Shown here in pieces: positions 1 to 64,000 of a stretch of 64,000 bases of DNA. Position 1 is the first letter of the stretch; each line of letters starts with the position of its first letter. The translations under genes and the position numbers were made by a program. Under the pieces are notes generated by a model, which had not been told where the DNA came from, did no database searches, and was given only the letters and a program-made list of their open reading frames with translations. The DNA comes from Reichenbachiella agariperforans (GTDB lineage Bacteria; Bacteroidota; Bacteroidia; Cytophagales; Cyclobacteriaceae): contig NZ_FRAA01000004.1 of the NCBI RefSeq assembly GCF_900142205.1, positions 372,001-436,000 on the forward strand, in the 5' to 3' direction.

Positions 1-445
1 CCAGACCATTGAAAGGCTCATCGAGAACATAGAATGCATTGCCTTGTAGTATGACACCCAGCAAAGCCAATTTCTTTTGCATCCCTGTGGAGTAGGTATC
101 TGCATAACTATTCAAAGGCAAATCAAATATATTGGATTCATCAAAGTCGTCCCGATCAATCCCTCTTGCTAGTAGCACCAACTTCAAATATTCACTCCCC
201 GTTATTTTGGTAATCATCGGAGGGTTAGCGGGTAAAAAACCGATGGATTGCTGTACATCAGGCACATAGTCAACAGACCCACTGTACCCCTTTTTGAATC
301 CTACCAAACTTTCAAAGAGTGTAGTTTTACCCGCGCCATTCTCTCCAACTATGCCATGAACCTCCCCAGGTTTCACTTCAAAACTCAAGTGATCCAATAC
401 CTGTTTGCTCCCATAGCTGACTGACAAATTTTCTACTCTGACCAT
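1..445 (-). CDS. ABC transporter ATP-binding protein, partial (C-terminus beyond window)
   Basis: Read on the minus strand from an ATG at 443-445, the frame stays open to the window edge, giving about 148 residues. It begins MVRVENLSVSYGSKQVLD. A Walker A motif (GENGAGKTT) lies near residue 40 and a Walker B with D-loop start (VLDEPFNGL) at the cut end. The signature region reads STGMQKKLALLG, a variant of LSGGQ. This is a typical ABC ATPase that would energize a membrane exporter. Its start overlaps the end of the upstream permease gene by 13 bases, so the two are surely translated together. The substrate is unknown; the nearby double-glycine peptide genes make peptide export or self-protection a reasonable guess. 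Confidence 0.9.
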   Translation of the reverse strand, partial: MVRVENLSVSYGSKQVLDHLSFEVKPGEVHGIVGENGAGKTTLFESLVGFKKGYSGSVDYVPDVQQSIGFLPANPPMITKITGSEYLKLVLLARGIDRDDFDESNIFDLPLNSYADTYSTGMQKKLALLGVILQGNAFYVLDEPFNGL

Positions 446-1359
446 AGCGTACTTGTTACATTTTTGAGCGCCTTGACGTATATCAGCGGTATCAACACCA
501 ATAGTAACGGAGGCATAAAGAGACAACATACAAACAAAATTGATTTGAGGACATCCAGCCCACGATGCAGATAGGCGTACTTGATCAACATCGCAAGTAT
601 GATATACAACAAACCGAGTACGACCACCGCTACTACTCCCAAATACATCTCAGAAAAACCGATGAATAGAACCATACAAATCGGAACGATCAGTACCATG
701 GTGTTGATCAACAAACAGCAAAGCTTCTGCCTCAAATACTGCTGAGCCGATCCTGCAAAATTCCAAACGTAATACCTAGGCTCGGTGTACGAATAAAACC
801 CAAGGATCAGCAGTAAAACAACCGACAGAGAAAACAGGCCAACATTAAAATTGTCCACATAAACAGAAACCAAGGAAAGAGTGAAGGACAAAACCAGCAC
901 AAGGTACGAACGCCTAAATCCAATCATGAACTCAAAGGGTCTTTGAGCAAAAGGAGTTGGTACGACCCTTGAACTAAACACTGGCGAGAAGCTCTTCACA
1001 GAAAGCAACCACGTCATCACTAGCAAGCCTCCTATCTCTAAGTAGCCTCCATAAAAGCCCAAAAACAGCACAAAGGGAACGGTCAAAATAAGTCCGATGA
1101 AAACCCTTATCCAAAACACCTGTCTGTGCGCCACCTGCATCAAGAATGGCTCATTGGGTTTGATGGCACTTACGACAAAAACGCCCAGCCCTACATAGAT
1201 CATCTGCCCATGCTCCACTTGCTCCAAGAGCAGCAAGGACACAAAAGCAAACACCCCTATCAGTAATACATAAATGACCATCGGATGAATCCCCGCCTCA
1301 CGGACATAGCGATTCGCTCTTTTGGTTTGTAGAAGGAGGTAGAAATTAAAGAAACTCAA
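433..1359 (-). CDS. ABC-type transporter permease, multi-pass membrane protein
   Basis: A 308-residue, very hydrophobic protein with about seven or eight predicted membrane spans and few charged residues, which stay in short loops. I recognise no specific family signature. Its 3' end overlaps the start of the ABC ATPase gene by 13 bases, so it is most simply the permease of that transporter (ABC-2-like). The N-terminus (QTKRANRYVREAG) is a basic cytoplasmic segment. Membrane-only permeases paired with a separate ATPase are common in self-resistance and small-molecule or peptide efflux systems. The role is inferred from context; the membrane character is seen directly. Confidence 0.7.
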   Translation of the reverse strand: MSFFNFYLLLQTKRANRYVREAGIHPMVIYVLLIGVFAFVSLLLLEQVEHGQMIYVGLGVFVVSAIKPNEPFLMQVAHRQVFWIRVFIGLILTVPFVLFLGFYGGYLEIGGLLVMTWLLSVKSFSPVFSSRVVPTPFAQRPFEFMIGFRRSYLVLVLSFTLSLVSVYVDNFNVGLFSLSVVLLLILGFYSYTEPRYYVWNFAGSAQQYLRQKLCCLLINTMVLIVPICMVLFIGFSEMYLGVVAVVVLGLLYIILAMLIKYAYLHRGLDVLKSILFVCCLFMPPLLLVLIPLIYVKALKNVTSTLWSE

Positions 1360-1498
1360 TACATCAAATAAATTATTCTCTGCAAATATATTGTAATGGA
1401 GCTCCTTAAACGTTAACCTGCACTAATACAGCCCAGCCTAGGTTATGGAAATTGCCCCTATTCCGACTTATCTCCACGAGACAAACCAGTCCCAATCG

Positions 1499-2659
1499 TC
1501 ATTCTTGGCACTGAGGACACTCTGCTTCTTTGGTGGCCAAAACAAGACCGTCATCCAGTTTATGCAGTACTGCATCAGGTAATTCTTCCAGTCCAAGACT
1601 GTCTACCTGTTGGACGAAAGTACTGCTATAACTACTGGCATATTTCACATCACGGTACTCTCGTAGCGCATTCATATCCTTTTCCTCTTTGTCCAAATAA
1701 TACCGATCTATGACATAGAACTCATGATACCACTCTACCGTTCGATATTCCTTTTCAGATTTATGTTTGAACCGTAGTTTTCTATACTCAGAGGCCCTAT
1801 TCATGTTATCATACCCATTGTCCATGAGTTGCACTGCCCTCGGTCCATATAGCTCTGAAAATATATGCCTTTCGAATATTGACCTGTAGCCAAACATCTT
1901 TTTCACTTTCAGTCTCTCGCTATAGTTGATATCTACATCCAAAGAGGCCATGTTCAAAGTGGGTTTAGAAACGATCTCACCGATAGAGTCCTCCTCATCT
2001 AGTATCCATGCCTTCAGCTCAGCGTCCTGTAACTGGATATCAAAAGCATTGGAAACGCTTTTGATCCGTGGAGAATCCCGTAAAAAAGGAGGCCCAAAAC
2101 TTTCTTGCTTCATGTTGAAAGCCCTGCTCTTTTCCTCTTCTAGCATTTTCAAATCTTGAAAAGTCCTGTGCTCTAGCACTTCTACGGGAGCTAATTTTTC
2201 TCCCCCTCCATTGGCAGGAAAGTAGTAATTCACAAATCCATCTGAATAATACTTTGCTTTATTATCTTCTAACTGATAACTTCTAAAATAACCGTTCAAG
2301 ACAATGAGCTGCTCCGCTTTCTTCTTATCTGGAACTGTTTCGGACGAACTAACCACCACTTCCCCCAGTGTAACTGGCAGGAGTAAAACCTGAGCGTCAG
2401 TCCCCGAAATCCTAACAGCCTTGCTCGTATAAGATACATGCTGGATAGTCCCCGAGAACTCCGACTTCCCGTTCAAATCAATCCAAATCAACCCGTTGCG
2501 ATCGGTCACCCCGACGATTTCATTACCCGTGCCTAGCACATGCGCATAGGGAACCGTCTCTCCCGACAGAGAATCAAAAATCGTTAGACTAAGTTGAGCA
2601 GTAGACGACCACCAGATTGGCAACAGCAGCAATAATAAAAGTACTTTTCTTAAAATCAT
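1499..2659 (-). CDS. Secreted protein with carboxypeptidase-regulatory-like domain
   Basis: 386 residues. A signal peptide ends near residue 21 (SSTAQ), followed by a beta-sandwich domain of the CarboxypepD_reg-like type (about residues 22-105), with the usual PYAHV, a turn region GVTDRNG, and a last strand leading into LGEVVVSSSE. The remaining 280 residues are unassigned and end in a CPQC pair. It shares N-terminal organisation (PYAHV, LGEV) with the two ~596-residue proteins at 5282-7075 and 7441-9228 but lacks their barrel-like C-terminal half. Such proteins act in the periplasm or at the outer membrane of Bacteroidota. Its position between the thioredoxin-like lipoprotein and the ABC transporter puts it in the peptide island. 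Confidence 0.75.
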   Translation of the reverse strand: MILRKVLLLLLLLPIWWSSTAQLSLTIFDSLSGETVPYAHVLGTGNEIVGVTDRNGLIWIDLNGKSEFSGTIQHVSYTSKAVRISGTDAQVLLLPVTLGEVVVSSSETVPDKKKAEQLIVLNGYFRSYQLEDNKAKYYSDGFVNYYFPANGGGEKLAPVEVLEHRTFQDLKMLEEEKSRAFNMKQESFGPPFLRDSPRIKSVSNAFDIQLQDAELKAWILDEEDSIGEIVSKPTLNMASLDVDINYSERLKVKKMFGYRSIFERHIFSELYGPRAVQLMDNGYDNMNRASEYRKLRFKHKSEKEYRTVEWYHEFYVIDRYYLDKEEKDMNALREYRDVKYASSYSSTFVQQVDSLGLEELPDAVLHKLDDGLVLATKEAECPQCQE

Positions 2660-2848
2660 ATTGTTTTAGTTTGACTCATGGTAATATGATATGCGTGATA
2701 AACATACCAAAGTATCAACAGTAAGTTGCGATTGATTAGAACAGCTGCCAGGTATCAATTACATCAAAAACACTTTCTTCACGAGATATCTTCCTTGTTT
2801 ACCGATTGATCCTTATTGATGACTACCCCATGATTAGTAGGAAAGGGG

Positions 2849-3775
2849 TCACTGATACTCTCGGAGTATGTGATCTGGATTAACGTGTACTTTTTCAACT
2901 TGTCCTTGCTTATCAAATAGTACTCCATCAGAATAGGCGTAGAATTCAAACTCTCTAAAAAAGTCAACGTCTAATGGTATTATTGCATCTTCGTCAACCC
3001 CTAGCTTATTCAAAAAGCTTCTGTTCTTTTCAATAGCCAATCTTTGACCATGAGCCACCAACCGTACTGCAATGTCGTCACTCAAAGCATTCAATTCATT
3101 CAGTTTAGGAATCGCCTTTAAACAAGGCGTACAAGTGTTAGAATAATAATAGAGATAGGTCTTTTTGCCCTTGATTGCCAAATCTTTGCCCTCTATCACT
3201 CTTTCTGTAAATGTCTCTTTGAATGCATACTTAGAAATATCAAATGAAAAATCAATCACATCACCCAAAGTAGACGAATCATTAACTACCATCAGCTCTA
3301 CTTCTAGACCATCATCTGATATTTTAATTAGTTTAAAATTTTTATCATCTACCTTAATATTCACATGGTTACCAACAATATGGTCCAGCCCAGCTATATG
3401 CGTCAGCAAAGAATCCGTATTGTGTGGCACTACAAAAAGTCTATCTATGTCTAGGTCATTATACCTCCCGTTGTTGTCATAATCCACCAAAGCAATTTTA
3501 AAGTCCACGCCATATGGGTTTTCAAATACTCCACCTCTGAACCCCATCATCCGTACCTTCATCTTCTCACCATGTGAGCCATTCATCGCAAAATTTAAAG
3601 TCTGGCAATCCGACAAAAGCGAATCTCTACACCAGTCTATACCAGCTGCTGATATAAACTTAGGCTTGAGCGTAATATTTTTCAAACACTCATCCATATT
3701 CACTATGTACACTTCAGAGCGATCACAAGAAGCAATCGTGATTGTAACAAATAGTACTAAAATATTATACCTCAT
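2849..3775 (-). CDS. Thioredoxin-fold lipoprotein (TlpA-like, CTPC motif)
   Basis: 308 residues. A lipoprotein signal peptide has its lipobox cysteine at residue 17 (IASC). The first ~190 residues are a beta-rich domain like those preceding the redox domain in Bacteroidota TlpA/ResA-type proteins. The thioredoxin-like domain follows, with the redox pair C215-T-P-C218 in the context YYYSNTCTPCLKAIPKL. It is expected to be membrane-anchored in the periplasm and to reduce, oxidize or isomerize disulfides. It is the next gene after the four-cysteine peptide gene at 3819-3983, separated from it by a hairpin, so the peptide is a plausible substrate (inference). The C-terminal half of the fold is short and lacks a clear cis-proline motif that I could identify. 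Confidence 0.75.
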   Translation of the reverse strand: MRYNILVLFVTITIASCDRSEVYIVNMDECLKNITLKPKFISAAGIDWCRDSLLSDCQTLNFAMNGSHGEKMKVRMMGFRGGVFENPYGVDFKIALVDYDNNGRYNDLDIDRLFVVPHNTDSLLTHIAGLDHIVGNHVNIKVDDKNFKLIKISDDGLEVELMVVNDSSTLGDVIDFSFDISKYAFKETFTERVIEGKDLAIKGKKTYLYYYSNTCTPCLKAIPKLNELNALSDDIAVRLVAHGQRLAIEKNRSFLNKLGVDEDAIIPLDVDFFREFEFYAYSDGVLFDKQGQVEKVHVNPDHILREYQ

Positions 3776-3788
3776 AATCGTCTATATA

Positions 3789-3813
3789 ATAAGGGTAGAA
3801 AAACTACCCTTAT
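3789..3813 (-). terminator. Hairpin between peptide gene and thioredoxin-like gene
   Basis: A perfect 10-bp stem (ATAAGGGTAG with CTACCCTTAT) encloses a 5-base loop that reads TTTTT on the minus strand. It lies 6 bases after the stop of the peptide gene at 3819-3983 and just before the start of the thioredoxin-like gene. There is no clean U-tract after the stem, so it may attenuate rather than end transcription, or protect the peptide mRNA 3' end. Confidence 0.5.
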
Positions 3814-3818
3814 ACCTT

Positions 3819-3983
3819 TTAATAACATTCATTTCCGATCATCGAGTGGCACGATCCAGTCTCAGAGTTCCACCAAACCCATCCGCAATCATTATCACAA
3901 ATATATTGCATTACTCCCCCATCAATTTCATTCATTTCCTCTTGTCCCATCTCAACAAGCCCTAATTCATTCAAATTTTCCAT
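3819..3983 (-). CDS. Double-glycine-leader peptide A, cysteine-rich core
   Basis: A 54-codon gene starting at the ATG at 3981-3983. Residues 1-23 form a classic double-glycine leader (MENLNELGLVEM at the start, NEIDGG at the end) of the kind cut by C39-peptidase exporters. The 31-residue core holds four cysteines (residues 29, 33, 45 and 53) and a tryptophan cluster (GWVWW), so one or two disulfides or another thiol modification are likely. The leader nearly matches those of the peptides at 9474-9641 and 10576-10695. The gene sits 5' of a thioredoxin-fold lipoprotein and 3' of a duplicated leader segment. A bacteriocin or secreted signal peptide is likely; no radical-SAM or lanthipeptide enzyme is visible in the window. 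Confidence 0.75.
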   Translation of the reverse strand: MENLNELGLVEMGQEEMNEIDGGVMQYICDNDCGWVWWNSETGSCHSMIGNECY

Positions 3984-3995
3984 TTTGTATTGAAA

Positions 3996-4330
3996 TTTAA
4001 GTTAGACCTGCTCTTTGTTTAGGTGGCAGGAAGCACCCTATATGCTAGGGTAGGTTCGCAAAGTGAAATAAAATTGCACTCTGACTCTTTTAACAAAAAA
4101 CCACCATCCGTCTTCATAACAACCTCTGGGCTAAGTACTTCAAAATGAAAATCAATTTTAATTCTTCGATCTGTATAATAGTAGGTCTTATGCACTTTGT
4201 CATACACGATGTCCGCGCCTAAATTTTTAAGAGATCGTCTGTGACGAAGATGACAACATGGCTTCAAGTTTTCAACTTGAATAGTACTAGAAGGTATTGA
4301 GCGAGAGGAAATTCGCATTACAAATGCTCA
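3996..4330 (-). repeat. Duplicated upstream segment, copy A
   Basis: This ~335-bp stretch is nearly identical to 9651-9995 (copy B), and its peptide-proximal third recurs at 10703-10819 (copy C). Each copy lies immediately 5' of a double-glycine peptide gene on the minus strand. Copy A lacks about 11 bases near 4044 and carries a 3-base insertion near 4255 relative to copy B. A conserved GGGTG...CACCC-type hairpin lies close to the peptide start. A shorter trace is seen upstream of the broken peptide gene (about 7391-7415). It most likely carries the promoter and 5' leader, although I could not place a TAnnTTTG box in it. Confidence 0.8.
4019..4318 (-). pseudogene. Fragment resembling the wing of a WYL/DeoR-type HTH regulator, copy A
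   Basis: A 99-codon reading frame inside repeat copy A. Its middle part (LKNLGADIVYDKVHKTYYYT) resembles the turn-and-wing segment at the end of the DNA-binding domain in WYL-type regulators of Bacteroidota. The N-terminal helices and all effector domains are missing, and the ends look like read-through sequence. The matching frame at 9702-9983 differs by several amino-acid changes and a small in-frame indel, which does not look like strong purifying selection. It is best read as a regulator remnant carried along by duplication. A small functional DNA-binding protein cannot be excluded. Confidence 0.45.
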
Positions 4331-4393
4331 TTGAAAGTTCACAAGGTAGTAGGTTGGTCTTTAAGGACTGTTCATAAAACGATTAGCCATAAA

Positions 4394-4996
4394 CTACACA
4401 GAGTTACCCGCTCCAAACTTCTTGATTTTGAAAATCAACAGTATTGTCAAAAGTTCTATTGTTAAGAGAATTGATCCTTCAATACCAAACCCCGAACCAG
4501 TTAAAATAGAGTTTTCTGACATACTAGAAAATAAAATGGAGGGGATAGAAATTCCGCTAACTGGCATGCCAAAAAAAGCAACACATGAAAAATTCCAACC
4601 AAAATGTAGCGCTACACACTCTCCAATGCTCTTATCATATGTAATGAAAATAAATCCTAGAACAATACTTATAAGAAACACATTAACAAAACCAAGCATA
4701 GTTATTTCTGGATTTAGTACATGAGCAGTTGCAAAAATCATTGATGATATGATTATCGCCCAATGCGATTTTATAAAAATTAACAATCCATTTAATAAAT
4801 AATATCTGAATATCAATTCTTCAATCAGTGCAAAAAAAAAGAAGCCAACAAAAAATGCTAAAAAGGCTTCTAAGTCAAATGGGACAGCCAAAAAAGTAAT
4901 AAATCCTCCAACAAACAATATAATTAAAGGAAGACAGAGCATTAATGTGCCGAGAAAAAAATAGGCAATATGCCTAACCAAACGGTTATAATTCAT
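4394..4996 (-). CDS. CPBP-family intramembrane metalloprotease (Abi/CAAX-like)
   Basis: 200 residues with about six hydrophobic spans. The three catalytic motifs of the family are present: E59-E60-x-x-x-R64 (EELIFR), F88-x-x-x-H92 (FATAH) and H131-x-x-x-N135 (HFGWN). Prokaryotic CPBP (Rce1-like, formerly Abi) proteases often sit in bacteriocin loci, where some give self-immunity and others may process peptides. Here the gene lies between the cysteine-rich peptide gene with its upstream repeat and the large outer-membrane-type protein at 5282-7075. Immunity to, or maturation of, the neighbouring peptides is therefore the best hypothesis; family membership is firm. Confidence 0.88.
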   Translation of the reverse strand: MNYNRLVRHIAYFFLGTLMLCLPLIILFVGGFITFLAVPFDLEAFLAFFVGFFFFALIEELIFRYYLLNGLLIFIKSHWAIIISSMIFATAHVLNPEITMLGFVNVFLISIVLGFIFITYDKSIGECVALHFGWNFSCVAFFGMPVSGISIPSILFSSMSENSILTGSGFGIEGSILLTIELLTILLIFKIKKFGAGNSV

Positions 4997-5281
4997 AAAA
5001 TTTTTAAGCAGACTTGTTCTGAACTCAAAACCTAATTAAAATTTATATTATCTAATAGCCCTGAACAGTCTACTTTTCTATTGTAACATATTATTTAGAC
5101 CCTACTCCTTGCATTGCTACCTACTAAGGACACAGCCAAAACCAATCAACATCCTTCATCTCCTCTGTAACCCATCCCTTTATCAGGCTACAGAATAGTC
5201 TTTCTTTCAAAAAATATACGCCAATTCTGCATGGTTAAACTACTATGCAAATAGGCGTTTAACAGAGCACACATATTTGTA

Positions 5282-7075
5282 CTATTTTACAGAAAAGATG
5301 AATGAAATATCAAAGGAGTGAGATTTAAACAATTGAGGTATTGCATCTATACTGTTTTCATCATTTACCCAAATGATCTCTTTTTTTGGGTAATTGTGCT
5401 TCTTTTTAAGCAAATTCATAAACCCATACTTTTCCTGCAAATAATACCTCTCTCCTTCATTCAATGAGACAAAGTTTTTGTAAGAAAGTGCAAGTTTCCA
5501 ATTAGGATTAAGTCTAAACTCATATCCAATACCCAATTGTATTCCACGTTCTTTTTTTTCATAAATAGGAGTTGTTTGATTAATCTCTTCATACATGAGT
5601 AAGTTTTTATAATGGGCATAAGCGATAGAAGTACTAATATATGAGGGGCGCGAAGTTTTCAAATCGAAAAGATATAATATTCCTAAATCCATCGACTCAT
5701 TTCTAACAACTTCATTGAAACTACCCGCAGCATTAAATGTCAACAAGAAATTAGGAAGCAAACGATAACGGATAGTAGTCAATAGATTTAGATATCCCTT
5801 TTTTATATCAAATGTATCTGTCACATTGAAGTTTTGCGAATTGTATGTCGTACTTCCAGCCGAAGACAAGGTGTATGTGTTAAATAGATAATATTTCAAC
5901 CCATAACCTACTTCGATCCTATCCAGCCAATTGAATTTACGGCCTCTATCATAACCAACTGTTTTGTTATGATCCTTACTCTTGCTTTCAGTAATTATAG
6001 TATCTGCTTTTTGTTCTGTTACAGCTTCATGTAAATGAATCTTTTCGTCATATGTCCAGTGAGTCATGGTATCAAAATGCACCTGTTTTGTCTCGTAAAA
6101 CTGACTTAACACAAAATTGTCCTTAGATCTCACGGCTTCATCCCAGGTAGACGACAAGTACCATCCATCAGAGCTTTGTTCATATATTGAAATAAACGTC
6201 CTCTTATCCGCCCATCTCGACAGTGGATTGCTCATGAAACCCATACGTGAATATTCATATTCTGCTTTGACAAATACCTTTTGATCAAAATCGATATACA
6301 TTTCCCCTCTGAATTGCCCATTCATTGGCCCCATAGTTTTGGGTTCAAAACCTATCACTGTTAGCTTCTGATTATTACTTTCCCATTCTCCTAGATAACT
6401 GTAATCATACTTATCGAATCCATTTGGGTTTATAAAATCTTCTTTGCGCATCACGAAATCAAAACGGTGCGGAATATGAGCTCCAGCATAAATTTTTGAA
6501 TACAAAGTATCTTTTACATCGTATTTCTTAGATAGGCTATCAATTTTAACATCACCCTTATTTCTTTGACTTTTATAATCTAGTTTCTGTACCTGCAATA
6601 GAGCTTCAGACGAAATATGAACATGTCCAGTAGTATCTGTATATTTTTCATGAAGCACTCCTATCAACAGATGTGGTGTTGAAGTATATGCCTTGGGAAT
6701 GTTTTCGTATACTTCAGCGATCATATCCTGTAGTGAAGTAGGAGATATAGTTACCTCACCCAATAATCTTTCACTAGGTTTGATCCACAACTTTTCGAAA
6801 CTATGTCCAGAAAGTCGAGTTATGTTAAAAATTAAGTTCTCATATCCTATACATGAAACCAAATATTGACCTTCTGTACCATTAAGTTTCAACTTGAAAT
6901 TACCGTAATAATCTGTCATAGCAATCAACCTGTCTTCATGAATTATATGAGCATAGGGAACAGGCATTGAAGTATTGGCATCAAGTAATTGAAATGATTT
7001 CGATTGGTCCTTTTGAGCAAAAACTAGAAAAAATGAAAAAAGCAACAAGCAGGTTAGAAGTAGTATTTGCTTCAT
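5282..7075 (-). CDS. Outer-membrane-type protein with carboxypeptidase-regulatory-like domain, paralog 1
   Basis: 597 residues. A signal peptide (cleavage near VFAQ, residue 21) is followed by a CarboxypepD_reg-like beta-sandwich (about residues 26-110; PYAHI, MTDYYGNFKL, CIGYENL, LGEVTIS). A middle domain (about 120-350) contains the strongly conserved GAHIPHRFDFVM stretch. The C-terminal ~200 residues have alternating strands and end SFDISFIFSVK, as expected for an outer-membrane barrel. It is a clear paralog of the protein at 7441-9228, and each stands downstream of a double-glycine peptide gene. There is no TonB plug, so it is not a SusC-type receptor. Function is unknown; export, surface display or immunity for the peptides is possible. 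Confidence 0.75.
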   Translation of the reverse strand: MKQILLLTCLLLFSFFLVFAQKDQSKSFQLLDANTSMPVPYAHIIHEDRLIAMTDYYGNFKLKLNGTEGQYLVSCIGYENLIFNITRLSGHSFEKLWIKPSERLLGEVTISPTSLQDMIAEVYENIPKAYTSTPHLLIGVLHEKYTDTTGHVHISSEALLQVQKLDYKSQRNKGDVKIDSLSKKYDVKDTLYSKIYAGAHIPHRFDFVMRKEDFINPNGFDKYDYSYLGEWESNNQKLTVIGFEPKTMGPMNGQFRGEMYIDFDQKVFVKAEYEYSRMGFMSNPLSRWADKRTFISIYEQSSDGWYLSSTWDEAVRSKDNFVLSQFYETKQVHFDTMTHWTYDEKIHLHEAVTEQKADTIITESKSKDHNKTVGYDRGRKFNWLDRIEVGYGLKYYLFNTYTLSSAGSTTYNSQNFNVTDTFDIKKGYLNLLTTIRYRLLPNFLLTFNAAGSFNEVVRNESMDLGILYLFDLKTSRPSYISTSIAYAHYKNLLMYEEINQTTPIYEKKERGIQLGIGYEFRLNPNWKLALSYKNFVSLNEGERYYLQEKYGFMNLLKKKHNYPKKEIIWVNDENSIDAIPQLFKSHSFDISFIFSVK

Positions 7076-7175
7076 ATAAATTGTATCCTAGCAGTTAATT
7101 TGGTCTTATATTTCTACTCACCTATATCAGTATTATATCCTTTACTGAAGAGGAAATATTCGATATTATTTACTA

Positions 7176-7215
7176 CTCAATTATGTCAATAACATAATCT
7201 ATCAACATAATTGAG
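7176..7215 (-). other. Inverted repeat in peptide/outer-membrane gene gap
   Basis: A perfect 10-bp inverted repeat (CTCAATTATG with CATAATTGAG) separated by 20 bases lies between the broken peptide gene at 7242-7385 and the paralog-1 gene start at 7075. There is no U-run after it on either strand. It may be an RNA structure or an operator; nothing more can be said. Confidence 0.4.
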
Positions 7216-7241
7216 CAGATTGATAGTCTAATCCTATCTTC

Positions 7242-7385
7242 CTATATTACACCCCATGAACGAAGCATTAAATCAGCTCCAATTGCCCAAACCCCAAGTG
7301 CAATGGCCATAATTAGTCCTCCTTCTACATCTTCTAATTCACTTTGTCTCACCTCCACAAGACCTAATTCCTACAAATTTTCCAT
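7242..7385 (-). pseudogene. Double-glycine-leader peptide B, broken by an early stop codon
   Basis: From the ATG at 7383-7385 the frame reads ATG GAA AAT TTG then TAG, where sister genes have an asparagine codon. Beyond the stop it continues undisturbed for 42 codons: a leader ending DVEGG, then a hydrophobic 24-residue core with GVWAIG, ending at a normal stop. The rest of the frame is intact, so the nonsense change must be recent, or be bypassed by stop-codon readthrough or by a start downstream (a GTG at codon 10 or 12). It stands 5' of the paralog-1 outer-membrane-type gene, mirroring the peptide pair in front of paralog 2. Confidence 0.65.
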
Positions 7386-7440
7386 TTTGTATTAAAATTC
7401 AAGTTAGACCTGCCCTAATTTAATAATTAAGAATGGTTGA

Positions 7441-9228
7441 TCAATGTCTTCCTAAACGAATTACCAATTTTATCGTATGGGGCGATTGCATCAAAAACTT
7501 ATGGTCAATAGACTCTTCATTTAAAACCAACTCCGCTTCATCTAAACTTTTCTCATCTTTTTTCAAATCCAAAAAACCTGAATTACGCTGTGCAAAATAA
7601 CGATAAGACCTATTGATACCCAACAGAAAAGAATAGTGCACCCCTATACCAAACTGATGCCCCAGAGAAACTTCATACCCCATTCCCAAACCCACACCAT
7701 TATTTATAGTTTCATACGTTGGCTGCCACCCCTTTTGATCACCAAACAGTAATTCTGTCTGGTTAGAAGAATAATTCAATTCGGTAACAATATAACTTGG
7801 ACGAAAGCTTGGAATCTCCCATTCTTTGGTCAACCCTACCTCAAAATTTTTATTGGTAAAATCGCCTCCAAAACTTTCACTAAAACCTAGACCTAAATAC
7901 CAGTCTTCTACTAACAAAAAATGATAATTAAAGTATAACCCCAAATTGAATTCAGTCACCTTTTCTTCGTCAGTAAATGAATCACCATTTACACTTCCAT
8001 CCATTTGATAAATACCCGAGTTCATGAAATACCCACAAACACCCAAATTGACAACAAAGCGATTGGCAACAATCCCTAGCCATTTGTTTTTCCAACTAGC
8101 CCCCTTATTTTCCAATAACGTATCAACAACCGTTTGCGACCATTTTTCATTAACGCTATCGGGAGGCTCTGAAACCAACACTTGATGAAACAAGTGCTTC
8201 TCATTTTCATCCCATCTAACGGTCGAATCAGGGAATACCTCGTTCGTAAAATAGGATTGTCTCAATAAAAAATTATTTTCATTGTCCAAAGCTTGGTTCC
8301 AAACACGTGCTAAAAACCACTGTCCCTGGTGTTCTTTATATTCAACCAAAAATTTTCTATGTCCCTTCCAACTTTCATATTGATGCTTAATGTTACCATC
8401 TTTTGCAAAAGAATACTCTGCCTTAGCAAAGACACTATCTGTCATATTTAAATAAAGTAGCCCTCTAAAATCCCCACCTAAAAGCTGATCCTTTGGTTTG
8501 AACTCTATCACTTCCAATGTATCATCATCACTGACGAATTCTCCACGAAATATGTAGTCGTACCTATCCAAATGGGAGATAAAATCAAAGCGCTGCATCA
8601 CAAAATCGAAACGATGAGGTATATGAGCACCAGAGTAAGTATATTCTTTCACATCAGATTGTATATCGTGATATTGGTACACTTTATCTAATTTCACATC
8701 TCCTACCCTTGTTTTCCTACTATACCCAGATTTAGCAACTTCTATTATTGCTTCTGCCGCCATATTAACATGTCCCGAGGTATCAACATATTCCTCTGTA
8801 ACAGTACCTAATAAAAGATGCCTTTGATGAAAATACTTGTTTGAGATTTGATTATAGATTGTGCTGATAATTCCTTTAAGGTTCTCAGGCTTGACTGTAA
8901 CCTCGTTGAGGTAATGCTCATCAGTTTTGAGGTAAATTTTAGTTACTTTATGTCTAGAAATTTGATTAGTTGATAGTTTATAATCCTTAAATCCTACGCA
9001 TGTGATTTTTATTGCACATTTCTCGGATGGCAAAGAATCAAGTTTGAACCTTCCCTGGAGGTCGGAAATTGCCAAAAGTTTCTCATTTGATACAACATGA
9101 GCATAAGCTACTGGTTCTCTATCAATCTCACTTAATAATTGAAAGCTCCTAGCCAAAACCTGTCCAATGACGCCCTGGGACTTTACAAGCAAAATAATCA
9201 CTATTATTATATACCTCATAATATTCAT
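7441..9228 (-). CDS. Outer-membrane-type protein with carboxypeptidase-regulatory-like domain, paralog 2
   Basis: 595 residues with the same plan as paralog 1: signal peptide, CarboxypepD_reg-like domain (about residues 27-112; PYAHV, ISDLQGRFKL, CVGFKDY, LNEVTV), a middle domain with GAHIPHRFDFVM and FRGLLYL, then a beta-rich C-terminal third ending TIKLVIRLGRH. The start MNIMRYI could also be read three codons in, at MRYI. It lies 55 bases after the peptide C stop, with a hairpin in the gap. The tight pairing of this family with tiny peptide genes, twice in a row, suggests a functional link rather than chance. Its molecular role is not known. Confidence 0.75.
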   Translation of the reverse strand: MNIMRYIIIVIILLVKSQGVIGQVLARSFQLLSEIDREPVAYAHVVSNEKLLAISDLQGRFKLDSLPSEKCAIKITCVGFKDYKLSTNQISRHKVTKIYLKTDEHYLNEVTVKPENLKGIISTIYNQISNKYFHQRHLLLGTVTEEYVDTSGHVNMAAEAIIEVAKSGYSRKTRVGDVKLDKVYQYHDIQSDVKEYTYSGAHIPHRFDFVMQRFDFISHLDRYDYIFRGEFVSDDDTLEVIEFKPKDQLLGGDFRGLLYLNMTDSVFAKAEYSFAKDGNIKHQYESWKGHRKFLVEYKEHQGQWFLARVWNQALDNENNFLLRQSYFTNEVFPDSTVRWDENEKHLFHQVLVSEPPDSVNEKWSQTVVDTLLENKGASWKNKWLGIVANRFVVNLGVCGYFMNSGIYQMDGSVNGDSFTDEEKVTEFNLGLYFNYHFLLVEDWYLGLGFSESFGGDFTNKNFEVGLTKEWEIPSFRPSYIVTELNYSSNQTELLFGDQKGWQPTYETINNGVGLGMGYEVSLGHQFGIGVHYSFLLGINRSYRYFAQRNSGFLDLKKDEKSLDEAELVLNEESIDHKFLMQSPHTIKLVIRLGRH

Positions 9229-9238
9229 ACTCAGAAAA

Positions 9239-9265
9239 GACCAGACGTCATATCAACGCCTGACC
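9239..9265 (-). terminator. Attenuator-like hairpin before paralog 2
   Basis: On the minus strand GGTCAGGCGT pairs along 10 positions (three G-U pairs) with ACGTCTGGTC around a 7-base loop, followed directly by TTTTC, and then the ATG of the gene at 7441-9228. Its placement between a peptide gene and the next large gene repeats the arrangement at 3789-3813, so it may keep downstream expression below peptide expression. Confidence 0.5.
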
Positions 9266-9283
9266 CAATCTTTCATTTCAATA

Positions 9284-9454
9284 TTAACCTCCAGACCCAC
9301 TGTTACTTTCTCTAACACCATGAATCAACCAACCCACCAAGACACCGATTGCAAAACCACCTACAAGCGCTGCCAAAAGCCCTCCGTTTGTTTCTTGAAG
9401 TTCCTCTTTTGCGAGGCTTTCCAAACCGTACTCATTTAATTTTATCGTATTCAT
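9284..9454 (-). CDS. Double-glycine-leader peptide C, GxxxG core
   Basis: A 56-codon gene from the ATG at 9452-9454. The leader (residues 1-25) reads MNTIKLNEYGLESL at the start and ends ETNGG. The 31-residue core is a hydrophobic helix candidate with consecutive GFAIG and GVLVG motifs followed by a Gly/Ser tail. GxxxG motifs mark two-peptide (class IIb) bacteriocins, where two helices pack in the target membrane. It lies 19 bases after the stop of peptide D, so the two are almost certainly co-transcribed and could be partners. Its leader is less like the others, so it was probably not made by the same recent duplication. Confidence 0.7.
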   Translation of the reverse strand: MNTIKLNEYGLESLAKEELQETNGGLLAALVGGFAIGVLVGWLIHGVRESNSGSGG

Positions 9455-9473
9455 CTTTTTATTGTTTTAAGAT

Positions 9474-9641
9474 TTAACCAGGTCCATTTCCACTCGCACT
9501 ACCTTCATTTTTAAACATGAAGTAAGAAAACAACAAGCCTGCGGCGAAACCTATGGCCATTAAAGCAAAAACTCCCCCTTCAACTTTATGCATTTCAGCT
9601 TGTCTCATCTCGACAAGACCTAATTCATTCAAATTTTTCAT
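9474..9641 (-). CDS. Double-glycine-leader peptide D, GxxxG core
   Basis: A 55-codon gene from the ATG at 9639-9641. The leader (residues 1-23; MKNLNELGLVEM, ending KVEGG) is nearly identical to those of peptides A and F. The 32-residue core is a hydrophobic segment with GFAAG, then a short polar Gly/Ser/Asn tail, the same plan as peptide C. Immediately upstream lies duplicated segment copy B. It is probably the first of a two-peptide unit with C, followed by paralog 2. Holin-like or small membrane-toxin activity is an alternative to bacteriocin. Confidence 0.72.
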   Translation of the reverse strand: MKNLNELGLVEMRQAEMHKVEGGVFALMAIGFAAGLLFSYFMFKNEGSASGNGPG

Positions 9642-9650
9642 CTTGCTTAA

Positions 9651-9995
9651 AATTTAAGTTAGACCTGCTCTTTGTTTGGGTGGCAGGAAGCACCCTTTAT
9701 GCTAGCATGCAACTAAGGTAGGTTCGCAAAGTGAAATAAAATTGCACTCTGACTCTTTTAACAAAAAACCACCATCCGTCTTCATAACAACCTCTGAGCT
9801 AAGCACTTCAAAATGAAAATCAATTTTAATTCTTCGATCTGTATAATAGTAGGTCTTATGCGCTTTGTCATACACGATGTCCGCGCCTAAATTTTTAAGA
9901 GATCGTCTGTGACGAGGACGGCATGGCTTCAAGTTTTCAACTTGAATAGCACTAGAAGGTATCGTGCGAGAGGAAATTCGCATTACAAATGCTCA
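9651..9995 (-). repeat. Duplicated upstream segment, copy B
   Basis: The ~345-bp partner of 3996-4330, running from just 5' of peptide D to the sequence GCATTACAAATGCTCA. The near identity of the two copies, ~5.6 kb apart in direct orientation, implies recent duplication or gene conversion. They could recombine and delete the DNA between them. A perfect small palindrome (TTCAAGTT...AACTTGAA) lies near 9934 in this copy and near 4262 in copy A. Confidence 0.82.
9702..9983 (-). pseudogene. Fragment resembling the wing of a WYL/DeoR-type HTH regulator, copy B
   Basis: A 93-codon frame matching 4019-4318. It retains LKNLGADIVYDKAHKTYYYT and the following FHFEVLS segment. Differences from copy A include S/T, T/A, V/A and P/S replacements and an indel, which is much non-synonymous change for so little divergence. 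Judged a remnant inside a duplicated segment rather than a maintained gene. Confidence 0.45.
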
Positions 9996-10041
9996 ACAAT
10001 ATTCATCCTCGTTTGCAACGAGGATGATGTGGGCTCAATCT

Positions 10042-10089
10042 TTAAAAATTAAACAATGGGAGAAATACACCAATACCTCCCTCATTGTT
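10042..10089 (-). terminator. Rho-independent-type terminator after peptide E
   Basis: On the minus strand AACAATG-AG-GGAG pairs with CTCC-CATTGTT (7 + 4 bp with a 2-base bulge, ~16-base loop), followed by TTTAATTTTT. It lies 57 bases after the peptide E stop codon. A second perfect hairpin without a U-tract follows at 10004-10026. Together they close the peptide E transcript before repeat copy B. Apart from this and the repeat, the gap 9642-10145 shows nothing else. Confidence 0.5.
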
Positions 10090-10145
10090 AAAAGCAACTA
10101 ACACTGCTCGTAAAAAATAGGCAGTGCAAACTATCTGGCATAGTA

Positions 10146-10331
10146 CTACCAAAAAGCTCCCATTCCGCCAGTGGCTCTCATAGAAGCGGTTTGACCCCAT
10201 AGCCATCCAGCAGCTGACCCAATAGCATATCCAACATCATACATGAATTTGTCTCCCCCAGTTATCTCTTTCAATTCTTCATGAGTTAGTTCTCTAAGAA
10301 ACGTATCTCCTAATTCTATCTGATTTTTCAT
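10146..10331 (-). CDS. Double-glycine-leader peptide E, triple GxxxG core
   Basis: 61 codons from the ATG at 10329-10331. A longer open frame begins at 10391, but the internal ATG gives the expected leader, MKNQIELGDTFLRELTHEEL, then a double glycine at residues 25-26. The 35-residue core is rich in glycine and aromatics and carries three back-to-back GxxxG repeats (GYAIG, GSAAG, GWLWG), ending GAFW. That is a strong class IIb bacteriocin-like signature. Its leader differs from the LNELGLVEM type, and no duplicated segment precedes it. It lies 47 bases after a possible small membrane-protein gene and is followed by a terminator. Confidence 0.72.
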   Translation of the reverse strand: MKNQIELGDTFLRELTHEELKEITGGDKFMYDVGYAIGSAAGWLWGQTASMRATGGMGAFW

Positions 10332-10378
10332 TTTATTCTTGTCAAAATTTTTACACAAAAAAGTATACACAAGAAATA

Positions 10379-10504
10379 TTATTTCATCCAATAATTGTAG
10401 ATCATAATAATCAATACCATAACAATAAAAGTGGTTTGAACTACCACAATTCGTTTTAGTTGTTTAATCTTCTTTGATTCGGATTTCACTTTATCAACTT
10501 GCAT
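10379..10504 (-). CDS. Possible 41-residue single-span membrane peptide
   Basis: From the ATG at 10502-10504 the frame encodes a basic, lysine-rich N-terminus (VKSESKKIKQLKR) and then one continuous hydrophobic segment (IVVVQTTFIVMVLIIMIY). It has no double-glycine leader. Its place between peptides F and E, with compact spacing, would suit a small immunity protein or a membrane accessory peptide. It has no recognised homology that I can name, and it is short enough to be chance. Confidence 0.35.
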   Translation of the reverse strand: MQVDKVKSESKKIKQLKRIVVVQTTFIVMVLIIMIYNYWMK

Positions 10505-10575
10505 AACTATCCATTTTATAATTTTATATACACTAAAAACCTGCTTTGAAACCCTTTACGAAATCACCACCTTCA

Positions 10576-10695
10576 TTATAAATGATAAATCACTGCTCCA
10601 GTAATTGCAAGAGCAGCTTGATACCACCCTCCTTCAACTTCATTCAATTCAGTTTTTCGCATCTCGACAAGACCCAATTCATTTAAATTTTCCAT
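10576..10695 (-). CDS. Double-glycine-leader peptide F, short core
   Basis: 39 codons from the ATG at 10693-10695. The leader (MENLNELGLVEM, ending NEVEGG, residues 1-23) matches those of A and D. The core is only 16 residues, mostly hydrophobic (AALAITGAVI) and ending YHL. Duplicated segment copy C lies directly upstream. It is either a very short mature peptide or a core that was truncated; no frame beyond the stop continues the pattern obviously. Confidence 0.65.
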   Translation of the reverse strand: MENLNELGLVEMRKTELNEVEGGWYQAALAITGAVIYHL

Positions 10696-10702
10696 TTTGT
10701 AT

Positions 10703-10819
10703 TAAAATTTAAGTTAGACCTACTCTTTGTTTGGGTGGCAGGAAGCACCCTTTATGCTAGCATGCAACTAAGGTAGGTTCGCAAAGTGAAATAAAATTGC
10801 ACTCTGACTCTTTTAACAA
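10703..10819 (-). repeat. Duplicated upstream segment, copy C (truncated)
   Basis: This matches the peptide-proximal 117 bases of copy B almost base for base, then breaks off abruptly at TTTAACAA (10819), where copies A and B go on into the regulator-like frame. The break marks the right edge of the peptide island. The next 150 bases (10820-10969) show nothing recognisable before the serine hydrolase gene. Confidence 0.8.
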
Positions 10820-10969
10820 CTTGCGCAAGCTCAAGGCAAGGACAACTGTACGTGATGAAGCCAGTTGCACTGCTTTGGTTTGATCAGAAGTTGAGTACAA
10901 ATGCATCACCTATGAATAAGTCAACGATCACCTCTATGCTTATCCTCTTTTTCACAAGAGCAAAACGTA

Positions 10970-12010
10970 CTATGCCGACCTTTTTTTCTTTCTCAATATC
11001 TTCACGATGCGATTGATGACGATCTCTGATAAGTTCCATTCGTACCCTTCAAAGTCCGTTGTGTTCACAAATTGGACGACCACTGTATCTATGTCCTTGT
11101 GGTACTCTGCTAGACTCTGGTAGCCAGGCACCAGCCCGCCATGCTCATACTCATATATCGAGGAGTAGATGTCCTGCTCTCCCTCGTCGAATACGGAACC
11201 GTCGTTCAACGCGCGCAAGAACCTCCCCACATCCTCCGCGGTAGCAAGCATTCCGTTTTCGTTCGTCTTAAAATCCGCATCAATACCGACATAGTAGCCG
11301 CTCATCACATCGTCAATATTCACTTCTTTCAGCGAACCATAGGTATGCTTGAGCCCGAGAGGTTCCAATATTTCTTCCTTGATGTATTGAAAGTGACCAT
11401 AGCCCACCACCTGCTCGATGATCTCTCGGAGCAACAAATAGTTGGTATTAGAATACTCATAGCCCTCGCCTGGTTCAAAACTCGCCGGCAAGTCCAACGC
11501 AAAGTCCAAGGCTCGTTTTCCATTTTCCTGTTCGTTCTCCCAGAAAGCAGGGTTGTTGGTAAAATTGGGAACACCGCTCCGGTGCTGCACCATCATCCTC
11601 AAGGTGATTTGGTCTGCATGCTCTATGCGACCCACCAGCTCTGGAAAATAATCCGCTAGTGTTTCATCCAAAGACAAGCGTTGGGCATGAGCCAATTTGG
11701 CGACAGAAACTGCCACGTACAGTTTGCTGATGCTGGCGATCTTAAATAAAGCATCCGGTCTGGCCGGTATCTGATTGTCTCTGTCGTCCCAGCCCGCTGT
11801 ATAAAACGCCGGGGCTTTTCCTGCTTCGTCCACATAGACGATCATCCCATCAAACCCGTGACCGATGGCTTCATCGAGTTGCTCTTGAACCGTATCTGGT
11901 AGCGGCAGTATCCACGCCCACACCAATATCCACGGCACGTAAAACATAGAGATTGCAGTTCCAGAGAACAATACGATCCTGAATACTTGTTTGAATTTTT
12001 TCTTGGTCAT
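10970..12010 (-). CDS. Serine hydrolase, beta-lactamase/DD-peptidase fold (class C type)
   Basis: 346 residues. A membrane anchor at about residues 11-35 is followed by a periplasmic domain of the beta-lactamase superfamily (PF00144 type). The catalytic S93-x-x-K96 motif reads SISK, the second motif YSN occurs in YEYSNTNYLLL, and a GGLVPGY stretch stands for the KTG/HxG box. Such proteins act as esterases, peptidases or cell-wall enzymes; the true substrate cannot be deduced. It follows lpdA in the same direction but after a strong terminator, so it probably has its own promoter. Base composition returns here to that of the core genome. Confidence 0.85.
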   Translation of the reverse strand: MTKKKFKQVFRIVLFSGTAISMFYVPWILVWAWILPLPDTVQEQLDEAIGHGFDGMIVYVDEAGKAPAFYTAGWDDRDNQIPARPDALFKIASISKLYVAVSVAKLAHAQRLSLDETLADYFPELVGRIEHADQITLRMMVQHRSGVPNFTNNPAFWENEQENGKRALDFALDLPASFEPGEGYEYSNTNYLLLREIIEQVVGYGHFQYIKEEILEPLGLKHTYGSLKEVNIDDVMSGYYVGIDADFKTNENGMLATAEDVGRFLRALNDGSVFDEGEQDIYSSIYEYEHGGLVPGYQSLAEYHKDIDTVVVQFVNTTDFEGYEWNLSEIVINRIVKILRKKKRSA

Positions 12011-12086
12011 ATCTCAGAGTATTAGGGTCTGAGGCGCTCTGTGGCAGCCATCACACCAGTTTAGTTTGGTTTCCTCCTCCAAACAT

Positions 12087-12124
12087 AAAAAAGCCCTTAG
12101 TCAAATCAATAGACTAAGGGCTTT
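12087..12124 (-). terminator. Rho-independent terminator of lpdA
   Basis: A perfect 13-bp stem (AAAGCCCTTAGTC with its complement) around a 9-base loop, followed on the minus strand by a T-run. It starts 25 bases after the lpdA stop and ends the odhA-odhB-lpdA transcript. Confidence 0.88.
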
Positions 12125-12148
12125 GAATATTATTTTGGCAGGAGCTCC

Positions 12149-13543
12149 TTACATGTGGATCGGTCTGCTATCTGTCGCGGCAAGGCAGGCTTCTTTGACA
12201 GCCTCCATATACGTCGGGTGTGCATGCGACATGCGCGACACATCCTCTGCTGACGCTCTGAATTCCATGGCAGTCACGCCCGAGGCGATCATATCTGCTG
12301 CTCTCGCACCGATGATGTGTAACCCGAGGATCTCGTCCGTGTTCTTGTCTGCGAGCACTTTGACCAAACCATCGGTATCCATACTGGCTCTGGCTCTACC
12401 CAATGCTTTGTACGGGAATGAACCCACTTTGTAGGCACGACCGGCTTCTTTGAGCTGCTCCTCCGTCTGACCGACACCTGCGACCTCAGGCCATGTGTAC
12501 ACGACCCCTGGGATGAGGTTGTAGTTGATGTGCGGCTTCTGACCTGCAATCGTCTCTGCGACGAAGACACCTTCTTCCTCTGCTTTGTGCGCCAGCATGG
12601 CTCCTTTGACCACATCACCGATGGCGTAGATGTTGTCTACGCTCGTTCTGAGATGATCGTCCGTTTCGATTCTTCCTGCTTTGTCGGTTTTGATGCCGAC
12701 GTTCTCCAAACCAAGCTTGTCTGTGTAGGCTCTACGTCCTACAGACACGAGGCAGTAGTCTCCTTTGAGTTCCAGTACTTCGCCTTTTGGTGTATCCGCT
12801 TTGACTGTTACGGTTTTAGCCGTTGACTTCACTTCGGTCACCTTGTGCTTGGTATAGATTTTCATCCCGAGCTTCTTGAGCGATTTGGTGAGTTCTTTGG
12901 ACATGGTACTATCCATACCAGGAATGATACGATCAAAGTACTCCACCACCGACACTTCAGATCCTAATCTCGCATAGACAGAACCCAACTCCAATCCGAT
13001 CACACCGCCACCGATGATGACCAAATGCTTCGGCACTTCTTTCATCACGAGTGCTTCTGTACTGGTGATGACGCGTTTCTTATCGATCTCAATAAATGGC
13101 AAAGAAGTAGGCTTTGAACCCGTCGCAAGGATCACTTTGTCCGTCGAGATTTCTTCTTCCTTCTCTCCTGAAACTTTTATAGTGTTCTTGTTGACAAACG
13201 AACCGTGACCAGTGAATACATCGATCTTGTTCTTTTTCATCAAATAAGCAATGCCTTCGACGTTCTGCTTCACCACTTCACCCTTGCGTGCGATCATTTG
13301 TGTGAAGTTGACCTTAGGCGCTGGAATATCGATCCCGTGCTCTTTGAACGTATGTTCGGCATTGTGATAATGCTCCGAAGAGTCCAGCAAAGCCTTGGAA
13401 GGAATACACCCCACGTTGAGACAAGTGCCTCCAAGTGTGCTGTATTTTTCTACGATAGCGACCTTCATCCCTAGCTGTGCACATCTAATGGCTGCCACAT
13501 ATCCACCAGGACCCGATCCGATTACTGTTATGTCGTATTTCAT
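12149..13543 (-). CDS. lpdA: Dihydrolipoyl dehydrogenase (E3)
   Basis: 464 residues, standard length. The FAD-binding GxGxxG (GSGPGG) is at residues 9-14 and the redox-active disulfide C41-x4-C46 lies in GGTCLNVGCIPSK. A second GGGVIGLELG NAD-binding motif follows mid-protein, and the C-terminal active-site His/Glu lie in HAHPTYMEAVKEA. It reoxidizes dihydrolipoamide of E2 subunits with NAD+ and is needed by 2-oxoglutarate dehydrogenase and usually also by pyruvate dehydrogenase. It is the third gene of the odhA-odhB-lpdA operon, separated from odhB by an inserted four-helix-bundle element. Confidence 0.97.
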   Translation of the reverse strand: MKYDITVIGSGPGGYVAAIRCAQLGMKVAIVEKYSTLGGTCLNVGCIPSKALLDSSEHYHNAEHTFKEHGIDIPAPKVNFTQMIARKGEVVKQNVEGIAYLMKKNKIDVFTGHGSFVNKNTIKVSGEKEEEISTDKVILATGSKPTSLPFIEIDKKRVITSTEALVMKEVPKHLVIIGGGVIGLELGSVYARLGSEVSVVEYFDRIIPGMDSTMSKELTKSLKKLGMKIYTKHKVTEVKSTAKTVTVKADTPKGEVLELKGDYCLVSVGRRAYTDKLGLENVGIKTDKAGRIETDDHLRTSVDNIYAIGDVVKGAMLAHKAEEEGVFVAETIAGQKPHINYNLIPGVVYTWPEVAGVGQTEEQLKEAGRAYKVGSFPYKALGRARASMDTDGLVKVLADKNTDEILGLHIIGARAADMIASGVTAMEFRASAEDVSRMSHAHPTYMEAVKEACLAATDSRPIHM

Positions 13544-13556
13544 TTTTCTTTTATTG

Positions 13557-13588
13557 AGTACAGAGTATCCAGTACAAAGTACTGAGAC
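13557..13588. repeat. Inverted repeat, lpdA-side end of the S23/IVP element
   Basis: 32 bases that match the reverse complement of 13967-13998 at about 28 of 32 positions. It contains the repeated word AGTACAAAGTA and begins 13 bases before (5' of, in the minus sense) the lpdA start. In RNA it would pair with the other end to form a long stem with the four-helix-bundle gene in the loop. Confidence 0.8.
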
Positions 13589-13607
13589 AAAGTACGGTTT
13601 GCGTCTT

Positions 13608-13958
13608 TTACACCAATGACTTCTTCAAGCCAATGGTCATTAAATGTATTTCAGAGATCTGTTTCAATATTACTTCTTGGTTTTCATTAGGCATAAAACC
13701 TAATCGAGCGGAAAGCAACGTCTGCGTTTCCAATTCAAACAAAGACCCAACTGCCATATCTAAAAACCGGTTAAAGTCCTTACCTGTATTTCTTCCAGCT
13801 CCTTCGGCAATATTAGAAGGAATTGAAGTTGAACAACGTTTCATCTGGCTAGTTAGACCAAACTTTTCATCATCAGGAAATTTCTTTACAGCAGAGTAAA
13901 CCTCCTCTACCAAATCCATTGCCTTCTTCCAAACTTTCAATTCCTTGTACTTGTGCAT
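13608..13958 (-). CDS. Four-helix-bundle protein of the S23 / intervening-sequence (IVP) family
   Basis: 116 residues, all helical, with the family landmarks KVWKKAMDLVEEVY near the N-terminus, GLTSQMKR, and SIPSNIAEGAGR, followed by FLDMAVGSLFELETQ. The family was first known from intervening sequences inserted in 23S rRNA genes of Leptospira and others, and it is widespread in Bacteroidota, forming pentameric bundles of uncertain role. Here it sits between odhB and lpdA, same strand, bracketed by 32-bp inverted repeats that look like those bounding rRNA intervening sequences. It has no obvious link to 2-oxoglutarate metabolism and is probably a passenger. Confidence 0.93.
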   Translation of the reverse strand: MHKYKELKVWKKAMDLVEEVYSAVKKFPDDEKFGLTSQMKRCSTSIPSNIAEGAGRNTGKDFNRFLDMAVGSLFELETQTLLSARLGFMPNENQEVILKQISEIHLMTIGLKKSLV

Positions 13959-13966
13959 GATAATAA

Positions 13967-13998
13967 GTCTTAGGACTTTGTACTAGATACTTTGTACT
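13967..13998. repeat. Inverted repeat, odhB-side end of the S23/IVP element
   Basis: The partner of 13557-13588. The stop codon of odhB (13997-13999, TAG) overlaps its outer edge, so the element apparently supplies the present odhB stop. Confidence 0.8.
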
Positions 13999-15523
13999 AA
14001 ATACCAAGCATCAATCTCGCTGGATCTTCGAGCAACTGCTTGAGTCGCACGAGGAAGCTCACAGACTCACGCCCATCGATGATACGGTGATCGTAAGACA
14101 GTGCCAAGTACATAATTGGCCTGATTTCTACTTGGCCATTGATCGCTACAGGACGCTCCACGATGTTGTGCATCCCTAGGATGGCTGACTGTGGTGCGTT
14201 GATAATCGGCGTAGACAGCATCGAACCAAAGATACCCCCGTTGGTCACGGTAAAAGTACCGCCTTGCATCTCGTCGATGCTCAGCTTATTGTCTCTAGCC
14301 TTGACAGCCAATCTCACCACTTCGCTCTCCACTTGGTTGAACGACAAAGATTCGGCATTTCGGATCACAGGTACTACCAACCCTTTCGGTGCAGACACTG
14401 CAATCGATACGTCACAGTAGTCGTTGTAGACGATCTCATCTCCATCGATCTGTGCGTTGACTGCAGGCCACTCTTGGAGTGCCATACAAGATGCCTTGAT
14501 GAAGAAAGACATGAACCCAAGCCCTACTTCGTACTTGTCTTTGAATGCATCCTTGTATTTCTTGCGAAGATCCATGATAGGCTTCATGTCTACTTCGTTG
14601 AAAGTAGTCAACATCGCCGTTTCATTTTTCACAGACACCAATCGACGAGAAACTGTCTTTCTCAATGGGGTCAATTTTTTGCGTGTCTGCTCTCTGCTGC
14701 CTCCCAGTGACGGAGCTACAGGAGCCGCAGCAGCCTTAGGCGCTTCTTTCTTCGGTGCAGGTGCTACCTTTTGAGCTGCTTCTGCATCTTCCTTGGTGAT
14801 ACGACCGTCTTTGCCAGTGCCTTTCACCTGTGATGCATCGATACCTTTTTCTGCGAGTATCTTAGCCGCTGCTGGAGATGGATGCCCTGCCGCATAGTTT
14901 CCTTCGTCACTAGCTGTGGCAGCTGGTGTGCTTGCTGCTGTCTTGGCAGCTGGTGCTGCCCCTTCTACTACTTCGATCTTGCAGATCATGCCACCGATTT
15001 CGATGGTATCTCCTTCTTGTGCGACGATTTGGAGGATTCCTCTCGCCTCAGCAGTCAATTCGAAAGTCGCTTTGTCTGACTCAATCTCTGCGATGATTTC
15101 GTCCAGCTCGACCATGTCACCGTCTTCTTTGACCCATGAGCCCACAGTCACCTCAGTGATAGACTCCCCTACAGTAGGGACGATCATTTCGTAGATTTCA
15201 CCTGTTTTGCCTCCACTAGACGCTGGAGCAGCTGCAGGCTCTGCAGATTTAGCAGCAGGCGTAGCTTCCGAAGCGGACGCACCTTTGGCAGCACTATCGT
15301 CGATCGTACATACTACTGTACCGATCTCGATGGTTTCGCCTTCCTCTACTTTGATACTTAGGATCCCAGCTGATTCAGCATTGAGCTCGAACGTCGCTTT
15401 GTCAGATTCCAATTCGCAGATTACCTCGTCCATTTCGACGTAATCCCCATCTTGTTTGGTCCATTGGGAGATCGTCACTTCTGTGATCGACTCGCCAACT
15501 GTTGGTATTTTAACCTCAATCAT
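13997..15523 (-). CDS. odhB: 2-oxoglutarate dehydrogenase E2, dihydrolipoyl succinyltransferase
   Basis: 508 residues. It has two N-terminal lipoyl domains with target lysines K42 and K151 (both in ESDKATFEL), joined by Ala/Pro linkers. The peripheral E3-binding domain lies around 205-245 ([26 protein letters not shown]) and the catalytic domain at 275-508, with the active-site HRIIDG (H479, D483). Two lipoyl domains rather than one is a recurrent variant in Bacteroidota. It transfers succinyl groups to CoA in the citric acid cycle. It follows odhA after 37 bases; the last codons and stop abut the inserted S23/IVP element. Confidence 0.97.
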
Positions 15524-15560
15524 ATCTCTATGTTTTCAATGTTTTGATTCAAATATTAAA

Positions 15561-18275
15561 TTAAGCGAACGACCTGTTCATGATGTCTTCCTGCTCTTGT
15601 TTGTGGACTTTCGCAAATCCTGTCGCTGGTGAAGCGGCGTTCTTTCTTGAGATGACGTCTTTCTTCACTTCTCTGAAAGTTCTCAAGATAAACGACCATG
15701 CGCCCATGTTTTCTGGCTCTTCTTGTACCCAATGTACCGTCTTGACATTGTATTTGTCCAGCTCAGCCATCACTTGCTTTTTAGGGAATGGGTGCAACTG
15801 CTCGACTCTGATGATTGCGACATCCTTGCGCTTATCCTTTTGCTGTCTTTCGAGTAGATCAAAATAAACCTTACCTGTACACAACAGTACCTTCGTTACT
15901 TTCTTCGCATCGACATAGTCATCTCCGATCACCTCTTGGAATTTCCCCTCGGTAAACTCCTCTACTTTCGACACCACCAATGGGTGTCTAAACAGAGACT
16001 TAGGCGACATCAAGATACACGGCATACGAAACGGCATAGCAAGCTGTCTTCTAATCATGTGGAAGTAATTAGAAGGCTTGGTTAGGTTACAGATATACAT
16101 GTTGTTGCCTGATGCTAACTGTAGATATCTCTCTGGGCGAGCATTGGAGTGCTCAGGTCCCTGCCCTTCATAGCCATGCGGCAAAAGAAGAACCAAACCG
16201 TTCATTCTTCTCCACTTGGTGTACGAACATGAGATGAACTGATCCACCATCACCTGTGCACCGTTGGCAAAATCGCCAAACTGTGCTTCCCAAATCACTA
16301 CTGCGTTTGGATCCGCCATCGCATAGCCAAACTCAAAACCAAGTACCCCAAACTCTGACAACAGTGAGTTGTAGATTTGGAAGGGCTTTTGTCCTTCTTC
16401 GATATGATCGAGGAAGTTGTACGGCTCGTTGGTATTCATATCTCTGACTACCGCATGACGGTGAGAGAATGTACCTCGCTTACAATCCTGCCCAGTCATA
16501 CGCACGACTTTCTCATCAAGCAATAGCGATCCGTAAGCCAACAATTCTGCAGAGGCCCAGTTCAGCTCTTTCTTGTCAAAGAACATCTCTTTGCGCTGCT
16601 TGAGCACTTTGTCGATTTGCTTGATTGGTTTGAAGCCGCTCGGTACGCTCATCAAAGCCTTACCTACTTTCTCGATATACTCTGCACTCACAGACGTATC
16701 TGGAGACTCATCAAAATCCTCTGGACGAGACAGTCTCATCTCCGAAAACTCCTTCTCACTCTCCTGCAGTGTATATGGAAGCTGCTCTTGCTTGACCATA
16801 TTGAGACGATCTTGCAACTGCGCTTTGAATTCCTTATCCATTGACTTGGCCAATCCCGCATCAATGTCCCCTCTTTCGATGAGGCTTTTGTTGTATATTT
16901 CTCTTGGGTTCGGGTGCTTAGAGATCAAGTTGTAGAGCGACGGCTGGGTAAACTTCGGCTCATCTGACTCATTGTGTCCGTGACGTCTGTAACACACCAT
17001 ATCGATGAAGATGTCTCCTTCGAATTTCTGACGATACTCCGCAGCTACCTTCATACAGAAGACGACCGCCTCTGGACTATCACCATTGACGTGAAGCACA
17101 GGTGCATCTACTGTCTTAGCTAAATCTGTACAGTATATACTCGATCTCGCTTCATCAAAATCCGTGGTAAATCCTACTTGATTGTTGATAATGAAATGAA
17201 TCGTGCCCCCTGTACCATACGCATCGAGTTTGGACATCTGTATCAACTCGTATCCAATTCCTTGACCTGCCAATGCCGCATCACCATGGATGAGGATCGG
17301 CATTACTTTTTTGCTGTCCTTATATAGGTTGTCAATTTTCGCTCTTACAAATCCCTCCACGACTGGATTGACTGCTTCTAAGTGAGACGGGTTAGGCGCT
17401 AACTTCAAGTTGACATTCTTGCCTGACGGAGTTACTACCTGAGACGAAAAGCCCATGTGGTATTTCACATCACCATCGCCCATTGTTTGATCCGGTGCAA
17501 AAGATCCTTCAAATTCATTGAATATCTGCTCGTAGGTTTTACCCATGATGTTCACGAGGACATTGAGACGTCCACGGTGAGCCATACCGATCACAACTTC
17601 TTCTACACCTAGCTCGGCACTACGATCGATGAGCGCGTCCAAGGCAGGAATAGTCGTCTCCCCTCCTTCGAGAGAAAATCTCTTCTGACCTAAATATTTG
17701 GTATGGAGGAAATTTTCAAAAACAACTGCCTCATTAAGCTTAGATAGAATTTGCTTTTTCTCCTCGATAGGGGGATTGTATTTAAGCGCATCCTTCTCTA
17801 CCTTTTCTTTGAACCAATCTACGATATCTGGCTTGCGGATATACAAATATTCAAACCCGACATTGCCTGTATAGATATCTTTGAGCGCTTCGATGATTTT
17901 CTTCAAGCTGGCTTTGCCAACTCCGATAAGCTTACCACACTCGAACTCTGTATCCAGATCAGCTTTGCTCAGACCAAAATCCTCTAGCTCTAGGCGAGCC
18001 TCTCGGTCTTTTCTTTCTCTGACTGGGTTAGTAGTTGATTTTAAATGACCTCTCGATCTGTAGGCGTGGATCAAGTCGCGTACTGCGATTTCTTTATTTG
18101 AGACACCTACGTCTGCTTGTCCGTCTTCGCCATATTTAGCCAAAGAGAAATCGTACCCTTCAAAAAACCTTTGCCAGGTCTCATCTACAGACTCTGGATT
18201 GTTTTTGTACGATTGGTACATATCGTCTATCACATTGGTATGTGCATTGGCGATATAAGAATATTTGTCCATCAC
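15561..18275 (-). CDS. odhA: 2-oxoglutarate dehydrogenase E1 (thiamine-diphosphate decarboxylase)
   Basis: 904 residues. The N-terminal ~40 residues (YSYIANAHTNVIDDMY, DETWQRFFEGYDF) form the E2-binding segment. Further on come MAHRGRLNVL, HGDAALAGQG and the thiamine-diphosphate/Mg binding region with NNQVGFTT, then the pyrimidine-binding domain with EAQFGDFANGAQ and LPHGYEGQGPEHSNAR. It decarboxylates 2-oxoglutarate and loads succinyl onto the E2 lipoyl arm. First gene of the operon; a TATATTTG promoter box lies 24 bases upstream. Confidence 0.97.
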   Translation of the reverse strand: MMDKYSYIANAHTNVIDDMYQSYKNNPESVDETWQRFFEGYDFSLAKYGEDGQADVGVSNKEIAVRDLIHAYRSRGHLKSTTNPVRERKDREARLELEDFGLSKADLDTEFECGKLIGVGKASLKKIIEALKDIYTGNVGFEYLYIRKPDIVDWFKEKVEKDALKYNPPIEEKKQILSKLNEAVVFENFLHTKYLGQKRFSLEGGETTIPALDALIDRSAELGVEEVVIGMAHRGRLNVLVNIMGKTYEQIFNEFEGSFAPDQTMGDGDVKYHMGFSSQVVTPSGKNVNLKLAPNPSHLEAVNPVVEGFVRAKIDNLYKDSKKVMPILIHGDAALAGQGIGYELIQMSKLDAYGTGGTIHFIINNQVGFTTDFDEARSSIYCTDLAKTVDAPVLHVNGDSPEAVVFCMKVAAEYRQKFEGDIFIDMVCYRRHGHNESDEPKFTQPSLYNLISKHPNPREIYNKSLIERGDIDAGLAKSMDKEFKAQLQDRLNMVKQEQLPYTLQESEKEFSEMRLSRPEDFDESPDTSVSAEYIEKVGKALMSVPSGFKPIKQIDKVLKQRKEMFFDKKELNWASAELLAYGSLLLDEKVVRMTGQDCKRGTFSHRHAVVRDMNTNEPYNFLDHIEEGQKPFQIYNSLLSEFGVLGFEFGYAMADPNAVVIWEAQFGDFANGAQVMVDQFISCSYTKWRRMNGLVLLLPHGYEGQGPEHSNARPERYLQLASGNNMYICNLTKPSNYFHMIRRQLAMPFRMPCILMSPKSLFRHPLVVSKVEEFTEGKFQEVIGDDYVDAKKVTKVLLCTGKVYFDLLERQQKDKRKDVAIIRVEQLHPFPKKQVMAELDKYNVKTVHWVQEEPENMGAWSFILRTFREVKKDVISRKNAASPATGFAKVHKQEQEDIMNRSFA

Positions 18276-18298
18276 ATCAAATTTTGATTTTGCGATGA

Positions 18299-18306
18299 CA
18301 AATATA
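18299..18306 (-). promoter_or_regulatory. -7 promoter element of the odh operon
   Basis: The minus strand reads TATATTTG, matching the Bacteroidota TAnnTTTG box, 23-24 bases before the odhA start. A TTTTC stretch stands about 19 bases further upstream where TTTG would be ideal. Confidence 0.6.
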
Positions 18307-18563
18307 GAAGGTTAGTTTTTAATTTGAAAACTGTTAAATCGTTTACACAAATATTAGCAATTAACCGTCAAAAAGAAAGATTTCAACTCCACTGATAGAT
18401 GCACAACTACGACTCCACATAAAGCTACATTTTTTATCCTCAATACACGAGACAATCCCAAACTCATTAACCAATCATCATGAATTCCTTTCTACTAACA
18501 GCCAATACAATAAATTCACAAACAAAGACCTGATTTCAGGTCACTTATGAGTGATAAATACTC
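18307..18563. other. Divergent intergenic region odhA / rpsP, no gene
   Basis: The 350 bases between the odhA and rpsP starts hold the two promoter boxes listed separately. Otherwise the region is AT-rich; I see no gene, strong hairpin or riboswitch in it. Confidence 0.6.
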
Positions 18564-18571
18564 TATATTTG
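18564..18571 (+). promoter_or_regulatory. -7 promoter element of rpsP-rimM-trmD
   Basis: TATATTTG matches TAnnTTTG and lies 55 bases before the rpsP ATG, giving a leader of about 45-50 bases. No clear -33 TTG was found at the ideal distance. Confidence 0.6.
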
Positions 18572-18625
18572 CGGACTTTTTAAATAAATGCGGACGCGAT
18601 CCGCGAACTTTTAACATTATATATA

Positions 18626-19237
18626 ATGGCAGTAAAAATCAGATTGGCCAGAAGAGGCCGTAAAAAACAACCGATCTACGATGTAGTAGTAGCGGACGCT
18701 CGAGCACCACGTGATGGTAAATTCATCGAGAAGTTGGGGACATTCAACCCTAACCAAAACCCAGCATATGTCAACATCAATGTTGATAGCGCAGTTAAAT
18801 GGGTATTGGATGGAGCTGTACCAACAGAAACAGCCAAAAAAATCCTTTCAGACCAAGGCGTAATGTACAGAAAGCATTTGCAAGTAGGTGTGAACAAAGG
18901 AGCAATCACTCAAGAAGATGCAGACAAGAAATATGACGCATGGTGGAGTGAGAAGGAAGCGAAAGTTCAAGGTACGGCTGACGGCCTAGCTAAGACTCAA
19001 GCAGCTGATAAAAAAGCAAGACTAGAAGCAGAAGCGAAAGTGAACGCTGCTAGAGCTGAAGAAATCGCTAAGAAAAACAAAGTAGAAGAGGAAGCAGAAG
19101 CGGTAGCGGCTGCCGAAGCGGAAGCTAGCGAAGAAACTGCAACAGAAGCAACTACTGAGGAAGCGCCAGCAGTGGAAGCTACTGAAGAAGCTCCTGCAGC
19201 AGAGGCTCCAGCTGAAGAAGAGAAAAAAGCTGAATAA
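18626..19237 (+). CDS. rpsP: 30S ribosomal protein S16 with long acidic tail
   Basis: 203 residues. The first ~80 are canonical S16 (MAVKIRLARRGRKKQPIYDVVVADARAPRDG, W in AVKWVLDGA), and the rest is a low-complexity Ala/Glu/Lys extension ending EEEKKAE. Standard S16 has about 80-100 residues; extended S16 is known in Bacteroidota, and this one is at the long end. It binds 16S rRNA early in 30S assembly. It is followed by rimM after 6 bases in the conserved rpsP-rimM-trmD order. Confidence 0.96.
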   Translation: MAVKIRLARRGRKKQPIYDVVVADARAPRDGKFIEKLGTFNPNQNPAYVNINVDSAVKWVLDGAVPTETAKKILSDQGVMYRKHLQVGVNKGAITQEDADKKYDAWWSEKEAKVQGTADGLAKTQAADKKARLEAEAKVNAARAEEIAKKNKVEEEAEAVAAAEAEASEETATEATTEEAPAVEATEEAPAAEAPAEEEKKAE

Positions 19238-19243
19238 CATCTT

Positions 19244-19777
19244 ATGAAAGTCGAAGATTGCTACCAACTAGGCTATGTAATCAAGACTCATGGATTGAAA
19301 GGGGAAGTTCAGTTCTTTTTGGATGTGGACGCCCCCAGTGAATATCAAGATTTGGAATCAGTACTTGTCAAACAAGGCAATGCACTGATTCCATTTTTTT
19401 TGGATCACATCCAAATCAATTCCAAGAAGTCGATTGCTAAAATAGAAGACATAGACAGTATAGAAGAGGCAAACAAACTCGTCGGCTGTGAGCTCTATCT
19501 CCCGCTATCCAATCTACCTGATCTACCAAACGGACAGTACTACTATCACCAACTCGTAGGACTCACGTTAGTCAATCAAGGAAAAGAACTTGGCATAGTA
19601 GACTCTGTCTATGAAATCGCTCCACAAAACCTACTATCCATCACCCATCAGGGCAAAGAGATCATGATCCCGATCAACGATCAAATCATTGAATCGGTAG
19701 ATTTTGAGAAAAACATCATTCTTGCGAAATTACCTGAAGGATTATTAGAAGTATATCTAGAGGACAATGAGGATTGA
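19244..19777 (+). CDS. rimM: 16S rRNA processing protein RimM
   Basis: 177 residues. The N-terminal RimM barrel begins [18 protein letters not shown], the family signature, and a PRC-barrel-like C-terminal half ([17 protein letters not shown]) follows. It binds S19 in the 30S head during maturation. The start lies 6 bases after the rpsP stop, and the 3' end overlaps trmD by 11 bases, so translation is coupled. Confidence 0.95.
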
Positions 19778-20453
19778 TATTATCACATGTATACCTGAGA
19801 TGTTTACAGGCACGGTGGATCAAAGTATACTTAAGCGTGCTGCAGACAAGAATGTAGCTCACATCCACATACATAACCTGAGAGACTATGCCGTCAACAA
19901 GCACAATCAAATAGACGATTATGCTTTCGGCGGTGGTGCAGGCATGGTACTGATGATAGAGCCTATCGAAAAATGCATTTCGGGACTAAAAGCACAACGA
20001 AACTACGACGAAATCATCTATATGAGTCCTGACGGGGAACTCCTCTCCCAAGGCATCTCGAACGAACTCAGTCTCAACGAAAACATGATCCTACTCTGTG
20101 GTCATTACAAAGGAGTAGACGAACGTGTACGTGAGCATCTAGTAACCAGAGAAATCAGTATTGGAGACTATGTATTGACTGGTGGTGAACTAGCAGCTGC
20201 AGTCGTAGCAGACTCTGTCATCCGTCTCATTCCGGGCGTGATGAACGACGAAACCTCGGCACTGACAGATTCATTTCAAGACAATCTAGTAGCACCTCCA
20301 GTCTACACCAGACCCGCAGAATACAAAGGCTGGACAGTGCCAGAAGTTCTCACCTCTGGACATGAAGCTAAAATCAATGACTGGCGGTTTAAACAAGCAG
20401 TAAAAAGAACTCAGGAAAAACGACCTGATTTACTCAGTGAAGACATAAAATAA
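19767..20453 (+). CDS. trmD: tRNA (guanine-N1)-methyltransferase TrmD
   Basis: 228 residues. The SPOUT-class knot is marked by [23 protein letters not shown] and [13 protein letters not shown], which bind S-adenosylmethionine and G37 of tRNA. It makes m1G37, which prevents frameshifting. The last gene of the rpsP operon; rplS, normally its neighbour, follows after 119 bases with its own promoter. Confidence 0.97.
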
Positions 20454-20527
20454 TAACACCCCATCAAAACATCAGAAATTCAAGTAATTATCTTCAAATC
20501 ATAATTACAATTTGAAAATATATTTCC

Positions 20528-20535
20528 TATATTTG
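20528..20535 (+). promoter_or_regulatory. -7 promoter element of rplS
   Basis: TATATTTG lies 38 bases before the rplS start codon. The context before it is AT-rich (TTGAAAATATATTTCC), with TTTG only 13 bases upstream rather than the usual 19-20. Confidence 0.55.
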
Positions 20536-20572
20536 CAGTCCGATTTTTGAGAAGGGTATAAAAGCTAAAAAA

Positions 20573-20926
20573 ATGAGCGAGTTAATAAAACTTATCGAAG
20601 AAGAATATAAAGAAAGAAGAGGATCGTTCCCTACTTTCGGTCCTGGCGATACTGTAAACATCCACGTTAAGATTATCGAGGGTACTAAGGAGAGAATCCA
20701 GCAGTTCCAAGGAACAGTAATGCAGAGAAAAAACCCTAACACAAACGGGGAGACTTTCACTGTAAGAAAAATATCAAGCGGCATTGCTGTAGAGAGAATT
20801 TTCCCATTATCTTCTCCAAACATCGATAAAATCGAAGTATTGAGAAAAGGTAAAGTGAGAAGAGCAAGACTATACTACTTGAGAGGCAGAAAAGGTAAAG
20901 CGGCGAGAATTAAGGAGAAACTATAA
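20573..20926 (+). CDS. rplS: 50S ribosomal protein L19
   Basis: 117 residues, normal length. Landmarks are [13 protein letters not shown], the [14 protein letters not shown] loop, the [15 protein letters not shown] segment and the C-terminal [20 protein letters not shown]. It sits at the 30S-50S interface. Single-gene transcript with its own promoter and a strong terminator. Confidence 0.98.
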
Positions 20927-20948
20927 TTCTTCCTCACCAAAGGAATTG

Positions 20949-20983
20949 AAAGCCATTCGTCTACCGACGAATGGCTTTTTTTA
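20949..20983 (+). terminator. Rho-independent terminator after rplS
   Basis: A perfect 13-bp stem (AAAGCCATTCGTC and complement) with a 4-base loop, running into a T-run, 22 bases after the rplS stop. Confidence 0.9.
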
Positions 20984-21041
20984 GTTCAACAAACCCAATT
21001 TGTACTAATCCGTAACAACTCAAACCAACAATGTTTGCGCT

Positions 21042-21809
21042 ATGTCAATTTCGTTCTACAAATACCAAGGCACCGGCAATGATTTCATCATGATAAACAA
21101 TAGAGAATCCGTCTTTCCGCATGATGTCCAATTAATCGCCCGACTATGCAACCGCCGAACAGGCATAGGTGCAGATGGTCTTATACTGATCGAAAACCAC
21201 CCCTCACTAGATTTTGACATGGTCTATTTCAACGCAGACGGATCACAAAGCCTCTGTGGAAACGGCAGCCGATGTGCTGTCAACTTTGCCAAGTTCCTTG
21301 GCGTTATTCAAGATACTACAGAGTTCAACACCATCGACGGACAGTATGCTGCCGAAGTAAAAGACGGGATCGTACACTTATCGATGAAAGACCAAGTACT
21401 ACCCGAACAATTCGAAGATCACTACTTCCTAAATAACGGATCACCCCATCACATCATTTTTGTAGAGAAAGCCGAAACCGCTCCCGTGGTAAAACAAGGA
21501 GCGACCATCCGCTATTCACAAGCCTACCAACCCAACGGTACAAATGTCAATTTTGTAGAGATCATCAACCAACACGAAGTGTTCGTCAGAACCTATGAAC
21601 GTGGTGTAGAAGACGAAACCCTTTCTTGTGGGACAGGCATCACGGCTTCATGCTTAGCCTCTGCGGATAAAGGCCTCATGAGCCCTATTGATGTTCAGTC
21701 GAAAGGCGGCCGCCTTCAAGTTCAGTTCGAACGAAACAATGGAGGCTTCACAAACATCAAACTAATCGGCCCTGCTGAACAGGTATTCGAAGGCAGCATA
21801 AATATCTAA
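21042..21809 (+). CDS. dapF: Diaminopimelate epimerase
   Basis: 255 residues. Both catalytic cysteines are in place: the first in SLCGNGSRC and the second in LSCGTGITAS. The N-terminus KYQGTGNDFIMI is characteristic. It converts LL- to meso-diaminopimelate for lysine and peptidoglycan synthesis. It stands alone between rplS and secA. Confidence 0.97.
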   Translation: MSISFYKYQGTGNDFIMINNRESVFPHDVQLIARLCNRRTGIGADGLILIENHPSLDFDMVYFNADGSQSLCGNGSRCAVNFAKFLGVIQDTTEFNTIDGQYAAEVKDGIVHLSMKDQVLPEQFEDHYFLNNGSPHHIIFVEKAETAPVVKQGATIRYSQAYQPNGTNVNFVEIINQHEVFVRTYERGVEDETLSCGTGITASCLASADKGLMSPIDVQSKGGRLQVQFERNNGGFTNIKLIGPAEQVFEGSINI

Positions 21810-22191
21810 ACAGCCTCCCTTTCTCTAACTGCCAATTTGTCTCTCTTTTTCCCTTTGGCAAGATTTTGAAAGCTTCTTCTCATAATCAAGCATGCATTCT
21901 GCAAATTCTTAAGGGAATAAAACATGAATGCATAGGCTAGAATTAAAAAGAAATTAAATTTACGACTTCATTTAATCCGAAAACCGCACAAGCCAATTCG
22001 GACAAAAAAAGAACAGAATACGTCTGAAGAATTGTTTCTTTGAAACACTCCTCTCAGACAGCATGGCATGGGTTTTTGAACATGGCTTTAAGCCTAAGAC
22101 AATACCCACTCAGACCACGAATCTGTTCACTGATTTTTAAATAACTATAAAACGACTAGGCTAACAGCACATAGTTTAACCATTATATTTT
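21810..22191. other. Intergenic region dapF / secA, no convincing gene
   Basis: 382 bases. A 39-codon minus-strand frame at 21806-21925 starts MFYSLKNLQNACLIMRR and is basic, but it overlaps the dapF stop and has no other support. I found no terminator-grade hairpin or matching promoter box. The stretch before secA is AT-rich and presumably holds its promoter. Confidence 0.5.
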
Positions 22192-25100
22192 ATGTTGAAT
22201 TTATTGACCAAAGGCATTGCAAAAGTATTCGGAACCAAAGCCGACAGAGATTTAAAAGATCTTTTGCCATACATAGACCTAATCAATGGTGAATATGCAA
22301 AACTAAGCCCTCTCTCTGACGACCAGTTACGAGCGAAGACACAAGAACTACGGGATAGAATTCAAGCCCACCTACAGGAAATAGATGACAAAATAGCCCA
22401 ACATCACGAAACCATCGACAACAATCCTGACATGGATATCGATGAGAAAGAAGATGTTTTTGCAAAAATTGACAAGCTCGCCAAAAACAGAGACGAAGAA
22501 CTCGAAGTAGTACTCCTACAGATTCTGCCTGAAGCATTCGCCATCGTCAAAGATACCGCACGTCGATTGACAGAAAACAAACAACTCGTAGTAGAAGCGA
22601 CGATGCTAGACAAAGAGTATGCTGCCAAAAAGCCACATGTAGAAATACAGGGAGAAAAAGCGATCTGGCACAACAAATGGGTAGCGTCTGGGGTCGACGT
22701 AGAGTGGAATATGATCCACTACGACGTTCAACTCGTCGGAGGTGTAGTACTACACCAAGGCAAGATTGCAGAGATGATGACAGGGGAAGGGAAAACCTTG
22801 GTAGCGACCCTTCCAGCCTTCCTAAACGGTCTGTCTGGCAAAGGCGTACACGTCATTACAGTCAACGACTACCTAGCCAAAAGGGATGCAGAATGGAATG
22901 CCCCTATCTTTGAATTCCATGGCATCACCATAGATTGTATAGACAAGTACAAAGCCAATTCTCCTGAGCGTAGACAAGCATACAAATGTGATATCGTCTA
23001 CGGTACCAACAACGAATTTGGCTTTGATTACCTCAGAGACAACATGGCACACCACCCAGACGAATTAGTACAAGGCAAACACCATTTTGCCATGGTCGAT
23101 GAGGTCGATTCAGTATTGATTGATGATGCGCGTACGCCACTCATTATCTCTGGCCCTATCCCGAAAGGAGACGAGCACGAATTCTATGAGCTCAAACCAA
23201 GAATTGCCAAACTGGTAGAAGCTCAAAGAAAAGAGGTCGGCCAATATCTCAATGAAGCCAAAAAGAAAATTGCTGCTGGTGATGAAAACGAAGGTGGGCT
23301 AGCGCTATTCAGAGCCTTTAGAGGATTACCAAAGTATAAACCTTTGATTAAGTTCCTGAGTGAAACGGGAATCAGACAGGTGCTGCAAAAAACTGAAAAC
23401 GTCTACCTAGCAGACAATCAAAAACTGATGCCAGAGGCAGACGAGCCACTATACTTCACTATTGACGAAAAAACCAATGGTATCGAATTAACTGACAAAG
23501 GAATTGACCTGATCACTGGATCAGGCGAAGACCCACACTTTTTCATCCTCCCAGATATAGGGATGGAAATCGCTCAGTTAGAGAACAATACTGAACTCAA
23601 CGAGTCGGACATGCTTCATCAAAAGGAAGCCTTGATCCGAGACTATTCTGCCAAAGCACAAAGAATTCACTCTGTCAATCAACTACTCAAAGCTTACTCG
23701 CTATTCGAGAAAGACACGGAGTACATCGTGGTAGACGGCAAAGTAATGATCGTAGATGAGCAAACGGGACGTGCCATGGATGGTCGACGTTACTCAGACG
23801 GACTGCACCAAGCAATAGAAGCAAAAGAAAATGTCAAAGTAGAGGATGCTACGCAAACGTATGCGACCGTTACACTCCAAAACTACTTCCGTATGTACCA
23901 CAAACTGTCAGGAATGACAGGTACTGCAGAAACGGAAGCAGGTGAGTTCTGGGAAATCTATAAAATGGATGTAATCGTCATCCCTACCAACAGACCTATT
24001 CAGCGCGACGATAGAGAAGACATGGTTTTCAAAACCACAAGAGAAAAATTCAACGCTGTGGCAGATGAAATTGTCACACTCACTAAAGCAGGCAGACCTG
24101 TACTCGTTGGTACTACATCCGTAGACATCTCCGAGCTTGTCAGTAGAATGCTAAACATGAAAGGTATCCAACACCAGGTTCTTAACGCCAAACAACACGC
24201 TAGAGAAGCTGATGTAGTAGCCGAAGCGGGTAAGCCTGGTACAGTCACCATCGCTACCAACATGGCAGGTCGTGGTACAGATATTAAACTCACCAAAGAA
24301 GCTATGGCTGCTGGTGGTCTTGCTATCATCGGTACCGAACGACATGAATCCCGACGTGTAGACAGACAGCTTAGAGGTAGATCAGGTCGTCAAGGTGACG
24401 TAGGGTCTTCTCAGTTTTTCGTATCGCTGGAAGACAACTTGATGCGCCTGTTTGGCTCTGACCGTATTGCCAAAATCATGGATAGACTCGGACTAGAAGA
24501 AGGAGAGGTTATCCAGCATAGCATGATTACCAAATCTATCGAGCGCGCACAGAAGAAAGTAGAGGAAAACAATTTTGCCTCTAGAAAGCACCTCCTCGAA
24601 TATGATGATGTCATGAACTCTCAAAGAGAAGTAATCTACAAGAGAAGAAAGAATGCCCTATTCGGCGAAAGACTCGACCTAGACATACTCAACATGATGT
24701 ATGACACTTCTGAAGAGTTAGCAAGCAATGCCAAAGCGAGCAATGATTATGAGAGTTTCAAACTCAATGGCTTGAGCACTTTAGGCTTAGATACCAAATT
24801 ATCACAAGATCAATTCTTAGGTACGTCAGAAGACAAGTTAGGCGAACAGCTTTTCCAAGAGGCACTTGCCAACTATCGTACGAAAAACAAAATGGTGGCT
24901 GAGAAATCTCTCCCTGTCATGAAGAATATTCTCACCACCAGAGGTGCTACATTCAAAGAAGTCAAAGTCCCATTTACTGACGGGCAAAAACAAATCGGTG
25001 TAGTAGCCAACTTGGAAAAAACAGTAGAGTCTGAAGGGCGTGAATTGATCAAGCAGATGGAAAAACTGATTGCATTAGCCATCATTGACCAGACTTGGAA

Positions 25101-25557
25101 AGAACACCTCAGAGAAATGGACGATCTAAAACAGTCCGTAAGAATGGCTGTTCACGAACAAAAAGACCCTCTTTTGGTATACAAATTTGAGTCATACCAG
25201 ATGTTCAAACAGTTCATATCCAGGGTCAATGAAGACACCGTATCTTTCTTGACCAAAGCTGAAATCCCTATTCAAGATCCAGAAGAAGTACAAGAAGCAA
25301 GACGTCAGCGTGCTACACAAAACTACCAAGAAAGCAAAGAGGAATCTTCTTCTGCGCTAAGCGGAGGCAACCGACAACCAAACGCAAACCGCACCGCTCC
25401 TGTAGAAAAAACAGCCCCTATTAAGTCTAATAAAGTGTATGGACGAAATGACAAAGTTTCAGTTCAATATGCCAACGGGACAGTAAAAAAGGACGTAAAG
25501 TTCAAGAGCGTAGAAGCAGACGTAGCGGCTAATAATTGTGTCATTATTGAGAATTAA
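22192..25557 (+). CDS. secA: Preprotein translocase ATPase SecA
   Basis: 1121 residues, longer than the ~900 of E. coli SecA, as usual in Bacteroidota because of an insert in the first nucleotide-binding domain and a long tail. Walker A reads [10 protein letters not shown], Walker B is in [18 protein letters not shown], the second nucleotide domain has [11 protein letters not shown] and [23 protein letters not shown] (in parts), and the helical scaffold has [15 protein letters not shown]. I see no C-terminal zinc-binding cysteine cluster. It drives secretion through SecYEG. Confidence 0.97.
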   Translation: [1121 protein letters not shown]

Positions 25558-25581
25558 TAGAATCCATATATCTTTAGTGCT

Positions 25582-26121
25582 TTGAAAAATCATCACCATA
25601 TTAACCCGTTGGCTTTGTTCCCAATCATCACCATCGCTACACTGCTTCAATTTTGCGCACCCAGTGCATCCAAAACAATAAGCAACAGTTCTTATAGTGA
25701 AGACCTCTCTATATACCGAAAGGAATACAAAGAAGATGACATCACCTTAGATAAAGACACTAAGGAAACGCCTATAGAGGAAGTACGTATCACTGCTCCA
25801 GCTCCCTCACATGACATCAGAGTGGAACTAGACAGCATCACTAACATCATTGTTGACACAAGAAAAGACGTAAACTATGTCGATGGCTTCTCTATTCAAA
25901 TCTACTCCGGCAACAGTCGTGACCAAGCAAATGGGTACAAAAGCAGAGCCTACGATCTACTAGAAAACCAAAGACCTAGGGTCATCTATGATCAGCCCAA
26001 CTACAAGGTCAAGGTCGGCGAGTACTACAGCAAACTAGAAGCAAACAAAGACTACAATACCCTCAAGAAAACCTTCTCACGCGCAGTACTTATCCCCGCA
26101 AAGATTCAAATAGACAATTAA
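25582..26121 (+). CDS. SPOR-domain lipoprotein
   Basis: 179 residues. The start codon is TTG at 25582; no in-frame ATG gives a signal peptide. The lipobox is LQFC (cysteine ~25). The C-terminal ~75 residues are a SPOR domain (GFSIQIYSGNSRDQA, KVKVGEYYSKLEANK) that binds peptidoglycan stripped of stem peptides, usually at division sites. It follows secA after 24 bases and may be co-transcribed with it. An upstream start or sequencing variation cannot be excluded because of the unusual initiation codon. Confidence 0.85.
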   Translation: MKNHHHINPLALFPIITIATLLQFCAPSASKTISNSSYSEDLSIYRKEYKEDDITLDKDTKETPIEEVRITAPAPSHDIRVELDSITNIIVDTRKDVNYVDGFSIQIYSGNSRDQANGYKSRAYDLLENQRPRVIYDQPNYKVKVGEYYSKLEANKDYNTLKKTFSRAVLIPAKIQIDN

Positions 26122-26253
26122 GCCCCCCTCATAAAAATTACGATACATTCAACAATCATTGTGTTTTGTTAAATCTGATTTAAATTTTACGACAATCGTT
26201 AAGATTCACTCATAGCAAAACGGTAAATTGACTAACTTGCCAAAAATTTACCT

Positions 26254-27444
26254 ATGGATTTAATCAATAAGATAAAATCGCTTTCTAGCACGTTTCATGA
26301 AGACACAATTGCCAACAGGAGGCATCTGCATGCCTACCCTGAGTTGTCGTTTGAGGAAACTGAAACGGCTGCTTACATCATAGCTTTTCTAGAAAAAATA
26401 GGCGTAAAATATAAATCTGGTATTGCCGGAAATGGAATAGAAGCCATCGTAGAAGGTAAAAATCCAGAAAAGAAAATCACCGCACTTCGTGGGGACATGG
26501 ACGCCCTCCCTATCAAGGAAGAAAGCCTAAAACCCTACAAATCAACCAAGCCTGGCATCATGCACGCCTGCGGTCATGATGTACACACCTCGTCACTGAT
26601 GACTTGTCTCCGAATTATCCACGAACTCCGAGATCAGTTCGAAGGAACGGTGAAATTCATCTTCCAGCCAGGAGAGGAAGTTTTCCCCGGAGGGGCATCA
26701 CTCATGATCAAGGAAGGGATTTTAAAGAACCCTAAGCCTACTTCCATTTTTGGACAACACGTCATGCCACTGATCCCCGTAGGAAAAGTGGGGTTCCGCA
26801 AGGGAATGTACATGGCTAGTGCCGACGAAATCTACGTCACCGTACGAGGGAAAGGCGGACATGGCGCACTCCCAGAACTTTGTGTGGACACTGTACTCAT
26901 TGCCTCTCACATCATCGTAGCACTCCAGCAGGTAGTCAGTCGAATGGCAAGCCCTAAAACGCCAAGCGTACTCACTTTTGGCAAGATAGAAGCGATGGGT
27001 GCAACCAATGTCATCCCAAGTGAAGTGAAAATAGAAGGTACATTTAGAACCTTGGATGAAAAGTGGAGAAAAGAAGCACACGTCCGAATGAAAAAACTGG
27101 CAGAAGGACTAGCAGAATCAATGGGAGGCTTTTGTGATTTTAACATCCAAGTAGGTTACCCTTTCCTGAAAAACGAACCAGAACTAACCGAACGCGCACG
27201 TCAATCAGCCATCTCCTATCTCGGCGAAGAAAATGTGGTAGACTTAGATGTATGGATGGGTGCAGAAGATTTCGCCTACTATTCCCAAAAAGCAGATGCC
27301 TGTTTCTATCGTCTGGGAACTAGAAATGAGGAAAAAAACATCATCTCTGCCGTGCATACCTCTACCTTCGATATAGACGAAGAAGCCTTAGAATTAGGAC
27401 CAGGCCTGATGGCATGGATAGCGCTCAATGAGCTATCTATGTAA
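26254..27444 (+). CDS. M20-family metal-dependent amidohydrolase
   Basis: 396 residues. Metal-ligand motifs are RGDMDALPI, HACGHDVHTS, FQPGEE and, near the end, AVHTSTFDIDE; DVWMGAEDFAYYS carries another ligand. The insert dimerization domain spans about 185-300. It belongs to the amidohydrolase branch (hippurate hydrolase, N-acyl-amino-acid deacylase, N-acetyl-diaminopimelate deacetylase). Without a signal peptide it is cytosolic. The exact substrate cannot be told from sequence; the diaminopimelate gene nearby is not adjacent. Confidence 0.93.
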   Translation: MDLINKIKSLSSTFHEDTIANRRHLHAYPELSFEETETAAYIIAFLEKIGVKYKSGIAGNGIEAIVEGKNPEKKITALRGDMDALPIKEESLKPYKSTKPGIMHACGHDVHTSSLMTCLRIIHELRDQFEGTVKFIFQPGEEVFPGGASLMIKEGILKNPKPTSIFGQHVMPLIPVGKVGFRKGMYMASADEIYVTVRGKGGHGALPELCVDTVLIASHIIVALQQVVSRMASPKTPSVLTFGKIEAMGATNVIPSEVKIEGTFRTLDEKWRKEAHVRMKKLAEGLAESMGGFCDFNIQVGYPFLKNEPELTERARQSAISYLGEENVVDLDVWMGAEDFAYYSQKADACFYRLGTRNEEKNIISAVHTSTFDIDEEALELGPGLMAWIALNELSM

Positions 27445-27580
27445 ACTTCCTCCACTTCCGTTCGTTTACAATTAGATCTGGTCTAGATTCAAGTCAATTA
27501 CTATTAGGTAATAAGAAAGTAGTCTATCCCAATTCGTTTATATTTATATCCAAATTAGTAACGAGCCCAAAAACACCGAT

Positions 27581-27934
27581 ATGTTCAATATCAACAAACT
27601 AAAAGAAGCATTCGCAGACTATCTCAAAGTGAAAATTGAGCTATTTAAACTAGATATGAGCCAACACATCTCTAGGGTAGTTGCTCAAGTCATAGCCTAT
27701 TCCATCATTGTATTGACAGCACTGGTAGTCCTTTTCTTTATTAGTATGGGATTAGCCTACCTCCTCAATGAACAATTTCAAAGCAGTTATCTTGGTTTTA
27801 TGGTCGTTGCAGGCGCTTATGCTTTGATTCTATCCGTTGTGTTTTATTTTCTCAAATCAGGCAAACTAGAGTCCTTCTTCGAAGAGAAAATGATTTCTAG
27901 TTTTGACAAAAACGACCAACACGATGAAGAATAA
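27581..27934 (+). CDS. Phage-holin-superfamily-III-like small membrane protein
   Basis: 117 residues. An amphipathic N-terminal helix (KLKEAFADYLKVKIELFKLDM) precedes two hydrophobic spans (about 40-65 and 72-92) and an acidic tail. This plan matches the PF07332-type 'phage holin family' found across Bacteroidota next to YtxH-like or CsbD-like stress proteins. Its stop overlaps the start of the next gene by 11 bases, so they form an operon. Confidence 0.75.
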   Translation: MFNINKLKEAFADYLKVKIELFKLDMSQHISRVVAQVIAYSIIVLTALVVLFFISMGLAYLLNEQFQSSYLGFMVVAGAYALILSVVFYFLKSGKLESFFEEKMISSFDKNDQHDEE

Positions 27935-28301
27935 AGATCTCCAAAACCTCCGCGTCAAAGAAAAAATGAAGAAAACCGAAGAGGAACTTCGCTACCAACT
28001 GAATAAAGAAACCTCCGAACTAGAAGAGCAGCTCGTAAAAACGTTAAAAACGCTTGGAATCGTCACCGCAGGCATAGTTGGGGCATACACCCTATACAGA
28101 TTATTTTCTCCCTCTAAGCCTAAACGTCAGAAAGTCTCACCCGTGATAGCAAAAACTAGCTCTCCAAAGCTCGCAGAAACGATTGGGCGATCTGTACTAT
28201 CTCTAGCAATAACGAAACTATTACCTTTGGCAGTAGAAAAATTAAACTCCCATCAATCAAATCAAACGAATGAGTCTACTGGGACAACTCGAAAAAAATA
28301 A
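27924..28301 (+). CDS. Small membrane-anchored coiled-coil protein, unknown function
   Basis: 125 residues from the ATG at 27924, chosen because it overlaps the upstream stop (an in-frame ATG at 27903 would overlap more). The N-terminal ~45 residues are charged and helical, followed by one span (LGIVTAGIVGAYTLYRLF) and a basic then hydrophobic tail. No family is recognised. Its 3' end overlaps the GGGP synthase gene by 32 bases, so three genes are translationally linked here. Confidence 0.7.
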   Translation: MKNKDLQNLRVKEKMKKTEEELRYQLNKETSELEEQLVKTLKTLGIVTAGIVGAYTLYRLFSPSKPKRQKVSPVIAKTSSPKLAETIGRSVLSLAITKLLPLAVEKLNSHQSNQTNESTGTTRKK

Positions 28302-29034
28302 AGCTTGCAATAAAAAATCGCTCGCCGTTCTCATTGATCCTGACAAGATCGATGAAGTGACTCACTTGATGCAAACGCTACATCTATGCGTTGAAAATCG
28401 GGTAGATTATATTTTCGTAGGAGGTAGCCTAATTACCAACGACAACTTCTCTAAAGTCATAGCGCTCATCAAGTCAAACACAGATATACCGGTGTTGATT
28501 TTTCCAGGGAACAATATTCAGATTGATTCTAATGCAGATGGAATCCTGCTCCTGTCACTAATATCAGGGAGGAACCCTGAGTTCCTTATCGGACAGCATG
28601 TCCTAGCAGCGCCTATTCTAAAAAAGAGCAAGCTAGAGATCATCCCAATGGGTTATATGCTGGTCAATTCAGGGCCTGCCACTTCGGCCAGTTACATGAG
28701 CAATACCACGCCCATCCCTTCAGACAAAACTACGATAGCAGCCTGTACCGCCATGGCTGGTGAAATGCTTGGTCTCAAGACCATCTACCTCGATGCAGGG
28801 AGTGGTGCACTAACACCTATTCCTCAAAAAATCATTACGAAAGTGTCTCGATCGACATCAGTCCCTCTCGTTGTAGGGGGAGGACTCAATTCGATAAGTA
28901 AGGTCAACCTAGCACTGGAAGCTGGCGCAGATGTTATAGTCATTGGCAATGCGCTGGAAAAAGATCAAAATCTCCTGATAGAAGTCAGTGAAAAGATACA
29001 TAGTATGAACGCCGCCTTAGACGTTCATCAGTGA
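28270..29034 (+). CDS. Geranylgeranylglyceryl phosphate synthase family protein
   Basis: 254 residues, TIM barrel of the GGGPS/PcrB family. Landmarks are LAVLIDPDK at the start, IFVGGSLITND, FPGNNIQI, YLDAGSGA and the phosphate-binding VVGGGLNS plus ADVIVIGNAL. It joins a prenyl diphosphate to glycerol-1-phosphate through an ether bond. In archaea this makes membrane lipids; Bacteroidota carry group II enzymes whose lipid product is little studied. Its 3' end overlaps the convergent AraC gene by 18 bases. Confidence 0.93.
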   Translation: MSLLGQLEKNKACNKKSLAVLIDPDKIDEVTHLMQTLHLCVENRVDYIFVGGSLITNDNFSKVIALIKSNTDIPVLIFPGNNIQIDSNADGILLLSLISGRNPEFLIGQHVLAAPILKKSKLEIIPMGYMLVNSGPATSASYMSNTTPIPSDKTTIAACTAMAGEMLGLKTIYLDAGSGALTPIPQKIITKVSRSTSVPLVVGGGLNSISKVNLALEAGADVIVIGNALEKDQNLLIEVSEKIHSMNAALDVHQ

Positions 29035-29937
29035 TTCTCTTCGTCTCATCTTTCCTGCAGGTATACCAAACATCATTTTGAATCGTCGGCAGAAATAAGC
29101 CGTGTCTTTGAAGCCCACTTCTTTACCAATATCTCTAATGCTTTTCTTGGTCGTACGTAACATATTGACGGCCATTTCCATTCGCTGATACTCTATGTAA
29201 TCCTGTGGATTGATTCCTGTCAGCATCTTGAAATACTGCCCCACATAATCCTCAGATACATTTGCGACATTAGCCAAGGCTTTGTTCGACAGGTCATCAT
29301 TGAGATGATCTTTAATGTAAGAAAAGATATCTATTAATCGGGGATCCTTAAAATATGTAGAATTGGTAGCCAATTGCTCCACGAAAAGTCCTTGGTCCAG
29401 TATATGTCTGATCAACTCTACCACCACATACTCGGTTTCCAATTTGACGATTCGTGCCTTCCCAGGAGCATCTGAATAAATCTCTCTCACGATCTCTTTG
29501 GCCAGTGAAATCAACTTATTATTGTTTCGGATCACAAATGGCGGAATATCGAGAGAAGCAAAGAAATTGACTGTGTCAAACACCTTCGCCTCGAAATTGA
29601 TCATCGTAACATTATCATGCTCATGGAGTGAGCTGAATTTTTCGTTATTCTGAAAGAACTTCTCCTTATTGTTAATAAAATCGTCATTAGACAGACTCAA
29701 AGCCTGACCACTACCATAGGTCAATGACACCATTTTACCTCCGGGCACGAACAATATCTCACTCTCTCCTACGACCTCTTTGTCTTTCCCTACAGACATT
29801 TCACCCTTGTGAACGTAAATAAACACGTTCTCCACATCGTAGTAATTTTCTATCGTAACTGGCTGCAAAATATTAATATTCTTAGCCGAAATAAATCTAA
29901 CGCCGAGCGACTCTATGATTTTATTATAGTCTTCCAC
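29017..29937 (-). CDS. AraC-family transcriptional regulator
   Basis: 306 residues. An N-terminal cupin-like sensing domain (about 15-120; VFIYVHKGEMSV, GESEILFVPGG) precedes the C-terminal double helix-turn-helix (about 205-300; SNKALANVANVSEDYVGQYFK, then IRDIGKEVGFKDTAYFCRRFKMMFG). The second helix-turn-helix matches the AraC consensus very well. Target genes are unknown. It converges on the GGGPS gene with overlapping ends. Confidence 0.93.
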   Translation of the reverse strand: MEDYNKIIESLGVRFISAKNINILQPVTIENYYDVENVFIYVHKGEMSVGKDKEVVGESEILFVPGGKMVSLTYGSGQALSLSNDDFINNKEKFFQNNEKFSSLHEHDNVTMINFEAKVFDTVNFFASLDIPPFVIRNNNKLISLAKEIVREIYSDAPGKARIVKLETEYVVVELIRHILDQGLFVEQLATNSTYFKDPRLIDIFSYIKDHLNDDLSNKALANVANVSEDYVGQYFKMLTGINPQDYIEYQRMEMAVNMLRTTKKSIRDIGKEVGFKDTAYFCRRFKMMFGIPAGKMRRRESLMNV

Positions 29938-30060
29938 TGTAAATTATTTAGGATTATCCATCGAATACCAGCAAATATCAAACATAGCATTGTATAAATC
30001 TAATATTTTCTAGAAAAATCACAAAATCAAACCGAAGTTAAACACCCCTGTACTTTTATA

Positions 30061-31200
30061 TTATTTCAATATCTCCCGAGCAATAACGATATTTTGGATT
30101 TCTGATGTACCCTCATAAATCTGTGTGATTTTTGCGTCTCGCATCAATCGTTCTACATGGTATTCCTTGACAAAGCCATAGCCACCATGGATCTGCACCG
30201 CCTCTACGGTAGTATCCATTGCGACTTGTGAGGCATACAATTTAGCCATTGCTGCTTCCTTCACGAAAGACTCCCCCTTATCTTTCTTCATTGCCGCTTG
30301 TAGCACCAGCAACCTTGCCGCTTCTATCTCAGTAGACATTTTGGAAAGTTTAAACTGAATCATCTGATGTTCGGCAATAGGCTTTCCAAATGTCTTGCGC
30401 TCCTTTGCGTACTTGATGGATAACTCCATCGCGCCAGAAGCAATCCCTAATGCCTGAGAGGCAATCCCGATACGCCCGCCGTTTAACACTTGCATCGCAA
30501 AGCTAAACCCAAACCCATCATCACCAATCCTGTTCTCTTTTGGGACTTTCACATCCGAAAACATCAAAGAATGGGTGTCCGAACCTCGTATACCCAATTT
30601 ATTTTCCTTTGGGCCTACCGCAAAGCCTTCTTGCCCCTTTTCGACAATCAGTGCATTTATCCCTTTGTGCTTCTTTTCGGGATCGGTCTGTGCCATGACA
30701 ATGTACACGGAAGCCGTACTGCCATTGGTAATCCAGTTCTTCGTACCATTCAATAGATAATGATCACCCATATCTGCTGCGGTGGTGTGCTGAGAGGTAG
30801 CATCCGACCCTGCTTCTGGCTCAGAGAGTGCAAAAGCACCAATAATTTGCCCAGAGGCCAATGGTTTCAGATATTTCCGTTTTTGTTCCTCCGTACCGTA
30901 TTTTTCCAACCCCCAGCATACCAGAGAATTGTTGACCGACATAGAAACAGAACAAGAACTATCAATTTTAGAAATCTCTTCCATGGCGAGTACATAAGAC
31001 ACCGTATCCATCCCTCCACCTCCATACTCAGGTCGCACCATCATCCCCATAAAACCCAACTCTCCCATCATCTTGATTTGGTCTGCTGGAAATTGCTGCT
31101 TTTCGTCCCGATCTATTACGCCAGGCAGTAATTCGTTTTTTGCAAATTCTCTAGCTGCCTCTCTAACAGCTAAGTGTTCTTCTGAGTAATCGAAATTCAT
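30061..31200 (-). CDS. Acyl-CoA dehydrogenase
   Basis: 379 residues, standard length. FAD and substrate motifs include FALSEPEAGSDA, NGTKNWITNG and SAIQ-type IQIHGGYGF; the catalytic base is the Glu in QIYEGTSEIQNIVIAR. This pattern fits short- or medium-chain (butyryl-CoA-like) dehydrogenases of beta-oxidation or branched-chain amino acid breakdown. No electron-transfer flavoprotein or other beta-oxidation gene is adjacent. Confidence 0.95.
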   Translation of the reverse strand: MNFDYSEEHLAVREAAREFAKNELLPGVIDRDEKQQFPADQIKMMGELGFMGMMVRPEYGGGGMDTVSYVLAMEEISKIDSSCSVSMSVNNSLVCWGLEKYGTEEQKRKYLKPLASGQIIGAFALSEPEAGSDATSQHTTAADMGDHYLLNGTKNWITNGSTASVYIVMAQTDPEKKHKGINALIVEKGQEGFAVGPKENKLGIRGSDTHSLMFSDVKVPKENRIGDDGFGFSFAMQVLNGGRIGIASQALGIASGAMELSIKYAKERKTFGKPIAEHQMIQFKLSKMSTEIEAARLLVLQAAMKKDKGESFVKEAAMAKLYASQVAMDTTVEAVQIHGGYGFVKEYHVERLMRDAKITQIYEGTSEIQNIVIAREILK

Positions 31201-31286
31201 CTTCTAAGCGTTTAATGTTCTAGAGTGAAAATAAATCAATCTGATCAAACATTAGTATGCGCGCATACTTTATTTCTAGAGAGCAC

Positions 31287-31311
31287 AAAAAAAGACTTGA
31301 TCTCTCAAGCC
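31287..31311 (-). terminator. Terminator after the zinc metallopeptidase gene
   Basis: On the minus strand GGCTTGA pairs with TCAAGTC (one G-U) around GAGA and is followed by seven T residues, 26 bases after the stop at 31337. The tetraloop and U-run make it convincing. Confidence 0.8.
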
Positions 31312-31336
31312 TTTTCATTTCTTCGAATCGAACAAA

Positions 31337-32065
31337 TCAATCTCGGCTACCGCCTAAAAATAGCATCACAAAATAGAGCAACTGAGTAATCGCCGATATG
31401 GCTGCTACCACGTAAGTCATGGCCGCCCAATGCAAGGCATCTTTAGCCATCACATGCTCCTCTGCTGTAACGACACCTCGTCTGTCTATCCATGCCAATG
31501 CACGCTTACTGGCGTCAAACTCCACAGGTAGCGTAACCAACGCGAACAAGGTAATCACTGCCTGTGCTGCTACTATCACCAAGAATATCGTCTGCATATT
31601 CATCGCATAGACCATGCTCCCAAAAAGAAACATCCCTATCATCAGAAAGTTTAGCACCTTGGCGCTCAAGTTCTGAATGGGCACCATGGCAGACCTAAAC
31701 TCCAAAAAGCTGTAGGCTGTGGCATGCTGTACCGCATGCCCACATTCGTGTGATGCTACAGCAGCTGCTGCTGCACTGCGTCCTCCATAAACCTCCGGGC
31801 TCAGGTTGACAGTTTTATTGCCTGGGTTATAATGATCCGTCAATTGTCCCTGTACTGAAACTACTTTCACATCCGTGATCCCGTTGTCCCGGAGCATCAA
31901 CTCCGCTATCTCCCTACCCGATAAACCAGATTGTAACCCGACCTGTGAGTACTTCTTAAACTTGCTCTTCAAACGATTGCTCACTATAAAGCCAACAATC
32001 ATGAATACAATTAATATAACTATCATACTTCTAAGAATATATATGTAATGGCTATAGCCGCTCAA
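31337..32065 (-). CDS. Zinc metallopeptidase, YugP-like membrane protein
   Basis: 242 residues with an N-terminal span, the zinc-binding HExxH motif within VASHECGHAVQHA, then two more hydrophobic regions and a C-terminal span. This matches the YugP/neutral zinc metallopeptidase family of integral membrane proteins with unknown physiological substrates. It is 11 bases downstream of the flippase-like gene and ends with a strong terminator, closing the panC transcript. Confidence 0.9.
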   Translation of the reverse strand: MSGYSHYIYILRSMIVILIVFMIVGFIVSNRLKSKFKKYSQVGLQSGLSGREIAELMLRDNGITDVKVVSVQGQLTDHYNPGNKTVNLSPEVYGGRSAAAAAVASHECGHAVQHATAYSFLEFRSAMVPIQNLSAKVLNFLMIGMFLFGSMVYAMNMQTIFLVIVAAQAVITLFALVTLPVEFDASKRALAWIDRRGVVTAEEHVMAKDALHWAAMTYVVAAISAITQLLYFVMLFLGGSRD

Positions 32066-32076
32066 ATGACATTACG

Positions 32077-33081
32077 TCAAATGCTAAATTCTGTTCTAAT
32101 TCTTTTCTTAACAAACAAACTAATGACCAAGCACGCACCTCCTACCACTATGTACATAATCACCTGTGAGGTATGCAGCATCGTCGCAAAAAACAAACCA
32201 GTAGTCGCTTCCACTCCATAGATCGTCAACACACCACTAACCAAAGCATGGTAAGCACCAATCCCACCTTGCACCGGAGCAGCCATAGCTACCCCCGCGG
32301 CAGCTAGTATGGACAGACCTGCTCCAAACCCCAAAAAGGAAGTTGCATCCATGGAAAAGAAAATCACGTAACTCATCAAAAAATACAAAACCCATATCCC
32401 AATAGTAGAGAGAATATACCCCACTGGGCTCTTCACTTTTCGAATGGACATCAGTCCATTGACCATATCAGCCAGCTTTGCTCGTATTTTATTTAACGTC
32501 TCGTTGCTATATTCATTTTTGAGAATGTATCTAAGACCCAACACCCCAACCACACCTCCTACAAGTAGAATGGCTATTACCACCGCGATTAGCCAACCGT
32601 TAGCTCGCCATTGATCATAGCGCACAGACGTCATGAAATAGTCTAGTATCTGATCCATCTCTAGGATCAGATCCAAGGCAATCAAACTCAGTAAGATCAA
32701 AAAATCCAATACCCTCTCTGTGATTACCGATCCAAAACCGACTGTAATCGGCACGCCATCGTTTCGTTTGAGCACACCGCATCTTGTCACTTCTCCTAGT
32801 CTTGGGAAAGCCAAATTGGCCAAGTATCCTGACATCAATGCCAAAAATGTCCTCCAGAGCGTCAGCTTATAACCCAAGGGTTCCAGCATTAGATTCCACC
32901 GATATGACCTAAGTAAATGACTAACGATAGACAAGGCCATTGATAGAAAGACCCAACCATAACTGACACTAGAAAGTCTCTCGGTAAAATCACTAAAAGA
33001 CACATTTCTAAAAACGAAATAAAATATTAGCCCTGCTAAGACTATAGAAACACTAAACTTTAAAACAGTCGATATTTTCAC
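32077..33081 (-). CDS. Flippase-like / LPG-synthase transmembrane-domain protein (UPF0104)
   Basis: 334 residues with about eight membrane spans. Family landmarks are LLRSYRWNLMLEPLGY, GYLANLAFPRLGEVTRCGVL and, near the end, PVQGGIGAYHALVSGVL. It belongs to the lysylphosphatidylglycerol synthase TM / AglD-like family, linked to lipid or glycolipid transport. It shares one base with panC (start 33081 equals the end of the panC stop), so it is translationally coupled to panC. Confidence 0.85.
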   Translation of the reverse strand: MKISTVLKFSVSIVLAGLIFYFVFRNVSFSDFTERLSSVSYGWVFLSMALSIVSHLLRSYRWNLMLEPLGYKLTLWRTFLALMSGYLANLAFPRLGEVTRCGVLKRNDGVPITVGFGSVITERVLDFLILLSLIALDLILEMDQILDYFMTSVRYDQWRANGWLIAVVIAILLVGGVVGVLGLRYILKNEYSNETLNKIRAKLADMVNGLMSIRKVKSPVGYILSTIGIWVLYFLMSYVIFFSMDATSFLGFGAGLSILAAAGVAMAAPVQGGIGAYHALVSGVLTIYGVEATTGLFFATMLHTSQVIMYIVVGGACLVISLFVKKRIRTEFSI

Positions 33082-33935
33082 TATCTATTTTGGGCTATGT
33101 ATAAATTATCGATGATTCTGACCTCTCCTACGAATGCAGCGGCACAAATCGATATATTCTTGTCATTCTCTATTTTGGAGACGGGCTGCATCGTGTCTGA
33201 GTCTACGATCTCCATGTATTCTAGTTGGATTCCTTCCATATGCCGCAGGCTATCCTTGGCCAAAGCAATACTTTTCTCTATCGGCACATTCCTATCCAAG
33301 TCTTCCTTGATCGATGACATAGCCACGTACAACTGTGCTGCAATATCTCGCTGTGCATCGGATAACCGCATGTTACGAGAACTCATGGCCAAACCATTGG
33401 CTTCTCTCATGATAGGTATTCCCACTATCTGGATTGGAAAATTTAAATCTCTGGTCAGCTTACGAATAATTGCCAACTGCTGTAGATCCTTTTGTCCAAA
33501 ATAGGCACGGTGTGGCTGTACTATATTGAATAGCTTAGAAACGACCACACCCACTCCTGAAAAATGTCCTGGTCTAAATTCCCCTTCCAGTACGCTCTCT
33601 AATACTCCGAAATTCATCTTCAATCCTATCTCTTCACCATACATTTCCCCTTGGTCCGGAGCAAAGACAATATCGCAACCATTAGATTCTAGCATGGCGA
33701 AATCAGCGACTTCATTTATAGGGTACTTTTTCAAGTCCTCAGGATTATTGAATTGAATAGGATTGACGAACAAGCTACATACCGTTAGGTCATTGTGCTC
33801 TACACTCTGTGCCAACAGTGACATATGCCCCGCATGCAAAGCTCCCATAGTAGGAACTAAACCGATGGTTTTAGCATGAGCACGCTCAGCATCTAGCGCA
33901 GCGCGCAAGTCATGAATACTACGATAAACGATCAT
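33081..33935 (-). CDS. panC: Pantoate--beta-alanine ligase
   Basis: 284 residues. The HIGH-like motif is in PTMGALHAGHMSL, pantoate binding in LFVNPIQFN, FGQKDLQQLAI follows, and the KMSKS-equivalent is MSSRNMRLS. It makes pantothenate for coenzyme A from pantoate and beta-alanine. Divergently oriented to the starch-synthase-like gene, an order often seen in Bacteroidota. Confidence 0.96.
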   Translation of the reverse strand: MIVYRSIHDLRAALDAERAHAKTIGLVPTMGALHAGHMSLLAQSVEHNDLTVCSLFVNPIQFNNPEDLKKYPINEVADFAMLESNGCDIVFAPDQGEMYGEEIGLKMNFGVLESVLEGEFRPGHFSGVGVVVSKLFNIVQPHRAYFGQKDLQQLAIIRKLTRDLNFPIQIVGIPIMREANGLAMSSRNMRLSDAQRDIAAQLYVAMSSIKEDLDRNVPIEKSIALAKDSLRHMEGIQLEYMEIVDSDTMQPVSKIENDKNISICAAAFVGEVRIIDNLYIAQNR

Positions 33936-33981
33936 ATGAGAGGATAAATCCAGACTGCCTCGATGTTAAAAGGCATTATAG

Positions 33982-34012
33982 TTGAAAATGATCCAAAAAT
34001 AGTATAATTTTG
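33982..34012 (+). promoter_or_regulatory. Promoter of the starch-synthase-like / DUF4270 / glmS genes
   Basis: TTG at 33982-33984 and TAATTTTG at 34005-34012, 20 bases apart, match the Bacteroidota -33/-7 consensus. The -7 box is 42 bases before the ATG at 34054. Confidence 0.7.
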
Positions 34013-34053
34013 TGGTCATTTTGAAATAATAACATATTTAAAAATCAAGGTTT

Positions 34054-34866
34054 ATGTCACAGTATAAGATTCTCTATGTTGCAAATGAAATAAACCCATT
34101 TTTACAGACCACAGAAGTGGCAGATTTTGTTAGAGCCTTGCCCCAGGCTATGCAAGAACGAGGAATGGAAATACGAATTTTGGTCCCAAGATTCGGTTTA
34201 ATTAACGAACGTAAGAACAGACTACACGAGGTAGTTAGACTCTCAGGAATCAACATTGCAGTAGGTGACGAAGAGAAACCTTTGATCATCAAGGTGGCTT
34301 CTATCCCAAATGCCAAACTCCAAGTTTACTTCATCGATAACGAAGACTACTTCCACAGAAAGTCTGTGTTTTTCGATAAAGAAGAAAAATTCCATGAAGA
34401 CAATGACGAAAGAGCTATTTTCTTCTGTAAAGGTGTTTTGGAGACAGTTAAAAAATTGGGTTGGGCACCAGACATCGTACATTGCAACGACTGGATGACA
34501 AGCTTTATTCCGCTCTATTTGAAGACGACCTACAAAAACGATCCCATATTTAAGGATGCAAAGTCGATCTACAACATCTATGGCAACTCATTTGACCACA
34601 AGTTCCAAGGCAACTTGATCAACAAGGCGATGATGATGGACATAGACGAGAGCATGTTAGATCATTTGCTCACTGCCGATTACGAAGGCTTTGTTAAGCT
34701 TGGTATGGAATATGCAGATGCAGTCATCAGTTCTAAAGCAGAAGTAGGTGACAAAATTGATCAACTGATCAGTGCCGCACCTAAGGACAAAAAAGTCGAA
34801 ACCATTCAAAAGGACGACAATTACTTAGATTCTTACTATAATTTATATAATGAACTTGTTGGATAA
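34054..34866 (+). CDS. Glycogen/starch-synthase-like protein, N-terminal lobe only
   Basis: 270 residues, about half a normal GT5 glycogen synthase (~480). It aligns only with the N-terminal Rossmann lobe (ILYVANEINPF at the start, PDIVHCNDWMTSFIPLYLK). The ADP-glucose-binding KTGGL of real enzymes is replaced (FLQTTEVADF), and the whole C-terminal lobe with its catalytic E-x7-E is absent, so glycosyl transfer is unlikely. The same short form recurs next to DUF4270 genes in Bacteroidota. Its 3' end overlaps the DUF4270 gene by 17 bases. A binding or regulatory role is possible. Confidence 0.8.
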   Translation: MSQYKILYVANEINPFLQTTEVADFVRALPQAMQERGMEIRILVPRFGLINERKNRLHEVVRLSGINIAVGDEEKPLIIKVASIPNAKLQVYFIDNEDYFHRKSVFFDKEEKFHEDNDERAIFFCKGVLETVKKLGWAPDIVHCNDWMTSFIPLYLKTTYKNDPIFKDAKSIYNIYGNSFDHKFQGNLINKAMMMDIDESMLDHLLTADYEGFVKLGMEYADAVISSKAEVGDKIDQLISAAPKDKKVETIQKDDNYLDSYYNLYNELVG

Positions 34867-36274
34867 AAATTGGTCTGGGTTGTTGATTTTCGCAACCCTA
34901 ACCATTTTTTCTTGTGAAGACCCGAGTGAAGTTGGTTTAGGATTAGATCCAGACGGTATCGAAACAGGAGTGTACTACGAAGAACTACTCCTCCCCGCCC
35001 AAAACGTATTCATAGACAGCATTAGGACAAGTACTGGTGAACAGTTCCGGTTTCTGATCGGAAAAATCACCGACGATGTATTCGGCAGCACAAGCTCCAC
35101 TGCTTATGCACAGCTCTCTACCGTGTCGAGTGTACAGCCTCTGGTATTTAGACTAGACACTCTCAGTACAGACCCAATAGTAGTAGACACACTATGGACT
35201 AAATATGTGATTGATTCGGCAGTCCTGACGCTCAACTATGGTGATATTAGCTCGAGCGAGGCTACCGTCACCTCACAGACGCTAAGTATTCATGAAGTCG
35301 ATGACCAGTTATTTTCTGGCGTGTATTACCTCGCTGATTTCGAAACGCCTATTCTACCCGCAGAATCAGCACATGGATTCTCTTTCACTCCGCGAATGGA
35401 TTCTCTGACACTAGAAGATCCTTCGAGTGACACAGTGCATTTCAAACTCAACCAAACTTGGGCTGAAAGACTATTTGAAATTGCTAGACAATCAGACAGA
35501 GCACAGTTGCTTCGTGAAGACTTCAAAGGAATAGCGATCGTGCCAGACGAAACGAATACTGCAATGATAGAATATCTCTCCACAGGGCTCACGGCTCTCA
35601 ATGTACACTATCATCTAGAGGCAGACACCGTATATGCAGACAGTCTTGTGGTCAACTTTTCACTATCAGCAGCTAATGCAAAATATAACAAGATCACGAC
35701 AGATCGCACGGGAAGCCTGATCGGTAATCACATCGGTGACAATTTGGAGAATTTCTCTACAGGAGACAACAAACTCTATATCAATCCTGCTTCTGGTATA
35801 CATCCAAAGCTCAGTCTACAGCCATTAGTTGATTTCTTAGAAGCTGACGGTAATGAGCTCATTCAGCTCAACAATGTTGAGTTCGAATTAGTATCAGAAG
35901 GCACAGAAACTCCGCTGAACAACAAGGTCAAAAACTTAAGACTGTACTTCATCGGTGACCAATCTCAGATCAATATCAACGGGCTTTCGGCCCAAAATCT
36001 CTATACAACGGGAGTCATGACTGACATAGGTTATCTCACAGGTTCACTGCTGTTACTCAACTTGCCCATTGATACCTCTGCGGTCAAATACCGTGGCGCT
36101 GCTACATTATTTGCCCAGTCTGTCAATAATGGATACATCGATCTAAAACCAGAAGAGGGAGAATCTATACGTAATAGTCTAGTACTACTATCTACCGATC
36201 CTATGTCTATTGATCGATCGATCATCCCGCAGGACAGTATCAAAATGAAAATATTTTACTCCAAACCTAACTAA
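34850..36274 (+). CDS. DUF4270 lipoprotein
   Basis: 474 residues. The lipobox is IFSC (cysteine ~22), followed by EDPSEVGLGLDPD, the typical start of DUF4270 proteins, and an all-beta body. Function is unknown; the family is restricted to Bacteroidota and constantly sits between the starch-synthase-like gene and glmS, as here (5 bases to glmS). Probably periplasmic or surface-attached. Confidence 0.9.
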   Translation: MNLLDKNWSGLLIFATLTIFSCEDPSEVGLGLDPDGIETGVYYEELLLPAQNVFIDSIRTSTGEQFRFLIGKITDDVFGSTSSTAYAQLSTVSSVQPLVFRLDTLSTDPIVVDTLWTKYVIDSAVLTLNYGDISSSEATVTSQTLSIHEVDDQLFSGVYYLADFETPILPAESAHGFSFTPRMDSLTLEDPSSDTVHFKLNQTWAERLFEIARQSDRAQLLREDFKGIAIVPDETNTAMIEYLSTGLTALNVHYHLEADTVYADSLVVNFSLSAANAKYNKITTDRTGSLIGNHIGDNLENFSTGDNKLYINPASGIHPKLSLQPLVDFLEADGNELIQLNNVEFELVSEGTETPLNNKVKNLRLYFIGDQSQININGLSAQNLYTTGVMTDIGYLTGSLLLLNLPIDTSAVKYRGAATLFAQSVNNGYIDLKPEEGESIRNSLVLLSTDPMSIDRSIIPQDSIKMKIFYSKPN

Positions 36275-36279
36275 GGTAT

Positions 36280-38115
36280 ATGTGTGGAATCGTAGCTTAT
36301 CTGGGTAACCAAGAAGCTTATCCTTTGATCATCAAAGGACTCAAACGTCTCGAATACCGAGGATATGACAGTACTGGAGTCTCCGTACACGAAGACGGCC
36401 AACTACAGATTTTTAAAAAAGCAGGCAAAGTAGCCGAGTTAGAGAACTCTCTCAAAAGCCAAAAGCTCAAAAGCACCATCGGCATAGGTCATACCCGCTG
36501 GGCTACTCATGGGGAACCGAATGACAAAAATGCGCACCCGCATTTTTCGAGTGACAAAAAGCTATCGATCATCCATAACGGAATCATCGAAAACTACAGT
36601 TCCCTCAAAAAGGAGTTAGAATCTAAAGGTTACTCCTTTGCCAGTGATACAGACACAGAGGTGCTCATCACATTCATCGAAGATATCAAGTCGCACGGCC
36701 TGACTCTGGAAGCCGCCGTGAGACAAGCCCTATCCACTATCGAAGGAGCTTATGCTATTGTGATCATGGATCAGGACAACCCCGATCAACTGATCGCGGC
36801 TAGAAAGGGCAGTCCAATGGTGCTAGGAATCGGAGATAAAGAATATTTCATCGCTTCGGATGCCACACCTATTATCGAATATACAGACGAGGTAGTCTAC
36901 CTCAACGACCAAGAAATCGCTGTGATAAGTAGAGACGAATTCAAAATCGTCAACATTGAAAATGTCGAACAAGATCCCTACATCCAAAAAGTAGAGCTCG
37001 AACTAGACGCTATCGAAAAAGGCGGCTATGAGCATTTCATGCTCAAAGAAATATTCGAACAGCCCAACTCCATCGCCGATAGTATGCGTGGTAGAGTAGA
37101 TAGGAAAAACAACAAACTAACGCTAGGAGGCATTCATGAATATGCGGATCATCTAGCCGAGGCAAAGCGTATCATCATCATTGCCTGTGGCACCAGCTGG
37201 CACTCTGGACTGGTTGCGGAGTACCTCTTCGAGGAGTTCTGTAGAATCCCAGTGGAGGTTGAATACGCCTCGGAGTTCAGATACAGAAACCCCGTCATCA
37301 ACGAAGGAGATGTCGTCATCGCCATTTCTCAATCTGGCGAAACTGCAGACACCCTAGCCGCCATAGAACTGGCTAAATCGAAAGGAGCCATCATCCTCGG
37401 AGTGGTTAATGTAGTAGGATCATCTATCTCCCGCGTGTCGCACGAAGGAGCCTATCTACATACAGGCCCAGAGATCGGTGTAGCGAGTACAAAAGCATTC
37501 ACAGGACAACTCTCTGTGCTGACGATGATCGTATTGTCTACTGCTGCGAGGAAAAAAACCATCACAGATAGCAAGTTGAAGGATCTGCTCTCAGGTTTGG
37601 AAAACATCCCTGAAAAAATCAAAAAGGTATTGAGGAAGAATGATGAGATCGAAAAGATCTCGGAGAAATTCAAAGATGCCAAAAACTTCCTCTACCTAGG
37701 TCGCGGGTACAACTTCCCTGTAGCACTAGAGGGAGCGCTCAAACTCAAAGAAATCTCTTACATCCATGCCGAAGGTTATCCTGCCGCAGAGATGAAACAT
37801 GGGCCAATCGCGCTGATCGATGAAGAAATGCCTGTGGTGGTCATCGCGACACGAGACAGCTCGTATGACAAGATCGTCTCCAACATTCAGGAGGTAAAAG
37901 CTAGAAAAGGAGTCGTCATTGCTATCGTGACAGAGGGAGATGTTTTGATTCCAAACATGGCAGACTATGTCATCGAAGTGCCACAGTGTGACGAGGCACT
38001 CATGCCACTGATCTCTGTGATCCCGCTACAACTGCTGAGCTACCACATCGCGATCATGCGAGGCTGCAACGTCGATCAGCCTAGGAACCTAGCCAAGTCT
38101 GTCACGGTAGAGTAA
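36280..38115 (+). CDS. glmS: Glutamine--fructose-6-phosphate aminotransferase (isomerizing)
   Basis: 611 residues. The N-terminal nucleophile Cys2 (MCGIVAYLG) starts a class II glutaminase domain with GHTRWATHG and HNGIIENY. Two SIS domains follow (CGTSWHSG, ISQSGETADT; then YLGRGYNFPVALEGALKLKE). It ends NLAKSVTVE as in the family. It makes glucosamine-6-phosphate for peptidoglycan and lipopolysaccharide. Last gene of this group, followed by a terminator. Confidence 0.97.
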   Translation: MCGIVAYLGNQEAYPLIIKGLKRLEYRGYDSTGVSVHEDGQLQIFKKAGKVAELENSLKSQKLKSTIGIGHTRWATHGEPNDKNAHPHFSSDKKLSIIHNGIIENYSSLKKELESKGYSFASDTDTEVLITFIEDIKSHGLTLEAAVRQALSTIEGAYAIVIMDQDNPDQLIAARKGSPMVLGIGDKEYFIASDATPIIEYTDEVVYLNDQEIAVISRDEFKIVNIENVEQDPYIQKVELELDAIEKGGYEHFMLKEIFEQPNSIADSMRGRVDRKNNKLTLGGIHEYADHLAEAKRIIIIACGTSWHSGLVAEYLFEEFCRIPVEVEYASEFRYRNPVINEGDVVIAISQSGETADTLAAIELAKSKGAIILGVVNVVGSSISRVSHEGAYLHTGPEIGVASTKAFTGQLSVLTMIVLSTAARKKTITDSKLKDLLSGLENIPEKIKKVLRKNDEIEKISEKFKDAKNFLYLGRGYNFPVALEGALKLKEISYIHAEGYPAAEMKHGPIALIDEEMPVVVIATRDSSYDKIVSNIQEVKARKGVVIAIVTEGDVLIPNMADYVIEVPQCDEALMPLISVIPLQLLSYHIAIMRGCNVDQPRNLAKSVTVE

Positions 38116-38149
38116 CATACATCATAGTAAAGCGTATCGTTAGCAAATA

Positions 38150-38181
38150 AAAACGGTCTCACTACTGCGAGACCGTTTTAG
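38150..38181 (+). terminator. Terminator after glmS
   Basis: AAAACGGTCTC pairs perfectly (11 bp) with GAGACCGTTTT around an 8-base loop, 34 bases after the glmS stop. The stem carries A- and T-runs on both sides, so it can also serve the convergent HU-like gene. Confidence 0.85.
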
Positions 38182-38219
38182 GGTGTGTAATTAACCATTG
38201 CTTTTCGTTTTAGTTGAAC

Positions 38220-38639
38220 TTATCCTTCTGGTAGAGTCGTCTGGGTACTGTCGAAGACTGTGACCTTTTCGTACTGCAACTTTGGGATCAACCTCTGGAG
38301 TCGTGGACCTGGCCGAAACCTGATTCTCGCACCTTTGATGTCTCCTCTGCGAAACTCCTCCTGTGTATCCGTACCGCTACTACGTAGCGTCAAGAAGAAC
38401 GTACCGAGATTACTCAATCTCACTTTTCTACCATGGGTAAGTTGCATCTCTATCACCTCTATCAAGGTCCCTATAGCTCCTACTACAGTGCCATAGTTGA
38501 GATTGGATACTTTGCTGATGAGCTCAGTCAATTCGTCAAAACTGACATCATCGCCATTGTTGATTCTTGCATAAAACTTTTTGGGGAGCGTAAGATCCGT
38601 AGGATTGATACGCTCAGTTACTTTATATTGTACTGACAT
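38220..38639 (-). CDS. HU-family DNA-binding protein (Bacteroidota histone-like type)
   Basis: 139 residues. It begins MSVQYKVTERINPTD, and the HU fold is marked by DELTELISKVSNLNYGTV and LSNLGTFFLTLRSSG, with the DNA-binding arm RIRFRPGPRLQRLI near the end. This is the longer HU-like subgroup (TIGR01201 type), present in several paralogs per genome. It bends or coats DNA. The 22-bp palindrome array starts about 200 bp upstream of its start codon. Confidence 0.92.
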   Translation of the reverse strand: MSVQYKVTERINPTDLTLPKKFYARINNGDDVSFDELTELISKVSNLNYGTVVGAIGTLIEVIEMQLTHGRKVRLSNLGTFFLTLRSSGTDTQEEFRRGDIKGARIRFRPGPRLQRLIPKLQYEKVTVFDSTQTTLPEG

Positions 38640-39084
38640 GACTATAAAATTTAAAATGTTAAAAAAATATTTGGAATGAATCCTGACTGAGCGCTCGGTG
38701 TGGGATTTGTCAATTACAAGACAAGTATGATGCCAATAACCACCCTAAAAACGTCAAAATATGTTAAAAAAATAAAGGTGTTTTTATACCCTATCGCCCT
38801 CTAAACGAAGATTTTTGTATACATAGGGAGACCTGACACTGAAGTAAGCTTACTATGGCCTTCATGTAAGCTTACTTGAGAGGTCATATAAGCTTACATG
38901 AGACCTGAAGTAAGCTTACATGGGGGCAGAAGTAACGGTTAATCCAAAACCTACTGCCATTGATAGAATTCTGCTAAATGTTTAATGCTTTCAGCACTTT
39001 GGAACACTTTACTATTCCAAGACCAATACAGCAACTAAGATCTTACTCCTGATCACTCAGCCCATCGAGAAGAGTCAATTATTT
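38640..39084. other. Gene-free region upstream of the HU-like gene
   Basis: Contains the phased palindrome array (38844-38941) and two A/T-rich words ATGTTAAAAAAAT about 105 bases apart (near 38655 and 38760), perhaps part of promoter regions. No coding frame is convincing. Confidence 0.6.
38844..38941. promoter_or_regulatory. Phased palindrome array, 4 + 1 sites at 22-bp steps
   Basis: GTAAGCTTAC occurs at 38844, 38866 and 38910, with a one-base variant (ATAAGCTTAC) at 38888, and a degenerate fifth (GTAACGGTTA) at 38932. Starts are exactly 22 bases apart each time, close to two helical turns, so all sites face the same side of DNA. Flanks are partly conserved (CCTGAA or similar before, ATGAGA or similar after). 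This is what a cooperative dimeric regulator or a nucleoprotein organizer would bind. The array lies upstream of the HU-like gene. Confidence 0.85.
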
Positions 39085-39240
39085 GATCAGTCGGTATTTC
39101 TGGGGATAAAAATCAATATTCGACATTGAGCATTCATTATTCCAATCATTTAAATATTACCTCAAAGACTCATAATTGGTGATTATTTTATATAAATAAA
39201 CAACAACGAATATCGAACAATGAATCTTGACTAACGAAAT
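39085..39240. repeat. Dispersed intergenic repeat, copy 1
   Basis: About 156 bp sharing long blocks with 43056-43236: GGGGATAAAAATCAATA, TTCGACATTGAGCATTC, then later CGAACAATGAATCTTGA. The ends are roughly inverted (GACATTGAGCATTC versus the complement of GAACAATGAATCTTG). No open frame. It resembles a miniature inverted-repeat or REP-type element. The remaining gap 39241-39423 shows nothing. Confidence 0.75.
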
Positions 39241-39423
39241 GGTCTACTGCCTCTCCCCCAGAAATACAGAGTGATCCCAATGATTACATGTATTTAGAAA
39301 AACAGATAATCGTTAGATACAGGCCCTAATAAGTGTTTATATCTAATTGATTACCTTTTTGAAACTTTAGTATCTCCGAAGTTGCACCTTGAGATTGTCA
39401 TCAACCGCTCCTGCCGCATTGAT

Positions 39424-40497
39424 CTACGGCCAAAAGGAGGGTTTCTCTATCGTGGCGTTAGTAGAATATGATCTGCAATCAAAACACCAACTAGGTGGTA
39501 TTTCTCCTCCACAGGCGTAATAATGTTCATACGGAATCTCCCCTTTTACTAAAAATACTCGTTTGGTAGAAGCTGCAGAGACTCCAAAGTAACCTAGGAC
39601 CAATTCGTCAGGGTCATCTATACTTTTTAGATTGCCTTGGATTTGGTAGTTACTCGTTTCAAATATGCTACCCACGTTATTGTACTGCGTCTGTAAAGCA
39701 TCCCAATAGTTATATTCCTTTTCGCTGACCGTATGCTGATAGATCTCAATCGAGTATTCTAGATCCAACTTCCTATTAAAAGGGAAATAGGTCAATTCTA
39801 TCTTTTGACTCTGCCCGTCAGTTAACAAATCATCCGCTACTTTCAGAAACTCAAAACCAAAAGTCCGTGCATAACAAAATTTATACGGTGCATCTCCAAT
39901 ACCATACCCAGGAAAATCTTCTAAAGTCTCTGGCCCTACTACTATCGCTAAAGGAGACATCACTTTAAAATCCTCGACATAACTCCACCTAAAGTAATCT
40001 CTTTGATCCTTAACGTTATTATACTCTAACCAAAAGACCAAAGTGCTCTGATCAACTACTACATCAGCATCAGTCAATATAGGCCGCTCTTCCAATGTGT
40101 AATAGACTGTATTGATTGGGATGGCAGGCTTCATTTCTGTCCAGTCTGATTCGTAGCTTTCGCCTGACCTTAGAGTAATCATCAGTTGGTATGATTTCCC
40201 CACTTCTCCTACAAAATCCTCAGGAGTAGTATACTTGCCTCTATACCTGTCTGTCAAAGATATTTCTTCTCCATCATCTGATAAAATCCGAACAATAGCT
40301 CCTTCTACAAGCTGATAATTAAATCCCTCTCCGAATACTTTAGTCGGAGATAAATTAACAGTATAAGGACCGGGTTGATTATTGATATTGCCAGAGACTA
40401 CCAATACGCCGGCTTTGCCCTTGAAAGTCCCAAGCCTTTCAATACAAGACGAAAAAAAAAGGCAAAGTAAAACAGGTATTAGTATGTGTTTTTTCAT
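39424..40497 (-). CDS. DUF4249 lipoprotein
   Basis: 357 residues with lipobox FSSC (cysteine 18) and the DUF4249 pattern: an N-terminal beta domain (VLVVSGNINNQPGPYTVNL, GAIVRILSDDG, YRGKYTTPEDF) and a longer beta-rich remainder with several aromatic clusters. The family usually follows a TonB-dependent receptor gene; here none is beside it, so it is an orphan. The C-terminus has four cysteines in CGG...CFDCR. The role is unknown; probably surface or periplasmic. Confidence 0.88.
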   Translation of the reverse strand: MKKHILIPVLLCLFFSSCIERLGTFKGKAGVLVVSGNINNQPGPYTVNLSPTKVFGEGFNYQLVEGAIVRILSDDGEEISLTDRYRGKYTTPEDFVGEVGKSYQLMITLRSGESYESDWTEMKPAIPINTVYYTLEERPILTDADVVVDQSTLVFWLEYNNVKDQRDYFRWSYVEDFKVMSPLAIVVGPETLEDFPGYGIGDAPYKFCYARTFGFEFLKVADDLLTDGQSQKIELTYFPFNRKLDLEYSIEIYQHTVSEKEYNYWDALQTQYNNVGSIFETSNYQIQGNLKSIDDPDELVLGYFGVSAASTKRVFLVKGEIPYEHYYACGGEIPPSWCFDCRSYSTNATIEKPSFWP

Positions 40498-40723
40498 GCG
40501 TGTTTATATTGCAACTCATGTGATATTAGAAAGTGTCCGCCTTGTCATAATCATCTGACAGCAATTTATTCATTTTTTTAATGCTTCCGCTCCCTTCTAT
40601 TGTGAGAAGTAAATAGCCCACTGATGAAGTGGTTTCAGAGGGAACTCAACAGATCCCTCCCAAATCTCACACTATCCCGTCCAACATACCCAAATGCATT
40701 TCAGTTTGCTTTAAATTTGTGTC

Positions 40724-41101
40724 ATGCACAAAGTAATCTACACCCCCAACGCGCCAGAGCCAATCGGGCCTTATAGCCAAGCGACTTTCGCAGAAAACAC
40801 CCTCTATGTGTCTGGACAGATCCCTATAGACCCTGCAACAGGCGAAGTGGTACAAGGCGACATAGAAGACGAAACCCGTCAAGTGATGAAGAATATTCAG
40901 GCAATTTTGAAAGCTGCCCGAGCGGACTTTTCCAACATCGTGAAGTGTAGCATATTCGTCAAGGACATGGGAGATTTCGCTAAAATCAATGCGATCTATG
41001 GAGAGTACTTCCTCAAAAACCCGCCCGCTAGAGAAACGATAGAGGTCAGTGCACTGCCCAAGAATGTCAATGTAGAGATCTCTTGTATAGCTATCCTGTA
41101 G
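40724..41101 (+). CDS. ridA: RidA-family reactive-intermediate deaminase
   Basis: 125 residues. It starts MHKVIYTPNAPEPIGPYSQA and ends with the family segment PPARETIEVSALPKNVNVEI containing the key arginine; GQIPIDP and FSNIVKCSIFVKDM are also typical. It hydrolyses reactive enamine/imine intermediates released by PLP enzymes. A TAAATTTG box ends only 5 bases before the ATG, so the transcript may be almost leaderless if that box is used. Confidence 0.95.
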   Translation: MHKVIYTPNAPEPIGPYSQATFAENTLYVSGQIPIDPATGEVVQGDIEDETRQVMKNIQAILKAARADFSNIVKCSIFVKDMGDFAKINAIYGEYFLKNPPARETIEVSALPKNVNVEISCIAIL

Positions 41102-41168
41102 CCACAGGGCTATAGATATTATTGAACGCTACGGCAAAAAATCAAGTATAAATATCGATTTTTGCCCC

Positions 41169-41194
41169 TACCGGATTTGATCCGGTATTTTTTA
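41169..41194 (+). terminator. Terminator between ridA and gltX
   Basis: TACCGGAT pairs perfectly with ATCCGGTA around TTG and runs into a T-tract. It ends 17 bases before the gltX start, so it could also attenuate gltX. Confidence 0.75.
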
Positions 41195-41210
41195 ATAGAA
41201 TTAATCAAAG

Positions 41211-42755
41211 ATGAGTCAAGAAGTACGCGTAAGATTCGCTCCTAGCCCTACGGGCGTTTTACACATTGGTGGTATCAGAACTGCCCTATACAACTACCTA
41301 TTTGCGAAGAAAAACAACGGAAAGTTCCTCCTCAGAATAGAAGACACGGACCAGTCTCGATTCGTCGAGGGAGCAGAACAATACATCAAAGATTCTCTGG
41401 CGTGGTGTGGCATCATACCTGACGAAGGACCCGATCAAGGAGGTGACTTTGGCCCCTACAAACAGTCCGATCGCAAAGACCTCTACAAAGGCTATGTAGA
41501 CCAACTGTTGGCAGAGGACAAGGCATACTATGCTTTTGACACGCCCGAAGAACTGGACGAAATGCGCGAGACGCTCAAAGCAGCCAAAGCGAATTCGCTC
41601 AACTACAACTCCATCAGCCGAAACACGATGAAGAACTCTCTGACGCTATCAGCCGATGAGGTACAGGCAAAACTAGACGCTGGCGAACCCTACGTGATTC
41701 GCATCAAAGTCCCCGCTAAAGAAGAAGTAAGGCTCAAAGATATCGTCAGAGGCTGGGTCAACGTCCACACCTCTACCATGGACGACAAAGTCCTCATGAA
41801 ATCTGACGGCATGCCGACCTACCACCTCGCCAACGTCGTGGATGACCACCTCATGGAGATCACCCATGTGATCCGTGGGGAAGAATGGCTACCGTCTGCA
41901 CCACTACACGTCCTGCTCTATCAGTACCTCGGATGGGGTGATGAGATACCTGAGTTTGCTCACTTGCCACTACTCCTCAAGCCTGACGGCAATGGCAAAT
42001 TGAGTAAGAGAGATGCTGAAAAACATGGCTTCCCGATATTCCCACTAGCATGGCAAGGTCAAGGAGAAGATGGTGAGCTGAAAGGATTCAAAGAAGAGGG
42101 CTACTTGTCTCCTGCCTTTGTCAACTTTCTGGCATTCCTAGGGTGGAACCCAGGAGGGGAAAACGAAATCTACTCGCTCACAGAGCTGGTCAAAGAATTT
42201 TCGCTAGAACGAATCACCAAAGCAGGGGCTAAGTTTGACATCCAAAAAGCCATCTGGTACAACCAACAATACATCCGTCGTATGTCACCTAGTGCACTGG
42301 GACAACTGCTACTAGTGCAAACCACAGCCGCGGGTATTACTTGCGACGCTGACAAGGCTACAGCCATTGCAACGTTGCTACAAGAGCGCATTGATTTCAT
42401 CCCTGAGCTGTCTACCAAAGGAGCTTATTTCTTTGGTCAGCCTACAGACTATGACGCCAAGACGGTGAAGAAAAAGTGGAAGGAAACTGCACAAGCCGTA
42501 CTCCCACAGCTAGCGGATAAACTCGATACCGAAGAGACACTCACTGCCGAGGGGATACAGGAAGCTTTCCACGCAGTACTCGCCGACAATGAGGCAGGAG
42601 CGGGTATGGTCATGCAGATCCTGCGTGTAGCAGTGACTGGAGAGGCTGGTGGCCCAGACCTCATGAAGATCATGGAAGTCTTAGGAACAAAAGAAGTCTC
42701 ACATCGTATAAAAAAGGCAGTAGAGAGTTTTGATACGATGACTGCAGCCACATGA
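41211..42755 (+). CDS. gltX: Glutamyl-tRNA synthetase
   Basis: 514 residues. The HIGH motif is in RFAPSPTGVLHIGGIRTALYN, class I catalytic landmarks include FLLRIEDTDQSR, and the KMSKS-equivalent is KLSKRDAEKHG. The C-terminal anticodon-binding region is complete (~340-514). It charges tRNA-Glu. Its stop overlaps the start of the next small gene (ATGA). Confidence 0.97.
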   Translation: MSQEVRVRFAPSPTGVLHIGGIRTALYNYLFAKKNNGKFLLRIEDTDQSRFVEGAEQYIKDSLAWCGIIPDEGPDQGGDFGPYKQSDRKDLYKGYVDQLLAEDKAYYAFDTPEELDEMRETLKAAKANSLNYNSISRNTMKNSLTLSADEVQAKLDAGEPYVIRIKVPAKEEVRLKDIVRGWVNVHTSTMDDKVLMKSDGMPTYHLANVVDDHLMEITHVIRGEEWLPSAPLHVLLYQYLGWGDEIPEFAHLPLLLKPDGNGKLSKRDAEKHGFPIFPLAWQGQGEDGELKGFKEEGYLSPAFVNFLAFLGWNPGGENEIYSLTELVKEFSLERITKAGAKFDIQKAIWYNQQYIRRMSPSALGQLLLVQTTAAGITCDADKATAIATLLQERIDFIPELSTKGAYFFGQPTDYDAKTVKKKWKETAQAVLPQLADKLDTEETLTAEGIQEAFHAVLADNEAGAGMVMQILRVAVTGEAGGPDLMKIMEVLGTKEVSHRIKKAVESFDTMTAAT

Positions 42756-42925
42756 AAAACAAGAAATCTTCCAAGCCCAAAGTAAACCCAGCACTCGAAG
42801 GACTGGAGATGAACATCAATAGTTTTGGTGAGATCAAATCCAGCATGAACATCGACAAGCTCAACGAGTTCCTAAATGAGAATGTGGAAGATAAAAAGCT
42901 AAAGGATCGAGAAGACAAAAACTGA
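42752..42925 (+). CDS. Small charged protein downstream of gltX, unknown function
   Basis: A 57-codon gene whose ATG overlaps the gltX stop (ATGA), showing translational coupling. The product is lysine-rich at the start (MKNKKSSKPKVNP) and acidic-basic at the end, with a middle MNINSFGEIKSSMNIDKLNEF. No domain is recognised. The 4-base overlap and the strong terminator right after it argue that it is real. Confidence 0.75.
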   Translation: MKNKKSSKPKVNPALEGLEMNINSFGEIKSSMNIDKLNEFLNENVEDKKLKDREDKN

Positions 42926-42946
42926 TCCCAGAAAGCAGGTGAGCAC

Positions 42947-42993
42947 AAAACAAAAAGGAGTAAGTAGACGATCTACTTACTCCTTTTTGTTTT
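42947..42993. terminator. Strong bidirectional terminator
   Basis: A perfect 22-bp stem with a CGA loop; the outer arms are A-rich on one side and T-rich on the other (ACAAAAAGGAG / CTCCTTTTTGT). It ends the gltX transcript and can also stop the minus-strand mannan locus. Confidence 0.92.
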
Positions 42994-43055
42994 CCCGTTC
43001 CATACTAACAGTTCTTACCACAAGTGGGCTCCCTTATAGCTCCTTCGTCGTTTAG

Positions 43056-43236
43056 GATCAGTCTGTATTGCTGGGGATAAAAATCAATACCTGCCTGATT
43101 CGGCAGACAGGTTCGACATTGAGCATTCGATATTCATTTTTCCAATCATTGGAACAATGTCTCAAGAACATAAACACATTTCCTTTTCACAAAAAACAAT
43201 AACGAATTTCGAACAATGAATCTTGAATATCGAAGT
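43056..43236. repeat. Dispersed intergenic repeat, copy 2, with nested palindrome
   Basis: The second copy of the element at 39085-39240. It contains an extra 22-bp near-palindrome (CCTGCCTG...CAGACAGG, 43090-43111) exactly between blocks that are contiguous in copy 1, so a small repeat appears to have inserted into a larger one. The region 42994-43055 shows nothing else. Confidence 0.75.
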
Positions 43237-43251
43237 AACCGCCATCCTCTT

Positions 43252-44424
43252 CTACTTCTCCAACCTATGTATCAGCTCCAGCATTGCTCTACCGTTATGA
43301 TAGGGGCACTTCCAGGGACCCGCTTTGTCTTCGGATTCTACACGCTCTCCTTGTCGTTTGACTCTCCAGAACCATTCGCCTGACGGATCGATGATATTGG
43401 CTTTGGTGAATGTCCATATCTGATTGGCTTGTTCCAAATAATTGTCCTTACCACTAACCTGCCAAGCATTGACGAGTCCCACCAACGCCTCAGCTTGAGG
43501 CCACCAGTGCTTATCCGTATCGGTGAGTCCATGCGGCGATGCTTCGTTCATCAGTCCTCCATCGCTATCCAATCCCTCCATCGCAGCGTCCGCCATTTTC
43601 AGTGCCAGCAGATTAGTTTGCTCTGTCAGTACATCGTCTCCCAGTACCTCGGCAGCCTCCGCCAGCAACCAACTCCCCTCGATATCATGTCCATAAGATA
43701 TCTCGTCCGATAGCAGTGTCCAGTCATCATCAAAGAACAGGTTAAAATGATCACTCGCACTAATAAAAGTACTGCTCATCAGCTCTATGAGGTTTTTCAA
43801 ACGCTGCCCCAATTGGTCATCCTTCCATACACGATACAGGTTGGTATATGCCTCCAGTATGTGAAGGTGCGTATTCATAGTTTTGGTCGCATTCATGTCC
43901 TTTTCACTGAGACGCACATCATCGATCACGCCCCATTCCCTATCAAATGCCTCGTAGTATCCATTGCGAGAGGCATCATAACTATGTTGTTCCAGTAGCT
44001 GGAACAAGCCCTGGGCCAACTTCAACGCATCGCGCTGCGGACTCACCTGATGATACTCAGACAAAGCATAAATCGCAAAAGCCTGTGCATACACCTGCTT
44101 CTTGTCTTCGGTCACCTGCCCCTCACAATCTAACGACCAATACACTCCTCCTTGTTCGGTATCAAAAAAGTAGCTGGTCAGATAATCATACGCTCGGTCA
44201 GCTATCGCCAGGTGTGCAGCATCATTCGTCTGCCGGTAGGCAGCAGAGAAAGTCCATAGAATCCGTGTATTTAGGATGATGGCTTTGTCTGCATCTACAT
44301 GCAACTGCCCCTGTCCATCGATACGACCATAAAACCCGCCACGGGTCTCGTCCACCATCTTCTCTTGCCAAAACGACAATATATTTTCATTGAGCACCGC
44401 TAGTGCTTCTTCCTTTGTGATCAT
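43252..44424 (-). CDS. AGE-family epimerase, probable mannobiose/cellobiose 2-epimerase
   Basis: 390 residues, (alpha/alpha)6 barrel. Family landmarks are GGFYGRIDGQG near residue 27, NTRILWTFSAAYR, GGVYWSLD, DIEGSWLLAEAAEVLG and KHWWPQAEALVG; the catalytic histidines lie in GHDIEGSW and near KCPYHNGRA. The enzyme converts the reducing-end sugar of a beta-1,4 disaccharide at C2. With a GH130 phosphorylase, a GPH symporter and GH26 enzymes in one locus, mannobiose to mannosyl-glucose is the likely reaction (established for Bacteroides fragilis). Last gene of the mannan locus. Confidence 0.92.
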   Translation of the reverse strand: MITKEEALAVLNENILSFWQEKMVDETRGGFYGRIDGQGQLHVDADKAIILNTRILWTFSAAYRQTNDAAHLAIADRAYDYLTSYFFDTEQGGVYWSLDCEGQVTEDKKQVYAQAFAIYALSEYHQVSPQRDALKLAQGLFQLLEQHSYDASRNGYYEAFDREWGVIDDVRLSEKDMNATKTMNTHLHILEAYTNLYRVWKDDQLGQRLKNLIELMSSTFISASDHFNLFFDDDWTLLSDEISYGHDIEGSWLLAEAAEVLGDDVLTEQTNLLALKMADAAMEGLDSDGGLMNEASPHGLTDTDKHWWPQAEALVGLVNAWQVSGKDNYLEQANQIWTFTKANIIDPSGEWFWRVKRQGERVESEDKAGPWKCPYHNGRAMLELIHRLEK

Positions 44425-44449
44425 AAAAATGTAATGCTTTATGCTAAAC

Positions 44450-44466
44450 TAGACCTGACAGGTCTA
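44450..44466. repeat. 17-bp palindrome between two mannan-locus genes
   Basis: TAGACCTGACAGGTCTA is a perfect palindrome with one central base. The word ACCTGACAGGT is common in intergenic hairpins of Bacteroidota, so it may be a repeat rather than an operator. It lies in the 59-base gap before the epimerase gene. Confidence 0.6.
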
Positions 44467-44483
44467 AACTCAACAACCTTAAT

Positions 44484-45512
44484 TTAAACTCTACCTACTT
44501 TTTCCAACAACGCTTTGGTGGCTTTGATACCGTCTGCCTCGGACAGCACATCTCCTTCGTACTCTACACCAATGTAGCCTGTGAACCCAGCATCCTTAGC
44601 GATTTGCATCATTTTGGCAAAATCTGTGTGTGTCTCATTTCCTTCCGCATCAAAATCATGCGCCTTGGCACTCAGCCCCTGAGCAAAGGGAATCAAATCC
44701 TTCACGCCCTGATATCGGTCATACTCGTTAGCACAGCCATCTGCACCACGCTCGATGCAGAAGTTGCCAAAGTCAGGCAATGTACCGCAGTACTCGCTGC
44801 TCACCTGTGAGATCACGTTCGATAGCCACTTGCCATCCGACGAGTATCCGCCATGGTTTTCTACGATGACATGAATACCATTTTGTGCACCGTATTCTGT
44901 GAGACGACCGAGCCCATCGACAGCTGCCGCCCTCACTTCATCGGCTGTGCCGTTGCCTGCCGCGTTAACACGGATGCTATGACAGCCTAGTATCTTGGCT
45001 GCATTGATCCACTTATAGTGGTTCTCGACAGATTGAATTCTAGCTGCTTCATCTAAATCCCCTAGGCTACCCTCCGCATCACACATAATCAACTGGCTAC
45101 TCACGCCCAAATCATCGCAGCGGATTTTCATTTGCTTCCAAAACCCTTCATCAGTTCCTTTGGAGAAGTAAAATGTATTGACATACTCTACTGCATTGAT
45201 CCCGAAATCACGACTCGCCACAAGAGGAAAGTCAACCGCAGCGATATTTCCCTGCAAGAGAGAATCAGGGTCAGATTTCAACCGCTTCCCAAAATCCTCC
45301 CAACTCAACTCACGGCCCTTGCCAAAAATCGAGCGATTGAGTGACCACTGTGCCAGTGAGATATTGAAAAACAGTTCTGCCGTTTCTTCTTCAGCACTTC
45401 CTTTTTGCGCAGAAGGACTGCAGGAATTCAGGATATTCATCCCGCCAAACAAGGCCAAGCCTGTACCTGCTGCTCCGATCAATTTGATCGCTTTTCTTCT
45501 CTCGTTTTTCAT
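44484..45512 (-). CDS. Xylose-isomerase-like TIM-barrel protein, probable Tat lipoprotein
   Basis: 342 residues. It begins with a twin-arginine-type signal (NERRKAIKLIGAAG) and a lipobox-like NSC (cysteine ~31), so it should be exported folded and anchored. The body is a sugar-phosphate isomerase/epimerase (AP_endonuc_2) TIM barrel: HSIRVNAAGNG, HVIVENHGGYS, KAHDFDAEGNE and GYIGVEYEGD carry the metal ligands. Family members include 3-keto-sugar epimerases; no phosphate is expected outside the cytoplasm. It lies 12 bases downstream of the dehydrogenase-cytochrome gene, suggesting joint work on an oxidized sugar. Confidence 0.82.
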   Translation of the reverse strand: MKNERRKAIKLIGAAGTGLALFGGMNILNSCSPSAQKGSAEEETAELFFNISLAQWSLNRSIFGKGRELSWEDFGKRLKSDPDSLLQGNIAAVDFPLVASRDFGINAVEYVNTFYFSKGTDEGFWKQMKIRCDDLGVSSQLIMCDAEGSLGDLDEAARIQSVENHYKWINAAKILGCHSIRVNAAGNGTADEVRAAAVDGLGRLTEYGAQNGIHVIVENHGGYSSDGKWLSNVISQVSSEYCGTLPDFGNFCIERGADGCANEYDRYQGVKDLIPFAQGLSAKAHDFDAEGNETHTDFAKMMQIAKDAGFTGYIGVEYEGDVLSEADGIKATKALLEKVGRV

Positions 45513-45524
45513 TATTGATGCTTA

Positions 45525-48500
45525 TTAGTTGAGGTGAAATTTTATTTGATCTATTCCTATTGGCACTGAAGTCTCTTGAGATTTCAGTACAAAATAGATA
45601 TCGCTGGCTCCTTTAGCCTCCAAACGCATATCTGCTTGTTTATTCTTAGCACTCAATTCGCAGGTGGAAAGAAGTTCTCCATCTACACTGCCTCGGCGTA
45701 GTTCTATCAACACTGATTCATCAGTTCCCGTAGCTGCGGTGATCTGATAGCTTAATTCTAGCCGCTTAATATTAGTAAGGTCAATGTCCTCGAATGCAAA
45801 ATAGCTCTCCTTGCCCTCTCTGCGCAAAAAGCGACGGTCTCCCTCTTCAATACTTCCTTCCACCACAAAACCACTTTTATGATCCGCCGCTTCGGCTTGT
45901 TTGACTGGCAGTGTCAGGGTCACTTCCATGAGAGCCGTCAACGAAGCAGTGTTTTTCACCCCACCGTGATCCGTATATTTTGCTTCAAAACGATAATTGG
46001 CTTGGCTTCCTTTAGGAGTCGAAATCGATCCTTTCGTTTTAATTTTCTCTGCTTCTTGCGCAGGTGCATCGTTGACGGAAAAGATAAAATCTACAATTTC
46101 CTTGGCCGCTTTGACCGTGAAATCTGGGTGCGCTGGCATGGCACCATCTCCCCAGTTACCCACACCTCCACCGATTATTTTCTTTGCGAGAACCTCTTTG
46201 GCAATGTAGTCTTTGTCATAGCGCTCCGCTACCTCATGGAAGCTTGGCCCGATTGACTTCTCGTTGATTTTGTGACAGCTACGGCAATCACTCGACTGTA
46301 TCAGCCGCAATCCCGGAGCGATTCCATCCTGACTCATTCCATCCAATAAGGCCAAACTAGCCGGCGCACGGTTGTCACTGCCTTCGTAATGCGTCAGACT
46401 AATCGCCACCTCATTTTCATTAACCCCACTTCCTATCGTGCCGTCTTCTTTGTCATTCACCACTAAGTTGTATTTGATCGAACGACCCGGCCAGTAAAAA
46501 CTGCTATTGTCTGCAAATTCGAAAGTTAACTCTGGCTTAGCATTCCCTGCAATCAAGCTGGCACGACTGGTCGCACTGGCATTGTGATTGTCCTTGACGA
46601 CCAACAGTACTTCGTACTCTCCTGGCTCAGTCAGCGTCGCAGTGGCTTCAACTCCCGTCAGGTTAATTTCTTTTGGCCCTTCGATGAGCCATATATACTC
46701 TAGCTCGTCCTGCTCATCCAAGTCTGAGCTACCCTTGGCGGAAAAATTCACCTCTAAAGGAACGCTCCCATTGGTCGCCGACAGCTCTATGTTCGCCTCT
46801 GGTGCGCGGTTGCCATACGTAAAATCCAGACGAATGAGCTTCGAATCATGATTGTCCGTAAAGTAGCCTATCCCATACTCCAGTACATAGAGTGCCCCAT
46901 CAGGACCAAAGGTCATGTTGATCGGGGATGCCAAAACAGACTTGTCCAAGAATGGCTCAATGGACAGGAAGTTACCTTCCTCATCGAGAGAAATCACCAT
47001 AATCCAATCTCTGGCCCAATCAAAAGCAAAGAGTTTGTTGTGGTAGTAAAGTGGGAATTGAAATCCCTTTCGTTTCATCTCATAATAGTCATAGACATCA
47101 CCCACCCCAACAGAGCGCGAGCCCTTGCCAACTCTTGGAAACTGCTCCGTCTCATCAAAAGTATAGTACAGCATTGCTGGTATCGCAGGAGGCAAATCCT
47201 TTGCTCCTGTGTTATTCACGGAAGTATTGACTGGATGCTGCGGATCGAATTTTGCTCCCAAGTCTCCTGTCTCAAAATCATAGTCTGCGTAGGCTTTGTT
47301 GTCAGCATTGAAATAAGGCCAGCCGTAGTTGCCCGGTGCTTTGGCGATGTTGATCTCGTCATGTGCCGATGGGCCTCTTTCGCTGGTGACATTGCCATCC
47401 GGCCCGACATCTCCCCAAAACAACCAATTTTTCTTTTTGTTCATCCCAAGGGTAAAAGGATTTCGAGCACCCATCACGTAGATTTCTGGGCGACCCTCTG
47501 AACCATCTTTGGCAAATAAATTGCCATCAGGAATGGTATAACTGCCATCAGCTTCAGGATGGATTCTTAATATTTTTCCTCTCAGGTCAAGCGTGTTCGA
47601 GGAAGATTTTTGTGAATCCCAAGCCGAACGACCGGGACGCTCATCCAGCGGCGTAAACCCATCTGAATCTCTAGAGAAAGTATCATCTCCCGTACTCAGG
47701 TATAGGTTTCCTTCTAAGTCTATCTCCAAATCTCCCGCCGAGTGACAGCACTCATCTCGCTGTGTAGGTATCTCGATTATCACGATTTCTGACTCATGAT
47801 CCAAGCCCTCTGGCGTCAAGCGAAAACGAGACACATGCTGCTTGGGTTCATCTCCGGGAGGAGAATAAAAAACATAAGCCCACTGGTTGTGTTTGAAATC
47901 AGGGTCTAAAACGAACCCCAAAAGACCGTCTTCTTCGCCCGTATAAACTTCCAAACTATCAATCTCTTGGTAATCATCGGTACGCGGATTGTAGAGATTG
48001 ATGGTTCCCTTTCGTTCGATCCAGTAGACCAAGGACTCTTCCGTCACGGCGATACACATGGGCTCACGCAACGGTGCAACCAGCACTTGTCTTTTCAACC
48101 GATCCGGTGCAGGTTTTTCAGGCGTGGTGACTTGGCTGTAATCCAAATCCGCTTGACGCAAACTTAGGTTCTGCTCATCGCAGTTGATTAGGACTTGCTC
48201 TGACGCAAAGAAAGGTAACAATTGCCCCCAATTGTAGATCGTGTCTTGACATACAAATGTCACCTCTCCGCCCGCTTCCAAATAACGCTCGATGCTGTTT
48301 CGCTCATTAAAATCCAAAGTAGCGGGAGCTGACGCTACCAACAAATGACTCGCCATGACCAAATCATCGGGTCGCAACTGAGTCACCACCATCACCGAAT
48401 CAAACCCTAGCTCCTGAGTTTGCGAAGCGACATCTGCTCGCACGACTAAAAGCGAAGACTGCTGCTCACAACTCCCTAACACCCACACACACAACACTGC

Positions 48501-48548
48501 CATTGGGAATAATATCTGTTTCCAACTTCCCTTCATTCTATACTTCAT
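45525..48548 (-). CDS. Glucose/sorbosone-dehydrogenase-like lipoprotein fused to PKD, cytochrome c and C-terminal beta domain
   Basis: 1007 residues. Lipobox GSC (cysteine ~27); an ~80-residue remnant resembling a ThuA-like fold; a beta-propeller of the PQQ glucose/sorbosone dehydrogenase type (about 130-560; CCHSAGDLEID, NPFTLGM, GPSAHDEINIA, GDVYDYYE); a PKD domain (about 575-665); a cytochrome c domain with CRSCH heme site and methionine ligand in GAMPAHP (about 755-830); and a C-terminal carbohydrate-binding-like domain (about 870-1007). It would oxidize a sugar at the cell surface or periplasm and pass electrons to its own heme. Common in Bacteroidota, but unusual inside a mannan locus. 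Confidence 0.88.
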   Translation of the reverse strand: MKYRMKGSWKQILFPMAVLCVWVLGSCEQQSSLLVVRADVASQTQELGFDSVMVVTQLRPDDLVMASHLLVASAPATLDFNERNSIERYLEAGGEVTFVCQDTIYNWGQLLPFFASEQVLINCDEQNLSLRQADLDYSQVTTPEKPAPDRLKRQVLVAPLREPMCIAVTEESLVYWIERKGTINLYNPRTDDYQEIDSLEVYTGEEDGLLGFVLDPDFKHNQWAYVFYSPPGDEPKQHVSRFRLTPEGLDHESEIVIIEIPTQRDECCHSAGDLEIDLEGNLYLSTGDDTFSRDSDGFTPLDERPGRSAWDSQKSSSNTLDLRGKILRIHPEADGSYTIPDGNLFAKDGSEGRPEIYVMGARNPFTLGMNKKKNWLFWGDVGPDGNVTSERGPSAHDEINIAKAPGNYGWPYFNADNKAYADYDFETGDLGAKFDPQHPVNTSVNNTGAKDLPPAIPAMLYYTFDETEQFPRVGKGSRSVGVGDVYDYYEMKRKGFQFPLYYHNKLFAFDWARDWIMVISLDEEGNFLSIEPFLDKSVLASPINMTFGPDGALYVLEYGIGYFTDNHDSKLIRLDFTYGNRAPEANIELSATNGSVPLEVNFSAKGSSDLDEQDELEYIWLIEGPKEINLTGVEATATLTEPGEYEVLLVVKDNHNASATSRASLIAGNAKPELTFEFADNSSFYWPGRSIKYNLVVNDKEDGTIGSGVNENEVAISLTHYEGSDNRAPASLALLDGMSQDGIAPGLRLIQSSDCRSCHKINEKSIGPSFHEVAERYDKDYIAKEVLAKKIIGGGVGNWGDGAMPAHPDFTVKAAKEIVDFIFSVNDAPAQEAEKIKTKGSISTPKGSQANYRFEAKYTDHGGVKNTASLTALMEVTLTLPVKQAEAADHKSGFVVEGSIEEGDRRFLRREGKESYFAFEDIDLTNIKRLELSYQITAATGTDESVLIELRRGSVDGELLSTCELSAKNKQADMRLEAKGASDIYFVLKSQETSVPIGIDQIKFHLN

Positions 48549-48733
48549 AAATTCCGATCAATCATTGATGTAATGTCTATATGACGTTTTCTGACCGAGA
48601 TCAAACCCCTCGTTTCACTTTTTCAAAATCATCACTTTCCTAAAGATGGTAAATAATGCTGGCATGTATGGAACTATGATACAAACCTCCCTGTTTTTTG
48701 AGCGATCTACACTAGCTTATCCCCTCGCCCGAC

Positions 48734-50119
48734 TCACCTTTCGTTCAATTCATTTTTAACGTCTGCCATGAATTTTTCATCCAGTTTATACATCCGCATA
48801 AAACCAAAAGAAGCCAAAGCGCCCAAGCCAGCAATCACACTGATCATGAGCCGTATGCCCAACAATGCATCCTGACTCTGCTCCACATTGGGTTCGAACC
48901 CGAACCCTGCAAGCAACCAGCCTGTGATGGCACCACCGATCGTCCAACCAAATTTCTGTGACATGGACGAGGACGAAAATACCAATCCTGTGGCTCTTCG
49001 TCCTGTTTTCCACTCCGAGTAATCAGCAATATCCGCATACATCGACCAACCCAATGGCAGAATAACCCCCGCAGTGATCCCTATCAATACATTCAATCCG
49101 AAAATCAAAAAGATCTGGTCTGATGGAATCAAAAAGAAAACGAAACTCAACCCTGCTGACAACAAAGCGGCATAACTAAAAGTGGTCTTCTTGCCCAGTC
49201 GCGCAGCAATCGGTTTGGCTAATAGTACCCCGACAATGTTAGTCGCCAACCACACAGACATATACACCGACGAAAGCACTGTAGAAGTCAGTTCATATTT
49301 CGTCCCAAAAAATGACAGGCTTTGGTCTTTGATGTAATATTTGAAATAATAGAGAATAGACCCATCTCGGAGCGAATTGAATATCAAAATGGAAATATTG
49401 GCCCCTAGCATGATAAACCAAGGCGTGTTTTTGCTCAAATCGTTGAGGTCATCTTTGAGGCTGTTGCTTTCGTCTTTGGGTGGGGCGAGTCGTTCTCTCG
49501 TCCACAGGAAAGTAAGGAAAAACAAAATCGCTGCTACCGTCGCATAGATCGCTATCGTATACTGAAATCCAGTTGCCTGATTGGTCGTCTCACTAAAGTA
49601 AGCCACCAGCGCATTGGCTGTGGCAGTCACAAACAACCCACCAGAAAATGCACCAATAAACCTCCATGATGCCAAAGAAGTCCGCTCCACACTGTCGTTG
49701 GTCATCACCGCCATCAGCGAACCGTAGGGTACGTTGACCGCTGTGTACACCATCATCATCAACGAATAAGTGATGTAGGCATAGATGAGTTTGCCATCAG
49801 ACGAGAGATCAGGAGTTGTAAAAGTCAGTATGCCGATGATCCCAAAAGGAATCGCCACATAGAGCAAATACGGTCTGAATTTACCCCAGCGGCTTTTGGT
49901 GCGATCGGACACCAATCCCATAATCGGGTCATTCAGCGAATCCCAGACACGAGTGACTAGAAACATAGTCCCCACAGCTGCCGCAGATATCCCAAAGACA
50001 TCTGTGTAGAAAAACAGCAAAAACATGGAGAACAGCTTCCAAAACATAGACGAAGCAAAGTCGCCAAAACTGTAGGCGACTTTTTCTCTAAAACTTAACT
50101 TGTGTGATATCTCTGACAT
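48734..50119 (-). CDS. GPH-family glycoside:cation symporter (MFS fold)
   Basis: 461 residues with 12 membrane spans. GPH (MelB-like) landmarks are EKVAYSFGDFASSMFWKLF at the N-terminus, VWDSLNDPIMGLVSDRTKSRWGKFRPY, and VPYGSLMAVMT. It most likely takes mannobiose or short manno-oligosaccharides from periplasm to cytoplasm with H+ or Na+. It starts 6 bases after the GH130 stop, so transport and phosphorolysis are co-expressed. Confidence 0.93.
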   Translation of the reverse strand: MSEISHKLSFREKVAYSFGDFASSMFWKLFSMFLLFFYTDVFGISAAAVGTMFLVTRVWDSLNDPIMGLVSDRTKSRWGKFRPYLLYVAIPFGIIGILTFTTPDLSSDGKLIYAYITYSLMMMVYTAVNVPYGSLMAVMTNDSVERTSLASWRFIGAFSGGLFVTATANALVAYFSETTNQATGFQYTIAIYATVAAILFFLTFLWTRERLAPPKDESNSLKDDLNDLSKNTPWFIMLGANISILIFNSLRDGSILYYFKYYIKDQSLSFFGTKYELTSTVLSSVYMSVWLATNIVGVLLAKPIAARLGKKTTFSYAALLSAGLSFVFFLIPSDQIFLIFGLNVLIGITAGVILPLGWSMYADIADYSEWKTGRRATGLVFSSSSMSQKFGWTIGGAITGWLLAGFGFEPNVEQSQDALLGIRLMISVIAGLGALASFGFMRMYKLDEKFMADVKNELNER

Positions 50120-50125
50120 TCTGAT

Positions 50126-51316
50126 TTATTTAAGACCGTTGGCTTTTAGGAAAGCCAGGTTCTTGTCTATCAATTGATTTCTAGTTTGGACACTAGCATA
50201 AGTTCTGAGTCCATCCTCTGGTGTATTCTTACAGTAGTCTACCAACTGTGCGACTGTAGAGGTTGCTACATGCAATCGCGTATCTGACGATGCATAGTAG
50301 ATCAGTACCTCCCCATTGTCTTTGGCAATCCATCCGTTGGTAAATAGCACATTGGATACATCACCGACCCGTTCTTCATCTTGTGGAGACATGAAATGCC
50401 CAGCGGGTCTATGAATCACCCTAGACGGATCATCCAGTGCAGTCATGAACATGTAAAGCACATAGCGCAATCCCGCTGCAGTATTGCGCACACCATGTGC
50501 GAGGTGCAGCCACCCTTCTTCTGTTTTTATAGGCGCTGGGCCTTGACCGTTCTTTACTTCCTTGATCGTGTGATAGGTTTTGGGGTCGATGATTTGCTCA
50601 TCGCTCACCTTGGCGTTTTCCATGTTGTCGGTCAATCCCCAGCCAATGCCTCCGCCTTTTCCTGCATCGATGAACCCATCCTGTGGCCGGGTGTACAATG
50701 CATATTTACCGCCAATGAACTCTGGGTGCAACACAACATTTCGTTGCTGGCTGCCACCTGAATCGAGATCGGCCAATCGCTCCCAAGTCACTAGGTCTTT
50801 GGTACGAGCAATTCCACACTTGGCTGTAGCGGCTGACTGATCTGCCTCTGAGGCAGTGTGATCTCTACGCTCCGTGCAGAACAGTCCATAAATCCAGCCA
50901 TCCTCATGTCGAGTCAACCGCATGTCGTAGACATTGGTATCAGGCTCATCTGTCTCCGGGAGTGTGATGGGATGATCCCAAAAACGGAAATTATCTATCC
51001 CGTTTTCACTCTCCGCTATCGCAAAGAAAGATTTCCTATCATCACCTTCTACTCTGACGACCACACAGTACTTTCCTTCAAAAAAGATGGCACCAGCATT
51101 GAAAGTCGCATTGACTCCCTGACGCTCGGCGAGGAACGGGTTGGTCTCTGGGTTGAGATCATAGCGCCAGATGACTGGCGTATGCTTATGGGTCAAAACA
51201 GGATTTTTGTAGCGCTGGATGATGCCATTGGTTTCGATCTGTGGCTCATTTTTTTGACTCAATAATGTATCGTGGTTGGCCAGTAGTTTCTTGACCTGTT
51301 CTATGCTTGCACTCAT
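50126..51316 (-). CDS. GH130 4-O-beta-D-mannosyl-D-glucose phosphorylase
   Basis: 396 residues, typical of GH130 subfamily 1. Diagnostic segments are [38 protein letters not shown] and NFRFWDHP; the catalytic aspartate lies in [17 protein letters not shown], and [21 protein letters not shown] is also typical. It splits mannosyl-glucose with phosphate into mannose-1-phosphate and glucose. Cytosolic, no signal peptide. It completes the mannobiose pathway with the epimerase at 43252-44424. Confidence 0.95.
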
Positions 51317-51402
51317 TTGTTTATATGCTATTCGTTTGATTCAAGTAGAAAAAGGAAACGCTCACAAGGAGTAAGCAATTCCCTATACGTTTACTAATTA
51401 TA

Positions 51403-53151
51403 CTATTTCTTTGGCGTCAATATGTAGATCATTTCGTCCCAGCTCTGGAGCGATACCTTGGGGATGACCAAACCTGACTCTCCTGCGGCGATACTACCAT
51501 TCGTGATGAAAGATCGATCGTCTGGATTGAAACGTTTGATATCGTAGCTACCCACTCGCAGATCCATCACCAAATCCGATTGGAGTCGCTCCGTTTGGCT
51601 ATTGAGTACTCCGACAAAAATTTTCTCCCCGCACTTCACACTATAGGCTTCTAATCCTATGGACGCGACCGCTACGGGCTTGAATGCTCCGTCGCCTGCC
51701 GCCAGCATCATGTCACTAATCATGCGCACGCTCTGAAAATAAGGCGTCATGTTGCGGTCATCAAAAAACTCCCACCACCACGTCATCGGCAGGATGGGCG
51801 TCGGGTTGAACAGACCATACCACAGTCCTCTCTTGTAGTCATAGTCAGACTCCTCTGCGATGGTAGAAAAGTCCAAGTTCCAGTCCCACTCATACCCAAA
51901 CTCTCCCCACACGAAAGGCTTGCCATACTCCTCGGCATACTGATTGGTCAGAGCAGGGATTTGTTCTGTTTTCTTGTAAATATGACGCTGGGCTATGTCA
52001 ATATTTTTGACATCAAACATCCCGTCAATCTCTCGATGCGACACACTGGTCGTCACGATGTGACCGTAAGGATCAATGGACTTGATGTAGTTGCTCATCT
52101 CCTCATGCCAAGCCGTCACGTGCTCATGAGGGATTCTGATACTGTCATGCGGTGTACGCGTAAAAACCGAATTGTCGATCTCGTTGAAAAACTCCCATGC
52201 CCCGATGTGCGTACTGTAGCCCCATCTCGCCACGAGGAAACGAAACTTGTTTTTGGACATCTTGCGTGCGTCCTCATTGGTAAAGAAATCCGTTGGCGTC
52301 TCGGCGGGACCTCCATTGGCGGTATTGTAGCGGTAGTTTTCCCAGCCACCCCCATCGATCAAGGGACCGTGGGTATTCATCGCCAGCATCATGTACAGAT
52401 CTAGCGAATCAATCATATCCACCAGTTCGTCCATGCGCTGGATTCCCTGAGGATGAAAGTAGGCATCTGAGTCCGTGTAGCGATCTGTGTGCTTGGACAC
52501 CTTGGGCCACTCTATCGGCAGATCCCAAGCACACATCCAGGTACGGAAAAAGTTGGCACCATTTTCGGATAATGTAGGGAGCAAATAATCATAGGTATGT
52601 TTAGGATTTTCATAGTTGCGAGACTCCCAGCCTACGTTCTCTCCAATCCCACGAAAAGGCTTTCCACTGTCAAATTTCAACGTCCAAAAATCATTGACAT
52701 GAAGAAATCCGTCAGAGCTTGAACCAGATACTTCAAATGTTGATTTAGCACTAGACAATGACATATCAGCCTGCGTCAGCTTGAAGTAATAACTATAGCT
52801 CCCCACCTCTGCAGCGGCAAACCTCGCCTTCCATAGTGACTGCTGCTCACCGCTATTTCGCTCAAAATAACAAGGCAAAATCAAATCCTCACCTAAAGGG
52901 GTCGTGAGAATCATGTCCAACATCACCTCGTCTTGATCATAGGCATTAACATACTGGGTATTGACTATGATCTCAAATTCTGCTTTTTCATATTGTTTGA
53001 TATCTCCGCTAATCAATCGATAGCTATCGATCAGCCCGCCTCCAGGGCAGCCCTGCAACAACACCATACTGACCATGACAAGGCTGATCAGCAGTATTTT
53101 TCTCCATCTTTTCATATTACTCATCTTATTCTTTCTTAACCCCATTTTCAT
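51403..53151 (-). CDS. GH5-like glycoside hydrolase lipoprotein with DUF5060-type N-terminal domain
   Basis: Up to 582 residues. The most upstream ATG lies 9 bases after the preceding stop; starts 9 or 12 codons further in would give a cleaner signal peptide. Lipobox LLQGC, then CPGGG. An N-terminal beta-sandwich of DUF5060 type (about 40-145) precedes a (beta/alpha)8 barrel with FFRTWMCAWDLP, acid/base Glu in WEFFNEIDN and nucleophile Glu candidate in VWGEFGYEW, and a small C-terminal beta domain. Family is GH5-like in clan GH-A; exact family is uncertain. Beta-mannan or a manno-oligosaccharide is the likely substrate. Confidence 0.8.
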   Translation of the reverse strand: MKMGLRKNKMSNMKRWRKILLISLVMVSMVLLQGCPGGGLIDSYRLISGDIKQYEKAEFEIIVNTQYVNAYDQDEVMLDMILTTPLGEDLILPCYFERNSGEQQSLWKARFAAAEVGSYSYYFKLTQADMSLSSAKSTFEVSGSSSDGFLHVNDFWTLKFDSGKPFRGIGENVGWESRNYENPKHTYDYLLPTLSENGANFFRTWMCAWDLPIEWPKVSKHTDRYTDSDAYFHPQGIQRMDELVDMIDSLDLYMMLAMNTHGPLIDGGGWENYRYNTANGGPAETPTDFFTNEDARKMSKNKFRFLVARWGYSTHIGAWEFFNEIDNSVFTRTPHDSIRIPHEHVTAWHEEMSNYIKSIDPYGHIVTTSVSHREIDGMFDVKNIDIAQRHIYKKTEQIPALTNQYAEEYGKPFVWGEFGYEWDWNLDFSTIAEESDYDYKRGLWYGLFNPTPILPMTWWWEFFDDRNMTPYFQSVRMISDMMLAAGDGAFKPVAVASIGLEAYSVKCGEKIFVGVLNSQTERLQSDLVMDLRVGSYDIKRFNPDDRSFITNGSIAAGESGLVIPKVSLQSWDEMIYILTPKK

Positions 53152-53160
53152 ATCGGATAA

Positions 53161-54120
53161 TTACCATCCAGGCATTTCATCGCGTGTCACTATTCTTTTG
53201 TTCTTATATAATTTTTTGATGTCGTCTATCGAGTTGCTTTCCTTGACCAGCTCTGCCCATGGCATGAAGAAAATCCACCTAGGTTGAGCTTTGAGATGCG
53301 CCGACGTGGGCAGCTTAGAACACTCTCCGATGGCCATGGGCTTGTCTCCCGCGATAGGCAAAATGTACTCATACCATTTTTGATCAAAACCCTGGTCATA
53401 AACATCAAAGGCAAATACGTCCCAGTATTCGTCTCCAGGATTGTACTCTTCAAAATCCCAACTCATGTCCTGCATGTCCCATACCCAGATGAGATTATCA
53501 AGCCCTTTCACATCCGTGAAATAATCATGTGTGATACGGTACAGCTTGGCAGTTCCCTCTGCTCCAGGACGTCCTCCCCACCAAAACAGCCCTTGGTTCA
53601 TTTCGTGCAGCGGACGAAACATCGCGACCACTCCATGGTCTTTTAGATCTTGCAAATACACTGCGATTTCGTCCATACGCTTTTTCCACGCCTGATTCAG
53701 TTTAGTACCGTCAGTTGTCAATTCTAGCCACTGCTCATCTGTCAGTTGGGCATTGAGCAGTCCTGGATCCCAGCCACATGGCTCACCCTGATCAGGAGGA
53801 CATGCGTGCCACATGAGATTGATCATGGCACCATTGTCCCATTGCTCTTTGGCCTCTGCGATCATGGTAGCTCGCTCATCGATGTTGTCTTGCTGAAACA
53901 GGAAATCACCGCTCCATAGGGCAGGATACTTGCCAGTCGTTTCATAGATAAATTCTGTCCACCTATCTGGATCAGCATTGGGCTCTTTGTTGTGCTGACC
54001 CGCCAAAGTTTTCTTTCCAGATATTTCGTAGAGGTAGTCCATCACTTTTGACTTTTGTGCGGACATAGAGGATGCTACCAAGAGGAGCATCATGAGTAGG
54101 GTTATTTTTCCTTTGTTCAT
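53161..54120 (-). CDS. GH26 beta-mannanase/mannobiohydrolase-type enzyme, single domain
   Basis: 319 residues. A type I signal peptide (cleavage near SMSAQ, no lipobox) implies a soluble periplasmic enzyme. Catalytic acid/base E173 lies in FRPLHEMNQG and nucleophile E266 in MAIGEC, the GH26 pattern; WHACPPDQGEP and GLFWWGGRPG are also typical. No binding module or sorting signal. It is a close relative of the catalytic half of the next gene upstream, so the two arose by tandem duplication and then diverged in location. Confidence 0.93.
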   Translation of the reverse strand: MNKGKITLLMMLLLVASSMSAQKSKVMDYLYEISGKKTLAGQHNKEPNADPDRWTEFIYETTGKYPALWSGDFLFQQDNIDERATMIAEAKEQWDNGAMINLMWHACPPDQGEPCGWDPGLLNAQLTDEQWLELTTDGTKLNQAWKKRMDEIAVYLQDLKDHGVVAMFRPLHEMNQGLFWWGGRPGAEGTAKLYRITHDYFTDVKGLDNLIWVWDMQDMSWDFEEYNPGDEYWDVFAFDVYDQGFDQKWYEYILPIAGDKPMAIGECSKLPTSAHLKAQPRWIFFMPWAELVKESNSIDDIKKLYKNKRIVTRDEMPGW

Positions 54121-54192
54121 TCTGTATTTTTATGGGAGGATAAGAGGTCGGGAACTAAAACAAAACCCAACCTCTCTCGCTCTGTCTATTTA

Positions 54193-55884
54193 TTACTTCT
54201 CCTTTAACAATTTGCCCGAAAGTATCTGCGTCGCACTCACCAATCTAAAATGATATATCCCTGGTGCAATAGCAGCTCCGTGGCTATCTAAGCCTTTCCA
54301 GACTATAAAATCCTGCGCATCCCGTCTATCCGCTGCGGTGAACCTCCTCAGCTCACTGCCACTCATATCATAGATGCTTAGCTCAAAATCCCCCTCTCCC
54401 ACCACTGGTATCCGTACTTGGTCACTGAATGGATTAGGGTATGCGCCCAATTCAAGGGTTAGATCTGTTTTTTCAGCTCTCCTTGCTCCGCTATTGGGAG
54501 TCAAGGACCACCAGTTAATATTCCAGCCACCAGTGAGGGCTTTGATTCCAAAGTTCTGCGTACCTGCGCTGAGGTTGACGGTCTGGTAAATAGTCGTCCA
54601 TGACTGGTATCCACCCGTTGAAGGCACAGCGACAGAGCCATAAGACGCACCCCCAGCTTGCTCGAACTGAATCGTTCCTCCAGCTGAACTCGCTACGCGA
54701 TAAGCTATCGTATAAGCACCCGAAGAAGGCACTGTGATGCTGTTGTAAGTCATCCAGTCTCCGTTATCGATCCATCCGACATTGAGATTTCCTCCACCGG
54801 GATCGCTCGTTGTTTCGGTCTGCACTCCGCTCATGTTGTCATAGTCCTCGGCTTGGATGTACTGTGTACCGCCTCCGCCTGATCCTCCATTTTGCCAAGT
54901 GCCTGTGCCATTCCAGCCAGGCATCTCGTTGAGTGTGAGCACACGGCTCGACCAGTAGATGTCTTGTATTTTTTGATTGCTATTCGCAGAAAATGTCAAC
55001 TCAGACCAGCCCATAAAGAACGTCCACAAGGGCTGATTGTTGAGCAAATTGACAGCAGGTAAATCTTCGCATTCTCCGATACCTATCGGTCTTCCGCCCG
55101 CTTTAGCCACCATGGCATTGTACTTGGCCGTGCTGTATCCCTGACCATCACTCCAATACATATCCATCGTCAGTACGTCCCAGTAGTTCCATCCCGGATC
55201 GTAGTTGTATAGATCGTTAGCCAGGCCGCTGTAGTCTTGCATGTTCCACACCCAAATCAGGTTTGACAACCCTTTCGTATTGGTCATATAGTCATGGGTG
55301 ATTTGGTAAAGTCTCGCGGTACCATTTGCCCCAGGCCGTCCGCCCCACCAGAACATCCCTTGATTCATCTCGTGCAACGGTCTAAAGAAGACTTCCACCC
55401 CAGCATCTTCGAGTTGCTGCAGGTAATAGGCTACATCATCCATGCGACTCTTCCAAGAATTGTTGATGGCAGTACCATCGGTAAGCAACTGATCCCACTC
55501 CCACTGACTCATCTGACTGAGCACACCATTTGAGTCCCAATAGCAAGGTTCTCCTTTGGCAGGGTTACAGGCGTGCCACATGATGTTGACCATCGCGCCA
55601 TTGTTCCATTCTTGGATGGCCTGATCTATCATCGTTTGTCTGTTAGCAATTTCATTAGGTTCGAATTGAAAATCCGCACTGTACAAACCCGGCCATTGCC
55701 CGATAATCCCGTTGAGCTGCTGGCTGTAGCCATTCGGGTTAGCATTAGGTTGACGGTTGTGCATCCCACCTATCGTTTTCGTCCCTTGAATACTGTACAA
55801 ATAATTCAGTGATTCAAAGGGTGTCTGCGCATTGAGCGTCAGACATAGTGGTATCAGTGCAATAAAAAGTTTTAATGCTTTCAT
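54193..55884 (-). CDS. GH26 beta-mannanase with CBM6 and T9SS sorting domain
   Basis: 563 residues: signal peptide (~1-20), GH26 domain (~21-325; acid/base E172 in RPLHEMNQG, nucleophile E271 in IGIGEC), a glycine-rich linker (GGSGGGG), a CBM6-type module (~341-470; IQAEDYDNMSGVQ, VGWIDNGDWMTY) and a type IX secretion C-terminal domain (~480-563; GAYPNPFSDQV, SIYDMSG, PGIYHFRL). It is thus exported to the cell surface or medium to attack polymeric mannan. The T9SS itself is not in the window. Confidence 0.95.
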   Translation of the reverse strand: MKALKLFIALIPLCLTLNAQTPFESLNYLYSIQGTKTIGGMHNRQPNANPNGYSQQLNGIIGQWPGLYSADFQFEPNEIANRQTMIDQAIQEWNNGAMVNIMWHACNPAKGEPCYWDSNGVLSQMSQWEWDQLLTDGTAINNSWKSRMDDVAYYLQQLEDAGVEVFFRPLHEMNQGMFWWGGRPGANGTARLYQITHDYMTNTKGLSNLIWVWNMQDYSGLANDLYNYDPGWNYWDVLTMDMYWSDGQGYSTAKYNAMVAKAGGRPIGIGECEDLPAVNLLNNQPLWTFFMGWSELTFSANSNQKIQDIYWSSRVLTLNEMPGWNGTGTWQNGGSGGGGTQYIQAEDYDNMSGVQTETTSDPGGGNLNVGWIDNGDWMTYNSITVPSSGAYTIAYRVASSAGGTIQFEQAGGASYGSVAVPSTGGYQSWTTIYQTVNLSAGTQNFGIKALTGGWNINWWSLTPNSGARRAEKTDLTLELGAYPNPFSDQVRIPVVGEGDFELSIYDMSGSELRRFTAADRRDAQDFIVWKGLDSHGAAIAPGIYHFRLVSATQILSGKLLKEK

Positions 55885-56046
55885 AATAGTTAATCATAGT
55901 AATTTGGTCTTTGTCCGAACCCTATTGATTCGGCTCATGCGTGTGTTAATCCATGACCGGTTTAGATCGCTCTTCCCGAAGGATCAAAAAGCAATGCAAG
56001 AGGTCTTTCATCACCAAAACCACTCATGGACATCATTGTAGGCGTA

Positions 56047-57246
56047 CTATTGCACTGTAATCCCCTCGACTGCCTCATACATGTCAGGCAAGTCTGAACT
56101 AAATAGCATATAGTCGCTCTCATAGAATGTCACAAAGTCATTGGCAGAACTATGCCCTATCCATGGACCATAGTAGTGGTACCCAGACCCTGTCGGATCA
56201 TACTTATTTCTCCACATCACGACAAGACTCACCCCCTTGCCATACATGGCAGACATGATCTCCTGTGTCCAATAATCCGTGTATTCTTTACCATCTTTTC
56301 TCACCCCTTCTATCCCGGTTTCGGTCACACCACATGGTTTGAGTTTTTCTTTGGATAGCGTAGCGAGATTTCTAGAGTTGGTGGCAAGTGACTTGGTATT
56401 GGTACCGTGGTAGCTGTCCATCCCGATAAAATCGACATAGTCATCTCCTGGCCACCTGTAGAGCAGATTGTCCACCGTGCCTTCACTATCTATCTGTGGC
56501 GAGATCGCAAAAATCAGATTATGTACACCCATTTCGAGTGTCAGATAGTCAACCGTAAACTTCCAAAAAGAGATAAATTCTTCCTGCGTCGTACAGCTGC
56601 TACCCCACCATGACCAACTCTGCGTGTGCTCGTGATAGGGACGAAAAATGATCGGAATCAATTTCCCATTTTCATCCTTCAGACTCGTCACAAAAGTCGC
56701 CAATCTATCCAGCCACACTTTGTAAGTCATATTGACTTCACTGCCCTCTTCTAAGATACCCTTGACGACCGTGTTGTCAGAGTTGTCCCACGAGTCTCCA
56801 CCCGTTTTAGGGTTGTTGAGATGAAGGCAAGCTGTAATCACTTCTCCGCGCGCTCTTGCTTCCATGATCGTGCGTTTTCTATCATCATTGAGATCACTGG
56901 ACAGATATCTTTCGTCCATGACCTCCGCAAAATCCACACTGAATACGGCTGGGTAGTCACCACAGACTTCTTTGGTATCGGATCGTCCTGACTCTGCATA
57001 CCATTCGCGACCGTAGAGCAAGTCATCGTGATGCCCAAACATCATTCCCCTACTTTGCACATCCCACAGGTTGGCATAGAGCGCTTTGGTCTCGTCCGTG
57101 GCACTCTTGTCTACCAACTGGAGCGTCACGGGTTCTACTGATCCACCATCCCCGTCTCCATCAGGATCGACGGTAGACTCATCTGTCGAGCAAGCCATCA
57201 AAAAGGCTGAAGCTAAGATCAAAAGGCTATAAGTAAACTTTGTCAT
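56047..57246 (-). CDS. GH26 beta-mannanase, surface lipoprotein
   Basis: 399 residues from the ATG at 57244-57246. This start is preferred over the longer frame reaching 57294 because it gives a proper lipoprotein signal (MTKFTYSLLILASAFLMAC). The residues after the lipid cysteine are acidic (STDESTVDPDGDGDGG), as in Bacteroidota surface-exposed lipoproteins. GH26 motifs are IFRPYHEHTQSWSWWG with the acid/base Glu and CGVTETGIEG with the nucleophile. It differs clearly from the two tandem GH26 genes and probably makes the first cuts at the surface together with SusCD. Confidence 0.92.
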   Translation of the reverse strand: MTKFTYSLLILASAFLMACSTDESTVDPDGDGDGGSVEPVTLQLVDKSATDETKALYANLWDVQSRGMMFGHHDDLLYGREWYAESGRSDTKEVCGDYPAVFSVDFAEVMDERYLSSDLNDDRKRTIMEARARGEVITACLHLNNPKTGGDSWDNSDNTVVKGILEEGSEVNMTYKVWLDRLATFVTSLKDENGKLIPIIFRPYHEHTQSWSWWGSSCTTQEEFISFWKFTVDYLTLEMGVHNLIFAISPQIDSEGTVDNLLYRWPGDDYVDFIGMDSYHGTNTKSLATNSRNLATLSKEKLKPCGVTETGIEGVRKDGKEYTDYWTQEIMSAMYGKGVSLVVMWRNKYDPTGSGYHYYGPWIGHSSANDFVTFYESDYMLFSSDLPDMYEAVEGITVQ

Positions 57247-57331
57247 ATCGGTGTTCTTCTTCGAGTAAATGTGAATAAAGCTAGCCTCCATCATATACGA
57301 AAATCATGATGGAGGCCTGCTTTCATATCGT

Positions 57332-58270
57332 TTATTGTTTGGTCAAATCAATCCAAAACCTCCTCGGTTTCTTCACGAATTTGTCATAGTCACTGTAGAT
57401 GTTGTCCCAGTCATCCGTACCATTGATATCAAAGGCCAGTGCTTGCTCTGTGGTCACTTTGGACAGTCCATTTCCGAGATCCTCAGTGCCTGCAGCCACC
57501 AACTCGGCTGTACTCGTACTCCCATCTGCGAAGGTGAAAATGATTCTATCCAAGGCGTAGTTTCGCTCCCAAGTACCCGCTGCTTTTGGCACAGTGCGGT
57601 AGAACGGGTTGACATCCGTCACAGGATCCAATACATACTGAAAATCCGCATAGAGGCCATCAGCACCTTCATTGTTGGTAATGGCACCATAGGTATTTCC
57701 CTCGGCCGTAATCCCCGTCATCTCGAAAGTAAGCGTATTGTCTAGCTCTGCCTCTGGGCCACCCGTTTCAGGCCATATCCAAGGTTTTGATGTCATAGGC
57801 AATACGCCTCCGCCACCGTACTCTGGGCCCGTACCACCATAGACGATCAAGTCCGTGATGTCATAGGTTCCTAGCAGAGTCTCTTCGAACGAAAAGACCT
57901 TGATGGTGTAGTCTCTGGACTTACCAGTAGGCGATGTGACTGTCAACAGTGCAGTCTGATCGGAGTTCTCGAAATTGAGTGATTCGCCCTGCTCCACACT
58001 CGAGGTAGCCCCATAAGAAGTCTGAATACTCTGTAGCACGATATTGCTTAGATCAGGGATCTCACTGACATTGATCGTCAATTCGATCGTTCCCGTTGAT
58101 TCATCTACTCTCGTGATCGTAGGTATCCCTACTTGGTTCTCAAATTTGAGATTGATGACACTACGTTCGTTGTTCCAATCACCCGCTTCGATATCTTCTA
58201 GCGGATCCTTGATACAGGCCATATTGGCCACTAGCAGTATACTGAAAAGTATATATGTTATCTTTTTCAT
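57332..58270 (-). CDS. Putative surface glycan-binding lipoprotein of the mannan locus
   Basis: 312 residues. Lipobox MAC (cysteine ~19) is followed by an acidic stretch (IKDPLEDIEAGD) suggesting surface exposure. A DUF5018-like beta domain (about 35-135) ends in a Ser-Pro-Thr-Gly turn (TSPTGKSRDYTIKV), and a second all-beta domain contains many tryptophans and tyrosines that could bind sugars. Position directly after susD is where SGBPs are usually encoded. Function is inferred from position and architecture. Confidence 0.75.
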   Translation of the reverse strand: MKKITYILFSILLVANMACIKDPLEDIEAGDWNNERSVINLKFENQVGIPTITRVDESTGTIELTINVSEIPDLSNIVLQSIQTSYGATSSVEQGESLNFENSDQTALLTVTSPTGKSRDYTIKVFSFEETLLGTYDITDLIVYGGTGPEYGGGGVLPMTSKPWIWPETGGPEAELDNTLTFEMTGITAEGNTYGAITNNEGADGLYADFQYVLDPVTDVNPFYRTVPKAAGTWERNYALDRIIFTFADGSTSTAELVAAGTEDLGNGLSKVTTEQALAFDINGTDDWDNIYSDYDKFVKKPRRFWIDLTKQ

Positions 58271-58295
58271 ATTTAGTCTTTTTGATGTGCGCGAA

Positions 58296-59789
58296 TTATA
58301 GTCCTTGATTCAGGTCTATTTCTAACTGTGGGATAGGGTAAAAAGCGGCTTCTTCGTCGGTAATACCTGCAGCCTCATCTACCATCTCTGTGACTTTATT
58401 GATTCGACGTAGGTCATAGAGCCTGTTCCCCTCGAAAGCCAGTTCCCAGCTTCTCTCTTCTATAATCCTGTCTCTAAAGTCTACAACCGAAAGACCTGCC
58501 GGCAAATCACCCAATCCTGCTCTGTTTCTCACATAATTGACCAAATCGTAAGCCTCTGCAGTCGGACCTACTGCCTCTGCATAGGTCAGTGCGATATCTG
58601 TATAGCGAATCAAGAACGGTCTCGTACTCGTCTTGTCCGCAATGAACTGCGGATCCACATATTTTCTACAAAAACGGTATGGAATTGCTCCTGGGAAAGC
58701 AGCTGATTCTACTCCATTTTCGTCATATACGGCATCCACCAATAGCACCTGCCCTCTGGCATCTGCGCCATCATAGGTATTGTAAAAAGTCTCCTTGGTC
58801 TGGAAGACACTCCAGCCATCGTGCGACTTGTCGTATGTCCCATCTCCATTGTCTATATAAATATCTCCTCCTGAGATGTATGGAATGAAAAGCTTAGAAA
58901 TTTTGGAGTAATCTCCCTCTATCGCTCCCGTTCTATCCATAGACATCAAAAAGATGTGCTCGGGACCTCTTGGGCTTTCTACATCATAGATATGCATCAG
59001 ATCTGGATCAAACCCATAGGTCGCTTGATCATTGAGGACCTGACCAGAAAAATAAGCCGCACTATCATACAATGTCGCTGCATCCAAAGCCAAATCCGTG
59101 TACAGCGGTACACTGCTGGCTTTGGAAGACGCCATATAGATGTACGCTTTGGCTGCCAAAGCCTGTGCCGACACCTCATCTGCACGCCCTAGCGCTGGCA
59201 ATACCTCTAACAACTCGATGGCTCTACGGCAGTCACCAATAATCAAGTCATATAGCTCATCCAGGTCTTGTGCCATCGGTGCTGCAGTCTGTCCCAGTTC
59301 CGCGACGAGTTCCTTGTGCACAGGCACCAAACCGAAGTTTCTGACGAGGTTGAAGTAATTCCATGCTCTGAGGAAATAGGCCTCTCCCAAATATCTCTTC
59401 TGCGCATCAGCAGGAATGTCAGACGCAGGGATTGCTTCCAAAATACCGTTCGTTCTATTGATCGCGATGTAGGCGTATTTGAAGTAGTTGTACAAACTCC
59501 TGTTGTTAGAGAAGTTGTCTACAGTCCAATTGTTGAGCGCCTGAGCATCTGCTCCTTCGTCCGTTTTAGGTCCTACCTCATCGGTCGGCATATCTCCCAG
59601 CATGAACACACCTCTAGAATACTCTAGATAGGTCAATGCGTCATAGGCATAACTAACTGCTGACTCAGCATCTGCTTCGGATTTATAAAAATTATCTTCT
59701 GAATAAAAACCATACGGCTCTTCGGTCAGATCGCAGCTATTGGCCATCAAAAGACCGAATAGTATGAATATATAATATCTAATTTTCAT
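58296..59789 (-). CDS. SusD/RagB-family outer-membrane nutrient-binding lipoprotein
   Basis: 497 residues. Lipobox NSC (cysteine ~19), N-terminal TPR-rich helical region (YKSEADAESAVSYAYDAL, YLGEAYFLRAWNYFNLVRNFG) and the characteristic end FAFEGNRLYDLRR-type segment (WELAFEGNRLYDLRRI). It closes the SusC pore and binds manno-oligosaccharides at the surface. It starts 12 bases after the susC stop. Confidence 0.96.
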   Translation of the reverse strand: MKIRYYIFILFGLLMANSCDLTEEPYGFYSEDNFYKSEADAESAVSYAYDALTYLEYSRGVFMLGDMPTDEVGPKTDEGADAQALNNWTVDNFSNNRSLYNYFKYAYIAINRTNGILEAIPASDIPADAQKRYLGEAYFLRAWNYFNLVRNFGLVPVHKELVAELGQTAAPMAQDLDELYDLIIGDCRRAIELLEVLPALGRADEVSAQALAAKAYIYMASSKASSVPLYTDLALDAATLYDSAAYFSGQVLNDQATYGFDPDLMHIYDVESPRGPEHIFLMSMDRTGAIEGDYSKISKLFIPYISGGDIYIDNGDGTYDKSHDGWSVFQTKETFYNTYDGADARGQVLLVDAVYDENGVESAAFPGAIPYRFCRKYVDPQFIADKTSTRPFLIRYTDIALTYAEAVGPTAEAYDLVNYVRNRAGLGDLPAGLSVVDFRDRIIEERSWELAFEGNRLYDLRRINKVTEMVDEAAGITDEEAAFYPIPQLEIDLNQGL

Positions 59790-59801
59790 CTTTGTCTTTC
59801 T

Positions 59802-62800
59802 TTAAAATGTAACATTCAAACCAAGTGTCCACTTTCTCAAACGCGGATATCCACCCCAGTAGCGACCATCCATTCCGACTTCTGGGTCATAGCTCTTGAA
59901 CTTGGTGAAGGTGTAAAGATTGGATGCATTCATGTACAATCTCGCCTTGATCTGCTTCGGTAGATTCATGGTATAGCCGAGGTTCACATTCTGTATTCTT
60001 ACAAAAGACCCATCCTCGATCCACCAGTCTGACACCTTGGTATTTCTACCATCCATCAACTTAGGGAAATCGTTAGTCGGATTGTCTGGTGTCCATCTCA
60101 GCGGCTGATTGCTCGGCTGGTTAAACGCCTGTGTGTTGTAGACATCATTGCCGAATACTCCGTTGAAAAAGATACTTGCATCGAAGTTTTTGTAGGACAT
60201 ATTTAGATTCAAACTGGCCATAAAATCAGGATTTGGATTTCCTATCAACACACGATCGTTTGTATCTATCACTCCGTCATCGTTGATATCGACATATTTG
60301 AACTCTCCTGACTGGGCTAGGTCTCCTTCAAGTCCTGCCTGTAGCCCCTCTTCCAAGGTCTGAACTATACCGTCCGTTTTGTATCCATAGAATACATTGG
60401 TCGGCTGACCGAGTGCGAGTATGTTTGGCGAAGCACGGAATGCCTCGATGGAATTGCCCCAGACTCTGTATTGCATCCCTGAGTTAGGGTCAGTGATCAC
60501 TCCTGTCTCTTCTGCTCTACCTAGATCCGTCACTTCGTTTCTATTTCTATAGTAGATCAAAGTCGCTCCAAATTGGAAATCTGTCGTCTCGATGATTTTT
60601 GCATCCAAAGTCAGCTCTACCCCTTTATTGGTAATCGATCCGTCATTGATGGTCATCAGATCATAACCTGAGGATACGGGCAGATACCTGCTCTGTAAGA
60701 GATCATCTGTGTACTTTTCGTAGTAATCGAACGTCGCATGGAGCCTATTGTTGAACATCCCAAAGTCCACTCCAAAATCGACTTGCGCAGTAGTCTCCCA
60801 TCTCAAATCGGGGCTGGGCATACCTCCCCACAACACTTCGATACCATCCTGACCTGTAGTGCCTACCTGTCTACCTGGCCCGATCGCTGTGATCCATTGG
60901 CCATCGTTGTAGTAGTTGCTCACGCCAAATCTACTGAGGGTCTCATAAGGACTAACTCCTTGGTTACCCGAAATACCATAACTGGCTCTGAATTTCAACT
61001 CATCGAATAGGTTGAGTCCTCTGATGAAACTCTCCTCATGGGCTTTCCAACTGATCGCTCCTGAAGGGAAAAATGCCCATTTGTTGTTTGCACCGAACTT
61101 AGAAGATCCATCTGCTCTCGACGTGAACGTGAAGAGATACTTGTTGTTGAAAGTATAGTTGGCTCTAAAAATACCAGAGGCCAACTCCCACTCATTGTAG
61201 CCATTGGTAACCGTATTTCTCTCAGGGTTACCTGCTTCGAGGCTCTCATTTTTCAAGATTTCATTCACAAAATCGAATGCACCTAGATTCGAAGTTCGTA
61301 CCACACTTTTTTGATACGAGTGACCTAGTGTCACGCCAAACTCATGTCTACCCAGTGCCTTGTTGTAGTTCAAGAAAGACTCTGAGACGAGGTTGTTTTC
61401 CGACCAGTTATTGATATGTGCTGCGCCGTTGTTGAACTGTCCCGATTGGGTATAGACTTTTGGGAAGTACTGATCATCCACTGAATTACCATACTTGTAG
61501 TTGAACCTCGACGTGAATGTCAGCGTAGGAATGATCTTCCACTGCATATCCACAAATGAGATCACATCCAGACTTTTTGATTTGTTTAGCTGATTGTCTG
61601 TGATCGCCACGGGATGACCGAAATCATTGTTGCCTGACAAGAAATAGCTCCCATCCTCATTGTAGACTGGGAATAATGGATTTCTCCAATAGGCCAAACC
61701 TCCGTTATTGTTTCGCTCGCCTCTCGTCAAAATGTTAGAAAAGGTGACTTTCAGGTTATCAAATACCTTGTGACTGATATTGAGATTATAATTGTATTTG
61801 GTATAATCATTTTCGATATACATCCCCTTGTCGGTGAAGTAGTTTCCGCTCAGATTGAAATTGGTTTTCTCGTTAGAGCTGGAGATCGTCAGCGTAGTGT
61901 TATTAGACACTGGTGCGTCTCTAAACGTAATGTCATCCCATCGTGTATTGTGCGGCCAAGAACCATCAGAGAGTTCCTCCACAGATGGGTAGTAGACACC
62001 ATTCACGGTCTGCCCAATATATAACGGTGGAAAACCACCATTGATACGCGACTCATTGTTGAGCTGAGTCATCAGTACTGGGTCTCTCCATAGGTTGAGA
62101 TCAGAGGTAAACTCTGATACAGTCACCTGCTGTCTGAGGCTAATGTGTGTTTCGCCATCCGCAGCCTTGCGTGTCGTCACAATGATCACCCCATTGGCTC
62201 CTCTGGAACCGTAGATCGCAGATGCAGATGCATCCTTGAGTACCTCTACAGATTCGATATCCGCGGGGTTAATCTGTGTCAAATTTCCAGCTCCGCCAAT
62301 CGGAAAACCATCTACTACTACGAGCGGATCATTCGAACCACTCAATGTACTGTTTCCTCTGATTCGTACCGTAGAACTCGCACCTGGCTCCTGTGAGTTG
62401 CTGATAATCTGAAGACCCGCTGCACGTCCTTGGAGTACTCCCTCTACAGAGCTAGACGGTATGTCTTTGACCTCCTTCAACTTCACCTGAGTGACAGATC
62501 CTGTCAAATCAGCTTTCTTAACCGAACCGTACCCTACTACTACGATCTCATCGAGACTGGTAAAGTCTGGTTCCAATAGCACGCTAATAGTAGACCTGCC
62601 TGATACTTGCACTTCTTGACTTACATATCCGACAAAAGAAACCACTAGCGCAGCACTCTCCGACACATTGATCGTAAACTTACCATCCAGGTCGGTGACT
62701 GTACCGACTGTAGTGCCCTTTGCCAAAACAGTAGCACCAGGTAGTGGCTCTCCTGTTTCGTCAGAGACTGTTCCCGTGACTGTAATGTCTACATTGATAG

Positions 62801-63188
62801 ACTCGGTCACTTTGGGTAGGCGCTCCTCAGAACTTACGTTTTTGATGGTAATGATCTCATTGATTCGACGCAATGAAACTCTAGACTGAACAGAAATCTC
62901 CTTGAGCAAGGCGCTCATATTCCATTCGCCCTTAGATAGACTCACTTTTTTGTTTCTCAACTCTTTTTTAGAGTACGCAAAAGTAAATTCGCTAGCGCTT
63001 TCGACTTCTGTCAAAAGCCCCAATAAACTATTCCCTTCATAGTTTACTTCGACCGTTATCTCACTGAGAGCATAACGCTGAGCTGACGACTCATTGGCAA
63101 GTGCCATCGTCAGCGAGCAACACAATATGGTCGCGTATACTGCAACTTTTGTCATGCTAATAATAATTTTTAGTAGCCTTTCATGCAT
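59802..63188 (-). CDS. SusC/RagA-family TonB-dependent transporter with STN domain
   Basis: 1128 residues: signal peptide, an STN signalling domain (about 38-120; LLGLLTEVESASEFTFAYS), a CarboxypepD_reg-like domain (about 135-215; TVSDETGEPLPGATVLAKGT), the SusC plug (DEIVVVGYGSVKKADLTG, NSTLSGSNDPLVVVDG, YGSRGANGVIIVTTRK) and a 22-strand barrel ending WTLGLNVTF. It imports manno-oligosaccharides using TonB. The STN domain fits transcriptional control through the adjacent FecR anti-sigma factor. Confidence 0.97.
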   Translation of the reverse strand: MHERLLKIIISMTKVAVYATILCCSLTMALANESSAQRYALSEITVEVNYEGNSLLGLLTEVESASEFTFAYSKKELRNKKVSLSKGEWNMSALLKEISVQSRVSLRRINEIITIKNVSSEERLPKVTESINVDITVTGTVSDETGEPLPGATVLAKGTTVGTVTDLDGKFTINVSESAALVVSFVGYVSQEVQVSGRSTISVLLEPDFTSLDEIVVVGYGSVKKADLTGSVTQVKLKEVKDIPSSSVEGVLQGRAAGLQIISNSQEPGASSTVRIRGNSTLSGSNDPLVVVDGFPIGGAGNLTQINPADIESVEVLKDASASAIYGSRGANGVIIVTTRKAADGETHISLRQQVTVSEFTSDLNLWRDPVLMTQLNNESRINGGFPPLYIGQTVNGVYYPSVEELSDGSWPHNTRWDDITFRDAPVSNNTTLTISSSNEKTNFNLSGNYFTDKGMYIENDYTKYNYNLNISHKVFDNLKVTFSNILTRGERNNNGGLAYWRNPLFPVYNEDGSYFLSGNNDFGHPVAITDNQLNKSKSLDVISFVDMQWKIIPTLTFTSRFNYKYGNSVDDQYFPKVYTQSGQFNNGAAHINNWSENNLVSESFLNYNKALGRHEFGVTLGHSYQKSVVRTSNLGAFDFVNEILKNESLEAGNPERNTVTNGYNEWELASGIFRANYTFNNKYLFTFTSRADGSSKFGANNKWAFFPSGAISWKAHEESFIRGLNLFDELKFRASYGISGNQGVSPYETLSRFGVSNYYNDGQWITAIGPGRQVGTTGQDGIEVLWGGMPSPDLRWETTAQVDFGVDFGMFNNRLHATFDYYEKYTDDLLQSRYLPVSSGYDLMTINDGSITNKGVELTLDAKIIETTDFQFGATLIYYRNRNEVTDLGRAEETGVITDPNSGMQYRVWGNSIEAFRASPNILALGQPTNVFYGYKTDGIVQTLEEGLQAGLEGDLAQSGEFKYVDINDDGVIDTNDRVLIGNPNPDFMASLNLNMSYKNFDASIFFNGVFGNDVYNTQAFNQPSNQPLRWTPDNPTNDFPKLMDGRNTKVSDWWIEDGSFVRIQNVNLGYTMNLPKQIKARLYMNASNLYTFTKFKSYDPEVGMDGRYWGGYPRLRKWTLGLNVTF

Positions 63189-63221
63189 AAAATAATAATT
63201 TAGTAGTTAATTAATGTTACC

Positions 63222-63262
63222 AGAGAGCCGAGATCCTTTCCCCAAAGTGCACTTGGCTCTCT
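63222..63262. other. Inverted repeat between fecR and susC
   Basis: AGAGAGCC pairs with GGCTCTCT across 25 bases in the 80-base gap. The T-run follows only on the plus strand, so in the sense of these genes it is not a normal terminator. It could be an RNA element in the susC leader. Confidence 0.4.
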
Positions 63263-63268
63263 CCTTTT

Positions 63269-64000
63269 TTAGTAAATGGTCACTTTCTTTCCATCTATCT
63301 CATAGTCAAATTCATAAGCAAATGATAAACTCTCCATCACCTTGGTGAGTGACGGGTTTTTGAAGTTGGCGGTGAATTGTTTTTGCGCACCATGCAATTG
63401 CGCCACATCGAATTCTACACCGTACCATCTAGACAGGGTTGTGAGAATCACATCAAAATTGGCGTCTTCCAAAACCAAATTTTGATCTGTCCATCCAAAC
63501 ACTGACAGTTCATTATCATCTATTATTTTCTTATTGAGCGACTGATCATCAGCGCTATACAATGCCATTTCTGCTGGCTTTAATATCACTTGGTTTTGGT
63601 TCACACGGCTGCTCACCGCTACTTTCCCTGTCTTCACCGCTACGGCGATGTTGTCTTCTTCGGGATAGGATCGGACGTTAAACGAAGTGCCCAGTACCTG
63701 TACCATCACGTCGTTGGAGCTGATCCGAAACGGTTTCTTCTCATCTCGCGCCACATCAAAGAATGCTTCTCCTGTCAGGCTAACCTCTCTCGTTTTACTA
63801 GCAAAGGTTTTCGGGTAGGTCAACTTGCTACCCGCATTGAGCTTGACCACACTACCATCAGGTAGTTCAAAGGTTAGCTTTTGGCCATAAGCCGCTTCCT
63901 TTTCGATGTACACGATCTCCTGCTGCACGATCATAGCGTCATCTTGACGGATGCCTGTCCGTGTCAACCAGATAAAAACAAGCCCTGCCGCTAACACCAA
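63269..64000 (-). CDS. FecR-family anti-sigma factor, partial (N-terminus beyond window)
   Basis: 243 residues are visible. A membrane span (LAAGLVFIWLT) is followed by the FecR periplasmic domain (ELPDGSVVKLNAGSKLTYP, REVSLTGEAFFDVARDEKKPF, VQVLGTSFNVRSYPEED) and the C-terminal DUF4974 domain (FDVILTTLSRWYGVEFDV, ending FDYEIDGKKVTIY). The methionine at the edge need not be the true start; a cytoplasmic anti-sigma segment should lie beyond 64000, as should the ECF sigma gene. It would release the sigma factor when SusC senses its ligand. Confidence 0.93.
   Translation of the reverse strand: MVLAAGLVFIWLTRTGIRQDDAMIVQQEIVYIEKEAAYGQKLTFELPDGSVVKLNAGSKLTYPKTFASKTREVSLTGEAFFDVARDEKKPFRISSNDVMVQVLGTSFNVRSYPEEDNIAVAVKTGKVAVSSRVNQNQVILKPAEMALYSADDQSLNKKIIDDNELSVFGWTDQNLVLEDANFDVILTTLSRWYGVEFDVAQLHGAQKQFTANFKNPSLTKVMESLSFAYEFDYEIDGKKVTIY

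Follow-up and report, generated by a model that had tools for sequence, protein, structure and literature searches.

A palindrome array with a 22 bp period beside an HU-HIG gene of Reichenbachiella agariperforans and its linkage to the gene family in Bacteroidota

A stretch of 64,000 nucleotides of the R. agariperforans genome (referred to as the window) raises the question of which protein might read a series of short palindromes that are repeated in strict register beside an HU-like gene, and with what outcome. The array (38844-38941) is made up of four 10 bp palindromes and a degenerate fifth, with starts exactly 22 bp apart and partly conserved 12 bp spacers. Reading of the sequence gave GTAAGCTTAC at 38844, 38866 and 38910, ATAAGCTTAC at 38888 and the degenerate palindrome GTAACGGTTA at 38932. 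Tandem Repeats Finder called this array with a period of 22, and the phased palindrome array of the original prediction was thus confirmed by the sequence and by this program. Near matches to the array 10-mer (two mismatches or fewer) numbered 25 in the window compared with 21.9 expected, which is not unusual; the unusual feature of the array is its phasing and not the count of the 10-mer. A second dyad at the spacer centre was weak (1.92 of 5 at offset 11 versus 3.65 at the motif, the motif phase having been chosen as the best and the mean of the other 21 offsets being about 1.4). The features of the locus are listed below.

38145..38944, no strand assigned: cassette (the array with its leader, the gene and the terminator-like repeat), found also at the homologous locus in genus member G001
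38150..38179, no strand assigned: terminator-like inverted repeat AAAACGGTCTC/GAGACCGTTTT, read from the sequence, in the interval that separates glmS from the HU-HIG gene
38220..38639, minus strand: HU-HIG gene, 139 amino acids (PF18291, E 2.5e-27; TIGR01201, 72.6 bits)
38640..38843, minus strand: leader between the HU-HIG gene and the array, with blocks conserved in an alignment of eight close paralogs
38844-38853, 38866-38875, 38888-38897, 38910-38919 and (degenerate) 38932-38941, no strand assigned: palindrome array of period 22, from the sequence and repeat finding

The window protein was matched by the PF18291 profile over residues 1-124 (95.8 bits, cut-off 26.2) and by TIGR01201 (72.6 bits, curated cut-off 68.6); by these profile matches, the protein adjoining the array is an HU-HIG (PF18291/TIGR01201) and not a canonical HU. 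A Foldseek search with a model of the window protein (pLDDT 89.5) returned 4fmr, a putative DNA-binding protein of Bacteroides vulgatus, at E 4.2e-6 and then HU and IHF entries, and the best solved relative by sequence was an HU (5eka). The model suggests an HU fold with an N-terminal extension. The genes around the array are glmS, the HU-HIG gene and a DUF4249 gene; no motor NTPase, partition NTPase or rep gene was found beside 38844-38941. The leader blocks conserved among the eight close paralogs are TTTTTTAAC, TTGGCAT, GAGCGCTC and AGGATT, and the leader (38640..38843) probably holds the promoter. The inverted repeat at 38150..38179 is a putative terminator; a similar inverted repeat stands behind the L020 paralog. 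Window 39085-39280 is a MITE-like intergenic repeat with 21-nucleotide inverted arms (39085-39105 and 39256-39276, 90% complementary), copies of which were seen in the same genome at L046 (86.8% over 205 columns) and L016 (80%). Further along, judging by ORF translations, window 43252-63188 resembles a polysaccharide-utilization locus that contains mannanase-like ORFs and a SusC/SusD-like pair.

Within the genus, a query with the window protein gave seven HU-HIG matches in its own genome (G000), eight in G001, eight in G003 and 0-2 in the other five members. The eight close paralogs of G000, G001 and G003 (67-100% identical) all had a periodic array no more than 900 bp upstream (8/8), that of L057 being weak at lag 22 (6.0) and clear at lag 44 (11.5), and the more distant HU-HIG loci examined in these three genomes all had an upstream array at lag 22 (10/10). 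Close-clade arrays are located about 195-300 bp upstream of the start, on the far side of the conserved leader. Conservation upstream of the HU gene, by which the original prediction was to be checked, was thereby borne out: in two other genus members an upstream array accompanies every one of the five close homologs (67-87% identity; L057 clearly only at lag 44), and absence of the array from close relatives with a conserved HU gene was not observed. Both HU-HIG genes of Reichenbachiella versicolor lacked an array; two loci of genus member G007 coincide in their coordinates with loci of R. versicolor DC003 (NZ_QFZQ01000001.1).

The palindrome differed with the HU-HIG gene that it accompanied (GTAAGCTTAC; GTAACGTTAC; CTTGCGCAAG; GTTGCGCAAC mixed with GGTGTACA; ACACACGTGT; CCACACGTGG or CCACAGGTGG; CCCGCGCGGG; GATACGTATC; GATATATATC), and one paralog with another motif adjoins ACACGTGT arrays; the layout of a 10 bp palindrome plus a 12 bp spacer was constant across the motifs. 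Of eight genus members, three (G000, G001 and G003) had matches to the array patterns of four motif families and the other five had none; the reversed controls gave 0 matches. Where no relative of the window protein was found (G002 and G006), 0.8 Mb contained no lag-22 array compared with about 8.9 expected from the density in the own genome. CCTGCGCAGG arrays were not found in G003, where no HU-HIG of the CCTGCGCAGG-motif clade was found. GATATATATC arrays occur at seven places in the own genome, with no HU-HIG gene of the matching clade there among the matches listed. Both G000 and G001 contain CTTGCGCAAG arrays, although a gene linked to the exact CTTGCGCAAG motif was seen in G003 only. Mixed arrays soften this last exception, since given these the close clade may serve both the GTAAGCTTAC and the CTTGCGCAAG motif.

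Linkage across the phylum was assessed in two sets of loci. The first (56 HU-HIG loci) consisted of the genus matches of the window protein plus the best 30 loci of each wider search; the fragments L067, L069 and L025 and the duplicates L092, L129, L133, L140, L145 and L148 were left out, and L103 and L109, which encode longer proteins with other repeats nearby, were kept. A lag-22 array (score of at least 7.5) was found at 35 of these 56 loci (best 30 per search), which are not phylogenetically independent (L022, L062 and L063, for example, encode identical proteins); the harmonic lag 44 followed with 28 and the next lag, 21, with 7. Canonical HU loci with a lag-22 array numbered 0 of 25 (among the best 30 matches of the search). 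The second set, of named organisms, had a lag-22 array at 28 of 50 HU-HIG loci (harmonic 44, 18; lag 21, 9; lag 43, 8), or at 27 of 44 after removal of the six loci that were also in the first set (L257-L260, L266 and L267). Like the first set, the second is not phylogenetically independent. When all two-turn lags (21-23 and 42-46) were taken together, arrays were present at 43 of 56 (best 30 per search) and 37 of 50 HU-HIG loci, compared with 5-11 of 56 (best 30 per search) and 2-5 of 50 for four control lag sets and with 0 of 25 at canonical HU (among the best 30 matches of the search). Loci below the lag-22 threshold numbered 21/56 (best 30 per search) and 22/50.

The array-bearing named loci include those of Capnocytophaga catalasegens, C. 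cynodegmi, Bergeyella zoohelcum, Kordia aestuariivivens and Prolixibacter bellariivorans. In 22 of the 28 the array lies 7-122 bp after the stop codon and in six it lies upstream, the distance to the HU-HIG gene varying on either side. The palindromes differ between HU-HIG clades across the phylum (the proteins of L091, L122 and L139 were not used in this motif-clade comparison). The array is linked to HU-HIG genes family-wide, more than to canonical HU; the association of the array with an HU-like gene in the original prediction is thus strongly supported and is general for the HU-HIG family. The HU-HIG homologs on 12 plasmid and seven phage records were distant (about 25-38% identical), and 28 candidate stretches on viral contigs gave none that was confirmed. 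Bacteroides/Parabacteroides plasmid loci carry short repeats with lags of 20 and 21 (L307), 23 (L308) and 22 (L309), which were not counted because they are weak or distant from the gene. A plasmid or phage origin was rejected because the intergenic DNA had no plasmid match and these homologs are distant. The HU genes of L307 and L309 (Bacteroides finegoldii plasmid records) are part of a recurring module that also has DUF4248, a BT4734/BF3469 family protein or dnaB, small proteins and an N-acetylmuramoyl-L-alanine amidase.

The arrays of the own genome extend far beyond the HU-HIG genes. A pattern of two sites at 22 bp spacing (three mismatches or fewer) had 40 forward matches versus 0 for the reversed control, and exact GTAAGCTTAC occurred 23 times in 5.03 Mb versus four times for its reversed control; 18 of the 23 lie in arrays, two in 22 bp register inside CTTGCGCAAG arrays and three are isolated. 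A scan of 1.256 Mb (C8 1-800,000 and C9 1-456,000, with 2,548 masked bases and a score of at least 9.5) yielded 14 lag-22 arrays, a density of roughly one in 90 kb; no other lag between 15 and 60 gave more than 4 except the harmonic 44, with 12. These 14 arrays, with 2.6-4.75 of 5 palindromic pairs per unit, belong to several palindrome families. None is inside a recognizable gene (five are crossed by chance-looking frames of 93-131 amino acids), and by the nearest ORFs of at least 90 amino acids 11 lie between tandem, two between convergent and one between divergent genes. Two adjoin an HU-HIG gene; no HU-HIG match was found within 2.5 kb of the other 12. Nine copies of one six-unit array were observed in L006-L013, sharing flanking repeats of about 130 to more than 500 bp, and two six-unit copies in L011 are 524 bp apart. 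At C9:365391-365576 a 42 bp tandem repeat (about four turns) with a AAAAATACGTTTTT-like palindrome is perhaps a related array with a longer unit.

Gene and array were then compared as a block between genomes. The interval 38145-38944 was 79.8% identical over 822 columns to the G001 locus of the 87%-identical homolog, with nothing else in common in the 9 kb and 17 kb compared. Other stretches shared around gene and array were found between L008 and L038 (1,039 columns plus one 57 bp match), L151 and L161 (799) and L152 and L164 (1,139); 1.4-1.5 kb of L150 recur in L162 and L163, and L152 and L159 also have a neighbouring gene in common. No consistent ends common to the cassettes were found. Downstream of glmS, the own genome has gene and array, G001 an array without the gene and G003 a broken HU-HIG frame with no lag-22 array; within 1.5 kb of glmS neither gene nor lag-22 array was found in G002 or G004-G007. 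A repeat with lag 21 (score 8.0) lies about 1.1 kb from glmS in G004. These states of the glmS site and the shared blocks demonstrate, at the level of sequence comparison, that acquisition, movement and loss affect gene and array together, as a cassette of about 0.8 kb. By the same comparison, an array can outlive the local HU-HIG gene. Beside the site of a G003 HU-HIG cassette that is missing from the window, one stretch of L155 (G003) resembles window 9566-9902 and 10627-10819, which looks like another dispersed repeat. The HU-HIG cassettes at L159 3861-7490 and L164 5469-7124 adjoin Cas9- and restriction-modification-like genes (by eye, from translations).

HU proteins are dimers that contact DNA with β-arms. 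Among seven close paralogs with different motifs the arm (residues 85-104) was the most variable region (permutation p 5e-5), with 1.8 extra residues per column compared with about 0.6 elsewhere in residues 1-126; the same seven also show variability at residues 113-126, and surface loops vary anyway. The two-turn phasing of the palindromes together with the variable arm leads to the proposal that each dimer reads its own palindrome and that neighbouring dimers stack. We give about an even chance to the array being a putative cognate binding-site array of the neighbouring HU-HIG, with dimers side by side on one face. An HU-HIG homodimer would bind each 10 bp palindrome, reading it through the variable β-arms; sites placed every two helical turns would align adjacent dimers on one face of the DNA, and the aligned dimers would form an ordered, probably bent, nucleoprotein patch. 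On this reading, the dispersed intergenic arrays that have no gene would either serve the same proteins as additional targets or be left over from lost cassettes. The outcome would most likely be an architectural complex, with regulation of its own gene in addition wherever the array is upstream. The proposal is weakened by the 12 sampled arrays with no HU-HIG match within 2.5 kb, by the GATATATATC and CTTGCGCAAG arrays in genomes where no matching gene was found, by the HU-HIG loci below the lag-22 threshold, including both genes of R. versicolor, and by the varied side and distance at which arrays stand.

The cooperative binding of dimers on one DNA face that had been predicted fits the helical phasing; HU-HIG as the binder, the cooperative patch and its outcome are what we infer. 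Autoregulation, also proposed originally, is weakened as a general role by the position of the array downstream of the gene in 22 of the 28 named loci. Since arrays occur both before and after the gene, and at numerous sites elsewhere, autoregulation by itself is unlikely to account for them fully; the main alternatives are that the role is architectural or that the cassette is selfish. A more far-reaching joint reading, which we put forward tentatively and regard as doubtful in its entirety, is that HU-HIGs are phylum-wide sequence-specific architectural proteins, each clade having a palindrome code read by a fast-evolving β-arm and the gene travelling with its own phased array; the dozens of arrays would be addresses that are wrapped or bridged, and several such mobile chromosome-organizing systems would act in parallel in a genome.

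The arrays, with or without the HU-HIG gene, might instead be a selfish or mobile REP- or MITE-like repeat that multiplies in intergenic DNA, HU-HIG helping to copy or move it instead of acting for the host. In favour are the recurrence of whole arrays, almost unit for unit, at many sites, the placement of gene and array as a block with unrelated DNA on both sides, gain and loss beside glmS, and a Y1 transposase gene near the HU-HIG gene at C14:6.6 kb. This reading is nevertheless unlikely: Y1 transposase matches number only four in the genome, with one of them close to an HU-HIG array and none on the contig of the window, the cassettes lack consistent common ends and a purely selfish repeat does not predict phylum-wide linkage to one protein family with clade-specific palindromes. 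REP/RAYT was rejected as a general explanation, the Y1 transposases being few and not generally linked. The distance of the close-clade array from the start (about 195-300 bp upstream, beyond the conserved leader) would suit operators of another transcription factor, such as an enhancer-binding protein, with the HU-HIG genes merely among its targets. We consider this quite improbable, as sigma-54-like (-24/-12) sites in the window were not above shuffles (0.805 of which reach the score; the close clade does conserve TTGG(C/T)AT blocks), arrays are downstream of the gene in other clades and between convergent genes in two of the 14 sampled cases, and a single factor leaves the different palindrome of each HU-HIG clade unexplained.

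A centromere- or origin-like site, at which HU-HIG and array would form a segregation or replication complex as at parC-type repeats, would be similar in layout, with phased sites in tandem next to a candidate binder's gene. It is very unlikely in view of the dozens of dispersed arrays per genome and of the array at 38844-38941, which has no motor NTPase or rep gene beside it; the iteron-like element among the original suggestions is likewise not upheld, with arrays dispersed over the chromosome and glmS, HU-HIG and DUF4249 as neighbours. As RNA, both strands of the array folded much better than shuffles (z of -7.6 and -8.6), as would be expected of an RNA hairpin array or terminator cluster; a neutral minisatellite is a related alternative. 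Phased palindromes fold by construction, however, and the best fold was one long hairpin rather than a chain; a chain of RNA hairpins was rejected on the triviality of this strong folding. Rfam gave no match at the gathering score in eight array loci, and a neutral repeat leaves one period over several motif families and the absence at canonical HU unexplained. We regard this group of explanations as highly improbable.

HU-fold proteins are classic examples of weak sequence specificity. If the cognate-array proposal is true, close HU-HIG members standing beside different, strictly phased arrays would be a natural system for an architectural protein that gains or changes specificity. A function would be provided for an uncharacterized family of Capnocytophaga, Bergeyella, Kordia, Tannerella, Prolixibacter and others, and many unexplained intergenic repeats would be accounted for. 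For each array-bearing family member the binding site is predicted to be readable from the adjacent DNA.

We know of no report of a cognate array for the HU-HIG clade of the HU/IHF superfamily (PF18291, TIGR01201), of which the adjacent protein is a member. The HU clades were reportedly named by Burroughs et al. in 2017. Passages in PMC5906684 and PMC8195603 cite the paper on HU clades. By titles and the beginnings of abstracts, no paper on such arrays was found in the openly licensed literature. The window HU-HIG has the same fold as canonical HU and IHF. HU has weak sequence specificity and IHF binds single asymmetric sites; unlike many HU-HIG loci, those of canonical HU had no array (0/25, among the best 30 matches). 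In parC centromeres and plasmid iterons, sites in tandem and in helical phase stand next to the gene for the protein that binds them, and to our knowledge no such arrangement has been described for the HU superfamily; the HU-HIG arrays differ from parC and iterons in being dispersed on the chromosome, in their many palindrome families and, at the window array, in having no NTPase or rep gene. With REP/RAYT and MITE-like repeats they share dispersed intergenic palindromes in many copies, and they differ from these in their strict 22 bp phasing and in the few Y1 transposases, which are not generally linked. The window array and the similar arrays, with other palindromes, beside many HU-HIG genes across Bacteroidota point to an undescribed system of protein and DNA site.
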